Notes under the pieces: model-generated
Told to the model about the DNA's origin: nothing
Databases searched by the model: none
The model's input: only the letters and a program-made list of their open reading frames with translations
Part shown: in pieces, positions 1 through 64,000 of the stretch
Position numbering within the stretch: position 1 is the stretch's first letter
Layout: each line of letters starts with the position of its first letter
Translations under genes and position numbers: made by a program
Assembly: GCA_018417955.1 (NCBI GenBank)
Contig: JACTVC010000021.1
Span: 1 to 64,000 of the forward strand
Direction: 5' to 3'
Origin: Laccaria trichodermophora
Taxonomy: Eukaryota; Basidiomycota; Agaricomycetes; Agaricales; Hydnangiaceae
Length of the DNA stretch: 64,000 bases

Positions 1-1400
1 GGTTTCGTGTTTTCAACTTAATTGTGTTCTGCGTCGACGTCGCGATGGGGTTCTCTTGCTCGATTGGGTTCTGCAAGAACGGATTCTTCTTCTGCACCAC
101 CGACGCTGTAGCAGTAGGACCGTGCACAATCGAAGCCAAAGTCGACGAGCTCGAGCTCGAAGTCGAGGCCGTCATCGTATTGGTTATATCGCGCAAAAGT
201 CGGCTGGAAGGTCGGAGCGCAGGTAAGCTGGCATGCGGAGCCAAGCCCTTAGTCGACGCAACACCCAAACTAGCACACTTCAAGGCACACCACTCTTCCG
301 CTGCGAAGCATGACTACCCAAACCAGCCCCAGATTTCCTCCTCCCGCACACCTCACGCAACCGCGCATTAAGCGCCGGCATGGATATTTCAGAGGTATCA
401 TCCCCCTCCTCCTCCTCATCACCACTTTCATCCAAAACCGCGCGGACCTGATCAACGACCGTCATAACCCTCCCACCACGCCGCTTATTGGGGGAGCGTA
501 AAGCAACTTGAACAGGCGACCCATTCTCATCAACGCCAAATCTAAACCTCGGAGAGCGGGTTATACCCACTCGGCCTATAAACGTCTCTTTCCTTGACCA
601 GGCGGTTCATCGGTACAGCTTTTTCAGAAGGAGACACAGTGACGACGGGTCTACGGCGAAGGTGTCTTCGAATGGGTTCTCTCCTCTCCTCTTCCTCTTC
701 CTCTTCCTCTTCCTCCAAGGTAGTGTTGTTGCTGTTCGCGATCGCTAGAGACGCTTCGAGATACATGTCCAGATCGAATAGGTCCGTGTAATGTGGAGGA
801 GGTGGGGGAGGGGGAAGGGAGTTGACAACGTTCTGGGGTTCGTAAACGGGTCTTCCTCGCGCTCTTGTTCTTGTTCCCCACGCCAACCTAAAAGAGGCGT
901 GCTGGTCATCACCGTGCCAGAGCTGCTTTCCCAAGGGATGTCCCATGAAGCGTCGTCCGGGCAGGGACTTTGCTTATCCAAGCTAATCTGGAGACTCTGT
1001 GAGATGTTGAACGACGGTGGGTCCGGGGAGACGTCGAATGGGTTTACATCTTCTTTATTGAGTGCGTATTCCAAGTCTTCCATGACGCGTTTCAACGCGA
1101 TGTCTTCGTCGTCGTCTTCCGGGCCTGGGGCTGGGTTTACGAAGACGGGTTGAGTGATTTTGGGTGTGGGTGTGGGTGGTGTGCATGGGACGCTTGACGC
1201 AGCAGGAGAAGCTGACGATGGAGGGGGCTTCTTTTCAGGCGTACAAGGTGTGATGATCACCGCTGGAAGTGGTTGACGCGGATGTAAGCTTGAGATCTGG
1301 TACGTCGTACCCCCATCGACGCGGGCGTTCCAGTCGTCTACGGCTGTAAGGGATGGGCTTGAGGTCGTTGTTGTCGCGTGGTACTGGCGTTACGCCGTTG
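1..1400 (-). pseudogene. Gene X copy A (partial, frameshifted)
   Basis: Minus-strand gene of unknown function, cut by the window start. Its peptides match copy B at 21742-23607: an acidic stretch (GPEDDDEDIALKRVMEDLEY), the segment DDASWDIPWESSSG, the hydrophobic segment LDMYLEASLAIA, and MNRLVKERDVYRPSGY. No known domain is recognised; the protein is rich in Pro, Ser and acidic residues and is probably disordered. Reading jumps frame near 830, where one base is missing relative to copy B. Copy A keeps the frame near 775, where copy B has lost a base, so the two copies decayed independently. A TCCTCT-type microsatellite at about 675-716 encodes an expanded Glu run absent from copy B. It is head-to-head with the FMO gene to its right. 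Confidence 0.6.
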
Positions 1401-2065
1401 TTTTGGGCTGGCGATTAGACTTGGGTTGCGCATAAATTGTTCCTTTTGTGCGCGCCATGAGCCTGTGAAGACTATCTTAGTTATGCAAGCAAAGATGGAT
1501 CTGGGGAAGATGTACCGAGTTGATTAGGACCAAGGGAACAATACTCGTGCGGTGACTAGGCGAGGAGTTTGCGGTGGGCCATTCCGTTGCTTGGGAGGTA
1601 ATGCAATTGGGAGTGGGCTTGACTGCTGTGTACGGAAGAAGAACAGCGAAGTCAGGAAGGCCCATATTCTCTGCAAGATAGCGACGAGCCCCATTGGCAA
1701 AGGACCTCTAGAGGCATTGTGGGCTGGTTGGAGTGCATATATGCGCACAGTGCACGGCGAAATTTTCACATTCACAGATGAAATTTGAAAGGCGGACGCG
1801 ACGCGTTTATTTGTCGATGTTTGATTCGCCTTGTCTCTCTCTACGTTCTGCCATTTTTCAGCGGAAGTGACGTCTGTCGGAAGCAGCCATCGCGCCTACC
1901 GTATTTCCGATATTTCCCTCCTTTCATCAGTCACTGGAATTCGATCAACTGGAGTACATGAAGAACTTGACATATCGTGATATAAACCTGCTGGAGGATT
2001 TGGTGCGGCTGAGTGGAACACCGCCTGTCTCATCCTCTTCCATCACACTGAGCTCACAGGATTGA
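1401..2065. promoter_or_regulatory. Divergent intergenic region between gene X and FMO copy 1
   Basis: No convincing coding frame. It lies between the 5' end of gene X (minus) and the first recognisable FMO exon (plus), so it should hold both promoters and probably the missing first FMO exon. The matching region 23640-24310 in the second unit is clearly homologous, so it duplicated with the genes. I cannot define a TATA box with confidence. Confidence 0.4.
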
Positions 2066-4762
2066 ATAGTCAATGAACGCCATCCAATCGAGGCGTCCCT
2101 TCCCTTGTCCAAGCTGGGAACGACCGTTCCTACCGATGTCGATGCCACGGCCGTCGCTTCGACTTGGCTTTCATCTTTCGCCAAGTTTGCAGAAACAAGC
2201 GACGTAGAAGGCATAACCAGCCTTTTGGTAGAATCAGACTTCTCCTCAAGCCTTCTGCCGGAGTCCGCCAACACCACCACCACAGCATCATCATCGTCCG
2301 TATCTCTCTACTGGAGAGACATCCTCGCCCTCACCTGGGATCTACGAATATTTGAAGGAACAGCCATGATCAAAGCTTTTCTCGAGGAACGATTAGCCGA
2401 TGCGCAGATCCAGAACATTAAGCTCAGCGATGAAATTCCGCCCCAGTTCCAACAACCTCATCCTGATCTCGCGTGGATCCAGCTCCTGTTCACGTTCGAG
2501 ACAAAGATAGGTTCCGCTACTGGGATCGCGAGGCTTGTGCCTATCAAGATTGGAGATCAGGTTGAGTGGAAGGGACAATCCATCTTTACCACCCTCGATA
2601 GCCTGAAAGGGTTCTCGGAAAAGATTGGGGCGTTACGAAACCCAGAACCGAACCATGGTAAATGGGAAGACGCCCGTCGCAGGGAAGTCGCTTTCGAAGG
2701 AGCAAATCCGACTGTCCTCATTATCGGGGGAGGCCATAGCGGATTGGAGGTTGCTGCACGTCTGAAAGCGTTGGATGTACCCACCTTGGTGATCGAAAAG
2801 AACGAGAGGGTAGGAGATAACTGGAGGGAGAGGTATGAAGCATTGTGCCTTCACGATCCCGCTTGTAAGTGTTGCTGCCTGCGTGCTGGTTGCGATTCAC
2901 TGACGTGGAGGGGTTTGAAGGGTACGGTCAATTCCCTTACCTCCCGTGGCTATCTACTTCCGTTGTGTATCGTGAGAGAATGCTAAAATGTATTCATAAG
3001 GTTCCCTTCAACCTGGCCCGTCTTCGCCCCAGCTAAAAAGGTGCGAACGCCATTAGGCCAGGTAGCTTGTAGCTAACACCCGCACAGCTTGCCAACTGGC
3101 TCGAATTCTCCGCCGAAGCCCTAGAGCTAAACGTCTGGACCTCCTCAACAGTGACTAAAGCGACTCGGGACGACGAAACGAAGTTTTGGAACGTAGTTGT
3201 AAGGCAAGCGAATGGACAAGACCGGATTTTCAAGGTCAAGCATGTTGTCTTTGCCATGGGGTTCAAAGGCGGCGAGGGTTACGTCCCATCTATTCCTGGA
3301 ATGGTATGGCCTGTTTTCTCTCATATCACCACTGTATGAAGAGTGACGTCGACTTTAGGAAAGCTTCACAGGGCAAATCCTGCATTCGTCGCAGCACAAA
3401 AGCGCTAGGGACCATCCTGGCAAGAAAGTCGTCGTTATTGGCTCTTGCACATATGGTGCGTTTGAATTGACCTCCAAGTGGTTAATAAATGACTGAAAGT
3501 ATTATAGCCCATGATATTTGCGTGGACTATGTCGATCATGGCGTTGGTATGTTCTCTTACATCAGCTTTGAAAAGTGTCTTTCGATTGACAGAAGATGCG
3601 TAGACGTGACAATGTTCCAGCGTAGCTCGACATACATCATCTCGGCGGGAAAAGGAGTGCAAATGTTGTTGGAAGGTATGCATTCCATTTGAGCACATCA
3701 AAGGTTCCTTCCTTTCAAGTCTCATCATGAACCACAGGTCTGTATTTGGAGAACGGTCTCCCCACAGATCTCGCAGACAAACTCAACATGTCTTTCCCAA
3801 ACAAACTGATCGCAGGCTTGACACACCGAGGGATGAAAGCGATCTGGGAGAACGTTGATAAGCAAGTCGTCCCTCCCTCATGCCGTTGCTCTTCCACGAA
3901 GCTGACCTTTTCAATGCAAACTAGGGATACTATCGAAGGCCTGCACAAAATCGGATTCAGAACCAACAAGGGATACCTGGACTCTGGGCTCATGCTGACC
4001 GTCTGGCAGAAAGCCGGAGGATACTACCTAGGCACGCCCGACATCCCATTGAAAAGGTGATCTAGGGCTAACATCTCTTCCACAGACGTCGGAGGCAGCC
4101 AATACCTAATCGACGGAAAGATCAAGCTAAAGAACGACAGCCAAATCGCAGGGTTCACCGAGACAGGGCTGAAATTCGACAACGGGAGTGAGCTCTCCGC
4201 GGATGCGGTAGTCTTCTGCACAGGGTGGGTGTTCACATTCCTTAGTATACGCAGGGGCATGTCTGACTTGAAACCAAAGTCTCACGAACGCCCATTATGG
4301 GATACGCAGGATCTGCGGAGACGAAGTGGCGGATAAGTGCAAGCCTTTGTGGGGGATGGACGAGGAGGGCGAGATTAATGGGTGTTGGAAGGATATGGGC
4401 ATTCCGGGGTTGTGGTATATCATGGGTATGTTGCTCCTCTTCCTTAGAGAGAAAACGTTTCGTTCTTCTGGACTCGCTTTCCTCTTTCTTTCTTCCGGGA
4501 TACCCGTGCTTTTTTGCCATCTTCCCTCTCTCGTTTCCCAAAATACTCGTGTCCCTCTTCATCCTCCCAGATGAAAGCTGACGGTTCTGCCCCACGCAAT
4601 AGGTAACCTAGCCCTATGCCGCTTCTGCTCCAAAACCATCGCTCTCCGTAAGCCCATTTCCTTTATATTCCTTCCAATCTGCAAGTGGCTGACATGTACA
4701 TGCCAGAAATCAAAGCAATGGAGGAAGGACTTTTCAGTACGCGTTATGGTGGGTCTGTTTGA
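2066..4762 (+). CDS. Flavin-containing monooxygenase-like (YUCCA-type) oxidoreductase, copy 1
   Basis: A FAD/NADPH-dependent oxidoreductase of the flavin-containing monooxygenase class. The FAD Rossmann motif IIGGGHSGLE is encoded at 2720-2749, followed by EKNERVGDNWRERYEALCLHD. Later exons give FPSTWPVFAPAKKLANWLE, a second dinucleotide-binding motif (VVVIGSCTY joined to AHDICVDY), DVTMFQRSSTYI, LDSGLMLTVWQKAGGYY, ADAVVFCTG and GLWYIMGNLALC, ending IKAMEEGLFSTRYGGSV. About eight short introns are needed; one, near 3860-3925, fits a GC-AG intron (GCAAGT donor). No stop interrupts the exons I can trace. The frame opens after a TGA at 2063 without an ATG, so the first exon probably lies upstream. 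The substrate is unknown; long eukaryotic relatives include indole-pyruvate monooxygenases. Copy 2 at 24311-27000 is a pseudogene. Confidence 0.8.
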
Positions 4763-4951
4763 GGTCTTGTTTAGCTTTTTGCGCAACATTTGTATACGGA
4801 TGTAAGAATATAGGGAGAATGAAAGAGAGCAATTGTACTATAAACTACGAATGTATAGCTACATATCTACCCCAACCCGAGTACCGTAAAGAAAAAGAGA
4901 ACAAAAAAAACGAACAAAACAACATCAAAGGAGATTTTTTTGAAAAAGACT
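4763..4951. other. Tail-to-tail spacer, FMO copy 1 and gene X copy C
   Basis: A/T-rich 3' flank of the FMO gene. The same flank recurs at about 21500-21740 and 27001-27208, each time followed by the C-terminal end of a gene X copy. This shows that FMO-gene X is the duplicated module. No gene is seen. Confidence 0.5.
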
Positions 4952-5986
4952 TCAAAACGGCACAGGCTCCCAAGATTGCGCCGTATCACACTCCCCCACC
5001 CACACAGGTTTCAAAAAATTCTTGCATGCCTCCCTCAACCTCGCTTTGACCGCCCGAGCGGAGGCTTCGTTCGAGTAGGTCGTGGTGTTGTGTCCTGCGT
5101 ATACGGGCGTCGGTACGGACACGGAGGTCGTCGTGTACACGCTACCCGTAGTGTTGTGCGCACTACACACGCTTCCCATCGTGTTTCTCCCCACCGTACA
5201 CAGACATTGTGGTGCACACACTACCCTTCGTCGTGTTACCCATACAGACTAACAGAATTCGCATTTGCAGAATCATCAACAACAATATTCGCAATGTCCC
5301 TCCCAGGCCTCGCGATTGGGTTTCGCGTTTTTGACGTGAGAGGATTCCGCATTTGCGTGATTGATGAGGTACAGTCATCCACCTGCTAATGATACACTGA
5401 AATGTAAAAATTAGCTTCAACAAATGTGAGCACAACCTTTTGCCACAAAAACTACATGAAAATCTTGGATAAATGTCCTTCTATAACTGTACGAAATTTC
5501 AGAATGTTTGAGCAGCATTTGATGAAGAAAAACCAAAATTAAGGGTGTATCATTGAGTGGTGTGACTGTATTTCAGCCATTTCCGAAAACAGTCCATTTT
5601 GAAAACTCCACAGCAATGTCAATGCTGCGTCGATTGCCCCCAAATTTTGTATAGCGGTAGATATGAGCTTGTACTACCTGTTACAATTTGTTTCGTAAAA
5701 ATTGGTGCAGTATTGAGTGACATATTAGCTAGTCAAAAGTGTATCAAATGGGGGTGGCGTATCATTAGGGGGTGGATGACTGTAGAATTCTGGGTTTTCA
5801 ACTTGATTGCGTTCTGCGTCGTGATGGGGTTCATGCGCGTCTCCGATTCGATTGGGTTCTGTGAGAAGGGGTTCTTAGGACTATGCGCAATTGAAGCCGA
5901 AGTTGACGTTGTTAATGAAGAGCTCGAGGTCGAAGTGGCCATCGTGTTGGTTATATCGCGCAAGAGTCGGCTGGAAGGTCGGAGCT
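4952..5986 (-). pseudogene. Gene X copy C (3' part only, split by a MITE)
   Basis: The C-terminal end of gene X is readable on the minus strand from the stop at 4952-4954: residues SWEPVPF preceded by NEASARAVKARLREACKNF, matching copy B. Further upstream, Thr/Ser repeats and the segment around PKNPFSQNP continue to about 5986, but the stretch is interrupted at 5372-5782 by a MITE with TA target duplication. After 5986 homology stops. Only the 3' half is present, with small indels, so this is a relic. Confidence 0.65.
5372..5782. mobile_element. Tc1/mariner-type MITE, 411 bp, TA target site
   Basis: Terminal inverted repeats of 24 bp begin CAGTCATCCACC; 22 of 24 positions match between 5372-5395 and the reverse complement of 5759-5782. 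The element is flanked by TA on both sides (5370-5371 and 5783-5784). Gene X copy D (around 36,690) keeps the uninterrupted site, which places the insertion after the copies separated or in one copy only. There is no coding capacity. The TA target and CAGT terminus fit a non-autonomous Tc1/mariner element. Confidence 0.8.
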
Positions 5987-6031
5987 ACAAGTCCACCAGC
6001 AACTGTGAAGATTTAATAAGCTCGCTGACGA

Positions 6032-6136
6032 ATGGCTTCAAGTCTGACTGAATATCTTGCCTCACAAGAACATCTTGTTCGAGAGGCGGCGCTTGCTCTC
6101 CCAAACCAGTTCTCCCAATGCACATATTCACTTAGG
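6032..6136 (+). pseudogene. UBR7-like first-exon fragment
   Basis: The frame starts MASSLTEYLASQEHLVREA and continues to FSQCTYSL, followed by a GT dinucleotide at the place where a phase change occurs. From memory this resembles the extreme N-terminus of fungal UBR7-type E3 ubiquitin ligases, just before the UBR zinc-binding box. No UBR box or PHD sequence follows, so only one exon-like piece of about 35 codons is present. It sits between the gene X relic and the MULE relic and is absent from unit 2. Gene capture by the MULE is possible but unproven. Confidence 0.4.
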
Positions 6137-6822
6137 TTGGTGTCCCAATTTCTTATCCTATCGGTGAGTTTGTTGAAATATGATGTATCCCTGTTTGATG
6201 TACATCTCCTCATTCACGCAAAGCAGTGTGGGAATACAGCACCTGCTCGTTTGACTGGTGTGAGGATTGTGGATAGGAAGGAGGACGATAGTTGGCCTGA
6301 CGGGAAAGAGAGTGCGGACGTGGGTGGGGATGAACACCCGATTGGTATTGAGATCGTCAAAGACCATTGTGAGTGAGTGCGATGCAACTTCCTGCTTTCT
6401 TTTCGGACTTGAGGAGTATCAAGAGCACAGAGTCGCCGAATGCAGGATGGATGAGCACGAAATCGTGTTCGTCATCGAAGAGCCGAAAATGATCGTCTAC
6501 GGCTGTATCTGGTGTGTATCCGCCGGTGATAGGCGTTACTTCCACAACGTCGATATCGTCTGATATTTCCCGACATGCGTGGCCCCACACCGTCCGGAGT
6601 TGCTTGACCAGTTCACCGAGATCCCTGATCAGCGACAGGGCAGAGGAGGGAACGGGATGCTTTTGTCAGGCAACGAGGTGAGACCAAGCAGCAATACGGA
6701 GGGATCTAAGGGCAATGTTGAAGCCATGTGTGAGATGTAATTCTGTGTCAAGTCCATCAGTATTCGAAGTACATTAAGCGAAAGTAATACATACGTCGAA
6801 AAGAGCCAACATCGTTTCCCCT
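6137..6822. other. Unassigned sequence present only in unit 1
   Basis: This stretch has no counterpart in the second duplicated unit, where gene X copy D joins directly to the equivalent of 6823. The minus strand contains plausible but unrecognised peptide segments (for example DDEHDFVLIHPAFGDSVLLI near 6420-6480). I see no confident gene. It is either an insertion in unit 1 or sequence deleted from unit 2. Confidence 0.4.
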
Positions 6823-7029
6823 TCAGAAGTCGTGGAATTGCATGACGGCTGTTTTCTCATCGTATTCGTTGTCGTAGTAGCTGAAAACAACGCTCTTCCA
6901 GAAAGTCATTGAAAAGATCGGCAAGGAAGGCGGAGGATTCAATATCAACCGGAAATGGTAGGCACATTCGAAATGAATATTCTTGATGCCCTCAATATCA
7001 ATGGGCGATCGACCTTTGAAGGGAGACAC
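6823..7029 (-). CDS. Small conserved hypothetical ORF (68 codons), copy 1
   Basis: The ORF begins MSPFKGRSPIDIEGIKN and ends EKTAVMQFHDF. The paralogous ORF at 36790-36996 has the same length with only a few amino-acid changes, whereas flanking DNA has accumulated deletions, so the frame may be under constraint or may simply be young. It could be an exon of a larger gene, since the frame is open before the first Met. The product is not recognised. Confidence 0.35.
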   Translation of the reverse strand: MSPFKGRSPIDIEGIKNIHFECAYHFRLILNPPPSLPIFSMTFWKSVVFSYYDNEYDEKTAVMQFHDF

Positions 7030-7896
7030 GACGATCCCAATGCCCTATTGCATTGTCAGTAAAGGGGGAAAAGATTCGAGCACGGAAGTTGATTGACCTT
7101 TGACATGGCTTGTCAAACTCGCGCAATTTCACAAGAATCTCTGGGAGGTTCAACGTAAAGGGTCCCTTCATCTTTGATCTGGACAGCCGGTATAAGGAGC
7201 CCTATCCGAACAGGGTGGGAGATGCTCTAACGACGATGGTAAGGACCATAGGGAGAAGAACGGAGATTTCGTGAGCTTACGGCATCATTGCAGAGAAACA
7301 ACCCCTCCAGCTGATTTGGCTGAAGCCTAAGTAAGAAACCTGTTGTACCGGCCAACGGCTTCGATGGGAGAAAGCATCTCCTCCCAGTCTGCGTAAATTT
7401 CCGCAAGTAGACCGTCGACTATTGATAGACGGAACTTCCTGGAGTATTGTGCAAAGGAGAAACGATGTGCGAAGCCATTTTGAGTGTCTAGGTCTTCGAG
7501 TTATCAGGCTTCGTCTGGTATGGCGACAACAAGGAGATGACAACGAAGCGGGCACACTGTGGACGATGAACTACTGCCCATTGTCGGTGACGAAGCACCA
7601 ACTGCCCAATCAGCAATTCCTCCCACTGCCTCTCCACTTCATCCTGTGGTTCCAATGGCCACAGCGCAGCCATCTGCCCCAACATCTTCCAGCGGGCCAT
7701 CTCAGTATCAGCCTCTTCCACAGCTTGCCGACGCAACTAACTTCTTCATATAAAGCTACCACTTCTTCGCATCGTTTCGGAATAGGTCGTGTCATTCATG
7801 GCGAAGGCTTTAGACTTTTAATCCCTGCAGCACGCCTCCCAACGATTGAGGAGCAGGAGGAGCTGGTGGATTTGGGCGGATCTGCAGATAACGAAA
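7030..7896. other. Region between small ORF and MULE relic
   Basis: No confident gene. The part around 7150-7640 is deleted in unit 2. Plus-strand frames near 7560-7740 are Pro/Ser/Gln-rich and could belong to the unrecognised N-terminal part of the MULE transposase, but no DDE catalytic domain is visible. Confidence 0.35.
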
Positions 7897-9035
7897 GAGG
7901 AGAGCATTAGCGGCGATGACGATGAACAGCAAGGACGACGTACCTTTTGTGCTCCTCTCTATCGCAACACCATCATTAACATGATGGAGAGGCACTACTG
8001 CGCCCATCGTTCAATCCCCGAATGTAGCCCTGCGAATCCTCAGCTGATCAAAAGATGGGCAGTTCAGCGCATGTACAACTTCTGCGAGAAGCACAGCTAC
8101 CCGAGGTGTGGGTTTACTTTTGGGAAAATTGGTACCGTGCCGGTCGCCGGGAGCTTTGGGCTCGATGCGCCCACAAGTTGATGCCGCGCTTAAAAACAAT
8201 GATGATCCTGGAAAGCCAGTAAGTCAATACTTTATACCAAGGATATTAGGAAACTTACCATGTCCATAGCTGGCGACGGATCAAACACGACTTCCTCCAC
8301 CATTTCCATATGCCACGACGTGATTTTTTGGTTTGGATTTTGGTTACAAAGCTAGCGCCGACCTATTACCGAAAGCTCGATGTCTTGTTGACAGAGCGCG
8401 CGCGTTATCGTGAGTTGTTGAGCTGGCGGAGGGGGTTCAAGAAAGCCTAGAGAAAACTAGAGAATACCCCAATTACGATGCCAATCAATGACGCGTATCA
8501 ACCGAAAGTGGAGGAGTGGGTATGCACCTGCCCGGCTTTTGCCATCAGTCGCTTTCTAGTCTGCAAGCACCTCGTTCAGCAGGTGCATAGGGTTCCCCCC
8601 ACCTTCTTCCTTGAAGCCGTGCGCTTTCGTGAACCGCCCTTCTGGAGCCACAAAACCTTGAGGCCGTTGGAGGAATATCGTGGTGAATCAGTGGCGGCTG
8701 CTACACAACCTGTTGAGGGTAGGGATCAGGATCAGGATTTGGGAGCTGAAGTGGATGATGAGAATGAGGGAGGTTCCGCCGATGAAGAGGACGAGGAGGA
8801 GGAAGTAGAAACTTACCAACATGATGGCCGCACATTTGAGGAGGCGTTGATGGACGAGATCAAGCTCATCGAGGAATTCACGGTCGGCCTGAAACACCAA
8901 ACCCAATTCCGAGATGGGCGGCTGCTTAACGCTCTCCAGCGGAAGGGGGCAGGATTCCTGCGGTTTGCGAGGGCGTGTATGGACAAGGAAAAGGATGAAC
9001 TCGACAAGCCGGGGTTCAACTGTGTCAACGTGTGA
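7897..9035 (+). pseudogene. MULE (Mutator-like) transposase, C-terminal half with SWIM finger, copy 1
   Basis: The segments TFCAPLYRNTIINMMERHYC, QLIKRWAVQRMYNFCEKH, WVYFWENWYRAGRRELWARC and WRRIKHDFLHHFHMPR follow the C-terminal part of basidiomycete MULE transposases. A SWIM zinc finger of CxCx(n)CxH form (VCTCPAF...VCKHLVQ) is encoded at about 8517-8579, His at 8568-8570. A short intron around 8220-8269 joins the two halves. One base is missing near 8095 compared with copy 2, which shifts the frame, so this copy is broken. The catalytic DDE half is not seen. An acidic tail (EDEEEEVE) follows. Confidence 0.7.
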
Positions 9036-9431
9036 GAAGTCAACAAGCGCTGCGATGTTTTACCGCGCATGACCCACTGTTGATCGAAGCACATGAGGCC
9101 TCCCATTTTGACAAGTCGTTCCCATCTTATCGGTGATTACGTTTTCATGTCATTGTTCTCCCAATATTCTCCTTGTGGCTCGCGGTTGGACTTAAGAATT
9201 GACAAAATTTAGACATTAGATCTACTATACATCGTTATGTACTGCCTAGATATCATTCTGGCCCAAACAGGTGTGAACTGAAATGTGAGACAGAGAGAGA
9301 CGTACGACACTTTGGCACATGCCAGGAACGAGGGTGTTGTTTACTTCAAGACCACGAAACAAACAAACCACACGTTTCCTTTGAGCGCCTAGCAAACTTG
9401 CTTCCAACCTTCATCTTGCAGAATCGAAAGG
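9036..9431. other. Spacer upstream of the NLR gene
   Basis: No ORF of note. The homologous spacer at about 38490-38906 in unit 2 shows that it was duplicated together with the NLR 5' end. It presumably contains the NLR promoter; no element can be named with confidence. Confidence 0.35.
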
Positions 9432-11030
9432 ATGAATACAGCTTCGAACGCAAACACCGATCCTACGTCAGTACTTCTATTCCTGCTACTTCCTACATCT
9501 TCGCCAACATCTGACCACTCATTCCAGCATGGCATCGTCCGATCCCAGGATCGCGATTGAGATCAAAGGCAAGGTTGACCGCTAACTCGGATAGACGTTG
9601 ATTGAATCGTCGTCCCGCATTATAGATATAAAAGTCAACAATATACCTCAAGGCCTGCTTCGTCATCACAAGCATTATGTACAGTTCACTATTGGTGGAG
9701 ATACACAGGAAACGGGAAAGAGCGACAAGTCAGTGGGTCCAGTGTGGTCAGAGACACTTTCATTGTGGGTATCATTTTGTTCACTTGATGTTGTGTGTCG
9801 GAAATCTTACCGCAACCAAGCAATACCTCACAATCGACCAATCTAATTTGTCGGGTTTACAAGACTCCCCGTCGGATTGGTCGGGCTTTTGATCATGCTA
9901 ATGAACTTATTGGGATACTGGAAGAGGAAATTCCCCTGCTGCTTGGGGGCTCTTCTTCTAAAGGCTTGTCTTTGTCTTCTCATTGTAGATTTTGTTTCTC
10001 AAATTTCTTGCCTATATATCTAGAAATTATTTGGCCTCTGAATAGACCTAGTGGCTCAGGCTTGCCATTGGGAAACACTACTATTCATTTCTCTATATCT
10101 ACATTGGTTCCAGTTTTGAGCCCAGTTGTAAGAAATCATTGCTTTCTTTGTAAAAATTATTTAACATCCTTAAAGCTTCCTGTGCTTGCTGATCCCACAA
10201 CTCAAGCTATCTTGGATATCAGTCCTGCTTTAGAATTGGCTGAGGCTGCTATTATGAAGATGCAATCTGGCCCTGAGGATACTGCTTCTGCTCTTCAAGT
10301 TGGTGTTGATATAGTTACTTCAGACTCTTTCTCTACCAACTATGGGTGGCTTGTTGAGCATGTTCATGCTTTTATGGAAATTGCAGACAAGATATCAGAG
10401 GTAAGCTGTCAATATTACTTGTAGTAAATGATCTCAATTATTAATCTCAATATAGTTTCATCCATATGTTAAGGCTGCATGGGGCATACTGTTTGCCATT
10501 CCCAAGGTTTGTGAATTGGTATAGTAACCTTATATTTATTGAATCTTATAAATTTGCTAGACTATTTTGGACCAGATTGAACGTGATGGTAAAATTACTG
10601 ATCTTGTTCGAGATGTGCAAGCCCTATATGCATTCCTCAAAGGAACAGATCCATCTAAGTATGATGCACCACAGAAGAAGATTGTCACATTTTAGCCCAG
10701 CAAACTATAGAATGTGCCTACTTTATTCGCCAATATGCTGGTGATCCCAACTTTTGTAAGTCCTACTTTATTATATTGTGTTGATTCTTATTTCTTTGTC
10801 TTCTCATAGGGAAGAGAACTGGAAAGAATTTGATCTCAGATGCAGACCAGAAAATTGCAAACCTTCAGGATCAATTTGAGAAGTTGAAACTGGCTTTTAC
10901 TCAGCATGCTGTTTGTGAGACCCAACTTAGAGTCCTGCAAATTTTCAGCACTGTGGAAAAACTGGGTAAATCCTATTACTTTCTTGAGATACTATGATTA
11001 ATGTTTTGGGTTTAGATGCAACTGCAGATC

Positions 11031-12187
11031 TTAAGGACATGCACTATGCTAAGAATGTTCGGTTTGATTCAGACAAGCAGTGTCTTTCTGGGACTCGTGT
11101 AGCTGTGATTGATGAACTGACAAACTGGATAAATAGCCCAGATGGTGAGGGTACACCACAAGTACTCTTCTTTAGTGCTGCAGCAGGGTTTGGCAAATCA
11201 GCCATTGCTCATACTATTGCTAAGCATTTTCACACCCTGGGTCGTCTGGGATCTTCATACTGTTTTGATCAAGCTGATCAGGCTAATCAAAGCATTCAAT
11301 ATCTATTCAGTACTATCTCTCAGGATCTTTCTGATTTAGATGCTGCCTGGAAGTCTGCTCTGTGCTCTGTTGTTACTGGAAATCGTGCTTTGTGTTCTAC
11401 TCTGCAGGTTAAAGAGCAGTTTGAAAACTTCATTGTAAAGCCTGCTGAAGCTTTGACTACTGTGGGGCCCATTGTTATTGTGATTGATGCTCTGGATGAG
11501 AGTGGCACTCAGTTTCAAAGAAAACCACTGTTAGATATACTTATTGGAAGAGCTGCAGAGTTACCTAAAAACTTTCGGATTCTGATAACAACACGTCTTG
11601 AACCTGATGTTTCTAAGGCTCTTCAGCTGGTACACCAACATCCATGTGTCAAGCACAAACATGTGGATGCTGCAGAAATGGAGAATAAGTCTAATGAGCA
11701 TGATCTTTTTCTTTACATTGATTATAAGCTATCAGACATAAAATCTGAGCTTGGAGCCAGATGGTATGAATGTTGCAGCCAGCTTGTCAAAAGTTCAGAA
11801 GGTCTTTTTCAGTGGGCAGCAGTTGCATGTCAATATATAATGGATTCATATGGAGGCGAGCTTCTGTATGAGCGTCTTGAATCTTTTCTTGGGACAGGAA
11901 GTGGCTTGGATGAACTGTATAACAAAGTTCTCAATCAGGCTTTTCGAAGAAATAATTCCAAAGTCATGAACAGATACAGGTCAGTTATGGGAAGAATTCT
12001 AACAGCAAAGCAACCACTACCTTTAGCAACTCTGTCAAAAATGCATATCAACAACCCAGCATGGATGAATGATATTAAAGCAATAATTGAGCCATTAGGT
12101 TGCTTACTTTCTGGTATCAATGGAGATAATGAAATTGCTATCAAGCCATTGCACAGCTCTTTTCGTGACTACCTGACATGCTCATCT
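11031..12187 (+). other. NACHT ATPase domain exon of the NLR gene
   Basis: An uninterrupted frame from the acceptor at about 11031 to the TGA at 12188. It contains P-loop GFGKS (11186-11200), Walker B with DALDES typical of fungal NACHT proteins, the RILITTRLEPDV segment (sensor-1 region) and SLEGLFQWAAVA-like motif (seen as SSEGLFQWAAVACQYI). The same frame continues past the TGA with SGEFFIDIDNAEKEFAATAL, a segment expected in this family, so the TGA is a nonsense change and not the natural end. Confidence 0.8.
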
Positions 12188-12821
12188 TGAAGTGGGGAAT
12201 TCTTTATTGATATTGACAATGCTGAGAAAGAATTTGCTGCCACAGCTCTATATATACTCAAGACAGAGCTTTGCTTTAATATATGTCAACTGCCCACATC
12301 ATGTAAAGCAAGTGATGATCCTGAAGTCAATATACTGGAACAAGCCAAAGAAAAAATCTCATCTGAGCTACTTTATGCATGCTGTTTTTTTTCAGCCCAT
12401 GTTTTGTGTGTCCCATGCAGTGGTCAGCTTCTGGAAGATGTTCATTACTTTTTGGATTATAAATTTCTCTATTGGTTAGAAGTGTTGAGCATTACAAGCA
12501 AAGTCAGTATTGCACCAGGAATTTTGTCCTCATTATTGGGCTGGGAAAAGGTGCAGTGATTGCATGAATACAACTATAAACTATCTAATATACTTGCAGA
12601 TGGATAAAGATATGAAAATGTTTATTGAAGATGCTATGAAATTTGTGACAACTTTCTTCCAACCTATATCTCAAAGTGCACCTCACATATATCTGTCAGC
12701 CTTGCCAATGTCACCAAGTGACTCTCTGATTGTGAAAAAGTATTCTCACCACTTTACTAGAGGAGTCTCTTTTAAAAAGGGAAAGCAAATTTTATTGCCA
12801 TCTATAAATAGTATCTTGCAA

Positions 12822-15800
12822 GGCCACACAAGATTTGTCAATTCTGTTGCATTCTCACCTGATGGAAAGTACATTGTTTCAGGATCATATGACAAAACTA
12901 TCAGAATGTGGGATGCACAGACAGGAAAGCCTGTCTCAGATCCATTTGAAGGCCACACACATTCTGTCACCTGTGTTGCATTCTCACCTGATGGAAAGTA
13001 CATTGTTTCAGGATCCAGGGACAAAACTATCAGAATGTGGGATGCACAGACAGGAAAGCCTGTCTCAGATCCATTTGAAGGCCACACACATTCTGTCACC
13101 TCTGTTGCATTCTCACCTGATGGAAAGTACATTGTTTCAGGATCATATGACAAAACTATCAGAATGTGGGATGCACAGACAGGAAAGCCTGTCTCAGATC
13201 CATTTGAAGGTCACACAGATTGGGTCAACTCTCTTGCATTCTCACCTGATGGAAAGTACATTGTTTCAGGATCATATGACAAAACTATCAGAATGTGGGA
13301 TGCACAGACAGGAAAGCCTGTCTCAGATCCATTTGAAGGCCACACACATTGGGTCACCTCTGTTACATTCTCACCTGATGGAAAGTACATTGTTTCAGGA
13401 TCCAGGGACAAAACTATCAGAATGTGGGATGCACAGACAGGAAAGCCTGTCTCAGATCCATTTGAAGGCCACACAGATTGTGTCACCTCTGTTGCATTCT
13501 CACCTGATGGAAAGTACATTGTTTCAGGATCAGATGACAAAACTATCAGAATGTGGGATGCACAGACAGGAAAGCCTGTCTCAGATCCATTTGAAGGCCA
13601 CACACATTCTGTCACCTCTGTTGCATTCTCACCTGATGGAAAGTACATTGTTTCAGGATCCAGGGACAAAACTATCAGAATGTGGGATGCACAGACAGGA
13701 AAGCCTGTCTCAGATCCATTTGAAGGCCACACACATTGGGTCACCTCTGTTACATTCTCACCTGATGGAAAGTACATTGTTTCAGGATCCAGGGACAAAA
13801 CTATCAGAATGTGGGATGCACAGACAGGAAAGCCTGTCTCAGATCCATTTGAAGGCCACACAGATTGTGTCACCTCTGTTGCATTCTCACCCGATGGAAA
13901 GTACATTGTTTCAGGATCAGATGACAAAACTATCAGAATGTGGGATGCACAGACAGGAAAGCCTGTCTCAGATCCATTTGAAGGCCACACACATTCTGTC
14001 ACCTGTGTTGCATTCTCACCTGATGGAAAGTACATTGTTTCAGGATCCAGGGACAAAACTATCAGAATGTGGGATGCACAGACAGGAAAGCCTGTCTCAG
14101 ATCCATTTGAAGGCCACACACATTCTGTCACCTCTGTTGCATTCTCACCTGATGGAAAGTACATTGTTTCAGGATCATATGACAAAACTATCAGAATGTG
14201 GGATGCACAGACAGGAAAGCCTGTCTCAGATCCATTTGAAGGTCACACAGATTGGGTCAACTCTCTTGCATTCTCACCTGATGGAAAGTACATTGTTTCA
14301 GGATCAGATGACAAAACTATCAGAATGTGGGATGCACAGACAGGAAAGCCTGTCTCAGATCCATTTGAAGGCCACACACATTGGGTCACCTCTGTTACAT
14401 TCTCACCTGATGGAAAGTACATTGTTTCAGGATCCAGGGACAAAACTATCAGAATGTGGGATGCACAGACAGGAAAGCCTGTCTCAGATCCATTTGAAGG
14501 CCACACAGATTGTGTCACCTCTGTTGCATTCTCACCTGATGGAAAGTACATTGTTTCAGGATCAGATGACAAAACTATCAGAATGTGGGATGCACAGACA
14601 GGAAAGCCTGTCTCAGATCCATTTGAAGGCCACACACATTCTGTCACCTCTGTTGCATTCTCACCTGATGGAAAGTACATTGTTTCAGGATCCAGGGACA
14701 AAACTATCAGAATGTGGGATGCACAGACAGGAAAGCCTGTCTCAGATCCATTTGAAGGCCACACACATTGGGTCACCTCTGTTACATTCTCACCTGATGG
14801 AAAGTACATTGTTTCAGGATCCAGGGACAAAACTATCAGAATGTGGGATGCACAGACAGGAAAGCCTGTCTCAGATCCATTTGAAGGCCACACAGATTGT
14901 GTCACCTCTGTTGCATTCTCACCTGATGGAAAGTACATTGTTTCAGGATTAGGGGACAAAACTATCAGAATGTGGGATACACAGACAGGAAAGCCTGTCT
15001 CAGATCCATTTGAAGGCCACACAGGTTTTGTCACCTCTGTTGCATTCTCACCTGATGGAAAGTACATTGTTTCAGGATCAGGGGACAGAACCATCAGAAT
15101 GTGGGATGCACAGAGAGGAAAGCCTGTCTCAGATCCATTTGAAGGCCACACAGATTGTGTCACCTCTGTTGCATTCTCACCTGATGGAAAGTACATTGTT
15201 TCAGGATCCAGGGACAAAACTATCAGAATGTGGGATGCACAGACAGGAAAGCCTGTCTCAGATCCATTTGAAGGCCACACACATTCTGTCACCTCTGTTG
15301 CATTCTCACCTGATGGAAAGTACATTGTTTCAGGATCATGGGACGAAACTATCAGAATGTGGGATGCACAGACAGGAAAGCCTGTCTCAGATCCATTTGA
15401 AGGCCACACACATTCTGTCACCTGTGTTGCATTCTCACCTGATGGAAAGTACATTGTTTCAGGATCAGATGACAAAACTATCAGAATGTGGGATGCACAG
15501 ACAGGAAAGCCTGTCTCAGATCCATTTGAAGGCCACACACATTGGGTCACCTCTGTTGCATTCTCACCTGATGGAAAGTACATTGTTTCAGGATCATATG
15601 ACAAAACTATCAGAATGTGGGATGCACAGACAGGAAAGCCTGTCTCAGATCCATTTGAAGGTCACACAGATTGGGTCAACTCTCTTGCATTCTCACCTGA
15701 TGGAAAGTACATTGTTTCAGGATCATATGACAAAACTATCAGAATGTGGGATGCACAGACAGGAAAGCCTGTCTCAGATCCATTTGAAGGCCACACACAT

Positions 15801-16130
15801 TGGGTCACCTCTGTTGCATTCTCACCTGATGGAAAGTACATTGTTTCAGGATCAGATGACAAAACTATCAGAATGTGGGATGCACAGACAGGAAAGCCTG
15901 TCTCAGATCCATTTGAAGGCCACACAGATTGGGTCACCTCTGTTGCATTCTCACCTGATGGAAAGTACATTGTTTCAGGATCAGATGACAAAACTATCAG
16001 AATGTGGGATGCACAGACAGGAAAGCCTGTCTCAGATCCATTTGAAGGTCACACAGATTGGGTCAACTCTCTTGCATTCTCACCTGATGGAAAGTACATT
16101 GCTTCAGGGTCATATGATGATACTAAAATT
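12822..16130 (+). repeat. Tandem WD40 array: 25 full 129-bp (43-aa) units plus a partial 26th
   Basis: Units begin GHT and carry the core FSPDGKYIVSGS and KTIRMWDAQTGKPVSDPFE. Spacing is exactly 129 bp from 12822 to 16047. Nearly all differences fall at unit positions 4, 5, 7-10 and 23, e.g. GHT-HS, HW, DC or DW, and GS followed by Y, R, D, G or W. Those residues are expected near loops of the propeller face. Units 2-9 (12951-13982) and 10-17 (13983-15014) have the same order of variants and form a recent block duplication of eight units. The last unit loses the W-D end. Such uniformity with point variability is typical of concerted evolution in HET-E/HNWD-type proteins. Confidence 0.92.
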
Positions 16131-16420
16131 AGGAATCATGACTCCAATATAAATAGTCTGTTATCATTTGTTTTATCCCTTTATTGCATTTCTCATATTT
16201 TCTCTTAGCATTTTCTATTCTCAATCAATCCAATCTTACATCATCTGGCTGGCTCTGCACACATACAGGAGATTTGTTGCTCTGGATACCACCTTGGTAC
16301 CAATCAGGTCTTCAATGGCAACCTAGAAACCCACTTGTCATTGCAACATATACCACAAAGCTTTCTTTTGATGAATTTGCATTTGGCAAAGACTGGCATT
16401 TATGCAAAATTGGAGCCTGA

Positions 16421-17057
16421 GTAGTTTCTAGTAGTTGGATGTTGGTCAGTATTATAAAGATGTTGCCAAAGTTTCTGTAGGTAGTGCATCAGTAGTTCTG
16501 AATATATTAAATTGCTTCATCAGAAATATCACTCCTTCTCTGAGGGTATCCACAGTGAACTCTGGATGGGTATCAGGACCAGGAGTCCTGGTCACACCCT
16601 CAGGTACAGGTCCCTTTTTTAAAATTCTCACTGGCAGCCTGAGATTATCTTGGGGTTAGTGTTCCCAAAGCAGGTTTACAAGGTGGGTAGAGGTGGGTAT
16701 GGGTGTGGGTCAGCATTTATGTACCTGTGGTGCAACCTGTACCCTTGCTAAGGGTTTTGGAGGGTTTTGGCACAACAGCACGGTGGCTGCATGTGCCAGA
16801 ATGGAAATGTAAATATGTGCCAAGTCCCTATGTACAGTTTCAAATATTTTTCAAACCTTAAATCCATCCTGAATATGCTCTTGCATACCCTGAAAAAAGT
16901 TCAACCTACACCTCAGTATGTCAGAGTCCCCAGAACCTCCTGCAAAAAAATCTTCCTCAGGCACAATCATCAGTGCCACAAAACGAAAGCTTACTGCTCT
17001 GATTTCCATGTTTGTCAAGGCTGTTTGCCCTAAAAAGAGGTCAAGGTAACCAGGTTA
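16421..17057. mobile_element. Left arm of the hAT element (approximate)
   Basis: Noncoding sequence after the NLR stop. It contains G/T-rich motifs such as GGGTGTGGGTC (near 16706) whose reverse complements recur at 20040-20070 on the other side of the hAT transposase, fitting subterminal repeats. A 17-bp palindromic stretch GACCAGGAGTCCTGGTC lies near 16575. Exact element ends and target duplication could not be fixed. Confidence 0.4.
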
Positions 17058-19960
17058 TTGGGTGTGGCATCTTCAGTCCAGGAGACTGGTGCAGCGTCTT
17101 CAGTTCAAGAGTGGCAACCCATGCCATCTGTTACTTCCTGCCACAGGGTTATCATTAGCAACAAAGAAGATGATGAGCAAAGTTTTCACTGTGGTCAAAC
17201 CCTGGATCCCAACAGCGATGTGATCATTGTATTGGATGACAAAGAGATCATGGCTGAAAAGGAATTAGGTAGGTGACAAAATGTTTTTGAGGCTGAATAC
17301 TTACCTTCAACCAGTGCACTTGTCCAAGGAATGGACTGCTGGTGTTTATGGATTCTTCAAGCCCAATCCCATCATTGAAGACACAAATGGATGACATGCT
17401 CACACCTTTATCTGTCTGGCAACTCATTGCCATGGTGCCACCCAAAATGTACACCGCTTTCTTGACACTGGAGATGCAAAGTCCACCAGTAACCTCCAGA
17501 GGCATGCCATAAAATGTTGGGGCAAGGAGAATGTCGACGCTGCACGCAGGCATCCTGTTGATGAAATCTGTGAGGTGACGAAAGGTGTACTACCATCTGG
17601 GTCAATAACAGCTGCATTCGAACACAAAGGGAAAGGGAAAGTTACTTATTCACATCATCAGCACACCTGAATGGAAACTAGGTAAAATTTCAACTCACCA
17701 TAAAGAGAATATTACTGAATGACATGAAACAGGGCTGAACTTGTTTGTTGGGTAGCCAAGAGTTCACGGCCTTTGAACATTGTCAAAGACTGTGGGTTCC
17801 AGAGCTTGATGAAGACCGGATGCCTGGAGTACTGGCTCCCCTCACCAAGCACATCTGCACGAGATGTCAAGTTGGTGTTTGTGAAAACTCATAATCAGAT
17901 TGCTAAAATACTAATGGTCAGTTGGTGTAATGGTACTCAACATGTAAGTCTCACCTGCTTCAAGGAACACCCAGGGTCCCTCAGCTTTGCTACAGATGCT
18001 TGGTCTTCTCCCAACCATAAGGCCTACATTGTGGTTACTGTCCACTTCAAACAAGATGGTGTTCCACTGTCAATGCTCCTTGACATCATCAAGGTCCCTC
18101 ACTCACACTCTGGCTTGAACCTGGCAAAGGCATTCACAACTATCCTGGAAGACTTCAATATTTTGGACAAGGTAAGCATAGTTCTATTATTATGAAATTT
18201 GATTCATACCTTGCCTCCAGATCCTCAGTATTACATGCAACAACATGTCCAATAATGGCACAATGATCCTCAAGCTTTCAAAGCTCACTCCTGCCTTTTC
18301 TGGTGAATCCAACTTGATCTGTTGCTTCAACCACATCCTCGCCCTCGTCGCAAAGAGCACTATTCATGTGTTTGATGTTCCAGAAGTTGATAAAGCCAAA
18401 GTGCTGGACAACACGACCGCCAAGCTGTTGGAACTGGCAAAAAACATTGATGTTGAGGAGCTTGAGGCTCAGGCAGCAAGATTGGATGATGAAAGTGACA
18501 GCAGAGGTGGGCAGGTGGACAGTGTGGATGGATGGATTGACAAGTGCCTTGAATTGTCAAAGGTTGAGCACAAGGAACTGGATGACAGTGTCCTCCCAGT
18601 TTGGCTGCTCCTAGTCAAGGTAAGTTCAGTTTGCATTTTGGACATGGATATACAAAAACTTACCAAGAACCTACAGCTATGTAAACTCTCCTATGCCATC
18701 ATCAACTCCACCACTCTGCTGTTGCCAAAGTGGTTTTCAACATTGAAAGACCTGAAACTTGATGAGTGCATGATGCCCTGAGATGTTTCGACATATTGGA
18801 ACTCAACCTATGATATATTGAAGTTTGCAATCGACTATCGAAAGGCAATTGACAGACTTACCAGTGACAAGAATCTTGGCCTTTGGCAGTATGAGCTTGA
18901 CAACAATGAGTGGGAGATCGCCAAACAGTTGTCTTCATTGTTGATGGTGAGCTGACATCAATCCATGGGACAGCTTACTAATTGTTTCACAGATATTCAA
19001 AGACGTGACTTTGTATTTTTCACGCTTGACACCCAACATACCCACCATCCTTCCAGCCATGGACCACATCGATGAGTGGCTGACGACTGCCTCTATCAAC
19101 TCCAAGCTTCCCACATCCATCCACATGGCTGCCAGTCTGTCCAAAAAAACCTTGAACCACTACTACAAATGTTCAGATTGCTCTAAGGTCTATCGCATCA
19201 CAATGGGTATGTATTTCAGTTCGACTTCTTTGATTCATTCATACACTAACTTCCCTTAAACAAGTTCTTGATCCATGTTGTAAACTTGAATACTTCAAAA
19301 CAGCAAAATGGGAGAAGGAATGGATTGACGGAGCAGAATGGCTCTTTAGGCAGGAATACATCAACTCGTACAGGGATCTTGAGGTTGAGGCCTCAGAACC
19401 AAGCATTGTTCTTGCTGCTCAGGCAGAGAAGTGGGTAAGCACCTTCCTCATTCAAGTTGATAATTCTAAACACGGTTTTAGAGCACCTCAACATCAACCA
19501 ACATGTTTGACTCCCTTCCTGCATTCTCGGGAATGGCGTCTTTTACCGACAATGATGAAGTTTCCTGATACCTTTCTGAAGATGTCGTGCCAATGAAACC
19601 AGAGGATATGCTTGCATGGTGGGCATCCAAGAAGACTGTCTACCCTTGCCTCTCTTGAATAGCACTCGACTATCTTTCAATCCCTGGTATGTAAATCAAA
19701 CACAGACTGAGACCTTACTAATGTACTCATTAGCTACCTCTGTCGATGTTGAACGTGTCTTCAGCCATGGCTGCATCCTTTTGTCTCATCTCTGCAACTG
19801 CATGTCTGCTCAAACAACTCACTCGCTCATGTGTCTCCAGGCTTGGAGCCTTCTTGGCTATGTCAAGAATAAGGATGTACTATCTGTTACATGGCTGCCA
19901 GAGACTGAAGGTGAGGATGATGAGGATTTAGAAGATGGCTGGGATGACATTGATGTGTAA
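17058..19960 (+). pseudogene. hAT (Ac-like) transposase, inactivated
   Basis: The hAT transposase signatures are in order: LSFATDAWSSPNHKAYI (near 17980), the segment SGLNLAKAFTTILEDFNI joined by a short intron to ILSITCNNMSNNGTM, LICCFNHILALVAKS, then the C-terminal dimerisation region TSVDVERVFSHG...LLSH (19738-19800) and an acidic tail ending at 19960. Several introns are needed. At least three in-frame TGA codons (18779, 19566, 19656) sit where Arg is expected from the family, and the first part (17058-17276) has no clear BED finger. The element is therefore dead. Its position downstream of the NLR gene looks like an independent insertion. Confidence 0.75.
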
Positions 19961-20378
19961 CATATTTTCAAACTGCCATACATGTTTCGTGCTCTAGTAG
20001 TAGATGACCCATCAGACCTGTTGAACCTGCCCAACCTGTGTATGGACCTGCACCCACACCCTGACCTGGGTGTTGGGTAGGGGTATTTGTGTGTGCAGGT
20101 ACGGGTCACCACATTAGCACCCACAGGTTACCTGTGGTGATCACTACTTGGGGTGCCCTGAGCTATCCTCAAGGAGTCCCAAAGCAGTACCACAATGTGC
20201 CAGGATGCTTAAGTGTGCTTCAGTATATATCAATATCATTGTTGTGCTGCTGTAGTGTTGATGGTGAAAGAAATGAGGTGATTGCCATATTGGGCAACAA
20301 TGAAAAGGACAGACAGTGCTAAAACACTCCATGATGAGTAAGCCTGAGGTACAAGGACAAACTCATCTTAGGATAAGA
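19961..20378. other. Right arm of the hAT element and spacer
   Basis: No gene. The part up to about 20130 holds CACCCACACCC and ACCTG-rich motifs that mirror the left arm. The rest, to the target duplication at 20371-20378, is unassigned. Confidence 0.4.
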
Positions 20379-21091
20379 CAAGGGGGTGCCGGCATCAGAA
20401 AAAAAGACCCAGGGTCAATTTTTTTGTTAAGGCGACTTGAGGTGGACTAACTAACTAATGTAATCAGGCACGTGTCTAAATATATTAATGTGACATCATT
20501 TGCATGAGCACTTCCCCTGGAAGCCACACAAGTCACACAGGCCCAATTCCTGGGCACTTGCACAAGTTCCACATGTTTTAGATCATATAACGTGAGTCGG
20601 AAAATCACTGAGTTCTCATAACACAATGATAGTACTTACCCAGTGTGTCTCGCAAGCTTGTTTGCATTTGAGGATACATGGCTACCACAATCTGGACAGG
20701 TTGCAAAGCCCTCTGTATCAAGTGCAGCATCAATTTTCCCTGTTATACATAAAATGTTTGAGACATACTGTAGATTTTTGGATATTGTTCATGTCATCAG
20801 TCAATGGTCAAGTAGTTTGCTGGGTGTGTAGATTTCAATGTAATTTGATAATGACAAATATGGCAGGAAATTAATGAATATCTTAATATCACCCATTTTT
20901 CTGGTGTTTTATGGCCTCTATTGGAGCTGGATTCCTCCCAGTACATTCTGTAGTTACTATATTATGCTACAAGGTACTCAATTCAATGATACAAGGCCCT
21001 CTGCCCAAGGTGTCCTTTTTTTTTTTCACAGCCTGCGGCTGGACTAACTAACCAGGTCCCAGTACGGGATTCCCGGGCCGGCACCCCCTTG
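20379..21091. mobile_element. Non-autonomous element, 713 bp, 15-bp perfect TIRs and 8-bp TSD
   Basis: Terminal inverted repeats CAAGGGGGTGCCGGC (20379-20393) and its exact reverse complement (21077-21091) are bounded by the perfect direct repeat GGATAAGA at 20371-20378 and 21092-21099. The 8-bp target duplication points to the hAT superfamily (or another 8-bp-TSD group). Inside there is no transposase; a GGACTAACTAAC motif occurs near both ends in direct orientation (about 20442 and 21043). Confidence 0.85.
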
Positions 21092-21107
21092 GGATAAGAT
21101 AACATCT

Positions 21108-21207
21108 GTGTCAGAACCAGACATCTCACATATGTGTATGTACAGTACTAATACATGTCTACACTACTGGTAGTGTTTTCCCCACCTTTTGGATCTGGTT
21201 CTGACAC
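21108..21207. repeat. Small fold-back: 14-bp perfect inverted repeat, ~72-bp loop
   Basis: GTGTCAGAACCAGA at 21108-21121 is the exact reverse complement of 21194-21207. It lies only 9 bp after the target duplication of the 713-bp element. It could be the stem of a tiny MITE or a hairpin-forming spacer; no target duplication is evident. Confidence 0.6.
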
Positions 21208-21741
21208 TAAGAAATCACTTGTCAGCCATCTCCCAAATTTTTTTGAATCTTTTTCACTCCTCATAACACCCTTGGCTGACTTGAAAACACTCAACACACA
21301 AAATGGATGAAAAATAAAAATACATCGAAAATGAACATTCTATCTGTTTTTAAAAAACTTATATTTTCCTGTCTTTCTTCATATTATTTTTGGGTCTATT
21401 TTTCATCTTGTTTTTCTCAAAAATAGATAGCATGAACAAGGTTGGTGACAATATTCTCGAGGACTGTGGAAAAGGAAACATTTGGAGGTCATTATTGCCC
21501 TCCTAGATATGGATGCAAGGATATATGTAGGAAGGATTGAAAGAGAGCAGTGTACTATAAATTATGAAGTATCACTCTCAACAAGGTTCGAGGACACCAT
21601 TCAACGAAAGGTAATCTACTATCCGCCCCAACCCAACCCCCAAGTATCAAAGAGAACTAAAAAAAAACGAAGCAAAACTCGAAACAAAGCTCACAACTTC
21701 GTAATCAAAAGGGAACTAAAAGAAAAACGACGCCAAGACAT
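21208..21741. other. Spacer ending in an FMO 3'-flank relic
   Basis: Noncoding. From about 21500 the sequence resembles the 3' flank of the FMO genes (compare 4795-4900 and 27030-27160), although no FMO exon precedes it. This implies a third FMO-gene X junction here, so an earlier FMO copy was probably deleted or replaced. Confidence 0.45.
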
Positions 21742-23630
21742 TCAAAACGGCACAGGCTCCCAAGACTGCACCGTATCACACTCGTCCACCCACACCGATT
21801 TCGAAAAATTCTCGCATGCCTGCCTTAACCGCGCTTTGAGTGCCCGAGCGGAGGCTTCATCAGAGTAGGTCGTGGTGTTGTGGCCTGCTGGGTATGCAGA
21901 AGTCATCGGTGGGTATGCGGAGGTTGGTGTATATGCGGAGGTCGTCGGTGCGTACGCGGAGGTCGTGGTGTACGCGGAGGTCGTGGTGTGCGTGCTGCCC
22001 ATCGTGCTCTGCGCACTATACGCGCTACCCATCGTGTTCTGCGCACTGTACACACTTCCCGTCGTGTTCTCCCCACTGTACACAGACGCCATCGTGTACA
22101 CGCTAGCCATCGTCGTGTTCTCCCCAGCAGCAGTCATCATGTGACCCCCACACAGATTGACAGAGTTCGCAGAATCGTCAACAACAATATTCGCAATGTC
22201 GCTCCCGAACCTCGCGATTGAATTTCGCGTTTTCGACGAAGTGATAGGGTTCTTCCGCGTCGAGTTGGGGTTCTCTTGCACCGTCCTGTTGATTGGGTTC
22301 TGCGAGAAGGGATTCTTGGGACCAGGCGCGATCGATGCCAAAGTCGAGGTTGTTGACGAGCTCGAAGTAGTCATCGTGTTGGTTATATCGCGCAAGAGTC
22401 GGCTGGAAGGTCGGAGTGCGCTGTGTTGTGATGAAGCTAGACTCGCCGCAACACCCAAACTACCACGCGGACTCCCAGGCACACCACTCTTCCGCCCATG
22501 GCCAGTCGCACCGGTCACACCCAAACCACCACCACCAGCAGTAGCCCCAGATTTCCTCCTCCTCCTACACGCCTCACGTAACCGCGCATTCAGCGCCGGC
22601 ATCGATGTTTCCTCCTCCTCATCCCCCTCATCCCCCTCCTCCTCATCACCACTTTCTTCCAAAACTGCACGAACTTGATCAACGATGCCACCACGTCGTC
22701 GAGGGGACTGCAAAGAGACAGGAACAGGCGACCCATTCTCATCCACGCTAAACCTAAACCTTGGGGAGCGGGTATACCCACTTGGCCTGTATACGTCTCT
22801 TTCCTTGACTAGGCGGTTCATCGGCACGGCGAAAGCAGGATTTTCAGAAGGGGAAACGGTGACGATGGCGAAGTCTTCGAAGGGGTTCTCGCTCTCCTCC
22901 CCCTCCAAGGAACACGCTCCCAGGTCGATAGTGTTGCTGCTGTGCGCGATCGCCAAAGACGCTTCGAGGTACATGTCCAGATCAATAGGTCCGTATAGGG
23001 TGGAGGTGGAGGAGGACGGTTGACGACGTTCCCGGGGTTCATGAATGGGCCCTCTTCGTGCTCTTGTTCTTGTCCTTGTTGGGTAGCACCAGCACTCCCC
23101 CGCCAACCCAAAAGCGGAGTACTGGTCATCACCATGCCAGGGCTACTTCCCCAAGGGATGTCCCAAGACGCGTCGTCAGGGCAGGAATCTTGAGTTTGAT
23201 TATCCAAGCTGATCTGTAGACTTTGCGAGATGTTGAAAGACGGTGGGTCCGAATTGGAAGGGGTTTATGTCTTCTTTATTGAGCGCGTATTCCAAGTCTT
23301 CCATGATGCGTTTCAACGCAATATCTTCGTCGTCGTCTTCTGGGCCTGGGGCCGGGTTTACGAAGACGGGTTGAGTGGGTGTGGGTGGTGTGCTTGGGAT
23401 GCCGCTTGACGCAGCAGCAGCTGATGATGATGATGACAGAGGGGGAGGAGGGGGCCTCTTTTCATGCGTACAAGGGGTGATGATGACTGCTGGAAGAGGC
23501 TGGCGCGGGTGTAAACTTGACATCTGGTACGTCCCTCCGTCGACGCGGGCGTTCCAGTCGTTTACGGCTGTGAGGGACGGGAGACGGAAGACTATGGGTG
23601 GGACCATGAGATCGTCGCGTGGTACTGGCG
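21742..23630 (-). pseudogene. Gene X copy B (most complete copy, frameshifted)
   Basis: This is the best-preserved copy of an unrecognised family. The N-terminal part carries NGATPVPRDDLMVPPIVFRL and an acidic segment GPEDDDEDIALKRIMEDLEY; the middle has SFNISQSLQISLD and LDMYLEASLAIA; a long C-terminal frame (22983 down to 21742) holds MNRLVKERDVYRPSGY, a Ser/Thr/Pro-rich region with LLRDITNTM, imperfect Thr-Ser-Ala-Tyr repeats (TTTSAYTTTSAY, from DNA 21890-22100) and the end SWEPVPF. Two single-base losses (near 23255 and near 22985) break the frame relative to copy A. Composition suggests a mostly disordered protein; no function is proposed. Confidence 0.65.
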
Positions 23631-24310
23631 TTGCGCCGTTGTTTTGGGCTGGCGATTAGACTTGGGTTGCATATGAATTGTTCCTTCTGTGCCCGCCATG
23701 AGCCTATGAAGACTATCTTAGTTATGCAAGCAAAGATGGATCTAGTGAAGACGTACCTAGTTGATTAGGACCACGGGAACAGTACTCGTGCGTAGGCGAG
23801 GAGTTTGCGGTAGACCATTCCGTTGCTTGAGAGGTATGGCGATTGGAAGTGGGCTCAGTGACTGCTTTGTGCGGACGATGGACAGCGAGGTATATGCTCT
23901 GCAAGATGGCAGCGAGCCCCATTGGCAAAGGACCTCGACGGGCATTTCGGGCTGGTTGTAGCGCATATATGCGCACAGTGCACGGCGAAATTTTTAGATT
24001 CACCGATGAATCGTGAAGGCGATGTTTGAGCAACGCGACGCGTGTATTTGTCGATGTTTGACTTGCAAGACCTCTCTGCCAACTCTCTGCTTCACTCGAC
24101 TTCGGTCCGCGGCAGTGACATCTTTTGGAAGCAGCCATCACGCCTACCTTATTTCCAATATCCCCCCCCTTTCGTCAATATTCACTTCGATCAACTGGAG
24201 TATAGGAAGGGAACAATTGACATATCGTGAGGATTTGGTGCGGCTGAGTGGAACACCGCCTGTCTCATCCTCTTCCATCTCAATGAGCTCACAGGATTGA
24301 ATAGTCAATG
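23631..24310. promoter_or_regulatory. Divergent intergenic region, second unit
   Basis: Homologous to 1401-2065, lying between gene X copy B (minus) and the FMO pseudogene (plus). No gene is seen. Comparison of the two copies would show which blocks are conserved. Confidence 0.4.
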
Positions 24311-27000
24311 AACTCCATCCAATCGAGGCATCCCTTCCCACCTTGTCCAAGCTGGGAACGAACGTTCCTACTGATGTCGATGCCACGGCCGTCGCTTCGA
24401 CTTGGCTTTCATCTTTCGCCAAGTTTGCAGAAACAGGCGACGCAGAAGGCATAACCACTGACCAGCCTTCTCGTAGAATCAGACTTCTCCTCAAGTCTTC
24501 TACCAGAGTCCGCCAACAACACCACCACAGCATCATCATCGTCCGTATCTCTCTGCTGGAAAGACATCCTCGCCCTCACCTGGGATCTATGAATATTTGA
24601 CGGAAGAGCCACGATCAAAGCTTTCCTCGTGGACCGATTAGCCGATGCGCAGATCCTGAACGTCAAGCTCAGCGATGAGATCAAGCCGCAACTCTAACAA
24701 CCTCATCTCGATCTCGCGTGGATCCAGCTTCTGTTCACGTTCGAGACAAAGATAGGTTCCGCTACTGGGATCGCGAGGCTCATGCCTATCAAAATTGGAG
24801 ATCAGGTTGAGTGGAAGGGCCAATCCATCTTCACCACTCTCGACAGCCTGAATGGGTTCCCGGAAAAGATTGGAGCGTTACGAAACCCAGAGCCGAACCA
24901 CAGTAACTGGGAGGAGGCTCGCCGAAAGGAAGTCGCTTTCGAAGGAGCAGACCCTAGTGTCCTCATAATCGGGGGAGGCCATAGCGGATTGGAGGTGGCT
25001 GCACGTCTGAAAATGTTGGATGTATCCACTTTGGTGATCGAAAAGAACGAGAGGATAGGAGATAACTAGAGGGAGAGGTATGAAGCGTTTTGCCTTCACG
25101 ATACCGTTTGTAAGTGTTGCTCCCTGCGTGCTGGTGCGATTTACTGACGTGGAGGGTTTGAAGGGTACGGTCAATTTCCTTACCTCCCGTGGGTATTTCT
25201 TTCCTTTCTGTATCATGAAAAGACGCTAAGAAATGTTGGATCAGGTTCCCTTCGACCTGGCCCGTCTTCGCCCCAGCTAAAAAGGTGCGAACGCCATTGA
25301 GTCACAGGCAACTTGAAGCTAACACCCGTCCAGCTCGCCAACTGGCTCGAATTCTACGCCGAGGCCCTAGAGCTAAACGTCTGGACCTCCTCAACAGTGA
25401 CCAAAGCGACTTGGGACGAGGAGACGAAGTTGTGGAACGTTGTTGTAAGGCAAGCAAATGGGCAAGACCGGATTTTCAACGTCAAGCATGTTGTCTTCGC
25501 CGTGGGGTTCAAAGGCGGCGAGGGCTACGTCCCATCTATTTCTGGAATGGTATAGCCTGCTCTCCCTCCCCCTTCACCGCTGTATGAAGAATGACGTCGA
25601 CTTTAGGAGACCTTCACAGGGCAAGTCCTGCATTCATCGCAGCACAAAAGCGCTAGGGACCATGTTGGCAAAAAAGTCGTCGTTATCGGATCGTGCACGT
25701 CTGGTGCGTTTGAGTTGAGCCTCAAAGTAGTGGATAGATGACTAAAGAAGTATCATAGCCCACGACATTTGCGTGGACTATGTCGATCATGGTGTTGGTA
25801 CGAATTCTTTCTTCACCTCTGAAAAGTGTCTGCTGCTCAACAAAAGACGACTAGACGTGACAATGTTCCAACGTAGCTCGACGTACATCATCTCAGCAGG
25901 AAAAGGGGTGCGAATGTTGTTGGAGGATATGCATTCCATTCGAGCGAAGCGACGCTTCCTTCTCATCATGATCCATAGGTTTGTATTCGGAGAACGGTCC
26001 CCCCACAGACATCGCAGACAAACTCAACATGTCTTTCCCAAACAAACTTATTGCGGGCTTGACACACCGAGGGATGAAAGCGATCTGGGAGAACGTCGAC
26101 AAGCAAGTCGTCCCTCCCCATGTCGTTGCTGTTGTACGAAGCTGACATTTGTTTCCGAACTAGGGAAATCATCGAAGGCCTGCACAAAGTCGGATTCAGA
26201 ACTAACAAGGGATATCTGGACTCTGGGCTCATGCTGACTGTCTGGCAGAAAGCCGGAGGATATTACTTAGGCACGCGAATGTCATCGACAAGGTGCTCGA
26301 GGGCTAACATCATCTCTTACACAGACGTCGGAGGCAGCCAATACCTAATCGACGGCAAGATCAAGCTAAAGAACGACAGCCAAATCGCGGGGTTCACCGA
26401 GACAGGGCTGAAATTCGACAACGGGAGCGAACTTTCCGCGGATGTGGTCGTCTTCTGCACAGGGTGGGTGTTCACATTCTTTCATCTACGTCCAGGGCAT
26501 GTCTGACTTGAAACCAAAGCCTCACCGATGCCCACTACGGGATCTGCGGAGACGAAGTGGCGGATAAGTGCAAGCCATTGTGGGGAATGGACGAGGAGGG
26601 CGAGATTAATGGGTGTTGGAAGGATATGGGCGTTCTGGGGTTGTGGTATATCATGGGTACGTTGTTCCTTTTCCGCAGAGAAAAGTCGTGTTCCCTCTTT
26701 CGTTCTTCCGGATTCGGGAGACTCGTGGTTCTTTCCTTCTTTTTCCGGACTCGTGTCTCTCTAGGAGACTCGTGACCTTCTTCATTTCCTTCGTCATCCA
26801 AGGAAAAAGCTGATGCTTCTGCTCCACACAATAGGTAACCTAGCCCTATGCCGCTTCTACTCCAAAACCATCGCTCTCCGTAAGCCCATTTCCTTTATCT
26901 TCCTTCCAATCTGCAAGTGGCTGACATGTACATGTACATGCCAGAAATCAAAGCCATGGAGGAAGGACTTTTCAGTGCGCGTTATGGTGGGTCTGTTTGA
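24311..27000 (+). pseudogene. Flavin-containing monooxygenase-like pseudogene, copy 2
   Basis: Collinear with FMO copy 1 at 2066-4762, including the FAD motif IIGGGHSGLE (about 24965-24994), QANGQDRIF, VDYVDHGV, KAGGYYLGT and the final RYGGSV ending at 27000. It is inactivated: a frame change near 24460-24490, CAA to TAA at 24695, TGG to TAG at 25067, and an altered exon around 25070-25300. Both nonsense changes are C:G to T:A transitions relative to copy 1. The GC-AG type intron near 26105-26163 is retained. Confidence 0.85.
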
Positions 27001-27286
27001 GGTCTAGTCTAGCTTTTTGCGCTACATTTGTATATACGGATGTAAGAATATAGGGAGAATGAAAGAGAGCAATTGTACTATAAACTACGGATGTGTCACT
27101 TAACGAAAGGTAGCTACATATCTACCCCAACCCGAGTACGGAAAAGAAAAAGAGAACAAAAAAAAAACGAACAAAACAACATCAAAGGAGAATTTTTTGA
27201 AAAAGACTTCAAAACGGCACAGGCTCCCAAGACTGCGCCGTATCACACTCCACCCACACAGGTTTCAAAAAATTCTTGCATGCCTC

Positions 27287-28321
27287 TGAGGAAGAACGGA
27301 AGTTCTACAGAGGAAACAGAACGCTGGTCGTCTACCTCAAAACAAATGGGGGAGAAGGAAAACGAGAGAAAATGAACAAAGGGTAGACCCAAAAGGTACT
27401 TAGCGTTTGTGAACGTGAGAAAACGTGAATAGAGCGCCCAAGTACGCCACTGTGAGCGTTTAGTCGACTATATGCGCGTCTTCGAAGTCCTCGAAAGGAA
27501 AGAAGTCGAGTTCAAAGTCTTGAAGAGAATTGTCGATATTGAAAGGCTTGAGAGTCCGGGAAAGAGGAGAATGTTGAACTTAAAAACTTCAAAACTTAAA
27601 TCTTCTTGAGTGGTAGAGAGAGAAAAGGAGGGGAAAGAAAGAACACTCCATTCGCAAGGTGGGAGGACACCTAAATACAAAAGTTGAAATCACAAGGCAT
27701 TCTACACGTTCTCGCGTGCTGCCTGTCCAATAATTCTAAAAGAAGTAACGAAATTCTACAGAACACCAAAAATAAAATGCTCGTGACGCACCCTGTCTGA
27801 TTCCTCTGCTAAACCTCTGGACTGGGAATGACTTGGGGAACCGTTCGATGCTGGGGAGTCTATTTACGAATGCACTGCCGCCCTCAGCGCGGACTTCCCA
27901 GTCATCGGTAGCTCGACCCTACCATCCAGCCCTCGGGTGCAGCTTCAGTCTCTTGAGGGTACGTCGTAAGTAAAAAGAACAACAATAATAAAAAGAATAA
28001 AAGAAAGGAAGTACGTGCGCACGCAACAAAGTCCAGAGACCTTCAGATTCCGTCAAAAGAGCCAAACGAAGAAGTTGCCGATGATGACGTCATACGAAGC
28101 ATTTACGGTAACTCGCCGGTTATTGCGTCATCCGATGGCAGTTCTTGTAGATGTGCTTTTGCTGGTGCGCTCAACGTGCGTCGAAAAGCTGTCTTGGTAG
28201 TTCTTCGTTGCCTAGAATACATAAAAAAGATAAAAATAACAAAAGTCATAATAAAATGAAAATACAAAAGAATTCAAAGAAATACGGAAGTGGCATGAGT
28301 AAACCACTCTGCACTTCCACA
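27287..28321 (-). repeat. 3' LTR of the Ty3/gypsy element (1,035 bp)
   Basis: Near-identical to 35384-36360 apart from scattered substitutions. Two blocks (about 37 bp near 28096-28135 and 20 bp near 28265-28285) are present here and absent from the other LTR. It ends in TG/CA. No clear polypurine tract is seen just inside it. Confidence 0.88.
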
Positions 28322-28386
28322 AATAAGGAGAAAATTTAAACGATGCCCCCATCGTTTCAAAACAAAGTAAGAGGGAAAGAGGGTAC

Positions 28387-30043
28387 TCAACAAAAGGGAA
28401 GAGCAGTGAGAGCCCAAGTCTCGAGGTCGCGAATATTTGAATTTTCAAGTAGAGTTTCATGAATGTGACCTGGAAAAATGGACGAGGAAGCAGTGTAGCG
28501 AATATATCGGACAGAGTTGAGGTCGTTCGGTTCAAGTTCGGCAATGGAAGGGTGATAACAGCTATGGAGGTGGTCCGACATGAACGCAGATGGAGTGATT
28601 GTTGAAAGATAGACTAGAGAGCGGTTGTCCAGGAGAGAAGATTCTCCAATCTTTACTGATACTGGATATGGTGAGGTTACCAGGAGATCTTGATTAAGTG
28701 TCCCAATGACTGTTGCGGCGTGTGCTGACGATGACGATCCCGTGGCAGCATGTAAGGCGAATTCTGCTTGTTGGACACTGTGAACTGTCTGGTGGTCTTC
28801 ACGATAATAGAAAATCTTCAAACAGTGAGCTGCAACTGATCCTCGCATCACGGTTCCATCCAACTCTCGTAATTGATACGTCGTGTCGCGCAATTGACAG
28901 TGGATGATGTATGGACCAGTCCACCTCAGCGCGCCTTTGTTTCCCATCTGAGCGTCCAACCAAGTCTCATGTAGAAGAACCCACGTCCCCAAAACAAAAG
29001 CTCTAGAAGACAGATAATGAGTGTGCTTACAGTTAAAATCATCAACAGCCTGTTGACAAACCTTCTTCTGCTGTTCCATTGCCAGAACGAGCTTCTTGTC
29101 CTGTCAAAGGATCTGTTGCATCCGCAGCACTAAAATATCTTCAGTAGAGGCAACGCTATGCCAATCAAGAGTGTCCCAGGTTTTATCTGCAAAGTCAAAA
29201 GCGAAGAACAGGTGATGTCCATACAAGAGGAAGTAAGGAGGATACCTGGTGACTCAAGATGTTGAGCAATGCATAGCCCAAAGACCAGCATGCACGTATA
29301 GCGGCCAACGAGAAGTGTCCTTTCTGCAAGCTCTAAAAATCGAATTTACCAATGTCTGATGAGAGCGTTCCGAATGACTGTTCCCCTCTGGATGATATGG
29401 AGACGACACGATGGCAACGATGCCATATTGTTTGAACAGGATCTCGACTGCGCCTTTGAATTCTGAGCCACCATCGATAAGGCAGAGCAGGATACACCCA
29501 AATCGACAGTACACTTCTTCGTACAAGAACTTCGCCCAAGATTCAGAGCTTGCCCGCCTAGAAATAGGCGATTTGGTCATACATATTCAGCCAGAAGAAA
29601 CGTTCTGAAAGGGTCTTGTATGTTGTGTCGCGTCCTCGATGACCTACATCATTATGCGCCTCGGCTATTAAGGCTGAGCGGCGGTCAACATCAATGACGA
29701 CTAAACAAGGAATCTTCCCTTTAGGTTCGATTTTCCACAAGCGACCCCCATCATGAAGAAAAAAGTTCTTTGTCTTCCGAATGAACGATTTCTGTTCTCC
29801 AGCGTTGTCACAGCGTGAAGGCATAACGTCTGTCTTGAGGTATGTAACAATTTCCTGCCACATTTCAGGTGAGTCTTTGTCTTGAACACTGAAGGAATGT
29901 GTGGCGCAGGTAACGTCTGTGAGAGGGGGTACTTCTTCATAGTTCGTCCTGTTGTCCATTCGAAGTGTTGGGTCCAGAATTCCTGGTAGAGCTGATTGGT
30001 CAGTCAACGATGGTGGAGACGCACCTTCTTTTAATGTAGACAT
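28387..30043 (-). pseudogene. Integrase relic of the Ty3/gypsy element
   Basis: Reading right to left: the zinc-binding part with HNDVGHRGRDTTYKTLSERF, the catalytic core with a D preceding GGSEFKGAVEILF and SYHPEGNSHSERSHQT-like motif (seen as SPYHPEGNSHSERSHQ), and a C-terminal GPY/F-like module (GNKGALRWTGPYIIHC). The pieces are in different frames with stops between them, so no intact integrase remains. Confidence 0.75.
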
Positions 30044-30553
30044 ATAGGCTCAAGGGTACTGTTGGACTTCGATTGCAAAAGTTTCCCCTCCTAACGTACA
30101 CTCCACCATAGTAGGGACACAGATTCTTCGATACTCGAATTCTGATCCTGTGTATGAAAAGTCATCAGCTACAGAAAGGAGAGAATACTTAACAAGCGAT
30201 CCATCTCGAGTATCCTTCTCTGAAGGGTTGTAACAAGCTTGCCTAATTCTTTGAAGTTCTTCAGCCCAAGGAGGCGTCGGGTCCACAACGTTGAGAATTG
30301 AAAGGTCATCTGCGATGGATGTAGTGCGAAACGAAGTGTACGGTGTATGAGGAGTCCTTTGCATAGTCAATAAGAGGTCTTGAAAGAAACTCTTGTCAAG
30401 ACGTGTTAGCCGGAAAGCGTGAAGCGATTGGGAAGATAAAAAATTAGCAAGCATCACGAAAGAAAGAGGGGATTCGACTTGAGCTGAACCAATAAATTTA
30501 TCTAGAAAGTCCTTGGCATCCTCATCCTCCGAGTCCTCAGGAGTACGCTTCCG

Positions 30554-31930
30554 TCAGGATAAGCCATCAACTGCTGCATGAGATTGGGCAGGAACGTGGT
30601 GCATTTCATAGTCAAAAAGAGCGATATAAGAAATCCAGCAGGTCATGGGCACGTTTGGAAGGTCTGGCTGCTTCACCATTTCGATCAGAAACTTTGCATT
30701 GATGTCGATCCGAAAATGGATTCCCCAGATCCTGTGTTGGAGGTCTTTGACTGCTCTAAAAACGCCATAAAGTTCTAGTTTAGGTTGAGAGTAACGCAAT
30801 TCAGTGTCGTTGAAAGTGCAGGAACCAAATATCACCAGATGTTTCTCTTTTTCCACCATCTGGAATAGAATCCATCCTGTTCCATTTTGACAAGAGTCAA
30901 CTGCAACGATGACAAGTCCATGTTCTGAAGCCCGCGGTAGTGAATCTTGACGTGAAAGAAGTTTTGCTGCTTCGTAATCTAACTTAACGAGGACAGGTGC
31001 TGTCGAAACCAGACGTTTGAGCTTGTTCTGGGCATCTTCTGCTTCTTTTGAGAAGAAAAACTGTCGTTGGACTGCAGTTTTTGTGAGGAGCGTCAGTGGC
31101 TTAGCAATGAGGGAAAAACCGCATATCCATTTTCTCCCAACGCCTGCAGTCCCCAGAAACGAACAAACATCAGTAACACTCGTTAAAGGTCCCCAATTTA
31201 AAATCTTCGTGACCAAACCATGTTCGAGGTGCCAACCTTCTTTTGACACGATAGTCCTGACAATGTGCAGACGCGGAGTAGCAAGGACCATCTTGCTTCC
31301 AGAAGCCGTGATTCCTGCTTGAATAAAGCGCATCAGAAATCTGTCAAGAATCACAGCATACTCGTAAACGAAGTGTTGGATCCCTGGAGCAATCTCTGCG
31401 TTGTTGTAAGTAGAAGTGGGACCTTTCAAACCAACGTCGTCCACAAACACATTGCCGTTCTTGGGAATTTCGTCTTGTAAGGTATGGGTCATGCATCATT
31501 GGAATTCTGGGAGTGAATTTGTGGCTCCTTGAGGAAGTACGCAAGAACGAAGGGGGTCTATCAAGCAAGAAAAAGTAGTCAGAGGCCTCGAGACTACTGA
31601 GAGTTTTTGCCCATCATATCCTGAAAACAAGTCGGCGAGACCATAGATGACATGTCCCACAAAACTCTCTGCGAAGTCGTCAGTTCTGGGAGGTAAACTT
31701 GCGTCATGCACTGTAACTCGGTTGAGCTCTTGGACGTCAGCAACTAAACAGATACCGCCTTTGGGTTTTTCAACGGCAAAAATTCTCAAGTGGTAGGAAG
31801 CGGTCAAATACTCATATTTCCCCACAGCTTTTTGATCAAGGATCATTTGCTGTACCATGTCTTCGATAGATTTTGGTATACGTATAGGCGCCTGGACCCA
31901 CGGAATATGTTCGATTACTGGGATTTCATA
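30554..31930 (-). pseudogene. Reverse transcriptase-RNase H relic
   Basis: The N-terminal RT segment YHLRIFAVEKPKGGICLVAD and ADLFSGYDG lie at 31496-31858. The catalytic motif appears as FVDDV near 31445, and the thumb/connection and RNase H regions (VAVDSCQNGTGWILF, LELYGVFRAV) run to 30554. A stop between the two frames at about 31494 and others upstream break it. Family assignment to Ty3/gypsy is from the motif order. Confidence 0.75.
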
Positions 31931-32841
31931 GTCAGGAAAATATTTGTCAGAAAACGTTCCTCATTCGGAGTCGTCAAAGGCCAAGGCTTGTTGTCGTGTT
32001 TGCAAAACAAAAACCAAAAGATCAATTTCTCGAGGTTGAAGAAACCCCTTAGGTACACTTGTCAAAATTTTCTGTAAACGTTTGAGTGAAAGGCGCTTTG
32101 ATGGAACAAAATCTCAGAGAAACGGCGGATCTATGGGGAGAAGAGGCAGTGTAGGTATATCAACAGGGTGAAAAACTTGCCCAGCTGGATCTGGCATGTA
32201 ACTTGGTACAGGTCAGACTTTCTTGTCCACAGTTTTGTATTTAGTGCGCTTTTGAAGAGGGTTTGATTCATATATGAGAGTGCATTGAGTCCAAGGGGTG
32301 AGAAGCAGTCTAGAAGATCTAGGAGAGCAATGAGCGATGTTCTGTAAAAGTAAATTGTAAGCTTGTGGGGGTTCTAAATCAGGAACGAAGAAAGGAAAGT
32401 CAAAGCCATAAGTCCCCATCAACGCATGAAGCGAGCGCCCGAGGGTTGGAACAGACGCGTCCTGGTCAAGTCCAGGCTCAGGATACGCACCTGTCCTCAT
32501 TTTCCCACATCGATGTCTTCAACTTCTTCAATCCTCGGCCCATGATTCAGGTTGAGGGTAGCTGTGTTACGAGGAGCACCAGGAGTGCAAAGAGGAATAA
32601 GAATAGATGGGCCTTGATTACAACAATCATATTTGCCACCATCTCCATCTTGCCAAATCCTCATGTTCATCGTTCCTTGGCAGGTGTACTGGATCGATGC
32701 AGAGTACCATTGCAACCAGGGCTGGCCTAGTATAATTTCTTGTTTGCTGGTTCCTTCCCTGCTGATGAATATGTGATGGTCGAAGCGCCTTCCTGAAATC
32801 TTGATTTCGGTGTCTCGGATGCATCCGCCAAGTGGGACAGG

Positions 32842-35097
32842 TCATCCGTTTATCCCTTTGAGGGACCAACGTGTTCCATCAAGGTCAATAGCCAGACTCG
32901 TCCTATCATAGAATTCTTTAGCCATCAAATTTAACTCAGACCCTGTATCAATCATGAATATCACATCCAGTCCTGCAAACTTTCCTTTGAATCGTCCTGT
33001 AACCATTGCAAAAAGTGGCTGCAGTGTAGGATGGATTTTGACCACAGACGCGTAGCGTATCATAATATCTTCTTTTGACTTGGAAGACTCGTCAAACTCA
33101 AGTCCTAGACGCGACTCGACAAAACTAGAGTTAGTGAAGGATTCGGCAGCAGGAAGAGAGTGATAAAAGTCCTCATCGTCAGATTCATAACCCCCTGCCA
33201 GCTTGGATACTTCGTTCTCTTCTTCTGACCATTCGGTGTCTTCAAGCGCTTCAACAACGCTTGCTACAACGGGCTTGGATGTGTATTCACGACGCGTCTT
33301 CGTCATGTTGCTGACTGATTTTTGTAGGAATGCCGAAATCGCCAGAAGTTCGCCGAGCTCTAGATGAACAAGTGTCTTATTTACTTTTTCCTGAACGATC
33401 TTGTCTAAATCATACATCTCCTGAATGTCTGACATGAAATGATAAGACGGATTCGACTTAGCTTTTGAATTTGCATCCTTCATATCCACATCCTTGGTCT
33501 TTGGCGCAGCACGATGATTCTTGAACGTGTCTTCCGTGTTGACGGCAGGAGGTTGTACATTGAAAGCCAGAGGGGTTGATTGTACAGTGGGGGTTCGCAA
33601 GTTGAACGCTTGAGGATTTGACTGAATGGGGACGTCCGCTGGCCTAAGGTTACTGAGTGTAGGAATTGGAGGCTTATTTTGATTCTCTTTCAGTTTAAGA
33701 GTGGACTTAGCTTCGTTTTGTCTCCTCTTAGGGCGTTTGATGGGGTCGAAGCGTGTTTCTTTATCTTTTTGAGAGTGGGTAACGGCTAGAGTTGTTGAAG
33801 GGGATGCGCACCACTCAGGGACAACTGAAGAAGGGGAAGTGTTAAAAATATCAGAAGATAAGACTTCCTGACTGTCAAAAAGCAGACCAGCGTAGTTGGC
33901 CATATGGGGAGGTAGGTCTCTAGAAGCCTCCCAGGCCTTACCTGTTAAATGGCTTGAGGCGGCATGTTGCTCTTGTAAGACTTTAGCAACTCCGCTGTCA
34001 CTTCCAAATGTGCGAGGGAGTTCTGAACCATCAGAACGCGCTAACCTACCAAGAGGAGTGTAAGCCACCAAGCCTTCCTTGATACATACCTCTACTTCTG
34101 GGCAGAACTTTAGGCTGAGTCTGTGTGTGGTCTTGTCGCAAAAGAAACACCTAGCTTCTCTCATAATTTGCTGGTTAGTTAGGTTTGCATTTGGAGTTAT
34201 ATTAGCTGAACGTAGAAACTCAGTGTGAGCGAGCCTCAGATCCTCCATCTGTTTTGCAAGGCGGTCTACTGGACCAAGGTTGATAGGTTCGACGATTGGC
34301 GTAGCCAGGACCGTCTTTTCGAATGTGACCTTCTTTGAAGGATTTTTCTTCTTCTTCTTTGTCAAGACTACTTTGTCAATATCCTTGTTGGAGTTGCTCG
34401 AGCTAGAGTCAGAGTCAGAATCCAGGTCGATACTCACATCCGTCGTCTTTGCATCTAAGTCTTTGTCGTCAAACTCCACTCTTAGCAAGCCGAGGAGTGT
34501 CGCTGTTGTCAGAGGTGAAGAAGTTTTGAGGTTGGCTGGCGGTATACGCTTCTTGATGCGAGAACGCAAAGATGTCGGAATCCCTCTATAGAAACAAAGG
34601 TTAACGTCATTAGCGAGCATTTTATTAGGAGTCAATTCTGCGGATAAGGCAGTAAAATCCTGGTAGTATTTGTCGACATCCCTTCGGGAAGTAATACTCC
34701 CCGACTCTCCATGCTTTGAGCACCACAGACGCAACCGATTGGGAGAGTTTTGAGGAATGGAATCGTTTGACCCATAAAGGTCGTCGAGGAGTAATCTTGT
34801 TGAAACCCAGTCGTCTCCGGATAGCAACGCGGATGCGCCGATAACCATTCGGACTTTTGTATGGCAGTATCTAAGGACATAAGCCGGCAACTGAGAGTGC
34901 GGAACGTGGGTGCTATTGGCATGCTGTTCGAGCGAATCTAAAAAGTCAGAAACTCGTTTTCCTCTAAACTTGGGAGCCCCAGGCGCTCCTGGAGTGGGCA
35001 TAGGGACACCTAGCATAGCATTTAGACTATTTTCAGAAGAAGAGGAAGCAGATGGATGGATGGGAGATGAATCTGGTTGATCATCAAGAGGAATCAT
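32842..35097 (-). CDS. Gag-protease ORF of the Ty3/gypsy element (751 codons, nonsense-terminated)
   Basis: The ORF starts MIPLDDQPDSSPIHPSAS and contains a capsid-like gag region (GKRVSDFLDSLEQHA) followed by a Cys/His segment ARCFFCDKTTHRLSLKFCPE, similar to a zinc knuckle. A retropepsin active site VIFMIDTGSELN lies close to the 3' end. The TGA at 32842-32844 cuts the protease: the same frame continues with PVPLGGCIRDTEIKI and the second protease signature ILGQPWL. The stop is therefore a mutation, not the natural end. The middle (about residues 400-560) is low complexity. Confidence 0.75.
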   Translation of the reverse strand: MIPLDDQPDSSPIHPSASSSSENSLNAMLGVPMPTPGAPGAPKFRGKRVSDFLDSLEQHANSTHVPHSQLPAYVLRYCHTKVRMVIGASALLSGDDWVSTRLLLDDLYGSNDSIPQNSPNRLRLWCSKHGESGSITSRRDVDKYYQDFTALSAELTPNKMLANDVNLCFYRGIPTSLRSRIKKRIPPANLKTSSPLTTATLLGLLRVEFDDKDLDAKTTDVSIDLDSDSDSSSSNSNKDIDKVVLTKKKKKNPSKKVTFEKTVLATPIVEPINLGPVDRLAKQMEDLRLAHTEFLRSANITPNANLTNQQIMREARCFFCDKTTHRLSLKFCPEVEVCIKEGLVAYTPLGRLARSDGSELPRTFGSDSGVAKVLQEQHAASSHLTGKAWEASRDLPPHMANYAGLLFDSQEVLSSDIFNTSPSSVVPEWCASPSTTLAVTHSQKDKETRFDPIKRPKRRQNEAKSTLKLKENQNKPPIPTLSNLRPADVPIQSNPQAFNLRTPTVQSTPLAFNVQPPAVNTEDTFKNHRAAPKTKDVDMKDANSKAKSNPSYHFMSDIQEMYDLDKIVQEKVNKTLVHLELGELLAISAFLQKSVSNMTKTRREYTSKPVVASVVEALEDTEWSEEENEVSKLAGGYESDDEDFYHSLPAAESFTNSSFVESRLGLEFDESSKSKEDIMIRYASVVKIHPTLQPLFAMVTGRFKGKFAGLDVIFMIDTGSELNLMAKEFYDRTSLAIDLDGTRWSLKGING

Positions 35098-35365
35098 TGT
35101 AAATGACGATAAAGAGAAAATTTAAAATGAAAAGAGGGGAGTTGCAAAAAGAAACTTAGTGTATATGCAGTTGATTCGGTAGTCCAGGAGCTTCCAGGAC
35201 TACAGACAAAGAAAAGAGGTGAAGGGTAGTCGAGTTTGGGGTTTTTGCGAATCAGGAGATTGATTGTATGTGTCTGAAAACCGAGTAGTCAGCGCGTATG
35301 CGTTAAAAAAGCACGTACCAATGCAGTTTTGATACTTGAGTAGGAAGCAGAATGGAAAACCAGTC

Positions 35366-35382
35366 CCCTGTCTCAGTCACCA
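35366..35382 (-). other. Candidate primer-binding site
   Basis: One base inside the 5' LTR (35384-36360) the minus strand reads TGGTGACTGAGACAGG, i.e. it begins TGG as expected for pairing with a tRNA CCA end. The tRNA cannot be identified without a database. Confidence 0.55.
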
Positions 35383-35383
35383 C

Positions 35384-36360
35384 TGAGGAAGAACAGAAGT
35401 TCTATAGAGGAAACAGAACGCTGGTCGTCTACCTCAAAACAAATGGGGGAGAAGGAAAACGAGAGAAAATGAACAAAGGGTAGACCCAAAAGGTACTTAG
35501 CGTTTGTGAACGTGAGAAAACGTGAATAGAGTGCCCAAGTACGCCACTGTGAGCATTTAGTCGACTATATGTGCATCTTCGAAGTCCTCGAAAGGAAAGA
35601 AGTTGAGTTCAAAGTCTTGAAGAGAATTGTCGATGTTGAAAGGCTTGAGAGTCCAGGAAAGAGGAGAATGTTGAACTTAAAAACTTCAAAACTTAAATCT
35701 TCTTGAGTGGTAGAGAGAGAAAAAGAGGGAAAAGAAAGAACACTCCATTTGCAAGGTGGGAGGACACCTAAATACAAAAGTTGAAATCACAAGGCATTCT
35801 ACACGTTCTCGCATGCTGCCTGTCCAATAATTCTAAAAGAAGTAACGAAATTCTACAGAACACCAAAAATAAAATGCTCATGATGCACCCTGTCTGATTC
35901 CTCTGCTAAACCTCTGGACTGGGAATGACTCAGGGAACCGTTCGATGCTGGGGAGTCTATTTATGAATGCACTGCCGCCCTCAGCGTGGACTTCCCAGTC
36001 ATCGGTAGCTCGACCCTACCATCCAGCCCTCGGGTGCAGCTTCAGTCTCTTGAGGGTACATCGTAAGTAAAAAGAACAACAATAATAAAAAGAATAAAAG
36101 AAAGGAAGTACGTGCACACGCAACAAAGTCCAGAGACCTTCAGATTCCGTCAAAAGAGCCAAACGAAGAAGTTGCCGATGATGACGTCATACGATGGTGG
36201 TTCTTGTAGATGTGCTTTTGCTGGTGCGCTCAACGTGCGTCGAAAAGCTGTCTTGGTAGTTCTTCATTGCCTAGAATACATAAAAAAGATAAAAATAACA
36301 AAAGTCATAATAAAATGAAAATACGGAAGTGGCATGAGTAAACCACTCCGCACTTCCACA
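35384..36360 (-). repeat. 5' LTR of the Ty3/gypsy element (977 bp)
   Basis: Partner of 27287-28321, 58 bp shorter because of two deletions. The outer end abuts the target duplication CCTC at 36361-36364 and gene X copy D. Confidence 0.88.
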
Positions 36361-36789
36361 CCTCCCTCAACCTCACTTTGACTGCCCGAGCGGAGCCTTC
36401 ATTCAAGTAGGTCATGGTGTTGTGTCCTGCGTACACGGGCGTCGGAGGTCGTTGTGTACATGCTACCCGTAGTATTCTGTGCACTATACATGCTTCCCAT
36501 CGTGTTCTCCCCACCGTACACAGACGTCGTGGTGGACACGCCACCCGCGGTTGTGTTACCCCCACACAAACTAACACAGCCCGCAAAATCATCAACAACG
36601 ATATTCGCAATGTCCCTTCCAAACCGCGCGATTGGGTTTCGCATTTTTGATGTGACAGGGTTCCGCATTTGCGTGATTGATGAGGTGGAATTCTGGTTTT
36701 TCAACTTGATTGCGTTCTGCGTCGCAATGGGGTTCATGCGCGTCTCTGACTCCATTGGGTTCTACAAGAAAGGGCTCTTAGGACTATGC

Positions 36790-36996
36790 TCAGAAGTCAC
36801 GGAATTGCATGACGGCTGTTTTCTCATTGTATTCGTTGTCGTAGTAGCTGAAAACAATGCTCTTCCAGAAAGTCATTGAAAAGATCGGCAAGGATGGTGG
36901 AGGATTCAATATCAACCAGAAATGGTAGGCACATTTGAAATGAATATTCTTGATGCCCTCAATATCAATGGGTGATCGACCTTTGAAGGGAGACAT
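36790..36996 (-). CDS. Small conserved hypothetical ORF (68 codons), copy 2
   Basis: Paralogue of 6823-7029, same length, with a handful of substitutions and no frame damage. It directly abuts the truncated end of gene X copy D. The product is not recognised. Confidence 0.35.
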   Translation of the reverse strand: MSPFKGRSPIDIEGIKNIHFKCAYHFWLILNPPPSLPIFSMTFWKSIVFSYYDNEYNEKTAVMQFRDF

Positions 36997-37339
36997 GACG
37001 ATCCCAATGCCCTATTGCATTGTCAGCAAAGGTGGAAAAGATTCAAGCAAGGAAGTTGATTGACCTTTGACATGGCTTGTCAAACTCGCGCAATTTCACA
37101 AGAATCGCTGGGAGGTTTAACGTAAAGGGTCTCTTCATCTTTGATCTGGACAGCCAGCATAAGGAGCCCTTGGCCACAGCACAGTCATCTGCCCCAACAT
37201 CTTCCAACCGACCATCTTAGTATCAGCCTCTTCCACAGCTTGCTGACGCAACTAACTTCCTTCATATAAAGCTACCACTTCTTCGCATCGTTTCGGCAAT
37301 AGGTCGTGTCATTCATGGTGAAGGCTTTAGACTTTTAAT
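36997..37339. other. Spacer with internal deletion relative to unit 1
   Basis: Corresponds to 7030-7800 of unit 1 but lacks about 480 bp (the equivalent of roughly 7190-7660). No gene is seen. Confidence 0.4.
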
Positions 37340-38486
37340 CCCTGCAGCACGCCTCCCAACGATCGAGGAGCAGGAGCTGGTGGATTTGGGCGGATCTGCA
37401 GATAATGAAAGAGAGGAGAGCATTAGCGGCGATGACGATGAACAGCAAGGACAATGTACCTTTTGTGCTCCTCTCTATCGCAACACCATCATTAACATGA
37501 TGGAGAGGCACTACTGCACCCATCCTTCAATCCCCGAATGTAGCCCTCTGAATCCTCAGCTGATCAAAAGATGGGCAGTTCAGCGCATGTACAACTTCTG
37601 CAAGAAGCACGAGCTACCCAAGGTGTGGGTTTACTTTTGGGAAAATTGGTACTGTGCCAGTCACTGGGAGCTTTGGGCTCGATGCGCCCACAAGTTGATA
37701 CTGCGCTTAAAAATGACAATGATCCTGGAAAGCCAATAAGTCAATGCTTTATACCAAGGATATTAGGAAACTTACCATGTCCATAGCTGGCGATGGATCA
37801 AACATGACTTCCTCCACCATTTTCATATGCCACGACGTGATTTTTTGGTTTGGATTTTGGTCACAAAGCTAGCACTGACCTATTACCGAAAGCTCGATGT
37901 CTTGTTGACAGAGCGTGCGCGTTATCATGAGTTGTTGAGCTGGCGGAGGGGGTTCAAGAAAGCCTAGAGAAAACTAGAGAATACCCCAATTACAATGCCA
38001 ATCAATGACACATATCAACCAAAAGTGGAGGAGTGGGTATGCACCTGCCTGGCTTTCACCATCAGTCGCTTCATAGTCTGTAAGCAACTCGTTCAGCAGA
38101 TGCATAAGGTTCCCCCTACCTTCTTCCTTGAAGCTGTGCGCTTTTGTGAACCGCCCTTCTGGAGGCACAAAGCCTTGAGGCTGTTAGAGGAATATCATGG
38201 TGAATCAGTGGCGGCTGCTACACAACCTGTTGAGGGTAGGGATCAGGATCAGGATTTGGGAGCTGAAGTGGATGATGAGAATGAGGGAGGTTCCGCCAAT
38301 GAAGACAATGAGGAGGAGGAAGTAGAAACTTACCAACATGATGGCCACACATTTGAGGAGGCGTTGATGGACGAGATCAAGCTCATCGAGGAATTCACGG
38401 TCGGCCTGAAACACCAAACCCAATTCCAAGATGGGCAGCTGCTCAACACTCTCCAGCAGGAGTGGCAGGATCCCTGCAGTTTGTGA
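37340..38486 (+). pseudogene. MULE transposase C-terminal half, copy 2
   Basis: Collinear with 7897-9035. Here the frame is intact through MYNFCKKHELPKVWVYFWEN, where copy 1 has lost a base. The SWIM finger reads VCTCLAF...VCKQLVQ: the zinc-ligand His is replaced by Gln (CAA at 38085-38087). The acidic tail and the C-terminal segment are truncated by a frame change near 38455. No DDE half is present. Confidence 0.7.
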
Positions 38487-38906
38487 GGGCGGTATGGACA
38501 AGGAAAGGAGGATGAACTCGACAATGGGTTCAACTGTGTCAACGTCAACAAGTGCTGTGATGTTTTACCGCGCATGAAGCACATGACAAGTTGTTCCCAT
38601 CTTATGTGTTCATGTCATTGTTCTCCCAATATTCTCCTTGTGGCTCGCAGTTGGACTTCAGAATTGACAAAATTTAGAGATAGATCCACTATACATCGTT
38701 ATATACTGCCTAGATATCATTCTGGCCCAAACGGGCCCTGGAGCTGTGTGAACTGAAATGTGAGACGGAGGGAGACATATGACACTATGGCACATGCCAG
38801 GAACGAGGGTGTTGTTTACTTCAAGACCACGAAACAAACAAACCACACGTTTCCTTTGAGCGCCTAGCAAACTTGCTTCCAACCTTCATCTTGCAGAATC
38901 GAAACG
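38487..38906. other. Spacer upstream of the NLR relic
   Basis: Homologue of 9036-9431. No gene is seen. Confidence 0.35.
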
Positions 38907-40082
38907 ATGAATACAGCTTCAAACGCAAACACCGATCCTATGTCAGTATGTCTATTCACACTACTTCCTACATCTTCACCAACTTCTGACCACTCATTCC
39001 AGTGTTGCATCCTCCGATCCCAGGATCACGATTGAGATCAAAGGCAAGGTGGACTGCTAACTTGGATGGACGTTGATTGAATCGTCATCCCGCATTATAG
39101 ATATAAAAGTCAAGAATATACCTCAAGGCCTCCTTTGTCATCACAAGCATTATGTGCAGTTCACTATTGGTGGAGATACACAGGAAATGGGAAAGAGTGA
39201 CAAGTTGGCAGGTCCAGTGTGGTCAGAAAGAATTTCATTGTGGGTATCATTTTGTTCACTTGATGTTGTGTGTCGGGAATCTTACCGCCACTAAGCAATA
39301 CCTTACAATTGACCAATCTAATTTGTCAGGTTTACAAGACTCCCCATCGGATTGGTCAGGCTTTTGATCATGCTAATGAACTTATTGGGATCCTGGAAGA
39401 GGAAATTCCCCTGCTGCTTGGGGGCTCTTCTTCTAAAGGCTTGTCTTTGTTTTCTCATTGTAGATTTTGTTTCTCAAATTTCTTGTCTATATATCTAGAA
39501 ATTATTCGGCCTCTGAATAGACCTAGTGGCTCAGGCTTGCCATTGGGAAACACTACTATTCATTTCTCTATATCTACATTGGTTCCAGTTTTGAGCCCAG
39601 TTGTAAGAAATCATTGCTTTCTTTGTAAAAATTATCTAACATCCTTAAAGCTTCCTGTGCTTGCTGATCCCACAACTCAAGCTATCTTGGATATCAGTCC
39701 TGCTTTAGAATTGTCTGAGGCTGCTGTTATGAAGATGCAGTCTGGCCCTGTGGATACTGCTTCTGCTCTTCAATTTGGTGTTGATATAATTACTTCAGAC
39801 TCTTTCTCTACCAACTATGGGTGGCTTGTTGAGCATATTCATGCTTTTATGGGAATTGCAGACAAGATATCAGAGGTAAGCTGTCAATATTACTTGTAGT
39901 AAATGATCTCAATTATTAATCTCAATATAGTTTCATCCATATATTAAGGCTGCATGGGGCATACTGTCTGCCATTCCCAAGGTTTGTGAATTGGTATAGT
40001 GATCTTATATTTATTGAATCTCATAAATTTGCTAGACTATTTTGGGCCAGATTGAACATGATGGTAAAATTACTGATCTTGT
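38907..40082 (+). pseudogene. NLR gene 5' relic (unit 2)
   Basis: Collinear with 9432-10607: ATG at 38907, the first short intron, the HHKHYVQFTIGGDT segment, the region ILEEEIPLLLGGSSSKGLSL, and exons as far as KITDL. Identity with the NLR gene stops abruptly at about 40082, before the coiled coil and NACHT domain. The TAA of the functional-looking copy is also present in the same 21-bp stretch (about 39058). It is a truncated duplicate. Confidence 0.8.
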
Positions 40083-40547
40083 TTCACAAGTATTAGTGAC
40101 CTTACCCCAACAACACTGAGACCCCTGACTATACAAACAGGCCATAGTTGATGGTGCCTGCTGATGAGCCGATACATATGTTGACCCCATCAAACCTGGC
40201 CCGGCCACCTATATATTCTTAAGGAGTGGTTCTATGTGCCGGCCGAGGAGCCTAATGATGAGTTGACCCCACTGAAATTGCCTTGGATTGTGGGTCAGCC
40301 GCTCTGTTCCAACATGGATTATGAGTCAGCTGAACAGCTTCTGATCCCTCACAAGGTGGATCAGCCCACCAGCCAAAACTTGGCCCGGTCCAATCAGTTG
40401 ACATACCGAGGTCATGAATCTCATTGTCAGCCCGAGGCTGGCCCAAAACCATTTTCCTCGTTTTATCCCAACTCCCCTTTGCCATTATTTCCCAAACCTT
40501 CTTTCGGCTGGATAATGTCCCAGGTCGGATGTGTCATTCCCTTGCCA
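40083..40547. other. Unassigned sequence after the NLR relic
   Basis: No gene recognised. The ORF at 40236-40550 has no recognisable similarity and ordinary composition. The sequence contains several GGCCCGG/GGCCGAG motifs and may belong to an unidentified repeat. Confidence 0.35.
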
Positions 40548-41320
40548 TAATGACTTGGCTTAGTGGTCAACGCTACAATAATGATTGTCTTCTAACGTCA
40601 CCTTGAGTGGTTACAAAAAAAAAAAAGAGTTTGCTCTGTCGGTACTCAAGTGACTTCTGGGATTCGAACCCAGGGTATACATACATACACTATGTACACC
40701 TCCCAGCTCAACCACTAAGCCAAGTCAGCGCTGCAAGAGGAAGTTGGGGAGTATCTTTTAGCTGACGACCATGTCACTCTAATATAGTTAGTAGTAAGTA
40801 AAAGACTGTTCAGGATAGCCAACATGACTTGTTAGGGATTTGAACCCAGGGCATACATAGATACAATGCGTACACCTCCCATCTTAACCACTGAGCCAAG
40901 CCAAATTGGTCAGGATCTCAAGTCAATGTCGGCCTGCAAGCTTGGCACTTTGTAACTTGGTTCTCGGCCTAAGATAACTATCAAAAAAATTACCCGTTCT
41001 CGGCCTAAGCTGACTAACTTGGCTCTGCAATAAGGGAGCATTGATTAGTAAAATTTAAAATGCAAGAAATCATGGGGAAGAATGAACTTGTTTGGGAATT
41101 GAACCCAAACTACATAACCTGCCAGCTTAACCACTAAGCCAAGCCAACGTTGAAGACGATGTCAGTCAGTATCTTTTAGCTGTTGACCATGTAACTGTAG
41201 TAGCAGTAAAAAGGACTGAAATAAATTCTGCGCAGTGACTTGTTTGGGTTTTGAACCCAGGGCATACATAGATACACTACATACACCTGCCATCTTAACT
41301 ACTAAGCCAAGTCAATGTTA
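40548..41320. repeat. Cluster of tRNA-derived (SINE-like) segments
   Basis: Four minus-strand segments each pair a B-box-like motif (reverse complement of GGGATTCGAACCC) with an A-box-like motif (reverse complement of TGGCTTAGTGGT): B motifs near 40662, 40837, 41095 and 41246, A motifs near 40711, 40889, 41131 and 41298. A truncated forward A-box (GACTTGGCTTAGTGG, about 40549) ends in an A-rich tail near 40616-40628. Between segments a second shared block (TATCTTTTAGCTG) recurs. The acceptor stems do not look functional, so these are tRNA-derived repeats and not tRNA genes. Confidence 0.6.
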
Positions 41321-41380
41321 CAACAAACTCTTTGTCAGTATCTGAAGTCAATGTTCGACCCTGTGTAGTATACTGTTACC

Positions 41381-41563
41381 TGTAAGCATCCTACTCCTTA
41401 CCCTTTCCGCTTCCCAAAGCACGCCTACATCGTTCACCCTACATGCTTACCATTTCTTACTTACTTTGTATTACATCATGCTTTACGTAAGCATTGTAGC
41501 TATACCTCATGTAGTACATGAGGCAAAATGTTATCTCTTTTACTATCACTCGCATATCTTGCA
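41381..41563 (+). repeat. Candidate LTR upstream of the gag-protease ORF (183 bp)
   Basis: It begins TGTAAGCATCC and ends ATATCTTGCA, giving a short TG/CA inverted terminus. A possible primer-binding site TGGACTCTGAAGCC starts at 41569. No second copy is seen downstream in this window, so the assignment is tentative. Confidence 0.3.
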
Positions 41564-42221
41564 ACGCTTGGACTCTGAAGCCCTACCAACGGCTCCACTC
41601 CAAGCTCTGAGGTATCTGCGACAAGTACTACCAGGGAACGACCACGCAATCTCCACTGGGACTGTCCGTGGAGATCGGAGCACAGGTGCGCTGAACAGTC
41701 ACGTTCCACAGCTCTGAGCGTACAACTATTCTACTTGGATCGACTAGGTGAGTCTTCACACCATTGTACGTCTTGTCCGCTAGGTGCTACAAAGACTGTC
41801 CCACTACCTGAGTGACCTCTACGTCAAGTAGCGTCCACAAAGGTGGACACTGTGTGAATCAGTCGACACTCCTAGCCGACTACCTATCTCGATCTAGATT
41901 CGCACATCTGGTCACCTACACTACACGTCATCCATCTCACTCTCCGTTCCGTCGACCACCCTGTCCGAATACAGAGCACCGAGGAATTCGACTCCCCCCA
42001 TCGGATCTAGGGGGGGTAGGCCCGCTTTTTCAGGTACCTTTGGGTCTTCAAGAATCCCTAGCTCGAAAAAACCTATTTCTACCTCACCACCCCTCACAAC
42101 GGATTCTCCGTGGAGAAGAAGCCCTATTGGAGAACTTCCCCCTACAGCTTCGAAAACGACAACGATCGCTTCATGCGACCAACCCCCTCATCAGTCTTCT
42201 CAAATCCCTAGACTGAAATCC
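41564..42221. other. Leader of the gag-protease element
   Basis: Open in the gag frame from 41898, but without an ATG before 42222. Otherwise no gene is recognised; the ORF at 41812-42216 is unremarkable. Confidence 0.35.
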
Positions 42222-43015
42222 ATGTCCGATACCACCCCCTCTTCTTCAAAAACTACGCCAGTCGAACCTACATCAGCCATCAGCGCAGCTGCCACCACGC
42301 ACCAAGAAGCGAGGATGAACGACCATCTCGGCATGGACAAAGGATATTCCATGTCCCCTATGTACAGCCTCATCCTCGAATACAACCACGAACGAGGGCC
42401 GAACCTCTCGACTGCAGTGGAGGTCTCCTGGGTTCTGCAACAGCCGAATGTCAAGCCCAAGGACATCGTCGTCAAAAACGATGCCCCAGACTCAGACTCC
42501 GCTATCTGTCTCGCTGACGCCAGTCGGGAACACATCATTCGAGTGGTCACTGAACTCCAAACGTTCCTCGACAGAATGGCCAAACTAATCCAAGAACGTA
42601 CGGACGTATTTCAAATCAACCCAGAAGAGACCATGATCACCGCCTTGCAAGGATGTCAAAGCCGTTCGCAGCTGGAAGTAGCTCACAAGATACTGCTCAA
42701 GCGGCTGCTGGTCGCGCAGCAAATGGTCATCAAGTACGAGGCGCAGTATCAACACCTTGAAGTCCCTCTTTCGCCCATATCCACGGTCCCAGATCTACAC
42801 GAAGAGTACAACGGGATCGAAGGCGTCGACAATCGCATGAGGTTCATGCTGCAGAAATTTCCCCGTCATCAAGAGCAGTTGAATGCAGGCGCTCACTCCG
42901 CTCTAGCTCAAGGTCTTCCGTGGAGTACCATCTACCCCACACAACCTCTTCCAGTAGGAGAGAGGTTCACGCCTCCCATCGACTCTCAACCTTTGACGTC
43001 GGACGTAGCATTGGG
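42222..43015 (+). CDS. Gag-protease ORF, 5' portion (interrupted by a KDZ-class transposon)
   Basis: ATG 42222 opens a frame starting MSDTTPSSSKTTPVEPTS, helical and charged with no recognised domain (for example AICLADASREHIIRVVTELQ). After GCA TTG GG (43008-43015) the reading runs into the left TIR of the transposon. The frame resumes exactly at 50076, where the same eight bases are repeated. Without the transposon the frame would be continuous to 53390 at about 1,366 codons. Confidence 0.7.
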
Positions 43016-43063
43016 GAGGTCTTTACTCTCCTCCATGAGTTCCTGCGGATTCCGCCGGATTCC

Positions 43064-43340
43064 GAGCGGAAAGTCGGAATTCCATGGAATTCCATGGAAT
43101 TTCAATGGAAAGCAATTGGCTGGAGCCTCAGCCATTTTGGTTTCCAATTCCATGGAAATTCCGACTTTTTTCCAAGGAATTTCAATGGAATTAGTGGGAA
43201 TCCAGGAGCCTCCGGGAACAATTCCCATGGGAATCCATTAGTTTTCCTTGCAAATTCCATGGAACTTCAATGGAAACTACATTCCAGTCAAATTCCGAAT
43301 GGATTCCATCATGATTCCGCTGGGACTCCATCAGAAATGA
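43064..43340. repeat. Left subterminal repeats of the KDZ element
   Basis: Many imperfect copies of GGAATTCCATGGAATTTC-like sequence in both orientations. A matching set lies at 49820-50027. Such subterminal arrays are usual binding regions for transposases. Confidence 0.65.
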
Positions 43341-43383
43341 AATGAATGTAGTTATTGTTATTATATAATATAAAAAAAGTATG

Positions 43384-43465
43384 CATGAGCAAGGATTGAA
43401 CCACGCCATTCGTGGACATCGTGCAGATGACCATTAGCATTATTTCCACTACACTATAGGACCAT
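43384..43465 (-). repeat. tRNA-like (pseudogene) segment in the KDZ left arm
   Basis: The minus strand reads TCCTATAGTGTAGTGG near its start (A-box-like) and GTGGTTCAATCC near its end (B-box-like). The acceptor stem does not pair well and the anticodon arm is unclear, so this is likely a tRNA-derived pseudogene that could serve as a pol III promoter relic. Confidence 0.45.
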
Positions 43466-43854
43466 TATAAGGCCTATAACTTTTATTCCTTATATATCGT
43501 TCTCGCGTTCACCTTCCCAAACGAGTGGCGGCGTTCGCCGGCTCACCATCACAACCCTCAACCCTCGTCGTCAACCACCACCACCACCACCACTACCAAC
43601 TGCCCACCATCCAAACGACGCCAATCGATCACGAAACAAGACCAGGACGACGCCGACAACACCGACAACGCCTCGCCGGATCGTCCTGACGTACGTACCC
43701 ACTAAAAACATGCAAACGACGCTGACGCGATGGGTGCCACAGCCGCCAACCATCGTCCACGACCAAAGCAGCCACATAACGAGACCCACCACCAGGTAAG
43801 CATAACCCCAGCAACCTACGAACGAGATGGATACTGACCAAGCGACCACATCAC

Positions 43855-44320
43855 CCCCATCCATCTGTGCCCATCCACGCCATCTGTATCCATCGGCGTG
43901 CACGTACGTCCGGCCACGTACACGCATCTGCCCCCATCCCGGTCCATTTGCACGCATCTGCGCCCATCCACGCCCATCGGCGCCCATCCACGCCCATCTG
44001 TGCTCATCCACGCCCATCCGCGCCCATATACACGCCCATCCGTGCTCATCCACGCCCATCTGTGCTCATTCGCACCCATCCGTCCTCATCTGCGCCCATC
44101 CACGCCCAACTGCTCCCATCCACAACCCATCGACACCCATCCGTGCTCATCGACACCCATTTGTTCTCATCCGCGCCCATCCACAACCCATCCGTGCTCA
44201 TCCACGCCATCCCTGCTCATCCGTGCCCATCCACACCCATCCGTGCTCATCCACACCCATCCGTGCTCATCCACACCCATCCACACCCATCCACACTCAA
44301 CTGCACCCCGACATGGCACT
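43855..44320. repeat. Minisatellite 1: ~10-bp CATCCRYGCC units
   Basis: A long run of imperfect decamers such as CATCCACGCC, CATCTGTGCT and CATCCGCGCC. The unit length is not a multiple of three, which keeps all three plus frames open; the resulting long ORFs are artefacts. It lies in the 5' noncoding arm of the KDZ element. Confidence 0.8.
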
Positions 44321-44339
44321 TCCACGTCCGTTGGCGCCT

Positions 44340-44690
44340 GCCCACGTACGTTGGCGCTCGTCCACATACAACGGCGCTCGTCCACGTACAACGGCGCTCG
44401 TCCACGTACAACGGCGCTCATCCACGTACAACGGCGCTCATCCACGTACAACGGCGCTCGTCCACATACAACGGCGCTCGTCCACGTACAACGGCGCTCG
44501 TCCATGTACATTGGTGCTCGTCCACGTACATCGGCGCTTCCTCGTACATCGGCGCTCGTCCACATACAACGGCGCTTGTCCACGTACATTGGCGCTTGTC
44601 CACGTACATCGGCGCTTCCTTGTACATCGGTGCTCGTCCATTACATCTGTGCTTGTCCACGTACATCGGCGCTCGTGCACCTGCACTGGT
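44340..44690. repeat. Minisatellite 2: ~20-bp units
   Basis: Tandem repeats of GGCGCTCGTCCACGTACAAC with variants ending CATC or CATT, about seventeen copies, some with one internal change. The repeats directly follow minisatellite 1. No coding meaning is inferred. Confidence 0.85.
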
Positions 44691-44976
44691 GCTCATTTGT
44701 GTTCCTGCCCATTCTGTGTCTATCCATGCCCATCTGCATTCCATGCCCATCAACCTTCAACCATTTCAACACAACTCACCTGTCTCCCACATCTGTAAGT
44801 TTTTTTTTACTCCCTGACTAACCAATCATACTGATACAAGATTTTCAGACATCACCAGACATCCACGTAAACGTGCACCTCCCGTTCTCATCTGAGAACA
44901 TTTACTCTCCATTTACATACCATTTCTGTGCTTTATTCATACATTGTCTTTACATACTGTATCCACCACACCCACT

Positions 44977-47340
44977 ATGGCTACCAATACTCGATCACAA
45001 CGACCCACCAACCGTAGTGGCATGTCTCGTGACCTTCCAAAGCCACCATCGAAACGTAAACGAACATCGTCGTCAGCTGCTGAGAACCCAAAAACCAAGC
45101 AGCCAAAGCAAGACATTGTTCGTGATGAGGATGAGATCAAAGGGACTGGGAAGGGGAAGGGCAGAAAGGGGAAGAAGGATGAAAAGAAAGCACAGAAGGG
45201 GAAAAAGAATAGGTATGCTGTCTTGACTCACCTGCCATTCTACTAACACCTGATTACCCATCTAGGAAGACGTCTGCCATGAGAGCTGAGGAAGATGCTG
45301 CAGTTGGCTCCCCTCTCAAACTCACCAGGTTTGTCCACCTTCTTGGCTCATCTCTCCCCTCTACTAACTGGTTCTCAGAGCGGAAAGGGAACTTGAGGCT
45401 AGCGGTATCTCGGTTGCACCACCCAAGCGAGTCCGCTCAGATGCTGCACCTCCTCTCCCAGCCAAGCCCACCCTCCCATCTGTACGTGAGCGAGACACCC
45501 AAGATGAGAATGGGAACAGTGACAACAGTGACGACAATGACGACAACGATGACAACGACGACAACGACGACAACGACAATGACGACAATGGAAGTAAACA
45601 CAGCAGCACCACCAGCAACACAAAGAGTGGCAACAGCAACAGCAATAGCGACAGTGACAGCAACAAGGACCATAGCGATAACGATGGCCATGACAGCACC
45701 AACAACAATAAGGATGACAATAGGGAACAACAAGAACTTTCACCCATCATAGTCAAGAAATACAATGATGCTGAACGCATTCGGGACCGTAATCGTGATC
45801 GTGAGACGGCTCGCAATCGCGATGAGAAGCTTAACAGCCTTTCTGGTGAACCTGACACCTTAGGTTAGTACTCTTGCATCATATTTGCATAATTTAGACT
45901 ACATGTGTCACAGATCCTTCTATGGACATTGCAAGCAACATTGCTAACATCAGTATTGATGGAGGAAAGGAAGCTACTGGTGGTAGGTGTCTTGCCATTC
46001 AATTTTTTAAACAGACAACCTGAAATATTAGAATCAGATGTTGAAATGTCTAGTCCACCACGTACACCCCAGCTCCAGCATAAGGGGAAAGCAACACCAC
46101 TCAGTTCACCACAAACTCCTCAACTTCAAGGTGCATCTCGTGTTACAGGTATGGTAATATTTATTTAGAATTATTTTCAAATAGCTCTAATTATATATAA
46201 TCTTAGGAGGTGTTTTACGTGGTCATGCACTTGGGAATAAGGCCAATATGGCTGACCTCATTGATGCAGATAAGAGTACAACTGAGTCTCAAGAAATTTT
46301 GGGAAAGGTTTTTCTTTATCTCTCGAATGACAACCCAGCTACAATCAACCCTGTGGAGACTCCATCGACTACGACTTGTCTTGTACCTATGACTGGACAT
46401 ATCAAGCCTGCTCTCGAGAAGTTGGCTACCAAATTTTCACCAATCAAGAGTATGTCTTTAATTTCTTTACATCAGCTTAAAGATATATTGAATACTTAGA
46501 TAAAAATTTGAGAATCTTTGCACTTGATGGTGATGCCTGGGATCTTAAAGGCCGCTACGACCGTGCAACAACTGACAATGAACCAGTCTCCTGGGTTCTC
46601 CAAGACAACCAGTACACTTTATCTTTGCTTTGTGTAAGTCAAAACTATCAATTTCTTAATTGGCTAAAACTAATCTTCTAATTATTATAGACTGAGTTTG
46701 ATCCTTTCGCTCCTGATTCTGCTACATCAGGGAGTGGTTCTACTAGACACAATACTCCAGCTCCTAACCAGTTAACTCGTAAATCTCGAGCTGCTCATAC
46801 TTCCAGTGATCTCAAAGAGGAGTGGATCATGCTTCTCAATATTCCAGGCCATGTCATCAAGAATGTTCCTAATCCTCCACTTTTGCTTGCCTATGAGAAA
46901 TACAAGCATTACTGCCTAGCATCAAAGGCCTTGGATTCTATGCGCTCTGATGGATCCTGGCCTGATAACTGTCGACAGCCCACTGCAACAGAACTCATTG
47001 AGATTTTTGTTGCAAAGACAACCTGGTATTCTGCCTATCGAACGACATTCTCAGAGGTTGCCAGAAACTACTCTGATATGCAGGCTTATCTTGATGGAGA
47101 TTCTGATCGTCCTTCTGATGAGGACATCTGGGGTTATAACCAACCTGAGGGTTATTCACTCAGTGATCTTAACAAGTGGGTGGTGGAGAAGAAGAAAGTT
47201 AAGGGAGGGAAGGACAAGGGAAAGGAGAGAGCTAAACCTTCAGTTACTAACAAATCCAAAAGGAAGAAGGACTCAGATGGAAAGAAGGAAACCAGGAAGT
47301 AAGTAGACTGTAGTTATGCATTTCCCTTCTTTTTTTTTTT
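44977..47340 (+). CDS. KDZ-element accessory gene (ORF1), function unknown
   Basis: A multi-exon gene upstream of the transposase. ATG 44977 begins MATNTRSQRPTNRSGMS; introns at 45213-45265 and about 45332-45378 restore frame into an exon at 45379-45863 that has no Met and encodes RAERELEASGISVAPPKR, a long Asp/Asn/Ser-rich acidic tract, then IVKKYNDAERIRDRNRD. Further exons give MDIASNIANISIDGG, QLQGASRVTGGVLRGHALG, MADLIDADKSTTESQEI, DAWDLKGRYDRATTDNE and, at 46830-47302, IPGHVIKNVPNPPLLLAYEK and a Lys-rich tail. The exact 3' end is uncertain (a further exon near 47375-47508 is possible). The family is unknown; it is probably a transposition accessory protein. Confidence 0.65.
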
Positions 47341-47395
47341 TGTTTTTCTTGTTTTGATGCAGAAGATATTTTTTAGTAGATGCTCTTTACTTCAT

Positions 47396-49710
47396 ATGGC
47401 TTGTTCAACTGTCTTGGGGTTAATCTCAGTGATCTATACTCTGAGAAATTCTGTGCTGATCACCTGGATGCTGCTGTTTTTGACATTGCTACCTGGAGTT
47501 TCAGCTTCATCTGAGCGAGACTTTCCTGACATCACATTTAAAGTCTTCAATGACTTTGTTAAAGACAACTTCAGCTCCAAAGTTACTCTTTCAACTGTTC
47601 TCTTGGTTCTGTTCTCATTGACAAATAATCCTGAACTTCTAAGTTTACATGCTAAGCAACAGAATCCTACTGGGAAAGGAGAAAATGCAGTCCATATTAG
47701 TGCATGGATGAAAGCACTGGTCCGTGCACTCATTGAGAGGCTTGGAGGAAAGTCTGATACCCTTTTGAAAAAAACACAAAGCAATGCTATGGATCTCAAG
47801 ATTGTTGCAATTGGAGATAAACTTGACCAGCTTTCAAAACTTCTAGACCTTTATCCATATGATGATAAAGGAAAATTTCAAGGAAAGCTGAAGCCTACTT
47901 CTCATGATGAATTCAAGCCAGTTATGCTCATCTGTCCTAATTCTGCATTTTGTGTAACCAAATCATGCAAGCGTCGATCTTTGATGCAGCATAGTCCTCC
48001 CAGAGATATCCCAACTGTTACTTTGATCAAGGGAAATGAAATCTACAAAAATGCTTATGTGTTAACTGGCACCTGTTCATCTTGCAAAACATTGTACTTG
48101 GCTGATCGTGAACGCTCATCTGACAATAACAACATAGTTAGCCGGATTTATCTAAATTCAGCTCGCTATCTTAAAGTTGGTCAAAATTTATGGGTTGATC
48201 GTGTCTTCTCTGCAGCTGTGTTGAATGGAATATACAGCTTTCATGCATCATCAGCTGCATATACAGAGTTCTGGAATAACAGCTATTCAGTGAATAGTAC
48301 AGAAAAATTGATAACACGACGACAGATTTGGCAAGCATTTGTCCAAGAGTCAATACGTTCACTTGGGGCTGCTTCAGAGTTGGACTTGGTGCTTCCAGAT
48401 GGCCTTCCCATAAATGATGTCACCAAATCAGCTTTTGAATTACTAGGAGATAAGGGACATATTCAGGCTGCTCATACACATGAATGTCCTGAATGTACTC
48501 AACCCTATAAGGCTACTGCAGATAGTCTGCTAACTGGTGAAGATCCAGCTGCTTTAGTTGGTGAGGATGAAAACAGACTTGTACCCCCACTTGTTGGAGA
48601 AGGGGCTGATCTAGCTGCTGTAGATGCTGCTCAAGCACGACTTAATGCTCAACAGCAAAATCAGGCTGCTTCAGATATGAATATTGATGAAAATGCTGCA
48701 CCTGTCAAAATGATTGTGATGGATGGCATTGTTATGGGGCCAACACACTGTGCATATGATGGTTGTACTTCTGAGTTGGCAAATGCACGTGGTGGAGTGT
48801 TTTGTCAATTACATGACTTACAATATGGGGCAAAATGTCGTATCCGTGGTTGTACATCAATTAAAAAATCTGGCACACAAGCTTGTAATGAACATCAGGG
48901 TGAATGGAAAAAGAATACATTTAACAGAAGCAAACAGAGTTTAGCTGGAGTAAAAAGAATGCTTCAGAGGCCTGCAGAAAATATGCCTTGGCAACCATCT
49001 AATGAAAGACCTGCACAGCCTCATGACCAACCAACCCCTGAGACACAAGCAAAACATTATTTCAACCCATCTCGATTTTATTGTGTAGAGACCATATGTG
49101 CCCCATGTGGTGTTGTTATTGCATGGACTAAATTTGACAAGGCAGAATCTCCAACAAATATTTTGAACTGGTTAGAAACTGTCTATCCAACAGAGGAATC
49201 TAGACCAGACTACATTTGCATTGATAAAGCATGCCTAGTGCTTCGAACTGCTATTGCAAATGGGTCCTGGGAGCGGGTCTGGAAAAAAACTACTCGTTTC
49301 ATTGTCGATGCCTACCATTATATTAATCACCGCACAACTGATTATATCTGTCGTAAATGGTGTAATCCTGCACCACTCAATGGTTCTGCACCTAATCTGG
49401 TTATATCTGCTTTTGATAAAAATGGTCGACCATATTTGAAAAGAGCCTTCAATACTCAGGTACAGTACTCAAGTTTGGAACATATATGTATAACTCATTG
49501 ATTTTGTAGGCTTGTGAACAATTAAATGCATGGCTTGGTGGATTTGATTCCATCTTAAAGAGAATGACACAAGGAAATTTTAACTGGTTTCTTCATACTA
49601 TGCTTTTCTATCACACAAGAAATGTGATTAGAAAGCAGGAGTTAGCAAAAGACTCAACTGAAGAAGAAGATAATGAAATGGGTGAGGAAACAGTAGATGA
49701 CTCTCTTTAG
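47396..49710 (+). CDS. KDZ (Kyakuja-Dileera-Zisupton) transposase
   Basis: One long exon and one 50-bp intron (49460-49509), ending EETVDDSL at 49710. A cysteine cluster ICPNSAFCVTKSC...TGTCSSCKTLY resembles the CxC5-type domain, and HCAYDGCTSEL...RGCTSIKKSGTQACNEH the CxC6-type domain, both associated with KDZ transposases. The catalytic region contains YICIDKACLVLRTA, RFIVDAYHYINHRT and, after the intron, ACEQLNAWLGGFD, consistent with a DDE-like core. The start is uncertain: Met codons at 47396 and 47469 are in frame, and sequence just upstream may be an intron. No internal stop. In mushrooms KDZ elements are linked to DNA-modification enzymes, but none is encoded here. Confidence 0.85.
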
Positions 49711-50027
49711 GGTTATATGAACCAAATGTATGTACAGTATGAATAAAGTCACCTGATCTATTGATGTTATCTGATTAACTTATACTTGAGATCACATGAC
49801 TCATAGACAAAAGTAATAAGTCCATGGGAATTCCACACAGATTCCATAAGAATTCCATCTGGATTCCATAGGAATTCCATTTGGATTCCATAGGAATTCC
49901 ATTCAGATTCCATAAGGAATTTCCCTGGAATTTCCATGGAATTTCCATGGAATTCCACTGTGAATCCGCAAGAATTGTATATTCCTGCCATTCCTGCGGA
50001 TTCCAAGTGGAATTCCGACATTCCATG
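49711..50027. repeat. Right arm and subterminal repeats of the KDZ element
   Basis: After the stop the sequence becomes a run of GGAATTCCAT/GGATTCCATA repeats (about 49820-49970), matching those of the left arm, up to the right TIR at 50028. Confidence 0.65.
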
Positions 50028-50083
50028 GGAATCCGGCGGAATCCGCAGGAACTCATGGAGGAGGGTAAAGTACTGGCATTGGG

Positions 50084-53000
50084 GAAGAAGAAGGTTGAAT
50101 GGGATGATACATCCCCGTGGGATGAGAAATCAAGCGTCGAGCGCGGCAGAGACCTTGAGGAGGGCACAGAGCTCTCTTTCGGGTTTCAAACTCCATTCCA
50201 TACTAATAATAAATTCTTCGACACGTCGGGAAGCACCCCTCCGACCGCTTTCTTTTCCACCCCCAGCGATCTGTCGACACCAAATCCTAACTTGACACAA
50301 GACGTTACCATAGGATTGGCCACGCCATCCCGGACAATTTTCGGGGACAACGTCAGAGATCACAACGTGGCGTCAAACCAGCCAGGTAACGCCATGACAT
50401 TGTCGAAGCGCAACACAAACGAGAACGCTGAGAGCGTAAACACGCACATGTTCAACTCAACCAATCCATCAGGAAATGCCAACAATCCTTCCTCACCCAG
50501 AGGAGGGCCTTCTCGTCCTAGTGACTCTCCAAACGCAGGAGGAGGATATCCTCCTATCAGTAACGGGGGTCCCCCCGGAGGAGGAGGCAATGGCGGTAGT
50601 GGTGGAGGGAGTGGTGGCGGCCACGGAGGAGGAGGAAATCCTCCCAGCCATCCCACGCCCAACAACTATAACTACTCTTTCCCAGGAAGTCATCCACCTG
50701 CAGGAGGGGGCGGAAATCCTGGAGGAGGAGGAGGAGGAGACAGAGGACCTCCTGGCTCCGCTAATCAATTCGGCCCCCCAGCACCCTATGGTAATATGCC
50801 AGCTACCATGAAGACCGAACTCAAAGTCGAGCAGCTACCGGAATGGGACGGTAACCACTGGACCACTATAGAATACTTCTGGCAAGTACAACAGCTCGCG
50901 TATCTAGGGGGATGGATCCCCAAAGCGTTGGGTTACTGGCTTTGGTTCCGCCTGAAAGACAGCTCGCCGGTTAAGAAATGGTTTGTTACCTTACCAGTTA
51001 CCCACCAAACCTACATGCACTCCCACTACCTTAAGTTTTTGAAAGGTATCAAGGACGGTTATCTAGGTCACCGATGGCAAATCAAGATGAATAATTACTA
51101 TAACTCCCAGACATTCCGTGAAAGGCACCATGAGCACGAATCGCCTTCAGATTTCGTCCTGAGACGGATCATATATACGAGGATGCTCCTCACAGTCAAC
51201 TCAGGAGGACCGTTAGAAGTCTTCTATATTATGAGAAAAGCTCCCATCAGCTGGGGACCTATCTTACTAGTAAGTAGCATCAGAGACTCGAGCGAGCTAT
51301 ATTCGCGTGTCACCGAACACGAAGAAGCTCTTTTGGAAGCCTATCGGGTATCGAAAGGTGGCCAGAGCTCGTCCATCGATCACATAGCGTCACAACTGAG
51401 GCAAATGGGATTTCGGCAAGATGATCAAAAACAACGACCCTACCCTCGCCGCGCGAACTTAACTGAATTTCCCACTGTCACAGAAGAGACCAGTTCTATT
51501 AATCAAGGAATGAGCACAGCAACATCTTTACACGACTTCAACTCCAGCCAACATATTCTTCGCGAAGCGTACCAAGTGCTCAGGCAGAGGCAGCGCCCAC
51601 CGCCCAAAGGAGGGTATCCATTTCCAAAAAACGACCATGTCACTACAAAGATGGGAAAGATGCCTCCTTCGCCTTGTAAAGTGTGCGGGAGTGCGAACCA
51701 TTGGGACAAAGAATGCCCTGATTGGAACGTGTATTTTGAAAGAGCTAAATGTTCGGCAAACGTCACTGAGATTTGGTCCGAAAATGAGTCAGAAAAAGCG
51801 TACGCAACAGCTTACTCGGTTCTCTTGAATGAGAAGCTAGCCGAGATAGTCGTAGATGACATGCTCCAAACTGAGTCCTCGTTGCAGCAGCAGGATTTTA
51901 AAGAGGCATCCCTCCCGGCGCAAGTAAATGCGCTAGGAGCGAGTAAGTCCGGTGACGCGGAATCTCCAAAGATTCAGAGACGCGTGTTGATCGAGGAAAT
52001 TGACGATGAAGATTGGATTGCGCAAAAAGCCAAACCAAAATCACCCAAACACCTGTTGGAAGAAGTGGAATCAGACGATGAAACCCTGCAGACTCACCTA
52101 CAGACGGAGGGTATAGAGCCTAACTTCAGATCACCTCCAGCGGAGGAGGTGACCGACCAACCTTTCCAAACCGCGATGCCTACATTATCAGACGCATCCC
52201 CTCCCATTCTCGAAACCGACGAACACCCATCGGTGAAGGAGGCTAGTGGTCCCCCTACTACCGACGTTCGAATCAAATTGAAGAAAAGACGGTTCGCGCC
52301 AGAGGGAGCTTCGGCTACTGGAGTCTCCGTAGTAGCAGTTCAAGGTTGGGTAGGATCGACGAGAAACAACCCAATCGACCTTAGACTGGACTCCTGCGCA
52401 GATGTGACGTTAATCTCGCAGGAATATTTGGAATCCCTAAAGGACAAGCCCTCATCTAGAAAGGGAATGAAACTGAACTTATGGCAGCTTACCGACAAAG
52501 ACGCTACGATCCAGAGTTATGTTCGTATACCAATCATTATGAAATCGTCAGACGGAATTCTCTTAGAGACCGAAGCGGAGGCGTATGTCGTCCCCAACAT
52601 GACCGTACCTATATTGTTAGGGGAAGATTACCATATAAATTACGAACTTACCGTAGTGCACAAGATCGACTTCCGCTCCATAGTAAACTTTGCCGGGGTC
52701 TCACATTCAGTACCAGCCAGGGGCGTCAGTCGCACAAGAGATTTCGACCGCATGAGGCAGAGCGCTTGCGTCAACGCGAGTTTCGTGAAAGCAAAGCTAC
52801 ACAAGAGAAACAAAGCAAAGAAAGCCAGGCAGAAGAAAAAATTTGGTCTCGAACAAAAAACCGTGCGGGCAGCAGAGGATTATCGCCTCAAGCCGGACGA
52901 GTGCAGACGAATTAAAGTGGAAGGCCACCTAGGAGAGGATAAAACTTGGCTGGTTGAAAAGAACGTGTTAGCCTGCGCAAACGATTCGCCGTTTGTAGTG

Positions 53001-53390
53001 CCGAACGTACTTATATCAGCTTCAGACCCATGGGTGCCAGTCTCTAACCCCTCCCCTCACCCAAAACTGATCAGGAAAGGGGATATCGTTGGATATCTAT
53101 CCAACCCACAGGAGTTCTTTGACGCGCCTACAACCCAGGAAGGGCTCGATAAGTTTTCTCGAACAGCACAAGCCTTAGCCACTATTATTGCCCTATCATC
53201 GGAAGAATTATCCTCGGAAAGTGCATTTGCAGGGGAAAAGGAGGAAACAAACGACCCTTCCAAGGAGGAGGAGGTTATCGAGGAGAAACCAGAGGAACCA
53301 GAGTTATTTGGTCCAAAGACTGCCGAGCTACCTGACCTAACGGAATACCCTTCCCAGTACATGGAGGAATACCTCCAGCCTAGGCTGTAA
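50084..53390 (+). CDS. Gag-protease ORF, 3' portion of the interrupted retroelement
   Basis: The frame continues from the target duplication with KKKVEWDDTSPW. Order: Gly/Pro-rich low-complexity region (about 50450-50790), a gag-like segment (LPEWDGNHWTTIEYFWQVQQ, then PSDFVLRRIIYTRMLL), a CCHC zinc knuckle PCKVCGSANHWDKECP (near 51677-51724), an acidic linker, and a retropepsin-like site IDLRLDSCADVTLIS (near 52375-52419) with the second signature MTVPILLGEDYHI. The active site reads DSCA where D-S/T-G-A is normal, so catalysis may be lost or the call is imperfect. The frame ends at 53390; no reverse transcriptase follows. The bacterial-type start at 49881 is inside the KDZ right arm and is spurious. 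Confidence 0.75.
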
Positions 53391-54414
53391 GAATTGACCA
53401 AAATGTGGTGGATTAATCCAAGTTTGCCTATTTCACAGACACTGGCTTCACCCAGTATTCCCAAAAGTCTGGGTTCCATTCTGGTAGGGAAACCCAGAAA
53501 AAAATGGGTTTTTTCTGCCCACAAATGTTTGATATATACAATTCAAGCAATGAAATGTATTTCCGTGTGGTTCTGCTTTATATATATATTTCTGCAGGGT
53601 TCTTCTCATCAAATATGTTTCCCGTGAGTTATTATTAGCTCGACAGGTAGATTCCATCAAATTTGGTGTCATCTCCGTCAATACACCTTCCATTGCGTTG
53701 ATACACCATCAATGACAGCTGCCGTATGTCTTCTTCATGTCAATAACAGCTGCCGTATGTCTTCTCCATGTCACTACTCATTTAATATGTTTTTCCGTAG
53801 TCTTATGTTTTTATTTTAGTCAATTTTTGTTCTTGTTCTTCGGCGTTCCCTTGCGTCCCCCATTCGTCACAGCATCAAGAAATCACAAACAAATCATGCG
53901 CGTCCGCCGTTCGTTTCGTATGTTTTCTGCATTATTATGTTTTCTGCTTCAAAAGAGGGATTCTGGCTCCCCCCCATTCCTTCCAGCATAGTCTAACACA
54001 CTACGAGTTCTTAACATGGTGAGCCCCTCTCTTAATATCTTCCGCACCCTTATTAAAGTGGAATATCATGCAAACCGGCCACAAGGTATGCGTGCTATTT
54101 GTGTCACGTGATGGTTCGACGTTCAACGCCAACAAGTCTACACCTTCATGAGAACACGAAGTACTATGTTACAACAAGAAGTTATTATATTACAACAAGA
54201 AGTTATTATACGAGATAATGGGGTATTATATATATATGAGTGTCCAAAAAAGAAGAAAAAAGTTCGGACCAAGAAAACAGAAAAAGACAGCAACAGACAG
54301 TTCGGCGTTCAGCTCACGGCACACTTGCCTGACACAAATTGAAGAGGCGGGATCCTAACAAGACTGATTGATGTGAGTTGCCCAGGCTCGCAAACGCAAT
54401 ATGTGAACAGCGGA
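53391..54414. other. Spacer with short tandem repeats
   Basis: No gene. Two 31-bp units (53709-53739 and 53740-53770, sharing ACAGCTGCCGTATGTCTTCT) and two perfect 21-bp units (54169-54189 and 54190-54210) are present. The expected pol gene and 3' LTR of the gag-protease element are not here. Confidence 0.6.
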
Positions 54415-55836
54415 CTAGTTTGCGGGGGCGGATTGGCTGCGTCGTGTATCAGCTCCAGCTATACACACTCCACGACGAGAGGCAAACCTTGAAACGACTT
54501 GACCCAGCACCCACGCAACCTCCTCAACAGCAGCTACCCAACCCAGATCTTGCCCGCAATCTTCTAAGCCTTCTGCCCACCACACTAAGGTCGCCATTAC
54601 GGTAAGGAATGCATTTCTTCCATGCTTCCTCATAGTTGTCCACCCGCCATCTCCCTCTGAACGCATTCGGTGGGATGAGTTCAGCGCGCCATCGACACCT
54701 GCAACCTCACGCCAAACCGGCTGCAAGCCCTTCCACCACTTCCACCAATGTTGCTCGAATAAGCGCGTGTCGACGATCTTGGGTTGTGACTTTCGTCCTC
54801 GAGCGACCCACCACGCTACTTCTGTTGGTCTGTTAGTAGGTGCAAATCCTGCAGAGCGTGAACCGGCTTGGAAAGAAGTGTGGCTCTCCATTTGAATGTA
54901 AGTGTTGAGAGCTTTAGTAAAGGGTGTGCCGAGATCCTTGGCAGTGAGAAGGTCGTATCCATCGCGGAACCATTCCGGCCAAGAGGGGTCAGTTTTAGTG
55001 AGGGAGGCGGTGGTGAGCTGCGATATGCGAGGGGAGCTAGGAGGGTGAGCTGTGTCACCCTGAAGAGGGGGAGGATACGAATCCCCAGCGTCGAGCAATC
55101 GTGGGGTGTCAGCCTGAGGAGTAGTTGCGATGGTCGTTGAGCTGTCAACCGTTGACGTGTTGATGCGGACGTCGTTACCATTGATGGCGGAAGCAGAAGC
55201 TTGGGTCTTCTTCCAGCGACTCGGGTCCATGGATATCTTGCTGCTAGTTCTCCCTGACCTGGTCCTGAAAGCTGGGACCTCACCCTCAATATCACCACTC
55301 TCGTCGTCGCCGTTGTCGCTGCCATCGCTGTCATCGCCGTCCTCCTCGGTGTTGGTGGGAGACTCAGCATCAGAATGAGATGGATTTGACTCCCCATCGG
55401 ATGTGATTGCCGAAATGTCGCCCTTCTTCGATACGCGTGCCCTCTTTGCCTTCTTTGCCGGGTTCTTCTTACTTTTCTTAGCCTTTCGCTTGCGTCGTGT
55501 TTTCAAGTCCGCGGAGTCAGAAGTCGGGGCAGAGGGCATAGTCAACGGTGTGGGTGATAGCTGTGGAGATGGAGGTGGCGAGTCTGAGGGTAATGGTCCT
55601 GATGGTCCTGCAGTCGGATGTTCAGTGGGTGGAACGAGGGCGCGTGCCCGTTGGTGTTCCACAGCTTGTAGATAATTAACAACGACAAAAAAAATGAATG
55701 ACAACAGAGGCTTACTGTAACACGTAGAAACAAAACTCGCGAAAGCGTTCTTAGCGGCATCCCACGTCTCCTTTTCAGCGAAGGGCCAAAGCTTCGGTGA
55801 TGGGGCGAGGTTGGTGCCATGGTGAATACTAGTCAA
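54415..55836 (-). CDS. Hypothetical protein of a family I associate with Agaricomycetes
   Basis: A 473-codon frame from 55836 to 54415. The N-terminal segment LWPFAEKETWDAAKNAFASF is followed by what is most likely a 51-bp in-frame intron (55665-55715, GTAAG donor), then a Pro/Ser-rich part, a basic stretch (RRKRKAKKSKKNPAKKAKRA, possibly nuclear localising) and an acidic Asp/Ser tract. The C-terminal half has DPSWPEWFRDGYDLL, NTYIQMESHTSFQ, HWWKWWKGLQPVWR and a Trp-rich helical end, a pattern I recall from expanded mushroom families of unknown function. No lesion is seen. Role unknown; a link to transposons is possible but unproven. Confidence 0.55.
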   Translation of the reverse strand: MTSIHHGTNLAPSPKLWPFAEKETWDAAKNAFASFVSTCYSKPLLSFIFFVVVNYLQAVEHQRARALVPPTEHPTAGPSGPLPSDSPPPSPQLSPTPLTMPSAPTSDSADLKTRRKRKAKKSKKNPAKKAKRARVSKKGDISAITSDGESNPSHSDAESPTNTEEDGDDSDGSDNGDDESGDIEGEVPAFRTRSGRTSSKISMDPSRWKKTQASASAINGNDVRINTSTVDSSTTIATTPQADTPRLLDAGDSYPPPLQGDTAHPPSSPRISQLTTASLTKTDPSWPEWFRDGYDLLTAKDLGTPFTKALNTYIQMESHTSFQAGSRSAGFAPTNRPTEVAWWVARGRKSQPKIVDTRLFEQHWWKWWKGLQPVWREVAGVDGALNSSHRMRSEGDGGWTTMRKHGRNAFLTVMATLVWWAEGLEDCGQDLGWVAAVEEVAWVLGQVVSRFASRRGVCIAGADTRRSQSAPAN

Positions 55837-55962
55837 GGTTTGTTAGACCCCCGAAACATTTGTGACGAAGCAGAACAAACCCAATTATGTTCAGCTGGCC
55901 CTTTTTCTTCGGCTCAGGACCCCCAATCAGCACCGACAAGTGCATGCCGATCGACTCCCCGA
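55837..55962. other. Short spacer between the minus-strand gene and the candidate LTR
   Basis: Nothing recognised. It would hold the promoter of the 54415-55836 gene. Confidence 0.3.
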
Positions 55963-56092
55963 TGTAACGGTGTGCTAGTATAAGCTACTCTTGCGTGACC
56001 TAGGATCATCGTATTTACTTCTGTTTACTTCTCACTATATAGTGTCGCTTACAAAATAAATAACACACTTTGCAACCACATCATATATTACA
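55963..56092 (+). repeat. Candidate short LTR (130 bp)
   Basis: It begins TGTAACGG and ends TATATTACA, so the termini form the inverted pair TGTAA/TTACA found in many fungal LTRs. It includes a TATA-like CACTATATAGTG (56033-56044) and an AATAAA signal at 56055-56060. A TGG-initiated possible primer-binding site follows two bases after it. The partner LTR would be beyond the window, so this is an inference from one copy. Confidence 0.5.
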
Positions 56093-59000
56093 TGTGGACG
56101 GAGTCACCCCTTTTCTGTACGGCTAGGCAGCCTTATGCCTCCCCTCCGGGATACAAGAGTCCTGCGCCGGGTGACCGCGCCCCAGTTCCTGGGTCACAGG
56201 ATAAACTACACGTGGTACCGCTTTGCGGCACCACGTTACGAACTCTTTCACGCGTACCACGAATATTCTCCGCCGCCATCTCGCACTCGCGCCTTCGTCA
56301 AGAAGTCCCGAATCGCCCTACGGTTTCACAATGGTGGGGGCACCGCGGACTTCATCAAGATGAAGTCCCAGAGTGCAAAGACTCGGAGAAACTACATAAG
56401 GCAAGTCTGATTGACAGATCCTGTCAACTCATGACACCTTCCAGAATTCCCAACTCCCAAGTAAACCTAAACCCTAACACAGGCGAGAAAACCGTTGTCC
56501 ACGCCTCGCATGATGCTCCCACATCCTCGTTAGCGCGAATATCCGCTGCTTTCGAGGGCAACAACTCTGCCTCTCCCTTCCCCACATTAGCGTGGATACC
56601 CGCTGCGTTCGAGGAACATGACTCGGTTACGACAGACAACGGCTCACAGCCTCCAAAAACCCTAACGACACCAAAGAAGCAACCTCTCCCACCCGACACG
56701 AGCTATGCCCACTGCAGTTGTGCGAGGAACTGCCCTCGCCAGGTCCTTGAAAGCCAAACGATCGTACCCCTAGAGAAATTTCCATTCCGTCAATGCCCTA
56801 TCGACTACACAAACCCTCGATCGTGCAAAGACACCAACCCAGTCAGCCAATCCACTCTGGAGACCTCGTTAGCGCGAATAATCGCTGCTTCTGAGGGCAA
56901 TGATTCAGCTATGACAGACGACGCCTCTTCACTTCCCCTATCCATGTTAGCACGTACATCTGTAGCTTTCGAAGATAACACCTTAGCCATGACAGACGTC
57001 GACCCTACACCGTCTCTACCCACGTTAGCGCGTACATCCGCTGCTTCCGAGGGTAACCACCCAAATCCGATGGATGACCTCTTCGTGCCTCTTACATCCA
57101 ACATTTTGGAGGGTGATGAAGTAGCTATGAGGAACTATGACTCGGTGCCTCCCATGCTCGCCACAGCATTCTTATCGACGGCTGTATCACTGGAGGAATT
57201 CCCTTCCCGTCATCGCCCTAATCACCAATTGCCACCATTTAAACCAGGCGTCTGCGGGCAGATCACTTCGTTGTCCTATTCGACGAAATGGACAATCTAC
57301 CCTTCCGATGGCGACCGCCATAAGATCGAATTCCGCAATACCAACCGTTCTACTAGTCACGAAATCGTAGCGTCAATAAGGTCTAGGGAAAGGGGGAAGG
57401 GAATGTCGATGACAGAAGAGCCTGGTATTGAAGTCGATTCTCCCTCTTGTAGTAACCCCATACTCTCGAAAGCGCGAACACCCGCTGCTTTCAAGAGCAA
57501 TAGTTTGACTACGATGGACAACGACTATACTCTTTCCATACCCATGTTAGCGCATATGCCCGCTGCTTTCGGGGATAACGACCCAACCATAATACCCTTT
57601 AAGGAATCCTCACTCTATCAATACCCGAGCATTGACCCAGCCAACCAATTCATCCCGGAAAGCTCGTTAGCGCGAAACCCGGCAGCCTCCAAGGACGAGA
57701 CGACAGACTATCAAACTACCCTAGCCATTCCTAGACCCTTGGTAGCGCGACTGCCCGCAGCTTATGAGGGTAATCACCCAGTTACAAAGGACGACCACCC
57801 CATACCCTCCATACCTGCGATAGCGCGACTACCCATTGCTTTCGAGAGTAATCTCTCTGTTACAATGGATGACAACTTTACGGCTTCCTGCCCCGTGATA
57901 GCGCGATTGCTCGCTGCTCTCGAGAGCGACAATCTGACTAGGATAAATGACGGCTCTTCAACCTCCATATCTACAATAACACGAACATTCGCCATTTCCG
58001 AGGGTAACGATGTGGCTACGACAGACCGTGGTTCCAGCTCTTCTGTAACCATGGCGTCATCAGAGCGACTGGAGAGTAGTCCTCCAAATTCTCTGGAACT
58101 ATCAAGCATGGAAGACATCACTAATGGATGCTCAATGAATCCGGCTCTCCCCATCAACTCAAGCTCCGCCCGTTGCGATTACTGGTCCTGCTGCCGCCTG
58201 CAAAGCCCTGTTAACAAGAATTTACCCGTGCTGGCGACCCAAGTAATGGTGGCGTCGAAGGAATTTCCACCCTGTCAACGCCCTCATCACCAATCGCCTC
58301 CTGTTAAACCTGGCGGCCACCAAACCAGTGTGATTACCCTCTTGGATCAAGCCGCCTCTAAAAGGGCGAACTCATTACCTGTGCTCATAGAGAAAGGTGC
58401 GAACAAAGTGTTCGCCACTCGTAAGGGCGCAGACAACCTGAGCAACAGCGTCAGTGTCTCATACTATCCAGCTAATCATGATTTCGTGATGCTGTCAATG
58501 CCTAGAAGAGAAAAGAGAAAGGGAGCAGCAATGAAAGAGGAACATGTTTCTGATGCCGCTTACCTCTGGGACAATAGTCCTTCATCTCCATCTGACCATA
58601 CACTTTTGGAATGGCGCTCGCTGTTCAAGCTCGGTCAGGCAGATCTATCCTCGAATTCCGCAGCTGTCCAATACGTGAATATGTTGTCTGTGCTCAGTAA
58701 AGACACGACTAAGATTCTCGCTATTCTGGAGAGCGCGAACAACTCTAAAATGATTGCTCCCCGCAAGATGACGCGAAGGCCCTGGTCCACCAATGTGAAC
58801 CTACTCATTATCCTCCATGCAGCATCCCAATTTAAGATTAGGTTCAACAAAAATCAGTCGTCTTTACGGAGCCGAACTGATAAAAAGGACGAGCTGGAAA
58901 TAACGTCGGTAGAACACAAGAGCACAACTGAATCTCATGCGGCTCCACAGGATTCTAAACTCACTTCCCCTTTCAATAACAATTCTATGTGCATATCCCA

Positions 59001-62000
59001 GCCCGAGTCGACGAGTTCCCACGTCCTAGACGATATGGGAATGTGCCCGAACCCCGTCGCTCCGCTAAGCATGAATTACTTACCTGTCCTCGGCAAGGGT
59101 GCAATTAATCTACTTGCTGCTTTCACTAGCGCAGTCAATCATAGTCCCAAACCGACCACCTCGAGTAAGATGAATCAAAGGTCTTCGGCTATGGGCGCGA
59201 CGCAGCTCGCTGCCTTGAGACGAAGTCCATGGAGACTAACGTTAGACCTTGCTCGAACAACCATGAAGAACGATAACAATCAGAAGAAGTTCACGGAATT
59301 GAGATTCAAGGGGGATGAAAACCAGATGCTCCCCTTTTGTCAGACCAGAGCGAGAAATGAGCCTTACAACACTCGACGAAAGCATGAGAGTTCATTCAAG
59401 TTTAGTGCGGTCCTCGAGGACAATGAGGAGGTCAAGGATCTATTCGACTTGGCGAATCCTACTACCGCTCCAGTGAAACACTCTCCTGGACTCTTTGGCT
59501 CCACCATGAATGATAATGTTCTGTTTTCATCAAGCTTGTTGAACGAATCACTCCTAAATCAAATGAAAGACGAATGTGATCGGTCAAGAAATACTATTGA
59601 GTTAGTATACGTAGCTTTGGAGGTACACTGTTGGGAACACTTGGACGTAACTAAACGAAATTCAGCCAGCCAAGACATCAGTTTGGAGATCCTAGCCAGA
59701 TGTATCAACCTGATCTTCTCTTATGAAGTCGAACATAACCAACTGCTAGAACCTTCCCAAGTAGTTGCGACCATTCATGTAGTCCTACGAGCCCTAGAAG
59801 AATTCGTTCCGGATCATCAGATTACCTCTTCGCAGTCGCTGACTACTCAAACAAGTCGAGCCAGAACTCCCCCACTCAACCTAGTGTTACGAAATTATCC
59901 GGCTAAGACCTCCAAACGCTTAGTACAGGAAACCAACACACTTTCATGGATGCATGAAGTGAATTCCGATCAGAGGACCACCGGCTTCCACGAACCGACA
60001 AGAGTACTATGGCTATTCATCCCTGGTAGCAGAACTATTAGGAGACAAGTTGGGAAGCTCTTCGCCAAACTGGAGTACTCCGATGAAATACTGAAGGACT
60101 TGCAAATCCTGAGAAAGCTTACTACTCACCAACCATGCCGAACACAGAATTCGAACAAGGGAGCCGAATTAGACACTACTAGAAAATCGCCAACCCGCTC
60201 CGCGAAACTGAATTTTACACGAAGTTTTACTTTGAGTAAAGGACAAGGCGTCAGGAGGGCTCCAACACAGTGGCCGGAAGTAACGATGGCAAAAGAATCT
60301 GTCGTGAGGAGGCTTCCGGTGTGGACGGCAACCTCGAATGACAGCTCGAGGACGGTAGCTCCTCGTGACAATGATAATGAGCTCAGGGTGCCTGCTGCGT
60401 ACAGAACGCGCATATCAAGCCCTAAGACATGCAGTCGCTCTTATCAGTTTGAAAGTGATCTATCGCGCATCCTACTTGCTGCGAAGATAGTCCCAAGGGT
60501 AACAAAAGAAGCGAACCTTATTCGTGAAACCAAAACCAATACTAGAGCTTGGCGAGCTGGGGGGATAAAAGCTAGGAACCTTAAATCTAGTCTCAATCGG
60601 CCGTTCGAAGATAGCTTCTTACACGATAACCCCAAGTGTTCCCCTCGAAATCACCCTCGTTTTCGGAGTACTCTTCCGAAGGCTCCTAATGCACCGTTAA
60701 ATTGGGGCCCCAAGGAGGTAGAAGTAGTCGATACCCCATGCTCAGAGAAGTGGGCGGAGGCGGAGCCCTATATTCCTGTTTATGAAGAAGACGAGGTAGC
60801 GAAAACGTCTGCCCCTCTTTCGTCGAGAGAGGACTTTGAAACTGCATGGGATCGAAACGTCCTCAGTTACCCTACCAGATACGGCAGAAAGTTAATAGGA
60901 GGGTCCATGGGGCGCGAGTTATCCGCAGCCTCGGTCCAGAATATCCATAGAGAATTTGTAATTCAGATCATACCTGCCAAGATGCGAACCGTCGACTACG
61001 AGAAGGCAGTAAGCTCTACAAAGCCGAATAAAATTAGCAAAAAGGAATACGTAAGAGATAGAGCCTTGGACGACTCCTTTGATCAACCCTATCCCTTGCA
61101 AAACGTGGCGGTTCGCGTGACTTTCAATGGTATAGGCAAAAGGATAGTAAAAAAAACTGTTGTAACCCATACTATTCCATCCCATCGATGCGTAAGAGCG
61201 GTCAAGGTTATCAGATTCCTGCATGCCATCATTGTAATGGACGACGACTCACCCCTAGACGAAGAAATTCTCGACAACATAATTCAAGGTTTAGCGGCCA
61301 TGAAGAATCTAATGGCGGCTACTCCTAAGTATGACGTCGGCTTTGAAAGCGAACATAACGAATCTCGAGAACCTAAGACGTCGGTGGGTTCAAGAGATCT
61401 GTTAAGTGATGACAAGAGTGGGACAATAGATCTTGAACCCAGAACTCCTGAGGAGTATCGAGAAGGGTTATCGGAGAGGTTACGCAGCAATGCTACAACT
61501 TTCGGAGTTAGCCGTCACATAGGGTACATAGACGCGCGAGTCCTCATACTGCTGCTCCTCAACGCCCAACCAATCCCTGAACCAAAATGCGGTGCCTCAC
61601 TCGCAAGAGAAGAAATCATAGATCGACAGCGTGGGACTTGGATTGGAAGAGGAGTAATCAGACCATCCACCCACTCCGAGTCAGGGAAATGCTTAGAGCC
61701 TAGCACAAAACCTGTGCTCGATGAACTCTCTATGTCTCGACAGTCGGAGATCACGCAGGTGTTATTGAGGGCACGGACAGCGCCACCTTCCTTGGACCAT
61801 TCAGCTGACACTCAGTTGGCTTTGCGTTACCCGTCAAGACTACAAGTTCTGACCCCGTTTCTATTGCTCGTCGCATTCGGATTTCGCAAAAACCGGCTTG
61901 AAATCAAATCATTAAATGAACGGGGGGCTACTCTGGATGAGGATTCTGTCCGACTAATCACCTACTGGAGCAGAACGGCGTTGAGATCGACTGAATGCAA

Positions 62001-64000
62001 TTACGACGCCATAGGTCATGAAACCCTTGCCATGAAAAGGAATCTCGTGGAATACGCTGCCCTACTAGTCGGGGCGCGAGCTCACGAACACGCCAATCGT
62101 CGAGAGGCAGCGTGGGGGGCAGTGATTACCGCTCACCCAGACCTCAGGATTGTACGCCGAGCAAGTCGGGTCTGCTCTATTGATAATCCTCTATCATGGC
62201 TAATACGAAGCAACTATCAAATAGCAACGTGGAGAGTGGTGCCTAGGATTGTACGCCAAGCAGAACAAAAAGAAGTCGCCGTACCAACTAACCCCGCTGC
62301 CCTAGCTGCAAATAGGGCGCGAGTTCACGGGAGCCCCAGACGTCAAATTGAAGTACGGGGGGCAACACCTGTCATTCACCACAATGTTAGGCCTGTACGT
62401 CGAGCTGTGGCGGGACGAGAGGCTGTATACCGAAGCATTGCTCAAGGATTAGATGATTTAAAGCTTGTCGAAACAACGGTCGAAGCTCATACTCACCTCA
62501 ATCCTGAGACTACACCTGACACAAGATGTCCAACCGCACAGGCTTCGGCACATTTGCACTTGGACCGTCACGATCCTGCAGTAAAAAACGGATGGAAGTA
62601 TCAATATACGACCATATTGCCTGAATTCGACTCGGACGGGATTGCTCCGTTAGAGTACGATACAACGGCGGAGAACATTGCTCGAAACCCAGCGTACTCA
62701 ATCGGTACCCGCATTTCTGATGAATCTCAGGCCAATTCGATCACGGCGTCTAAACCTACGTTCCGTGCCATGCAACAGGAAACCATTCACGAACCGAGTA
62801 GTCATACGAGTTGCAAGCTCGCAGCTGAAGCGAAGCGCGAAGCCTGGATAAGAACCATGAGTGAGAGTCTCAGTGGAAGTTCGAGCTCCGGCGAGACAAA
62901 GGACGATACTGTCGTAAATGATCTCGAAGATATTCCAACGCGCTCCAAGGTCGACTCTAGGACTCACCAGATAGGAGTCAGACCTTATGAATTTCCGCGG
63001 GACGAGGATTATGCAAGACAATGGCAACAGCGCACCCCAGTAGACCTGAAAATCCACAAGGAGATTACGAAAGGCAATAGGACGAATGAACCTTGCCCCA
63101 CTCCTCATTATACTAGGGAGTTATTCTATGAGAAACTCTCAAACCCCACGAGCTATCATCATGGAGGACAAAATGAGCCTCCATATCTCATCTACGATGG
63201 ATGGGAAATATGTCCATATGTACCCGAGTTAGAAGTTGACTATATATTATGTTATATGCTTAGATCTCAGGCTTCATATGGGAGAACTCCCTCTGGATCT
63301 CGCCGCTTTATAGCGCGACTACAAAGGTTGTTTTTCTGTGTGCTCGAGTCAGTAGTCAACTCTATGGCACGACGGAAACATGGATCTCCATATGAGAATA
63401 CACACGCAGGTCCCCGCCGCTTCACAGCGCGATCACAAGAATGGTTATCCCAGCCATTCAATAGGAAGAATGTTGAAACTTGCACGCCTACTTTTGAGGC
63501 TCAGTGGAAGATTAACTCTGATCCCTCTGATCTAACGGGCGTGTTACCGTTCATGCGTAGTATTCCATCGCAGACCTTCCCATTAGTAGTAATGAAAGCC
63601 ATGTTGACGGAGCTACCAGCCGCAGGTCCCAGGGAGCGAAAAGAATTCGCCAGACCTTCTATTGAAGGAGTTGTTAACGTATTTGGATTACCTGGAACTG
63701 TCGCTTCAAGCCAAGACAATCTTGCGCTTGCATCAACAAACCACCCGCTAACGGAGGGACAAGTGGAAATTTGCAATACGACTACGGAGCAGACGTTTCG
63801 CGTTTACGATTCCCCTGCTGAGAAGAGCGAGTCGAATGGGCTCCGAGCCCTGATTTATGCGTACTACCACGGCTTACAGTCTTCCACCAAATGGTTTCGG
63901 AATCATACCCTATCGACGAGATGTAATCGAATAACATCCACTGTGAGCGTGACAATGTCAAAGAACAAACCTCCACACAGACCCTCTCTGCTTAGTCAAC
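56092..64000 (+). CDS. Giant ORF of unknown function, open to the window edge (>=2,636 codons)
   Basis: From ATG 56092 I read every codon to 64000 without meeting a stop; an internal ATG at 56431 is an alternative start. No domain is recognisable: no protease DT/SG, RT YxDD, RNase H or integrase motif, and no transmembrane segment is obvious. Residues ~145-645 hold about twelve imperfect copies of LARxPAAxEGN (e.g. SLARISAAFEGN, PTLARTSAASEGN, PLVARLPAAYEGN). Other repeats: EEFPSRHRPNHQLPP and KEFPPCQRPHHQSPP, and SGSRRFIARLQ and AGPRRFTARSQ near the visible end. It is rich in Ser, Arg, Asn, Thr and Pro. It starts at the end of a candidate LTR, so it may be the coding region of a large retroelement, but a host gene is not excluded. 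Confidence 0.85.
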   Translation, partial: MWTESPLFCTARQPYASPPGYKSPAPGDRAPVPGSQDKLHVVPLCGTTLRTLSRVPRIFSAAISHSRLRQEVPNRPTVSQWWGHRGLHQDEVPECKDSEKLHKASLIDRSCQLMTPSRIPNSQVNLNPNTGEKTVVHASHDAPTSSLARISAAFEGNNSASPFPTLAWIPAAFEEHDSVTTDNGSQPPKTLTTPKKQPLPPDTSYAHCSCARNCPRQVLESQTIVPLEKFPFRQCPIDYTNPRSCKDTNPVSQSTLETSLARIIAASEGNDSAMTDDASSLPLSMLARTSVAFEDNTLAMTDVDPTPSLPTLARTSAASEGNHPNPMDDLFVPLTSNILEGDEVAMRNYDSVPPMLATAFLSTAVSLEEFPSRHRPNHQLPPFKPGVCGQITSLSYSTKWTIYPSDGDRHKIEFRNTNRSTSHEIVASIRSRERGKGMSMTEEPGIEVDSPSCSNPILSKARTPAAFKSNSLTTMDNDYTLSIPMLAHMPAAFGDNDPTIIPFKESSLYQYPSIDPANQFIPESSLARNPAASKDETTDYQTTLAIPRPLVARLPAAYEGNHPVTKDDHPIPSIPAIARLPIAFESNLSVTMDDNFTASCPVIARLLAALESDNLTRINDGSSTSISTITRTFAISEGNDVATTDRGSSSSVTMASSERLESSPPNSLELSSMEDITNGCSMNPALPINSSSARCDYWSCCRLQSPVNKNLPVLATQVMVASKEFPPCQRPHHQSPPVKPGGHQTSVITLLDQAASKRANSLPVLIEKGANKVFATRKGADNLSNSVSVSYYPANHDFVMLSMPRREKRKGAAMKEEHVSDAAYLWDNSPSSPSDHTLLEWRSLFKLGQADLSSNSAAVQYVNMLSVLSKDTTKILAILESANNSKMIAPRKMTRRPWSTNVNLLIILHAASQFKIRFNKNQSSLRSRTDKKDELEITSVEHKSTTESHAAPQDSKLTSPFNNNSMCISQPESTSSHVLDDMGMCPNPVAPLSMNYLPVLGKGAINLLAAFTSAVNHSPKPTTSSKMNQRSSAMGATQLAALRRSPWRLTLDLARTTMKNDNNQKKFTELRFKGDENQMLPFCQTRARNEPYNTRRKHESSFKFSAVLEDNEEVKDLFDLANPTTAPVKHSPGLFGSTMNDNVLFSSSLLNESLLNQMKDECDRSRNTIELVYVALEVHCWEHLDVTKRNSASQDISLEILARCINLIFSYEVEHNQLLEPSQVVATIHVVLRALEEFVPDHQITSSQSLTTQTSRARTPPLNLVLRNYPAKTSKRLVQETNTLSWMHEVNSDQRTTGFHEPTRVLWLFIPGSRTIRRQVGKLFAKLEYSDEILKDLQILRKLTTHQPCRTQNSNKGAELDTTRKSPTRSAKLNFTRSFTLSKGQGVRRAPTQWPEVTMAKESVVRRLPVWTATSNDSSRTVAPRDNDNELRVPAAYRTRISSPKTCSRSYQFESDLSRILLAAKIVPRVTKEANLIRETKTNTRAWRAGGIKARNLKSSLNRPFEDSFLHDNPKCSPRNHPRFRSTLPKAPNAPLNWGPKEVEVVDTPCSEKWAEAEPYIPVYEEDEVAKTSAPLSSREDFETAWDRNVLSYPTRYGRKLIGGSMGRELSAASVQNIHREFVIQIIPAKMRTVDYEKAVSSTKPNKISKKEYVRDRALDDSFDQPYPLQNVAVRVTFNGIGKRIVKKTVVTHTIPSHRCVRAVKVIRFLHAIIVMDDDSPLDEEILDNIIQGLAAMKNLMAATPKYDVGFESEHNESREPKTSVGSRDLLSDDKSGTIDLEPRTPEEYREGLSERLRSNATTFGVSRHIGYIDARVLILLLLNAQPIPEPKCGASLAREEIIDRQRGTWIGRGVIRPSTHSESGKCLEPSTKPVLDELSMSRQSEITQVLLRARTAPPSLDHSADTQLALRYPSRLQVLTPFLLLVAFGFRKNRLEIKSLNERGATLDEDSVRLITYWSRTALRSTECNYDAIGHETLAMKRNLVEYAALLVGARAHEHANRREAAWGAVITAHPDLRIVRRASRVCSIDNPLSWLIRSNYQIATWRVVPRIVRQAEQKEVAVPTNPAALAANRARVHGSPRRQIEVRGATPVIHHNVRPVRRAVAGREAVYRSIAQGLDDLKLVETTVEAHTHLNPETTPDTRCPTAQASAHLHLDRHDPAVKNGWKYQYTTILPEFDSDGIAPLEYDTTAENIARNPAYSIGTRISDESQANSITASKPTFRAMQQETIHEPSSHTSCKLAAEAKREAWIRTMSESLSGSSSSGETKDDTVVNDLEDIPTRSKVDSRTHQIGVRPYEFPRDEDYARQWQQRTPVDLKIHKEITKGNRTNEPCPTPHYTRELFYEKLSNPTSYHHGGQNEPPYLIYDGWEICPYVPELEVDYILCYMLRSQASYGRTPSGSRRFIARLQRLFFCVLESVVNSMARRKHGSPYENTHAGPRRFTARSQEWLSQPFNRKNVETCTPTFEAQWKINSDPSDLTGVLPFMRSIPSQTFPLVVMKAMLTELPAAGPRERKEFARPSIEGVVNVFGLPGTVASSQDNLALASTNHPLTEGQVEICNTTTEQTFRVYDSPAEKSESNGLRALIYAYYHGLQSSTKWFRNHTLSTRCNRITSTVSVTMSKNKPPHRPSLLSQ
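56095..56110 (+). other. Candidate primer-binding site after the short LTR
   Basis: TGGACGGAGTCACCCC begins with TGG two bases after the LTR end, as needed to pair with a tRNA CCA tail. It also lies inside the first codons of the giant ORF. The tRNA is not identified. Confidence 0.4.

Follow-up and report, generated by a model that had tools for sequence, protein, structure and literature searches.

A probable non-autonomous Ty3/Gypsy LTR retrotransposon of Laccaria trichodermophora whose giant frame may be kept open without selection on its protein

We have identified in Laccaria trichodermophora an element that is quite probably a non-autonomous Ty3/Gypsy LTR retrotransposon in which selection acts on the frame being unbroken and translatable, and not on the encoded protein. 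It likely belongs to a radiation of elements lacking reverse transcriptase (RT) whose content-free frame exceeds 3,000 codons, where the frame would be a cis-acting part and full-length ribosome transit would keep the RNA alive. A stop-free frame combined with a freely drifting protein sequence suggests that what counts for the element is translation and not the protein. An open frame is usually accepted as proof of selection on its product, and here a frame of >3,000 codons seems to be kept without its protein. If true, this is natural, replicated evidence of untranslated-RNA surveillance shaping transposon genomes, and a route to testing whether non-autonomous retroelements need translation to move. 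It is also a warning for annotation, in which giant orphan genes will be assigned to frames of this kind.

Structure and mobility of the element

The window (the whole 64,000-nucleotide stretch of DNA that was analysed) ends within an LTR retroelement of 10,901 bp (55963-66863). Its 5' LTR (plus strand, 55963-56330, 368 bp, TGTAAC...TTTCACA) is identical at 368 of 368 positions to the 3' LTR at 66496-66863, and both have TG...CA ends, as in LTR retrotransposons. An earlier note, made from the window sequence alone, had proposed a candidate LTR at 55963-56092, which is real but longer than suggested. The 5-bp target-site duplication (TSD) CCCGA occupies 55958-55962, with its second copy at 66864-66868, beyond the window. 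The search for multicopy homologues that the note had proposed returned six further near-identical copies, giving seven, window copy included, in the 59-Mb genome. Each of the four copies read has a different 5-bp TSD, and the three other than the window copy differ from it by 1 or 3 substitutions, or by one 213-bp deletion. The LTR and TSD structure and the copies show that the window family has recently been mobile, which bears out the note's retroelement reading. Its other suggestion, a giant host protein, is wrong, since the sequence recurs in seven near-identical copies, with a separate TSD for each of the four read; a host gene was ruled out by LTRs, TSDs and copy number.

A TATA-like sequence, CTATATAG (plus strand, 56035-56042), lies about 50 bp 5' of the ATG at 56092 and may act as a promoter. 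The putative 17-nt primer-binding site, TGGTGGGGGCACCGCGG (plus strand, 56332-56348), lies 1 nt past the LTR and within the ORF, and is common to RT-bearing Gypsy elements. No priming tRNA was found using one 3'-end pattern. The LTR end plus primer-binding site occurs at 185 places in the genome at ≤2 mismatches. Among the 81 exact primer-site matches from these places, RT was located 3.5-9 kb downstream in 26 and was lacking in 55, as judged from the 150 scored RT matches out of 247 candidates. The LTR-pair check covered those of the 150 RT places on contigs with a pair, and the LTR match list comprised 40 scored candidates out of 186.

The giant frame begins within the LTR and runs on the plus strand from 56092 to the window end at 64000 (2,636 codons), as the earlier note had seen. 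Its stop-to-stop limit starts at 55999, and an alternative ATG, at 56431, shares the frame of that at 56092. Extension of the contig located the stop at 65974-65976, which yields 3,294 codons, and this single frame spans 95% of the stretch from the ATG to the 3' LTR. A chance long frame was ruled out because the other five frames of the same 10.9 kb contain 157-222 stops each and stop-free stretches of at most 140 codons, in agreement with the note. Within the frame, a 46-nt repeat (LARxPAAxEGN) has 12 dispersed copies (plus strand, 56525-58016), whose spacings (57-444 bp, most 75-78 bp) are all multiples of three, such that the copies share one codon phase; compared in pairs, they differ by 0.411/0.345/0.407 at the three codon positions, with a slight dip at position 2. 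The note had correctly counted a dozen such copies, but the additional repeat families number three, each with two copies, rather than two.

Descent from gag-pol

By sequence comparison, the window frame was shown to descend from a gag-pol resembling the one that RT-bearing elements of this genome carry. The RT-bearing element C (C12:3356950-3368500) has a 2,956-aa frame and relatives H at C34 and K at C76. The five best matches between the window ORF and C are colinear at 27-47% identity, and four weaker matches are at 24-29%. A stretch at 60796-61776 (plus strand) matches the part of the RT-bearing polyprotein from the protease site to early RT at 34% identity, and is followed by an RNase H and integrase remnant (plus strand, 61888-64000) with catalytic residues partly lost, in which a short RNase H block reaches 47% and a longer stretch, extending to ~64218 in the window ORF, 27%. 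Residues 2718-3267 of the window ORF are 28% identical to ORF2 of C. On these matches the giant frame is a gag-pol frame plus downstream ORF2, decayed past Pfam recognition, and so neither of "unknown family" nor an extra "leading ORF" before pol, as the earlier note had it.

The window element lacks a zinc knuckle, protease site, RT core and chromodomain, and catalytic residues are lost in RNase H and integrase. Autonomous Ty3/Gypsy elements carry gag, protease, RT, RNase H and integrase with catalytic residues, a set that is no longer complete here, the enzymatic core being lost. H, a sister of C (95-96% identical), exceeds the Pfam cut-off for RVT_1, RNase H, integrase zinc-binding, SH3 (SH3_Tf2-1) and chromo. 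The matches to C, together with chromo and SH3_Tf2-1 in H, provide the gag-pol homology of a non-autonomous Ty3/Gypsy chromodomain derivative. No locally frameshifted remnants were found in the ORFs of the window element or of B, a further RT-less element, and off-frame matches in another, E, are confined to the 3' LTR or the frame start around the ATG.

Searches with the giant ORF returned no homologues at E ≤ 0.001 (5.8 billion proteins; 7,059 word-sharing candidates) and no match in PDB or NCBIfam. Neither the window ORF nor E reached the cut-off for any Pfam domain, and a profile hit placing the whole window ORF in a known large family, which the earlier note had named as refuting its observation, was not obtained; a Pfam RNase H match to the window ORF (E = 0.13, below cut-off) was read as a remnant. 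The absence of homologues is consistent with decay rather than scarce fungal data, since the RT-bearing pol finds 865 homologues among 7,992 scored (the best from a named species being that of Agrocybe pediades, 64% across 80% of the query).

Frame openness and amino-acid change

Two further RT-less families were read, and frames in all three span ~3,100-3,550 codons. A full-length open frame is present in five of five RT-less elements read (window, B, D, E and F), of which B, D and E were taken from LTR matches before their frames were known and F from a DNA match that carried no frame information. The families differ by ~21% at the DNA level in alignable coding blocks, and by more elsewhere; the blocks that match at the DNA level between families amount to 2.3-2.4 kb out of 10.9 kb, LTRs counted. 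The window ORF and E share 28.6% identity over 1,653 aligned positions. Conservation of the DNA is highest in the LTR, in the stretch that follows it and in the one preceding the 3' LTR, and LTRs have been exchanged between families.

Comparisons between families used colinear, non-overlapping blocks drawn from the best-scoring DNA matches only. Judged by the other five frames, 21.8, 21.9 and 16.9 stop differences would be expected in these blocks of window/B, window/E and B/E (567, 573 and 448 codons), and the giant frames read have none, a zero that is unavoidable because those frames are open by definition. The force of the stop tests comes instead from the RT-less families not having been picked for their openness. 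When 0.2 substitutions per site were simulated, the ORF acquired ~59 stops, and in the other frames of the same DNA stops are freely gained and lost. The DNA match blocks of E/F, window/B, window/E and B/E number 23, and every one of them begins in the same codon frame. Broken copies do exist: two of seven in the window family, including a C7 copy in which a TGA leaves 556 and 2,768 codons (3,325 if read through the stop); a B-family copy on C11 carrying TGA; in the E family, a frame of 1,665 codons in C6 and a copy in C12 that is interrupted; and relatives with stops on C3, C23, C24 and C77, of which C24 was left out of the comparisons because its stops fall inside the matches. These can be read as decay after insertion.

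Amino-acid change in the RT-less frames is close to neutral. Outside the LTR, E and F differ by 54 nonsynonymous and 21 synonymous codons out of 3,199 (24/29/23 by codon position). With the LTR part, the counts are 66 and 24 out of 3,309, which are less clean since they include a few pre-ATG codons aligned out of register; DNA-level alignment of the two gives 34/43/27 by codon position. A neutral simulation of 95 substitutions in which only stops were forbidden yielded 66.5 nonsynonymous and 26.6 synonymous codons, and an omega of 0.5 was rejected (P = 0.005 outside the LTR, 0.0006 with it). Between families, differences by codon position are equally flat (0.249/0.273/0.268 for window/B, 0.209/0.216/0.206 for window/E and 0.263/0.237/0.231 for B/E). 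Among RT-bearing controls, C/H gave 78/51/274 (dN/dS 0.11-0.16) and C/K, at 78% nucleotide identity, 0.112/0.064/0.463 (dN/dS 0.04-0.06, with dS saturated). Amino-acid identity is 86% for C/K at 78% nucleotide identity versus 62-64% for RT-less pairs at 78-79%.

Comparison of dN/dS between copies, which the earlier note had proposed, gave values near the neutral-open simulation; an open frame without measurable amino-acid constraint was not foreseen there. NG86 ratios between families were 0.56 (window/B), 0.74 and 0.73 against a simulated mean of 0.69-0.75, the first slightly below one of two simulated 95% ranges (0.58-0.90; 0.55-0.93), and YN00 ratios were 0.89 and 1.02 for window/B and B/E. 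Fewer amino-acid changes than under neutrality, as selection on the product would leave, were not found in these comparisons. Observed amino-acid identity between RT-less families (62-64%) is slightly higher than simulated (60-61%), so weak amino-acid constraint may still act on these frames. In composition, the last third is nearer to random codons than C (KL 0.033 vs 0.099 bits), while the first third (first 1,000 codons) is further from random (KL 0.081 vs 0.060 bits).

Competing explanations and known systems

It is proposed that a gag-pol frame became fused with its downstream ORF2, the stop region separating the two being removed, and that the enzymatic core was lost while one uninterrupted frame was kept. 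Transcription would begin in the LTR, and ribosomes would travel from the LTR ATG to ~0.5 kb 5' of the 3' LTR. RT-bearing elements that share the primer-binding site and LTR end would supply the copying proteins in trans. Selection would act on full-length ribosome transit, most likely because an early stop would leave the RNA with a long untranslated tail, and nonsense-mediated decay or small-RNA surveillance would destroy such an RNA before it could be packaged. On this view the protein would be no more than a by-product.

Openness might instead serve translation-coupled packaging or nuclear export, not escape from RNA decay. The conserved stretches in and next to the LTRs are as expected of cis signals, and LTR exchange suggests co-packaging, but such models need translation near the signal and not across 9.9 kb, and we regard this explanation as unlikely. 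Rather more doubtful is a functional, fast-evolving giant protein derived from gag-pol (e.g. disordered packaging or trans-interfering) that tolerates most substitutions. Retention of a 3,100-3,550-codon frame in three families, the single codon phase and slightly lower position 2 of the LARxPAAxEGN repeats and the small excess of amino-acid identity over simulation are in its favor; flat codon-position differences, a nonsynonymous-to-synonymous ratio equal to that of the neutral-open simulation, the failure of the window ORF and E to reach the cut-off for any Pfam domain, and a last third closer to random than C argue against it, although the first third shows the reverse.

Selection for openness would be dispensable if a recently dead gag-pol had been copied in trans before stops accumulated. 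Within families the copies are indeed young, with identical LTRs, and several are broken. This account is nonetheless very improbable given the divergence between families in both DNA and protein, the number of stops simulated for such divergence, and the open frames of all five RT-less elements, four of them picked with frames still unseen. A third-position excess between families, which would indicate divergence under continuing selection on the protein, is absent, the opposite having been measured. A giant host gene or a chance frame, for which length alone speaks, has next to no probability given the LTRs, TSDs, several copies and stop-filled other frames. The preferred reading remains selection for an unbroken frame.

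Of known systems, the closest are the RT-bearing Ty3/Gypsy chromodomain elements C, H and K, which share the primer-binding site, the LTR end TTTCACA and the order of gag-pol followed by ORF2. In C the ORF also starts at the matching place 5' of the primer-binding site and reads through it. They differ in having kept RT (H retains RNase H and chromo above the cut-off as well) with dN/dS of 0.04-0.16, and C differs in that gag-pol and ORF2 are separate, with a 126-bp gap holding four further in-frame stops. Large retrotransposon derivatives (LARDs) are large, RT-less LTR elements with non-coding interiors; the window element is likewise large and RT-less, but its interior is one 3,294-codon frame, which sets it apart from that class.

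Non-autonomous Athila elements of Arabidopsis are described as pol-less LTR families, some with open frames, that are thought to be mobile in trans and to recombine between families (PMC2410132). They resemble the present families in this, although their open frames are reported there to be under purifying selection, and none was measured here. Non-autonomous sub-families of wheat RLC_Angela are about the size of the autonomous partner from which they derive, as here, but their coding sequence is reported to have numerous frameshifts and in-frame stops (PMC9744471), whereas the window frame is open. In coronavirus defective-interfering RNAs, a long ORF aids the defective genome even when its product is a non-functional chimera (de Groot 1992 and Van der Most 1995, cited in PMC8255065); that case concerns experiments on an RNA virus, and ours a genomic LTR retroelement over long divergence. 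The reverse ORF of an ambigrammatic narnavirus is reported to be needed for persistence without conservation of its sequence, and its authors consider that the act of translation itself may matter (PMC8316113). There the frame is the antisense frame of an RNA virus, and here it is the sense frame of an RT-less retrotransposon.

The open frame and its element

The plus-strand open reading frame that begins at ATG 56092 runs without a stop to the end of the window, and the other five frames of the element that holds it carry 157-222 stops each, with open stretches all of 140 codons or fewer. The earlier note's observation was confirmed. Past the window the frame reaches its stop at 65974-65976 for a total of 3,294 codons, which is longer than the note's figure. 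The frame belongs to a 10,901-bp LTR retroelement on the plus strand (55963-66863; hereafter the window element), the ends of which were set by alignment with three other copies. LTRs of this family are 368 bp and identical within each of the four aligned copies, and their 5-bp target duplications differ. Relative to the window copy, one of the others has a single substitution, another has three (one creating a stop), and the third has a deletion of 213 bp, or 71 codons. A search of the genome (59 Mb, 77 contigs; the window is C14:1-64000) with a 1-kb probe from the frame returned seven places at 100% identity; by the frame lengths that the search tool gives, the frame is at least 3,229 codons long in five of the seven copies, interrupted by a TGA in one and split into two frames in another.

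The ATG lies inside the LTR, approximately 50 bp downstream of a TATA-like sequence that we infer to be a promoter. The frame reads through the predicted primer-binding site, located one base after the LTR, and stops 519 bp upstream of the 3' LTR. Where the primer-binding site ends, a perfect 10-bp hairpin (56347-56368; GGACTTCATC AA GATGAAGTCC) may serve as a signal for packaging or dimerisation.

Other genes share the window. Directly upstream of the element is a 1,169-codon frame (49881-53390) that matches no Pfam family at E 0.1, preceded by an ORF with CxC5 and CxC6 cysteine clusters, which are KDZ transposase-associated (47354-49498). Another Gypsy element is the likely source of the minus-strand ORFs at 30554-35097, one of them RNase H-like and the other 751 codons long with DUF4100. 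The interval 10994-16205 reads as a fungal NLR-like gene in which repeats have expanded: an NPHP3_N-type ATPase ORF, its NACHT match below cut-off, precedes a WD40-repeat frame of 1,232 codons with 26 matched stretches. Together with the relatives of the retroelement, the NLR-like and KDZ-associated genes point to an agaric host.

Descent from gag-pol and ORF2

The frame matched nothing above cut-off in Pfam, NCBIfam, PDB or a search of 5.8 billion proteins. With up to two mismatches allowed, the genome holds 185 matches to its LTR end together with the primer-binding site. Of these, 81 are exact, and for 26 of the 81 one of the 150 scored RT matches follows 4.2-7.9 kb downstream. One of these RT-bearing elements, the Ty3/Gypsy chromodomain element C (contig C12), has a gag-pol frame of 2,956 aa, with a start that corresponds to the LTR start of the window frame. 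A 126-bp spacer containing four more in-frame stops separates it from a second frame. This ORF2 (L032:3163-5550 where an RT-bearing element carries it; 796 codons or more, in the frame of gag-pol) has no Pfam match and adds an unexplained second protein to these Gypsy elements. H (contig C34), a 95-96% identical sister of C, has RVT_1, RNase H, integrase zinc-binding, SH3 and chromo domains over the Pfam cut-off, and the integrase core below it. In the RT-bearing polyprotein L031:167-6001, a weak gag match that stays below cut-off is preceded by about 1,000 residues. Constraint between C and H is weakest over the first 418 aligned codons (dN/dS 0.34-0.47).

The five best matches between the window frame and C are colinear at 27-47% identity, and residues 2718-3267 are 28% identical to ORF2. 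In alignment to the RT-bearing polyprotein, the window frame has nothing that corresponds to the zinc knuckle or the protease site, and it lacks the RT stretch that carries MPFGL and YxDD. The RNase H part keeps the glutamate block and has lost the two flanking aspartate motifs; the integrase part keeps HAGPRRF and the final glutamate, with CxxC and the first two acidic residues replaced. The chromo core was not recognisable in the alignments. Taken together, the colinear matches to C and ORF2 and the motif losses identify the frame as a gag-pol that has decayed and is joined in frame to ORF2.

RT-less relatives and probable selection on the frame

LTR matches were scored for 40 of 186 candidates (86% or more). 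None of the 19 LTR pairs among them encloses any of the 150 scored RT matches. The close LTR clade of the window element looks RT-less. Three families were read: that of the window element, B/D and E/F. Stop to stop, the frames measure 3,149 codons in B (contig C37), 3,151 in D (C26; 99.4% identical to B), 3,509 in E (C76) and 3,565 in F (C11). In the window element, B, E and F, the stops that separate gag-pol from ORF2 in C cause no break, and each frame continues into ORF2-like sequence. The pol and ORF2 part of the window frame aligns with that of E over 1,653 positions at 28.6% identity. Between families, DNA conservation is highest in the LTR and in the segments that follow it and precede the 3' LTR. 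Broken copies occur in all three families read and among more distant relatives. LTRs differ by 5-6% between otherwise near-identical copies, in the C43 copy of the window family (G000:C43:16452-27351) and in B/D, which suggests LTR exchange between families during co-packaging.

The absence of stop differences in the compared frames is by definition, as these are the open frames. What carries weight is that the choice of the further elements was made before their frames were known, and all five RT-less elements read, the window element included, are open over more than 3,100 codons. Stop differences counted over the other five frames of the alignable blocks come to 109 for window/B (2,839 codon positions), 109 for window/E (2,849) and 84 for B/E (2,224). 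At these rates the shared frame should show about 22, 22 and 17; the corresponding expectation for E/F is 6.6. All 23 blocks from these four comparisons start in register, and small non-triplet gaps within blocks are compensated nearby in several cases, depending on the alignment.

Outside the LTR, E and F differ at 75 of 3,199 codons (54 nonsynonymous, 21 synonymous; codon positions 24/29/23), and with the LTR part there are 66 nonsynonymous and 24 synonymous differences in 3,309 codons. B and D show 12 and 5, respectively, outside the LTR. A neutral simulation with stops alone forbidden gave 66.5 nonsynonymous and 26.6 synonymous changes for 95 substitutions, and an omega of 0.5 was rejected for E/F (P = 0.005 outside the LTR, P = 0.0006 with it). 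Between RT-less families, differences are flat across codon positions, and pairs at 78-79% nucleotide identity have 62-64% amino-acid identity (60-61% in simulation). An RT-bearing pair at 78% nucleotide identity has 86%, and the RT-bearing controls show a strong third-position excess with dN/dS of 0.04-0.16. Counting against neutrality, window/B has an NG86 value of 0.56, which falls at the bottom edge of the ranges from simulation. Composition over the first thousand codons departs further from random in the window frame than in C. Across these comparisons, the RT-less frames carry no measurable amino-acid constraint.

A possible cause and known systems

Selection seems to see the frame and not its product. 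The simplest cause of a kept frame would be that the RNA of the element must be translated nearly end to end. Published sources describe RNA surveillance that degrades RNAs carrying long untranslated tails (PMC6277124), coronavirus defective RNAs, some of which gain from a long ORF despite a non-functional product (cited in PMC8255065), and a narnavirus that requires a frame without conserved sequence (PMC8316113). We infer that these parallels may apply to the window element.

No report of an LTR element selected for openness alone was found by title and abstract, in a search that left most subscription literature outside, which hints faintly that such selection is novel. Among the published non-autonomous LTR elements compared, wheat RLC_Angela is reported to have lost its frame (PMC9744471), whereas the window element has kept it; Athila is reported to have kept a selected protein (PMC2410132), whereas the window element has kept a frame without measurable selection on the protein.
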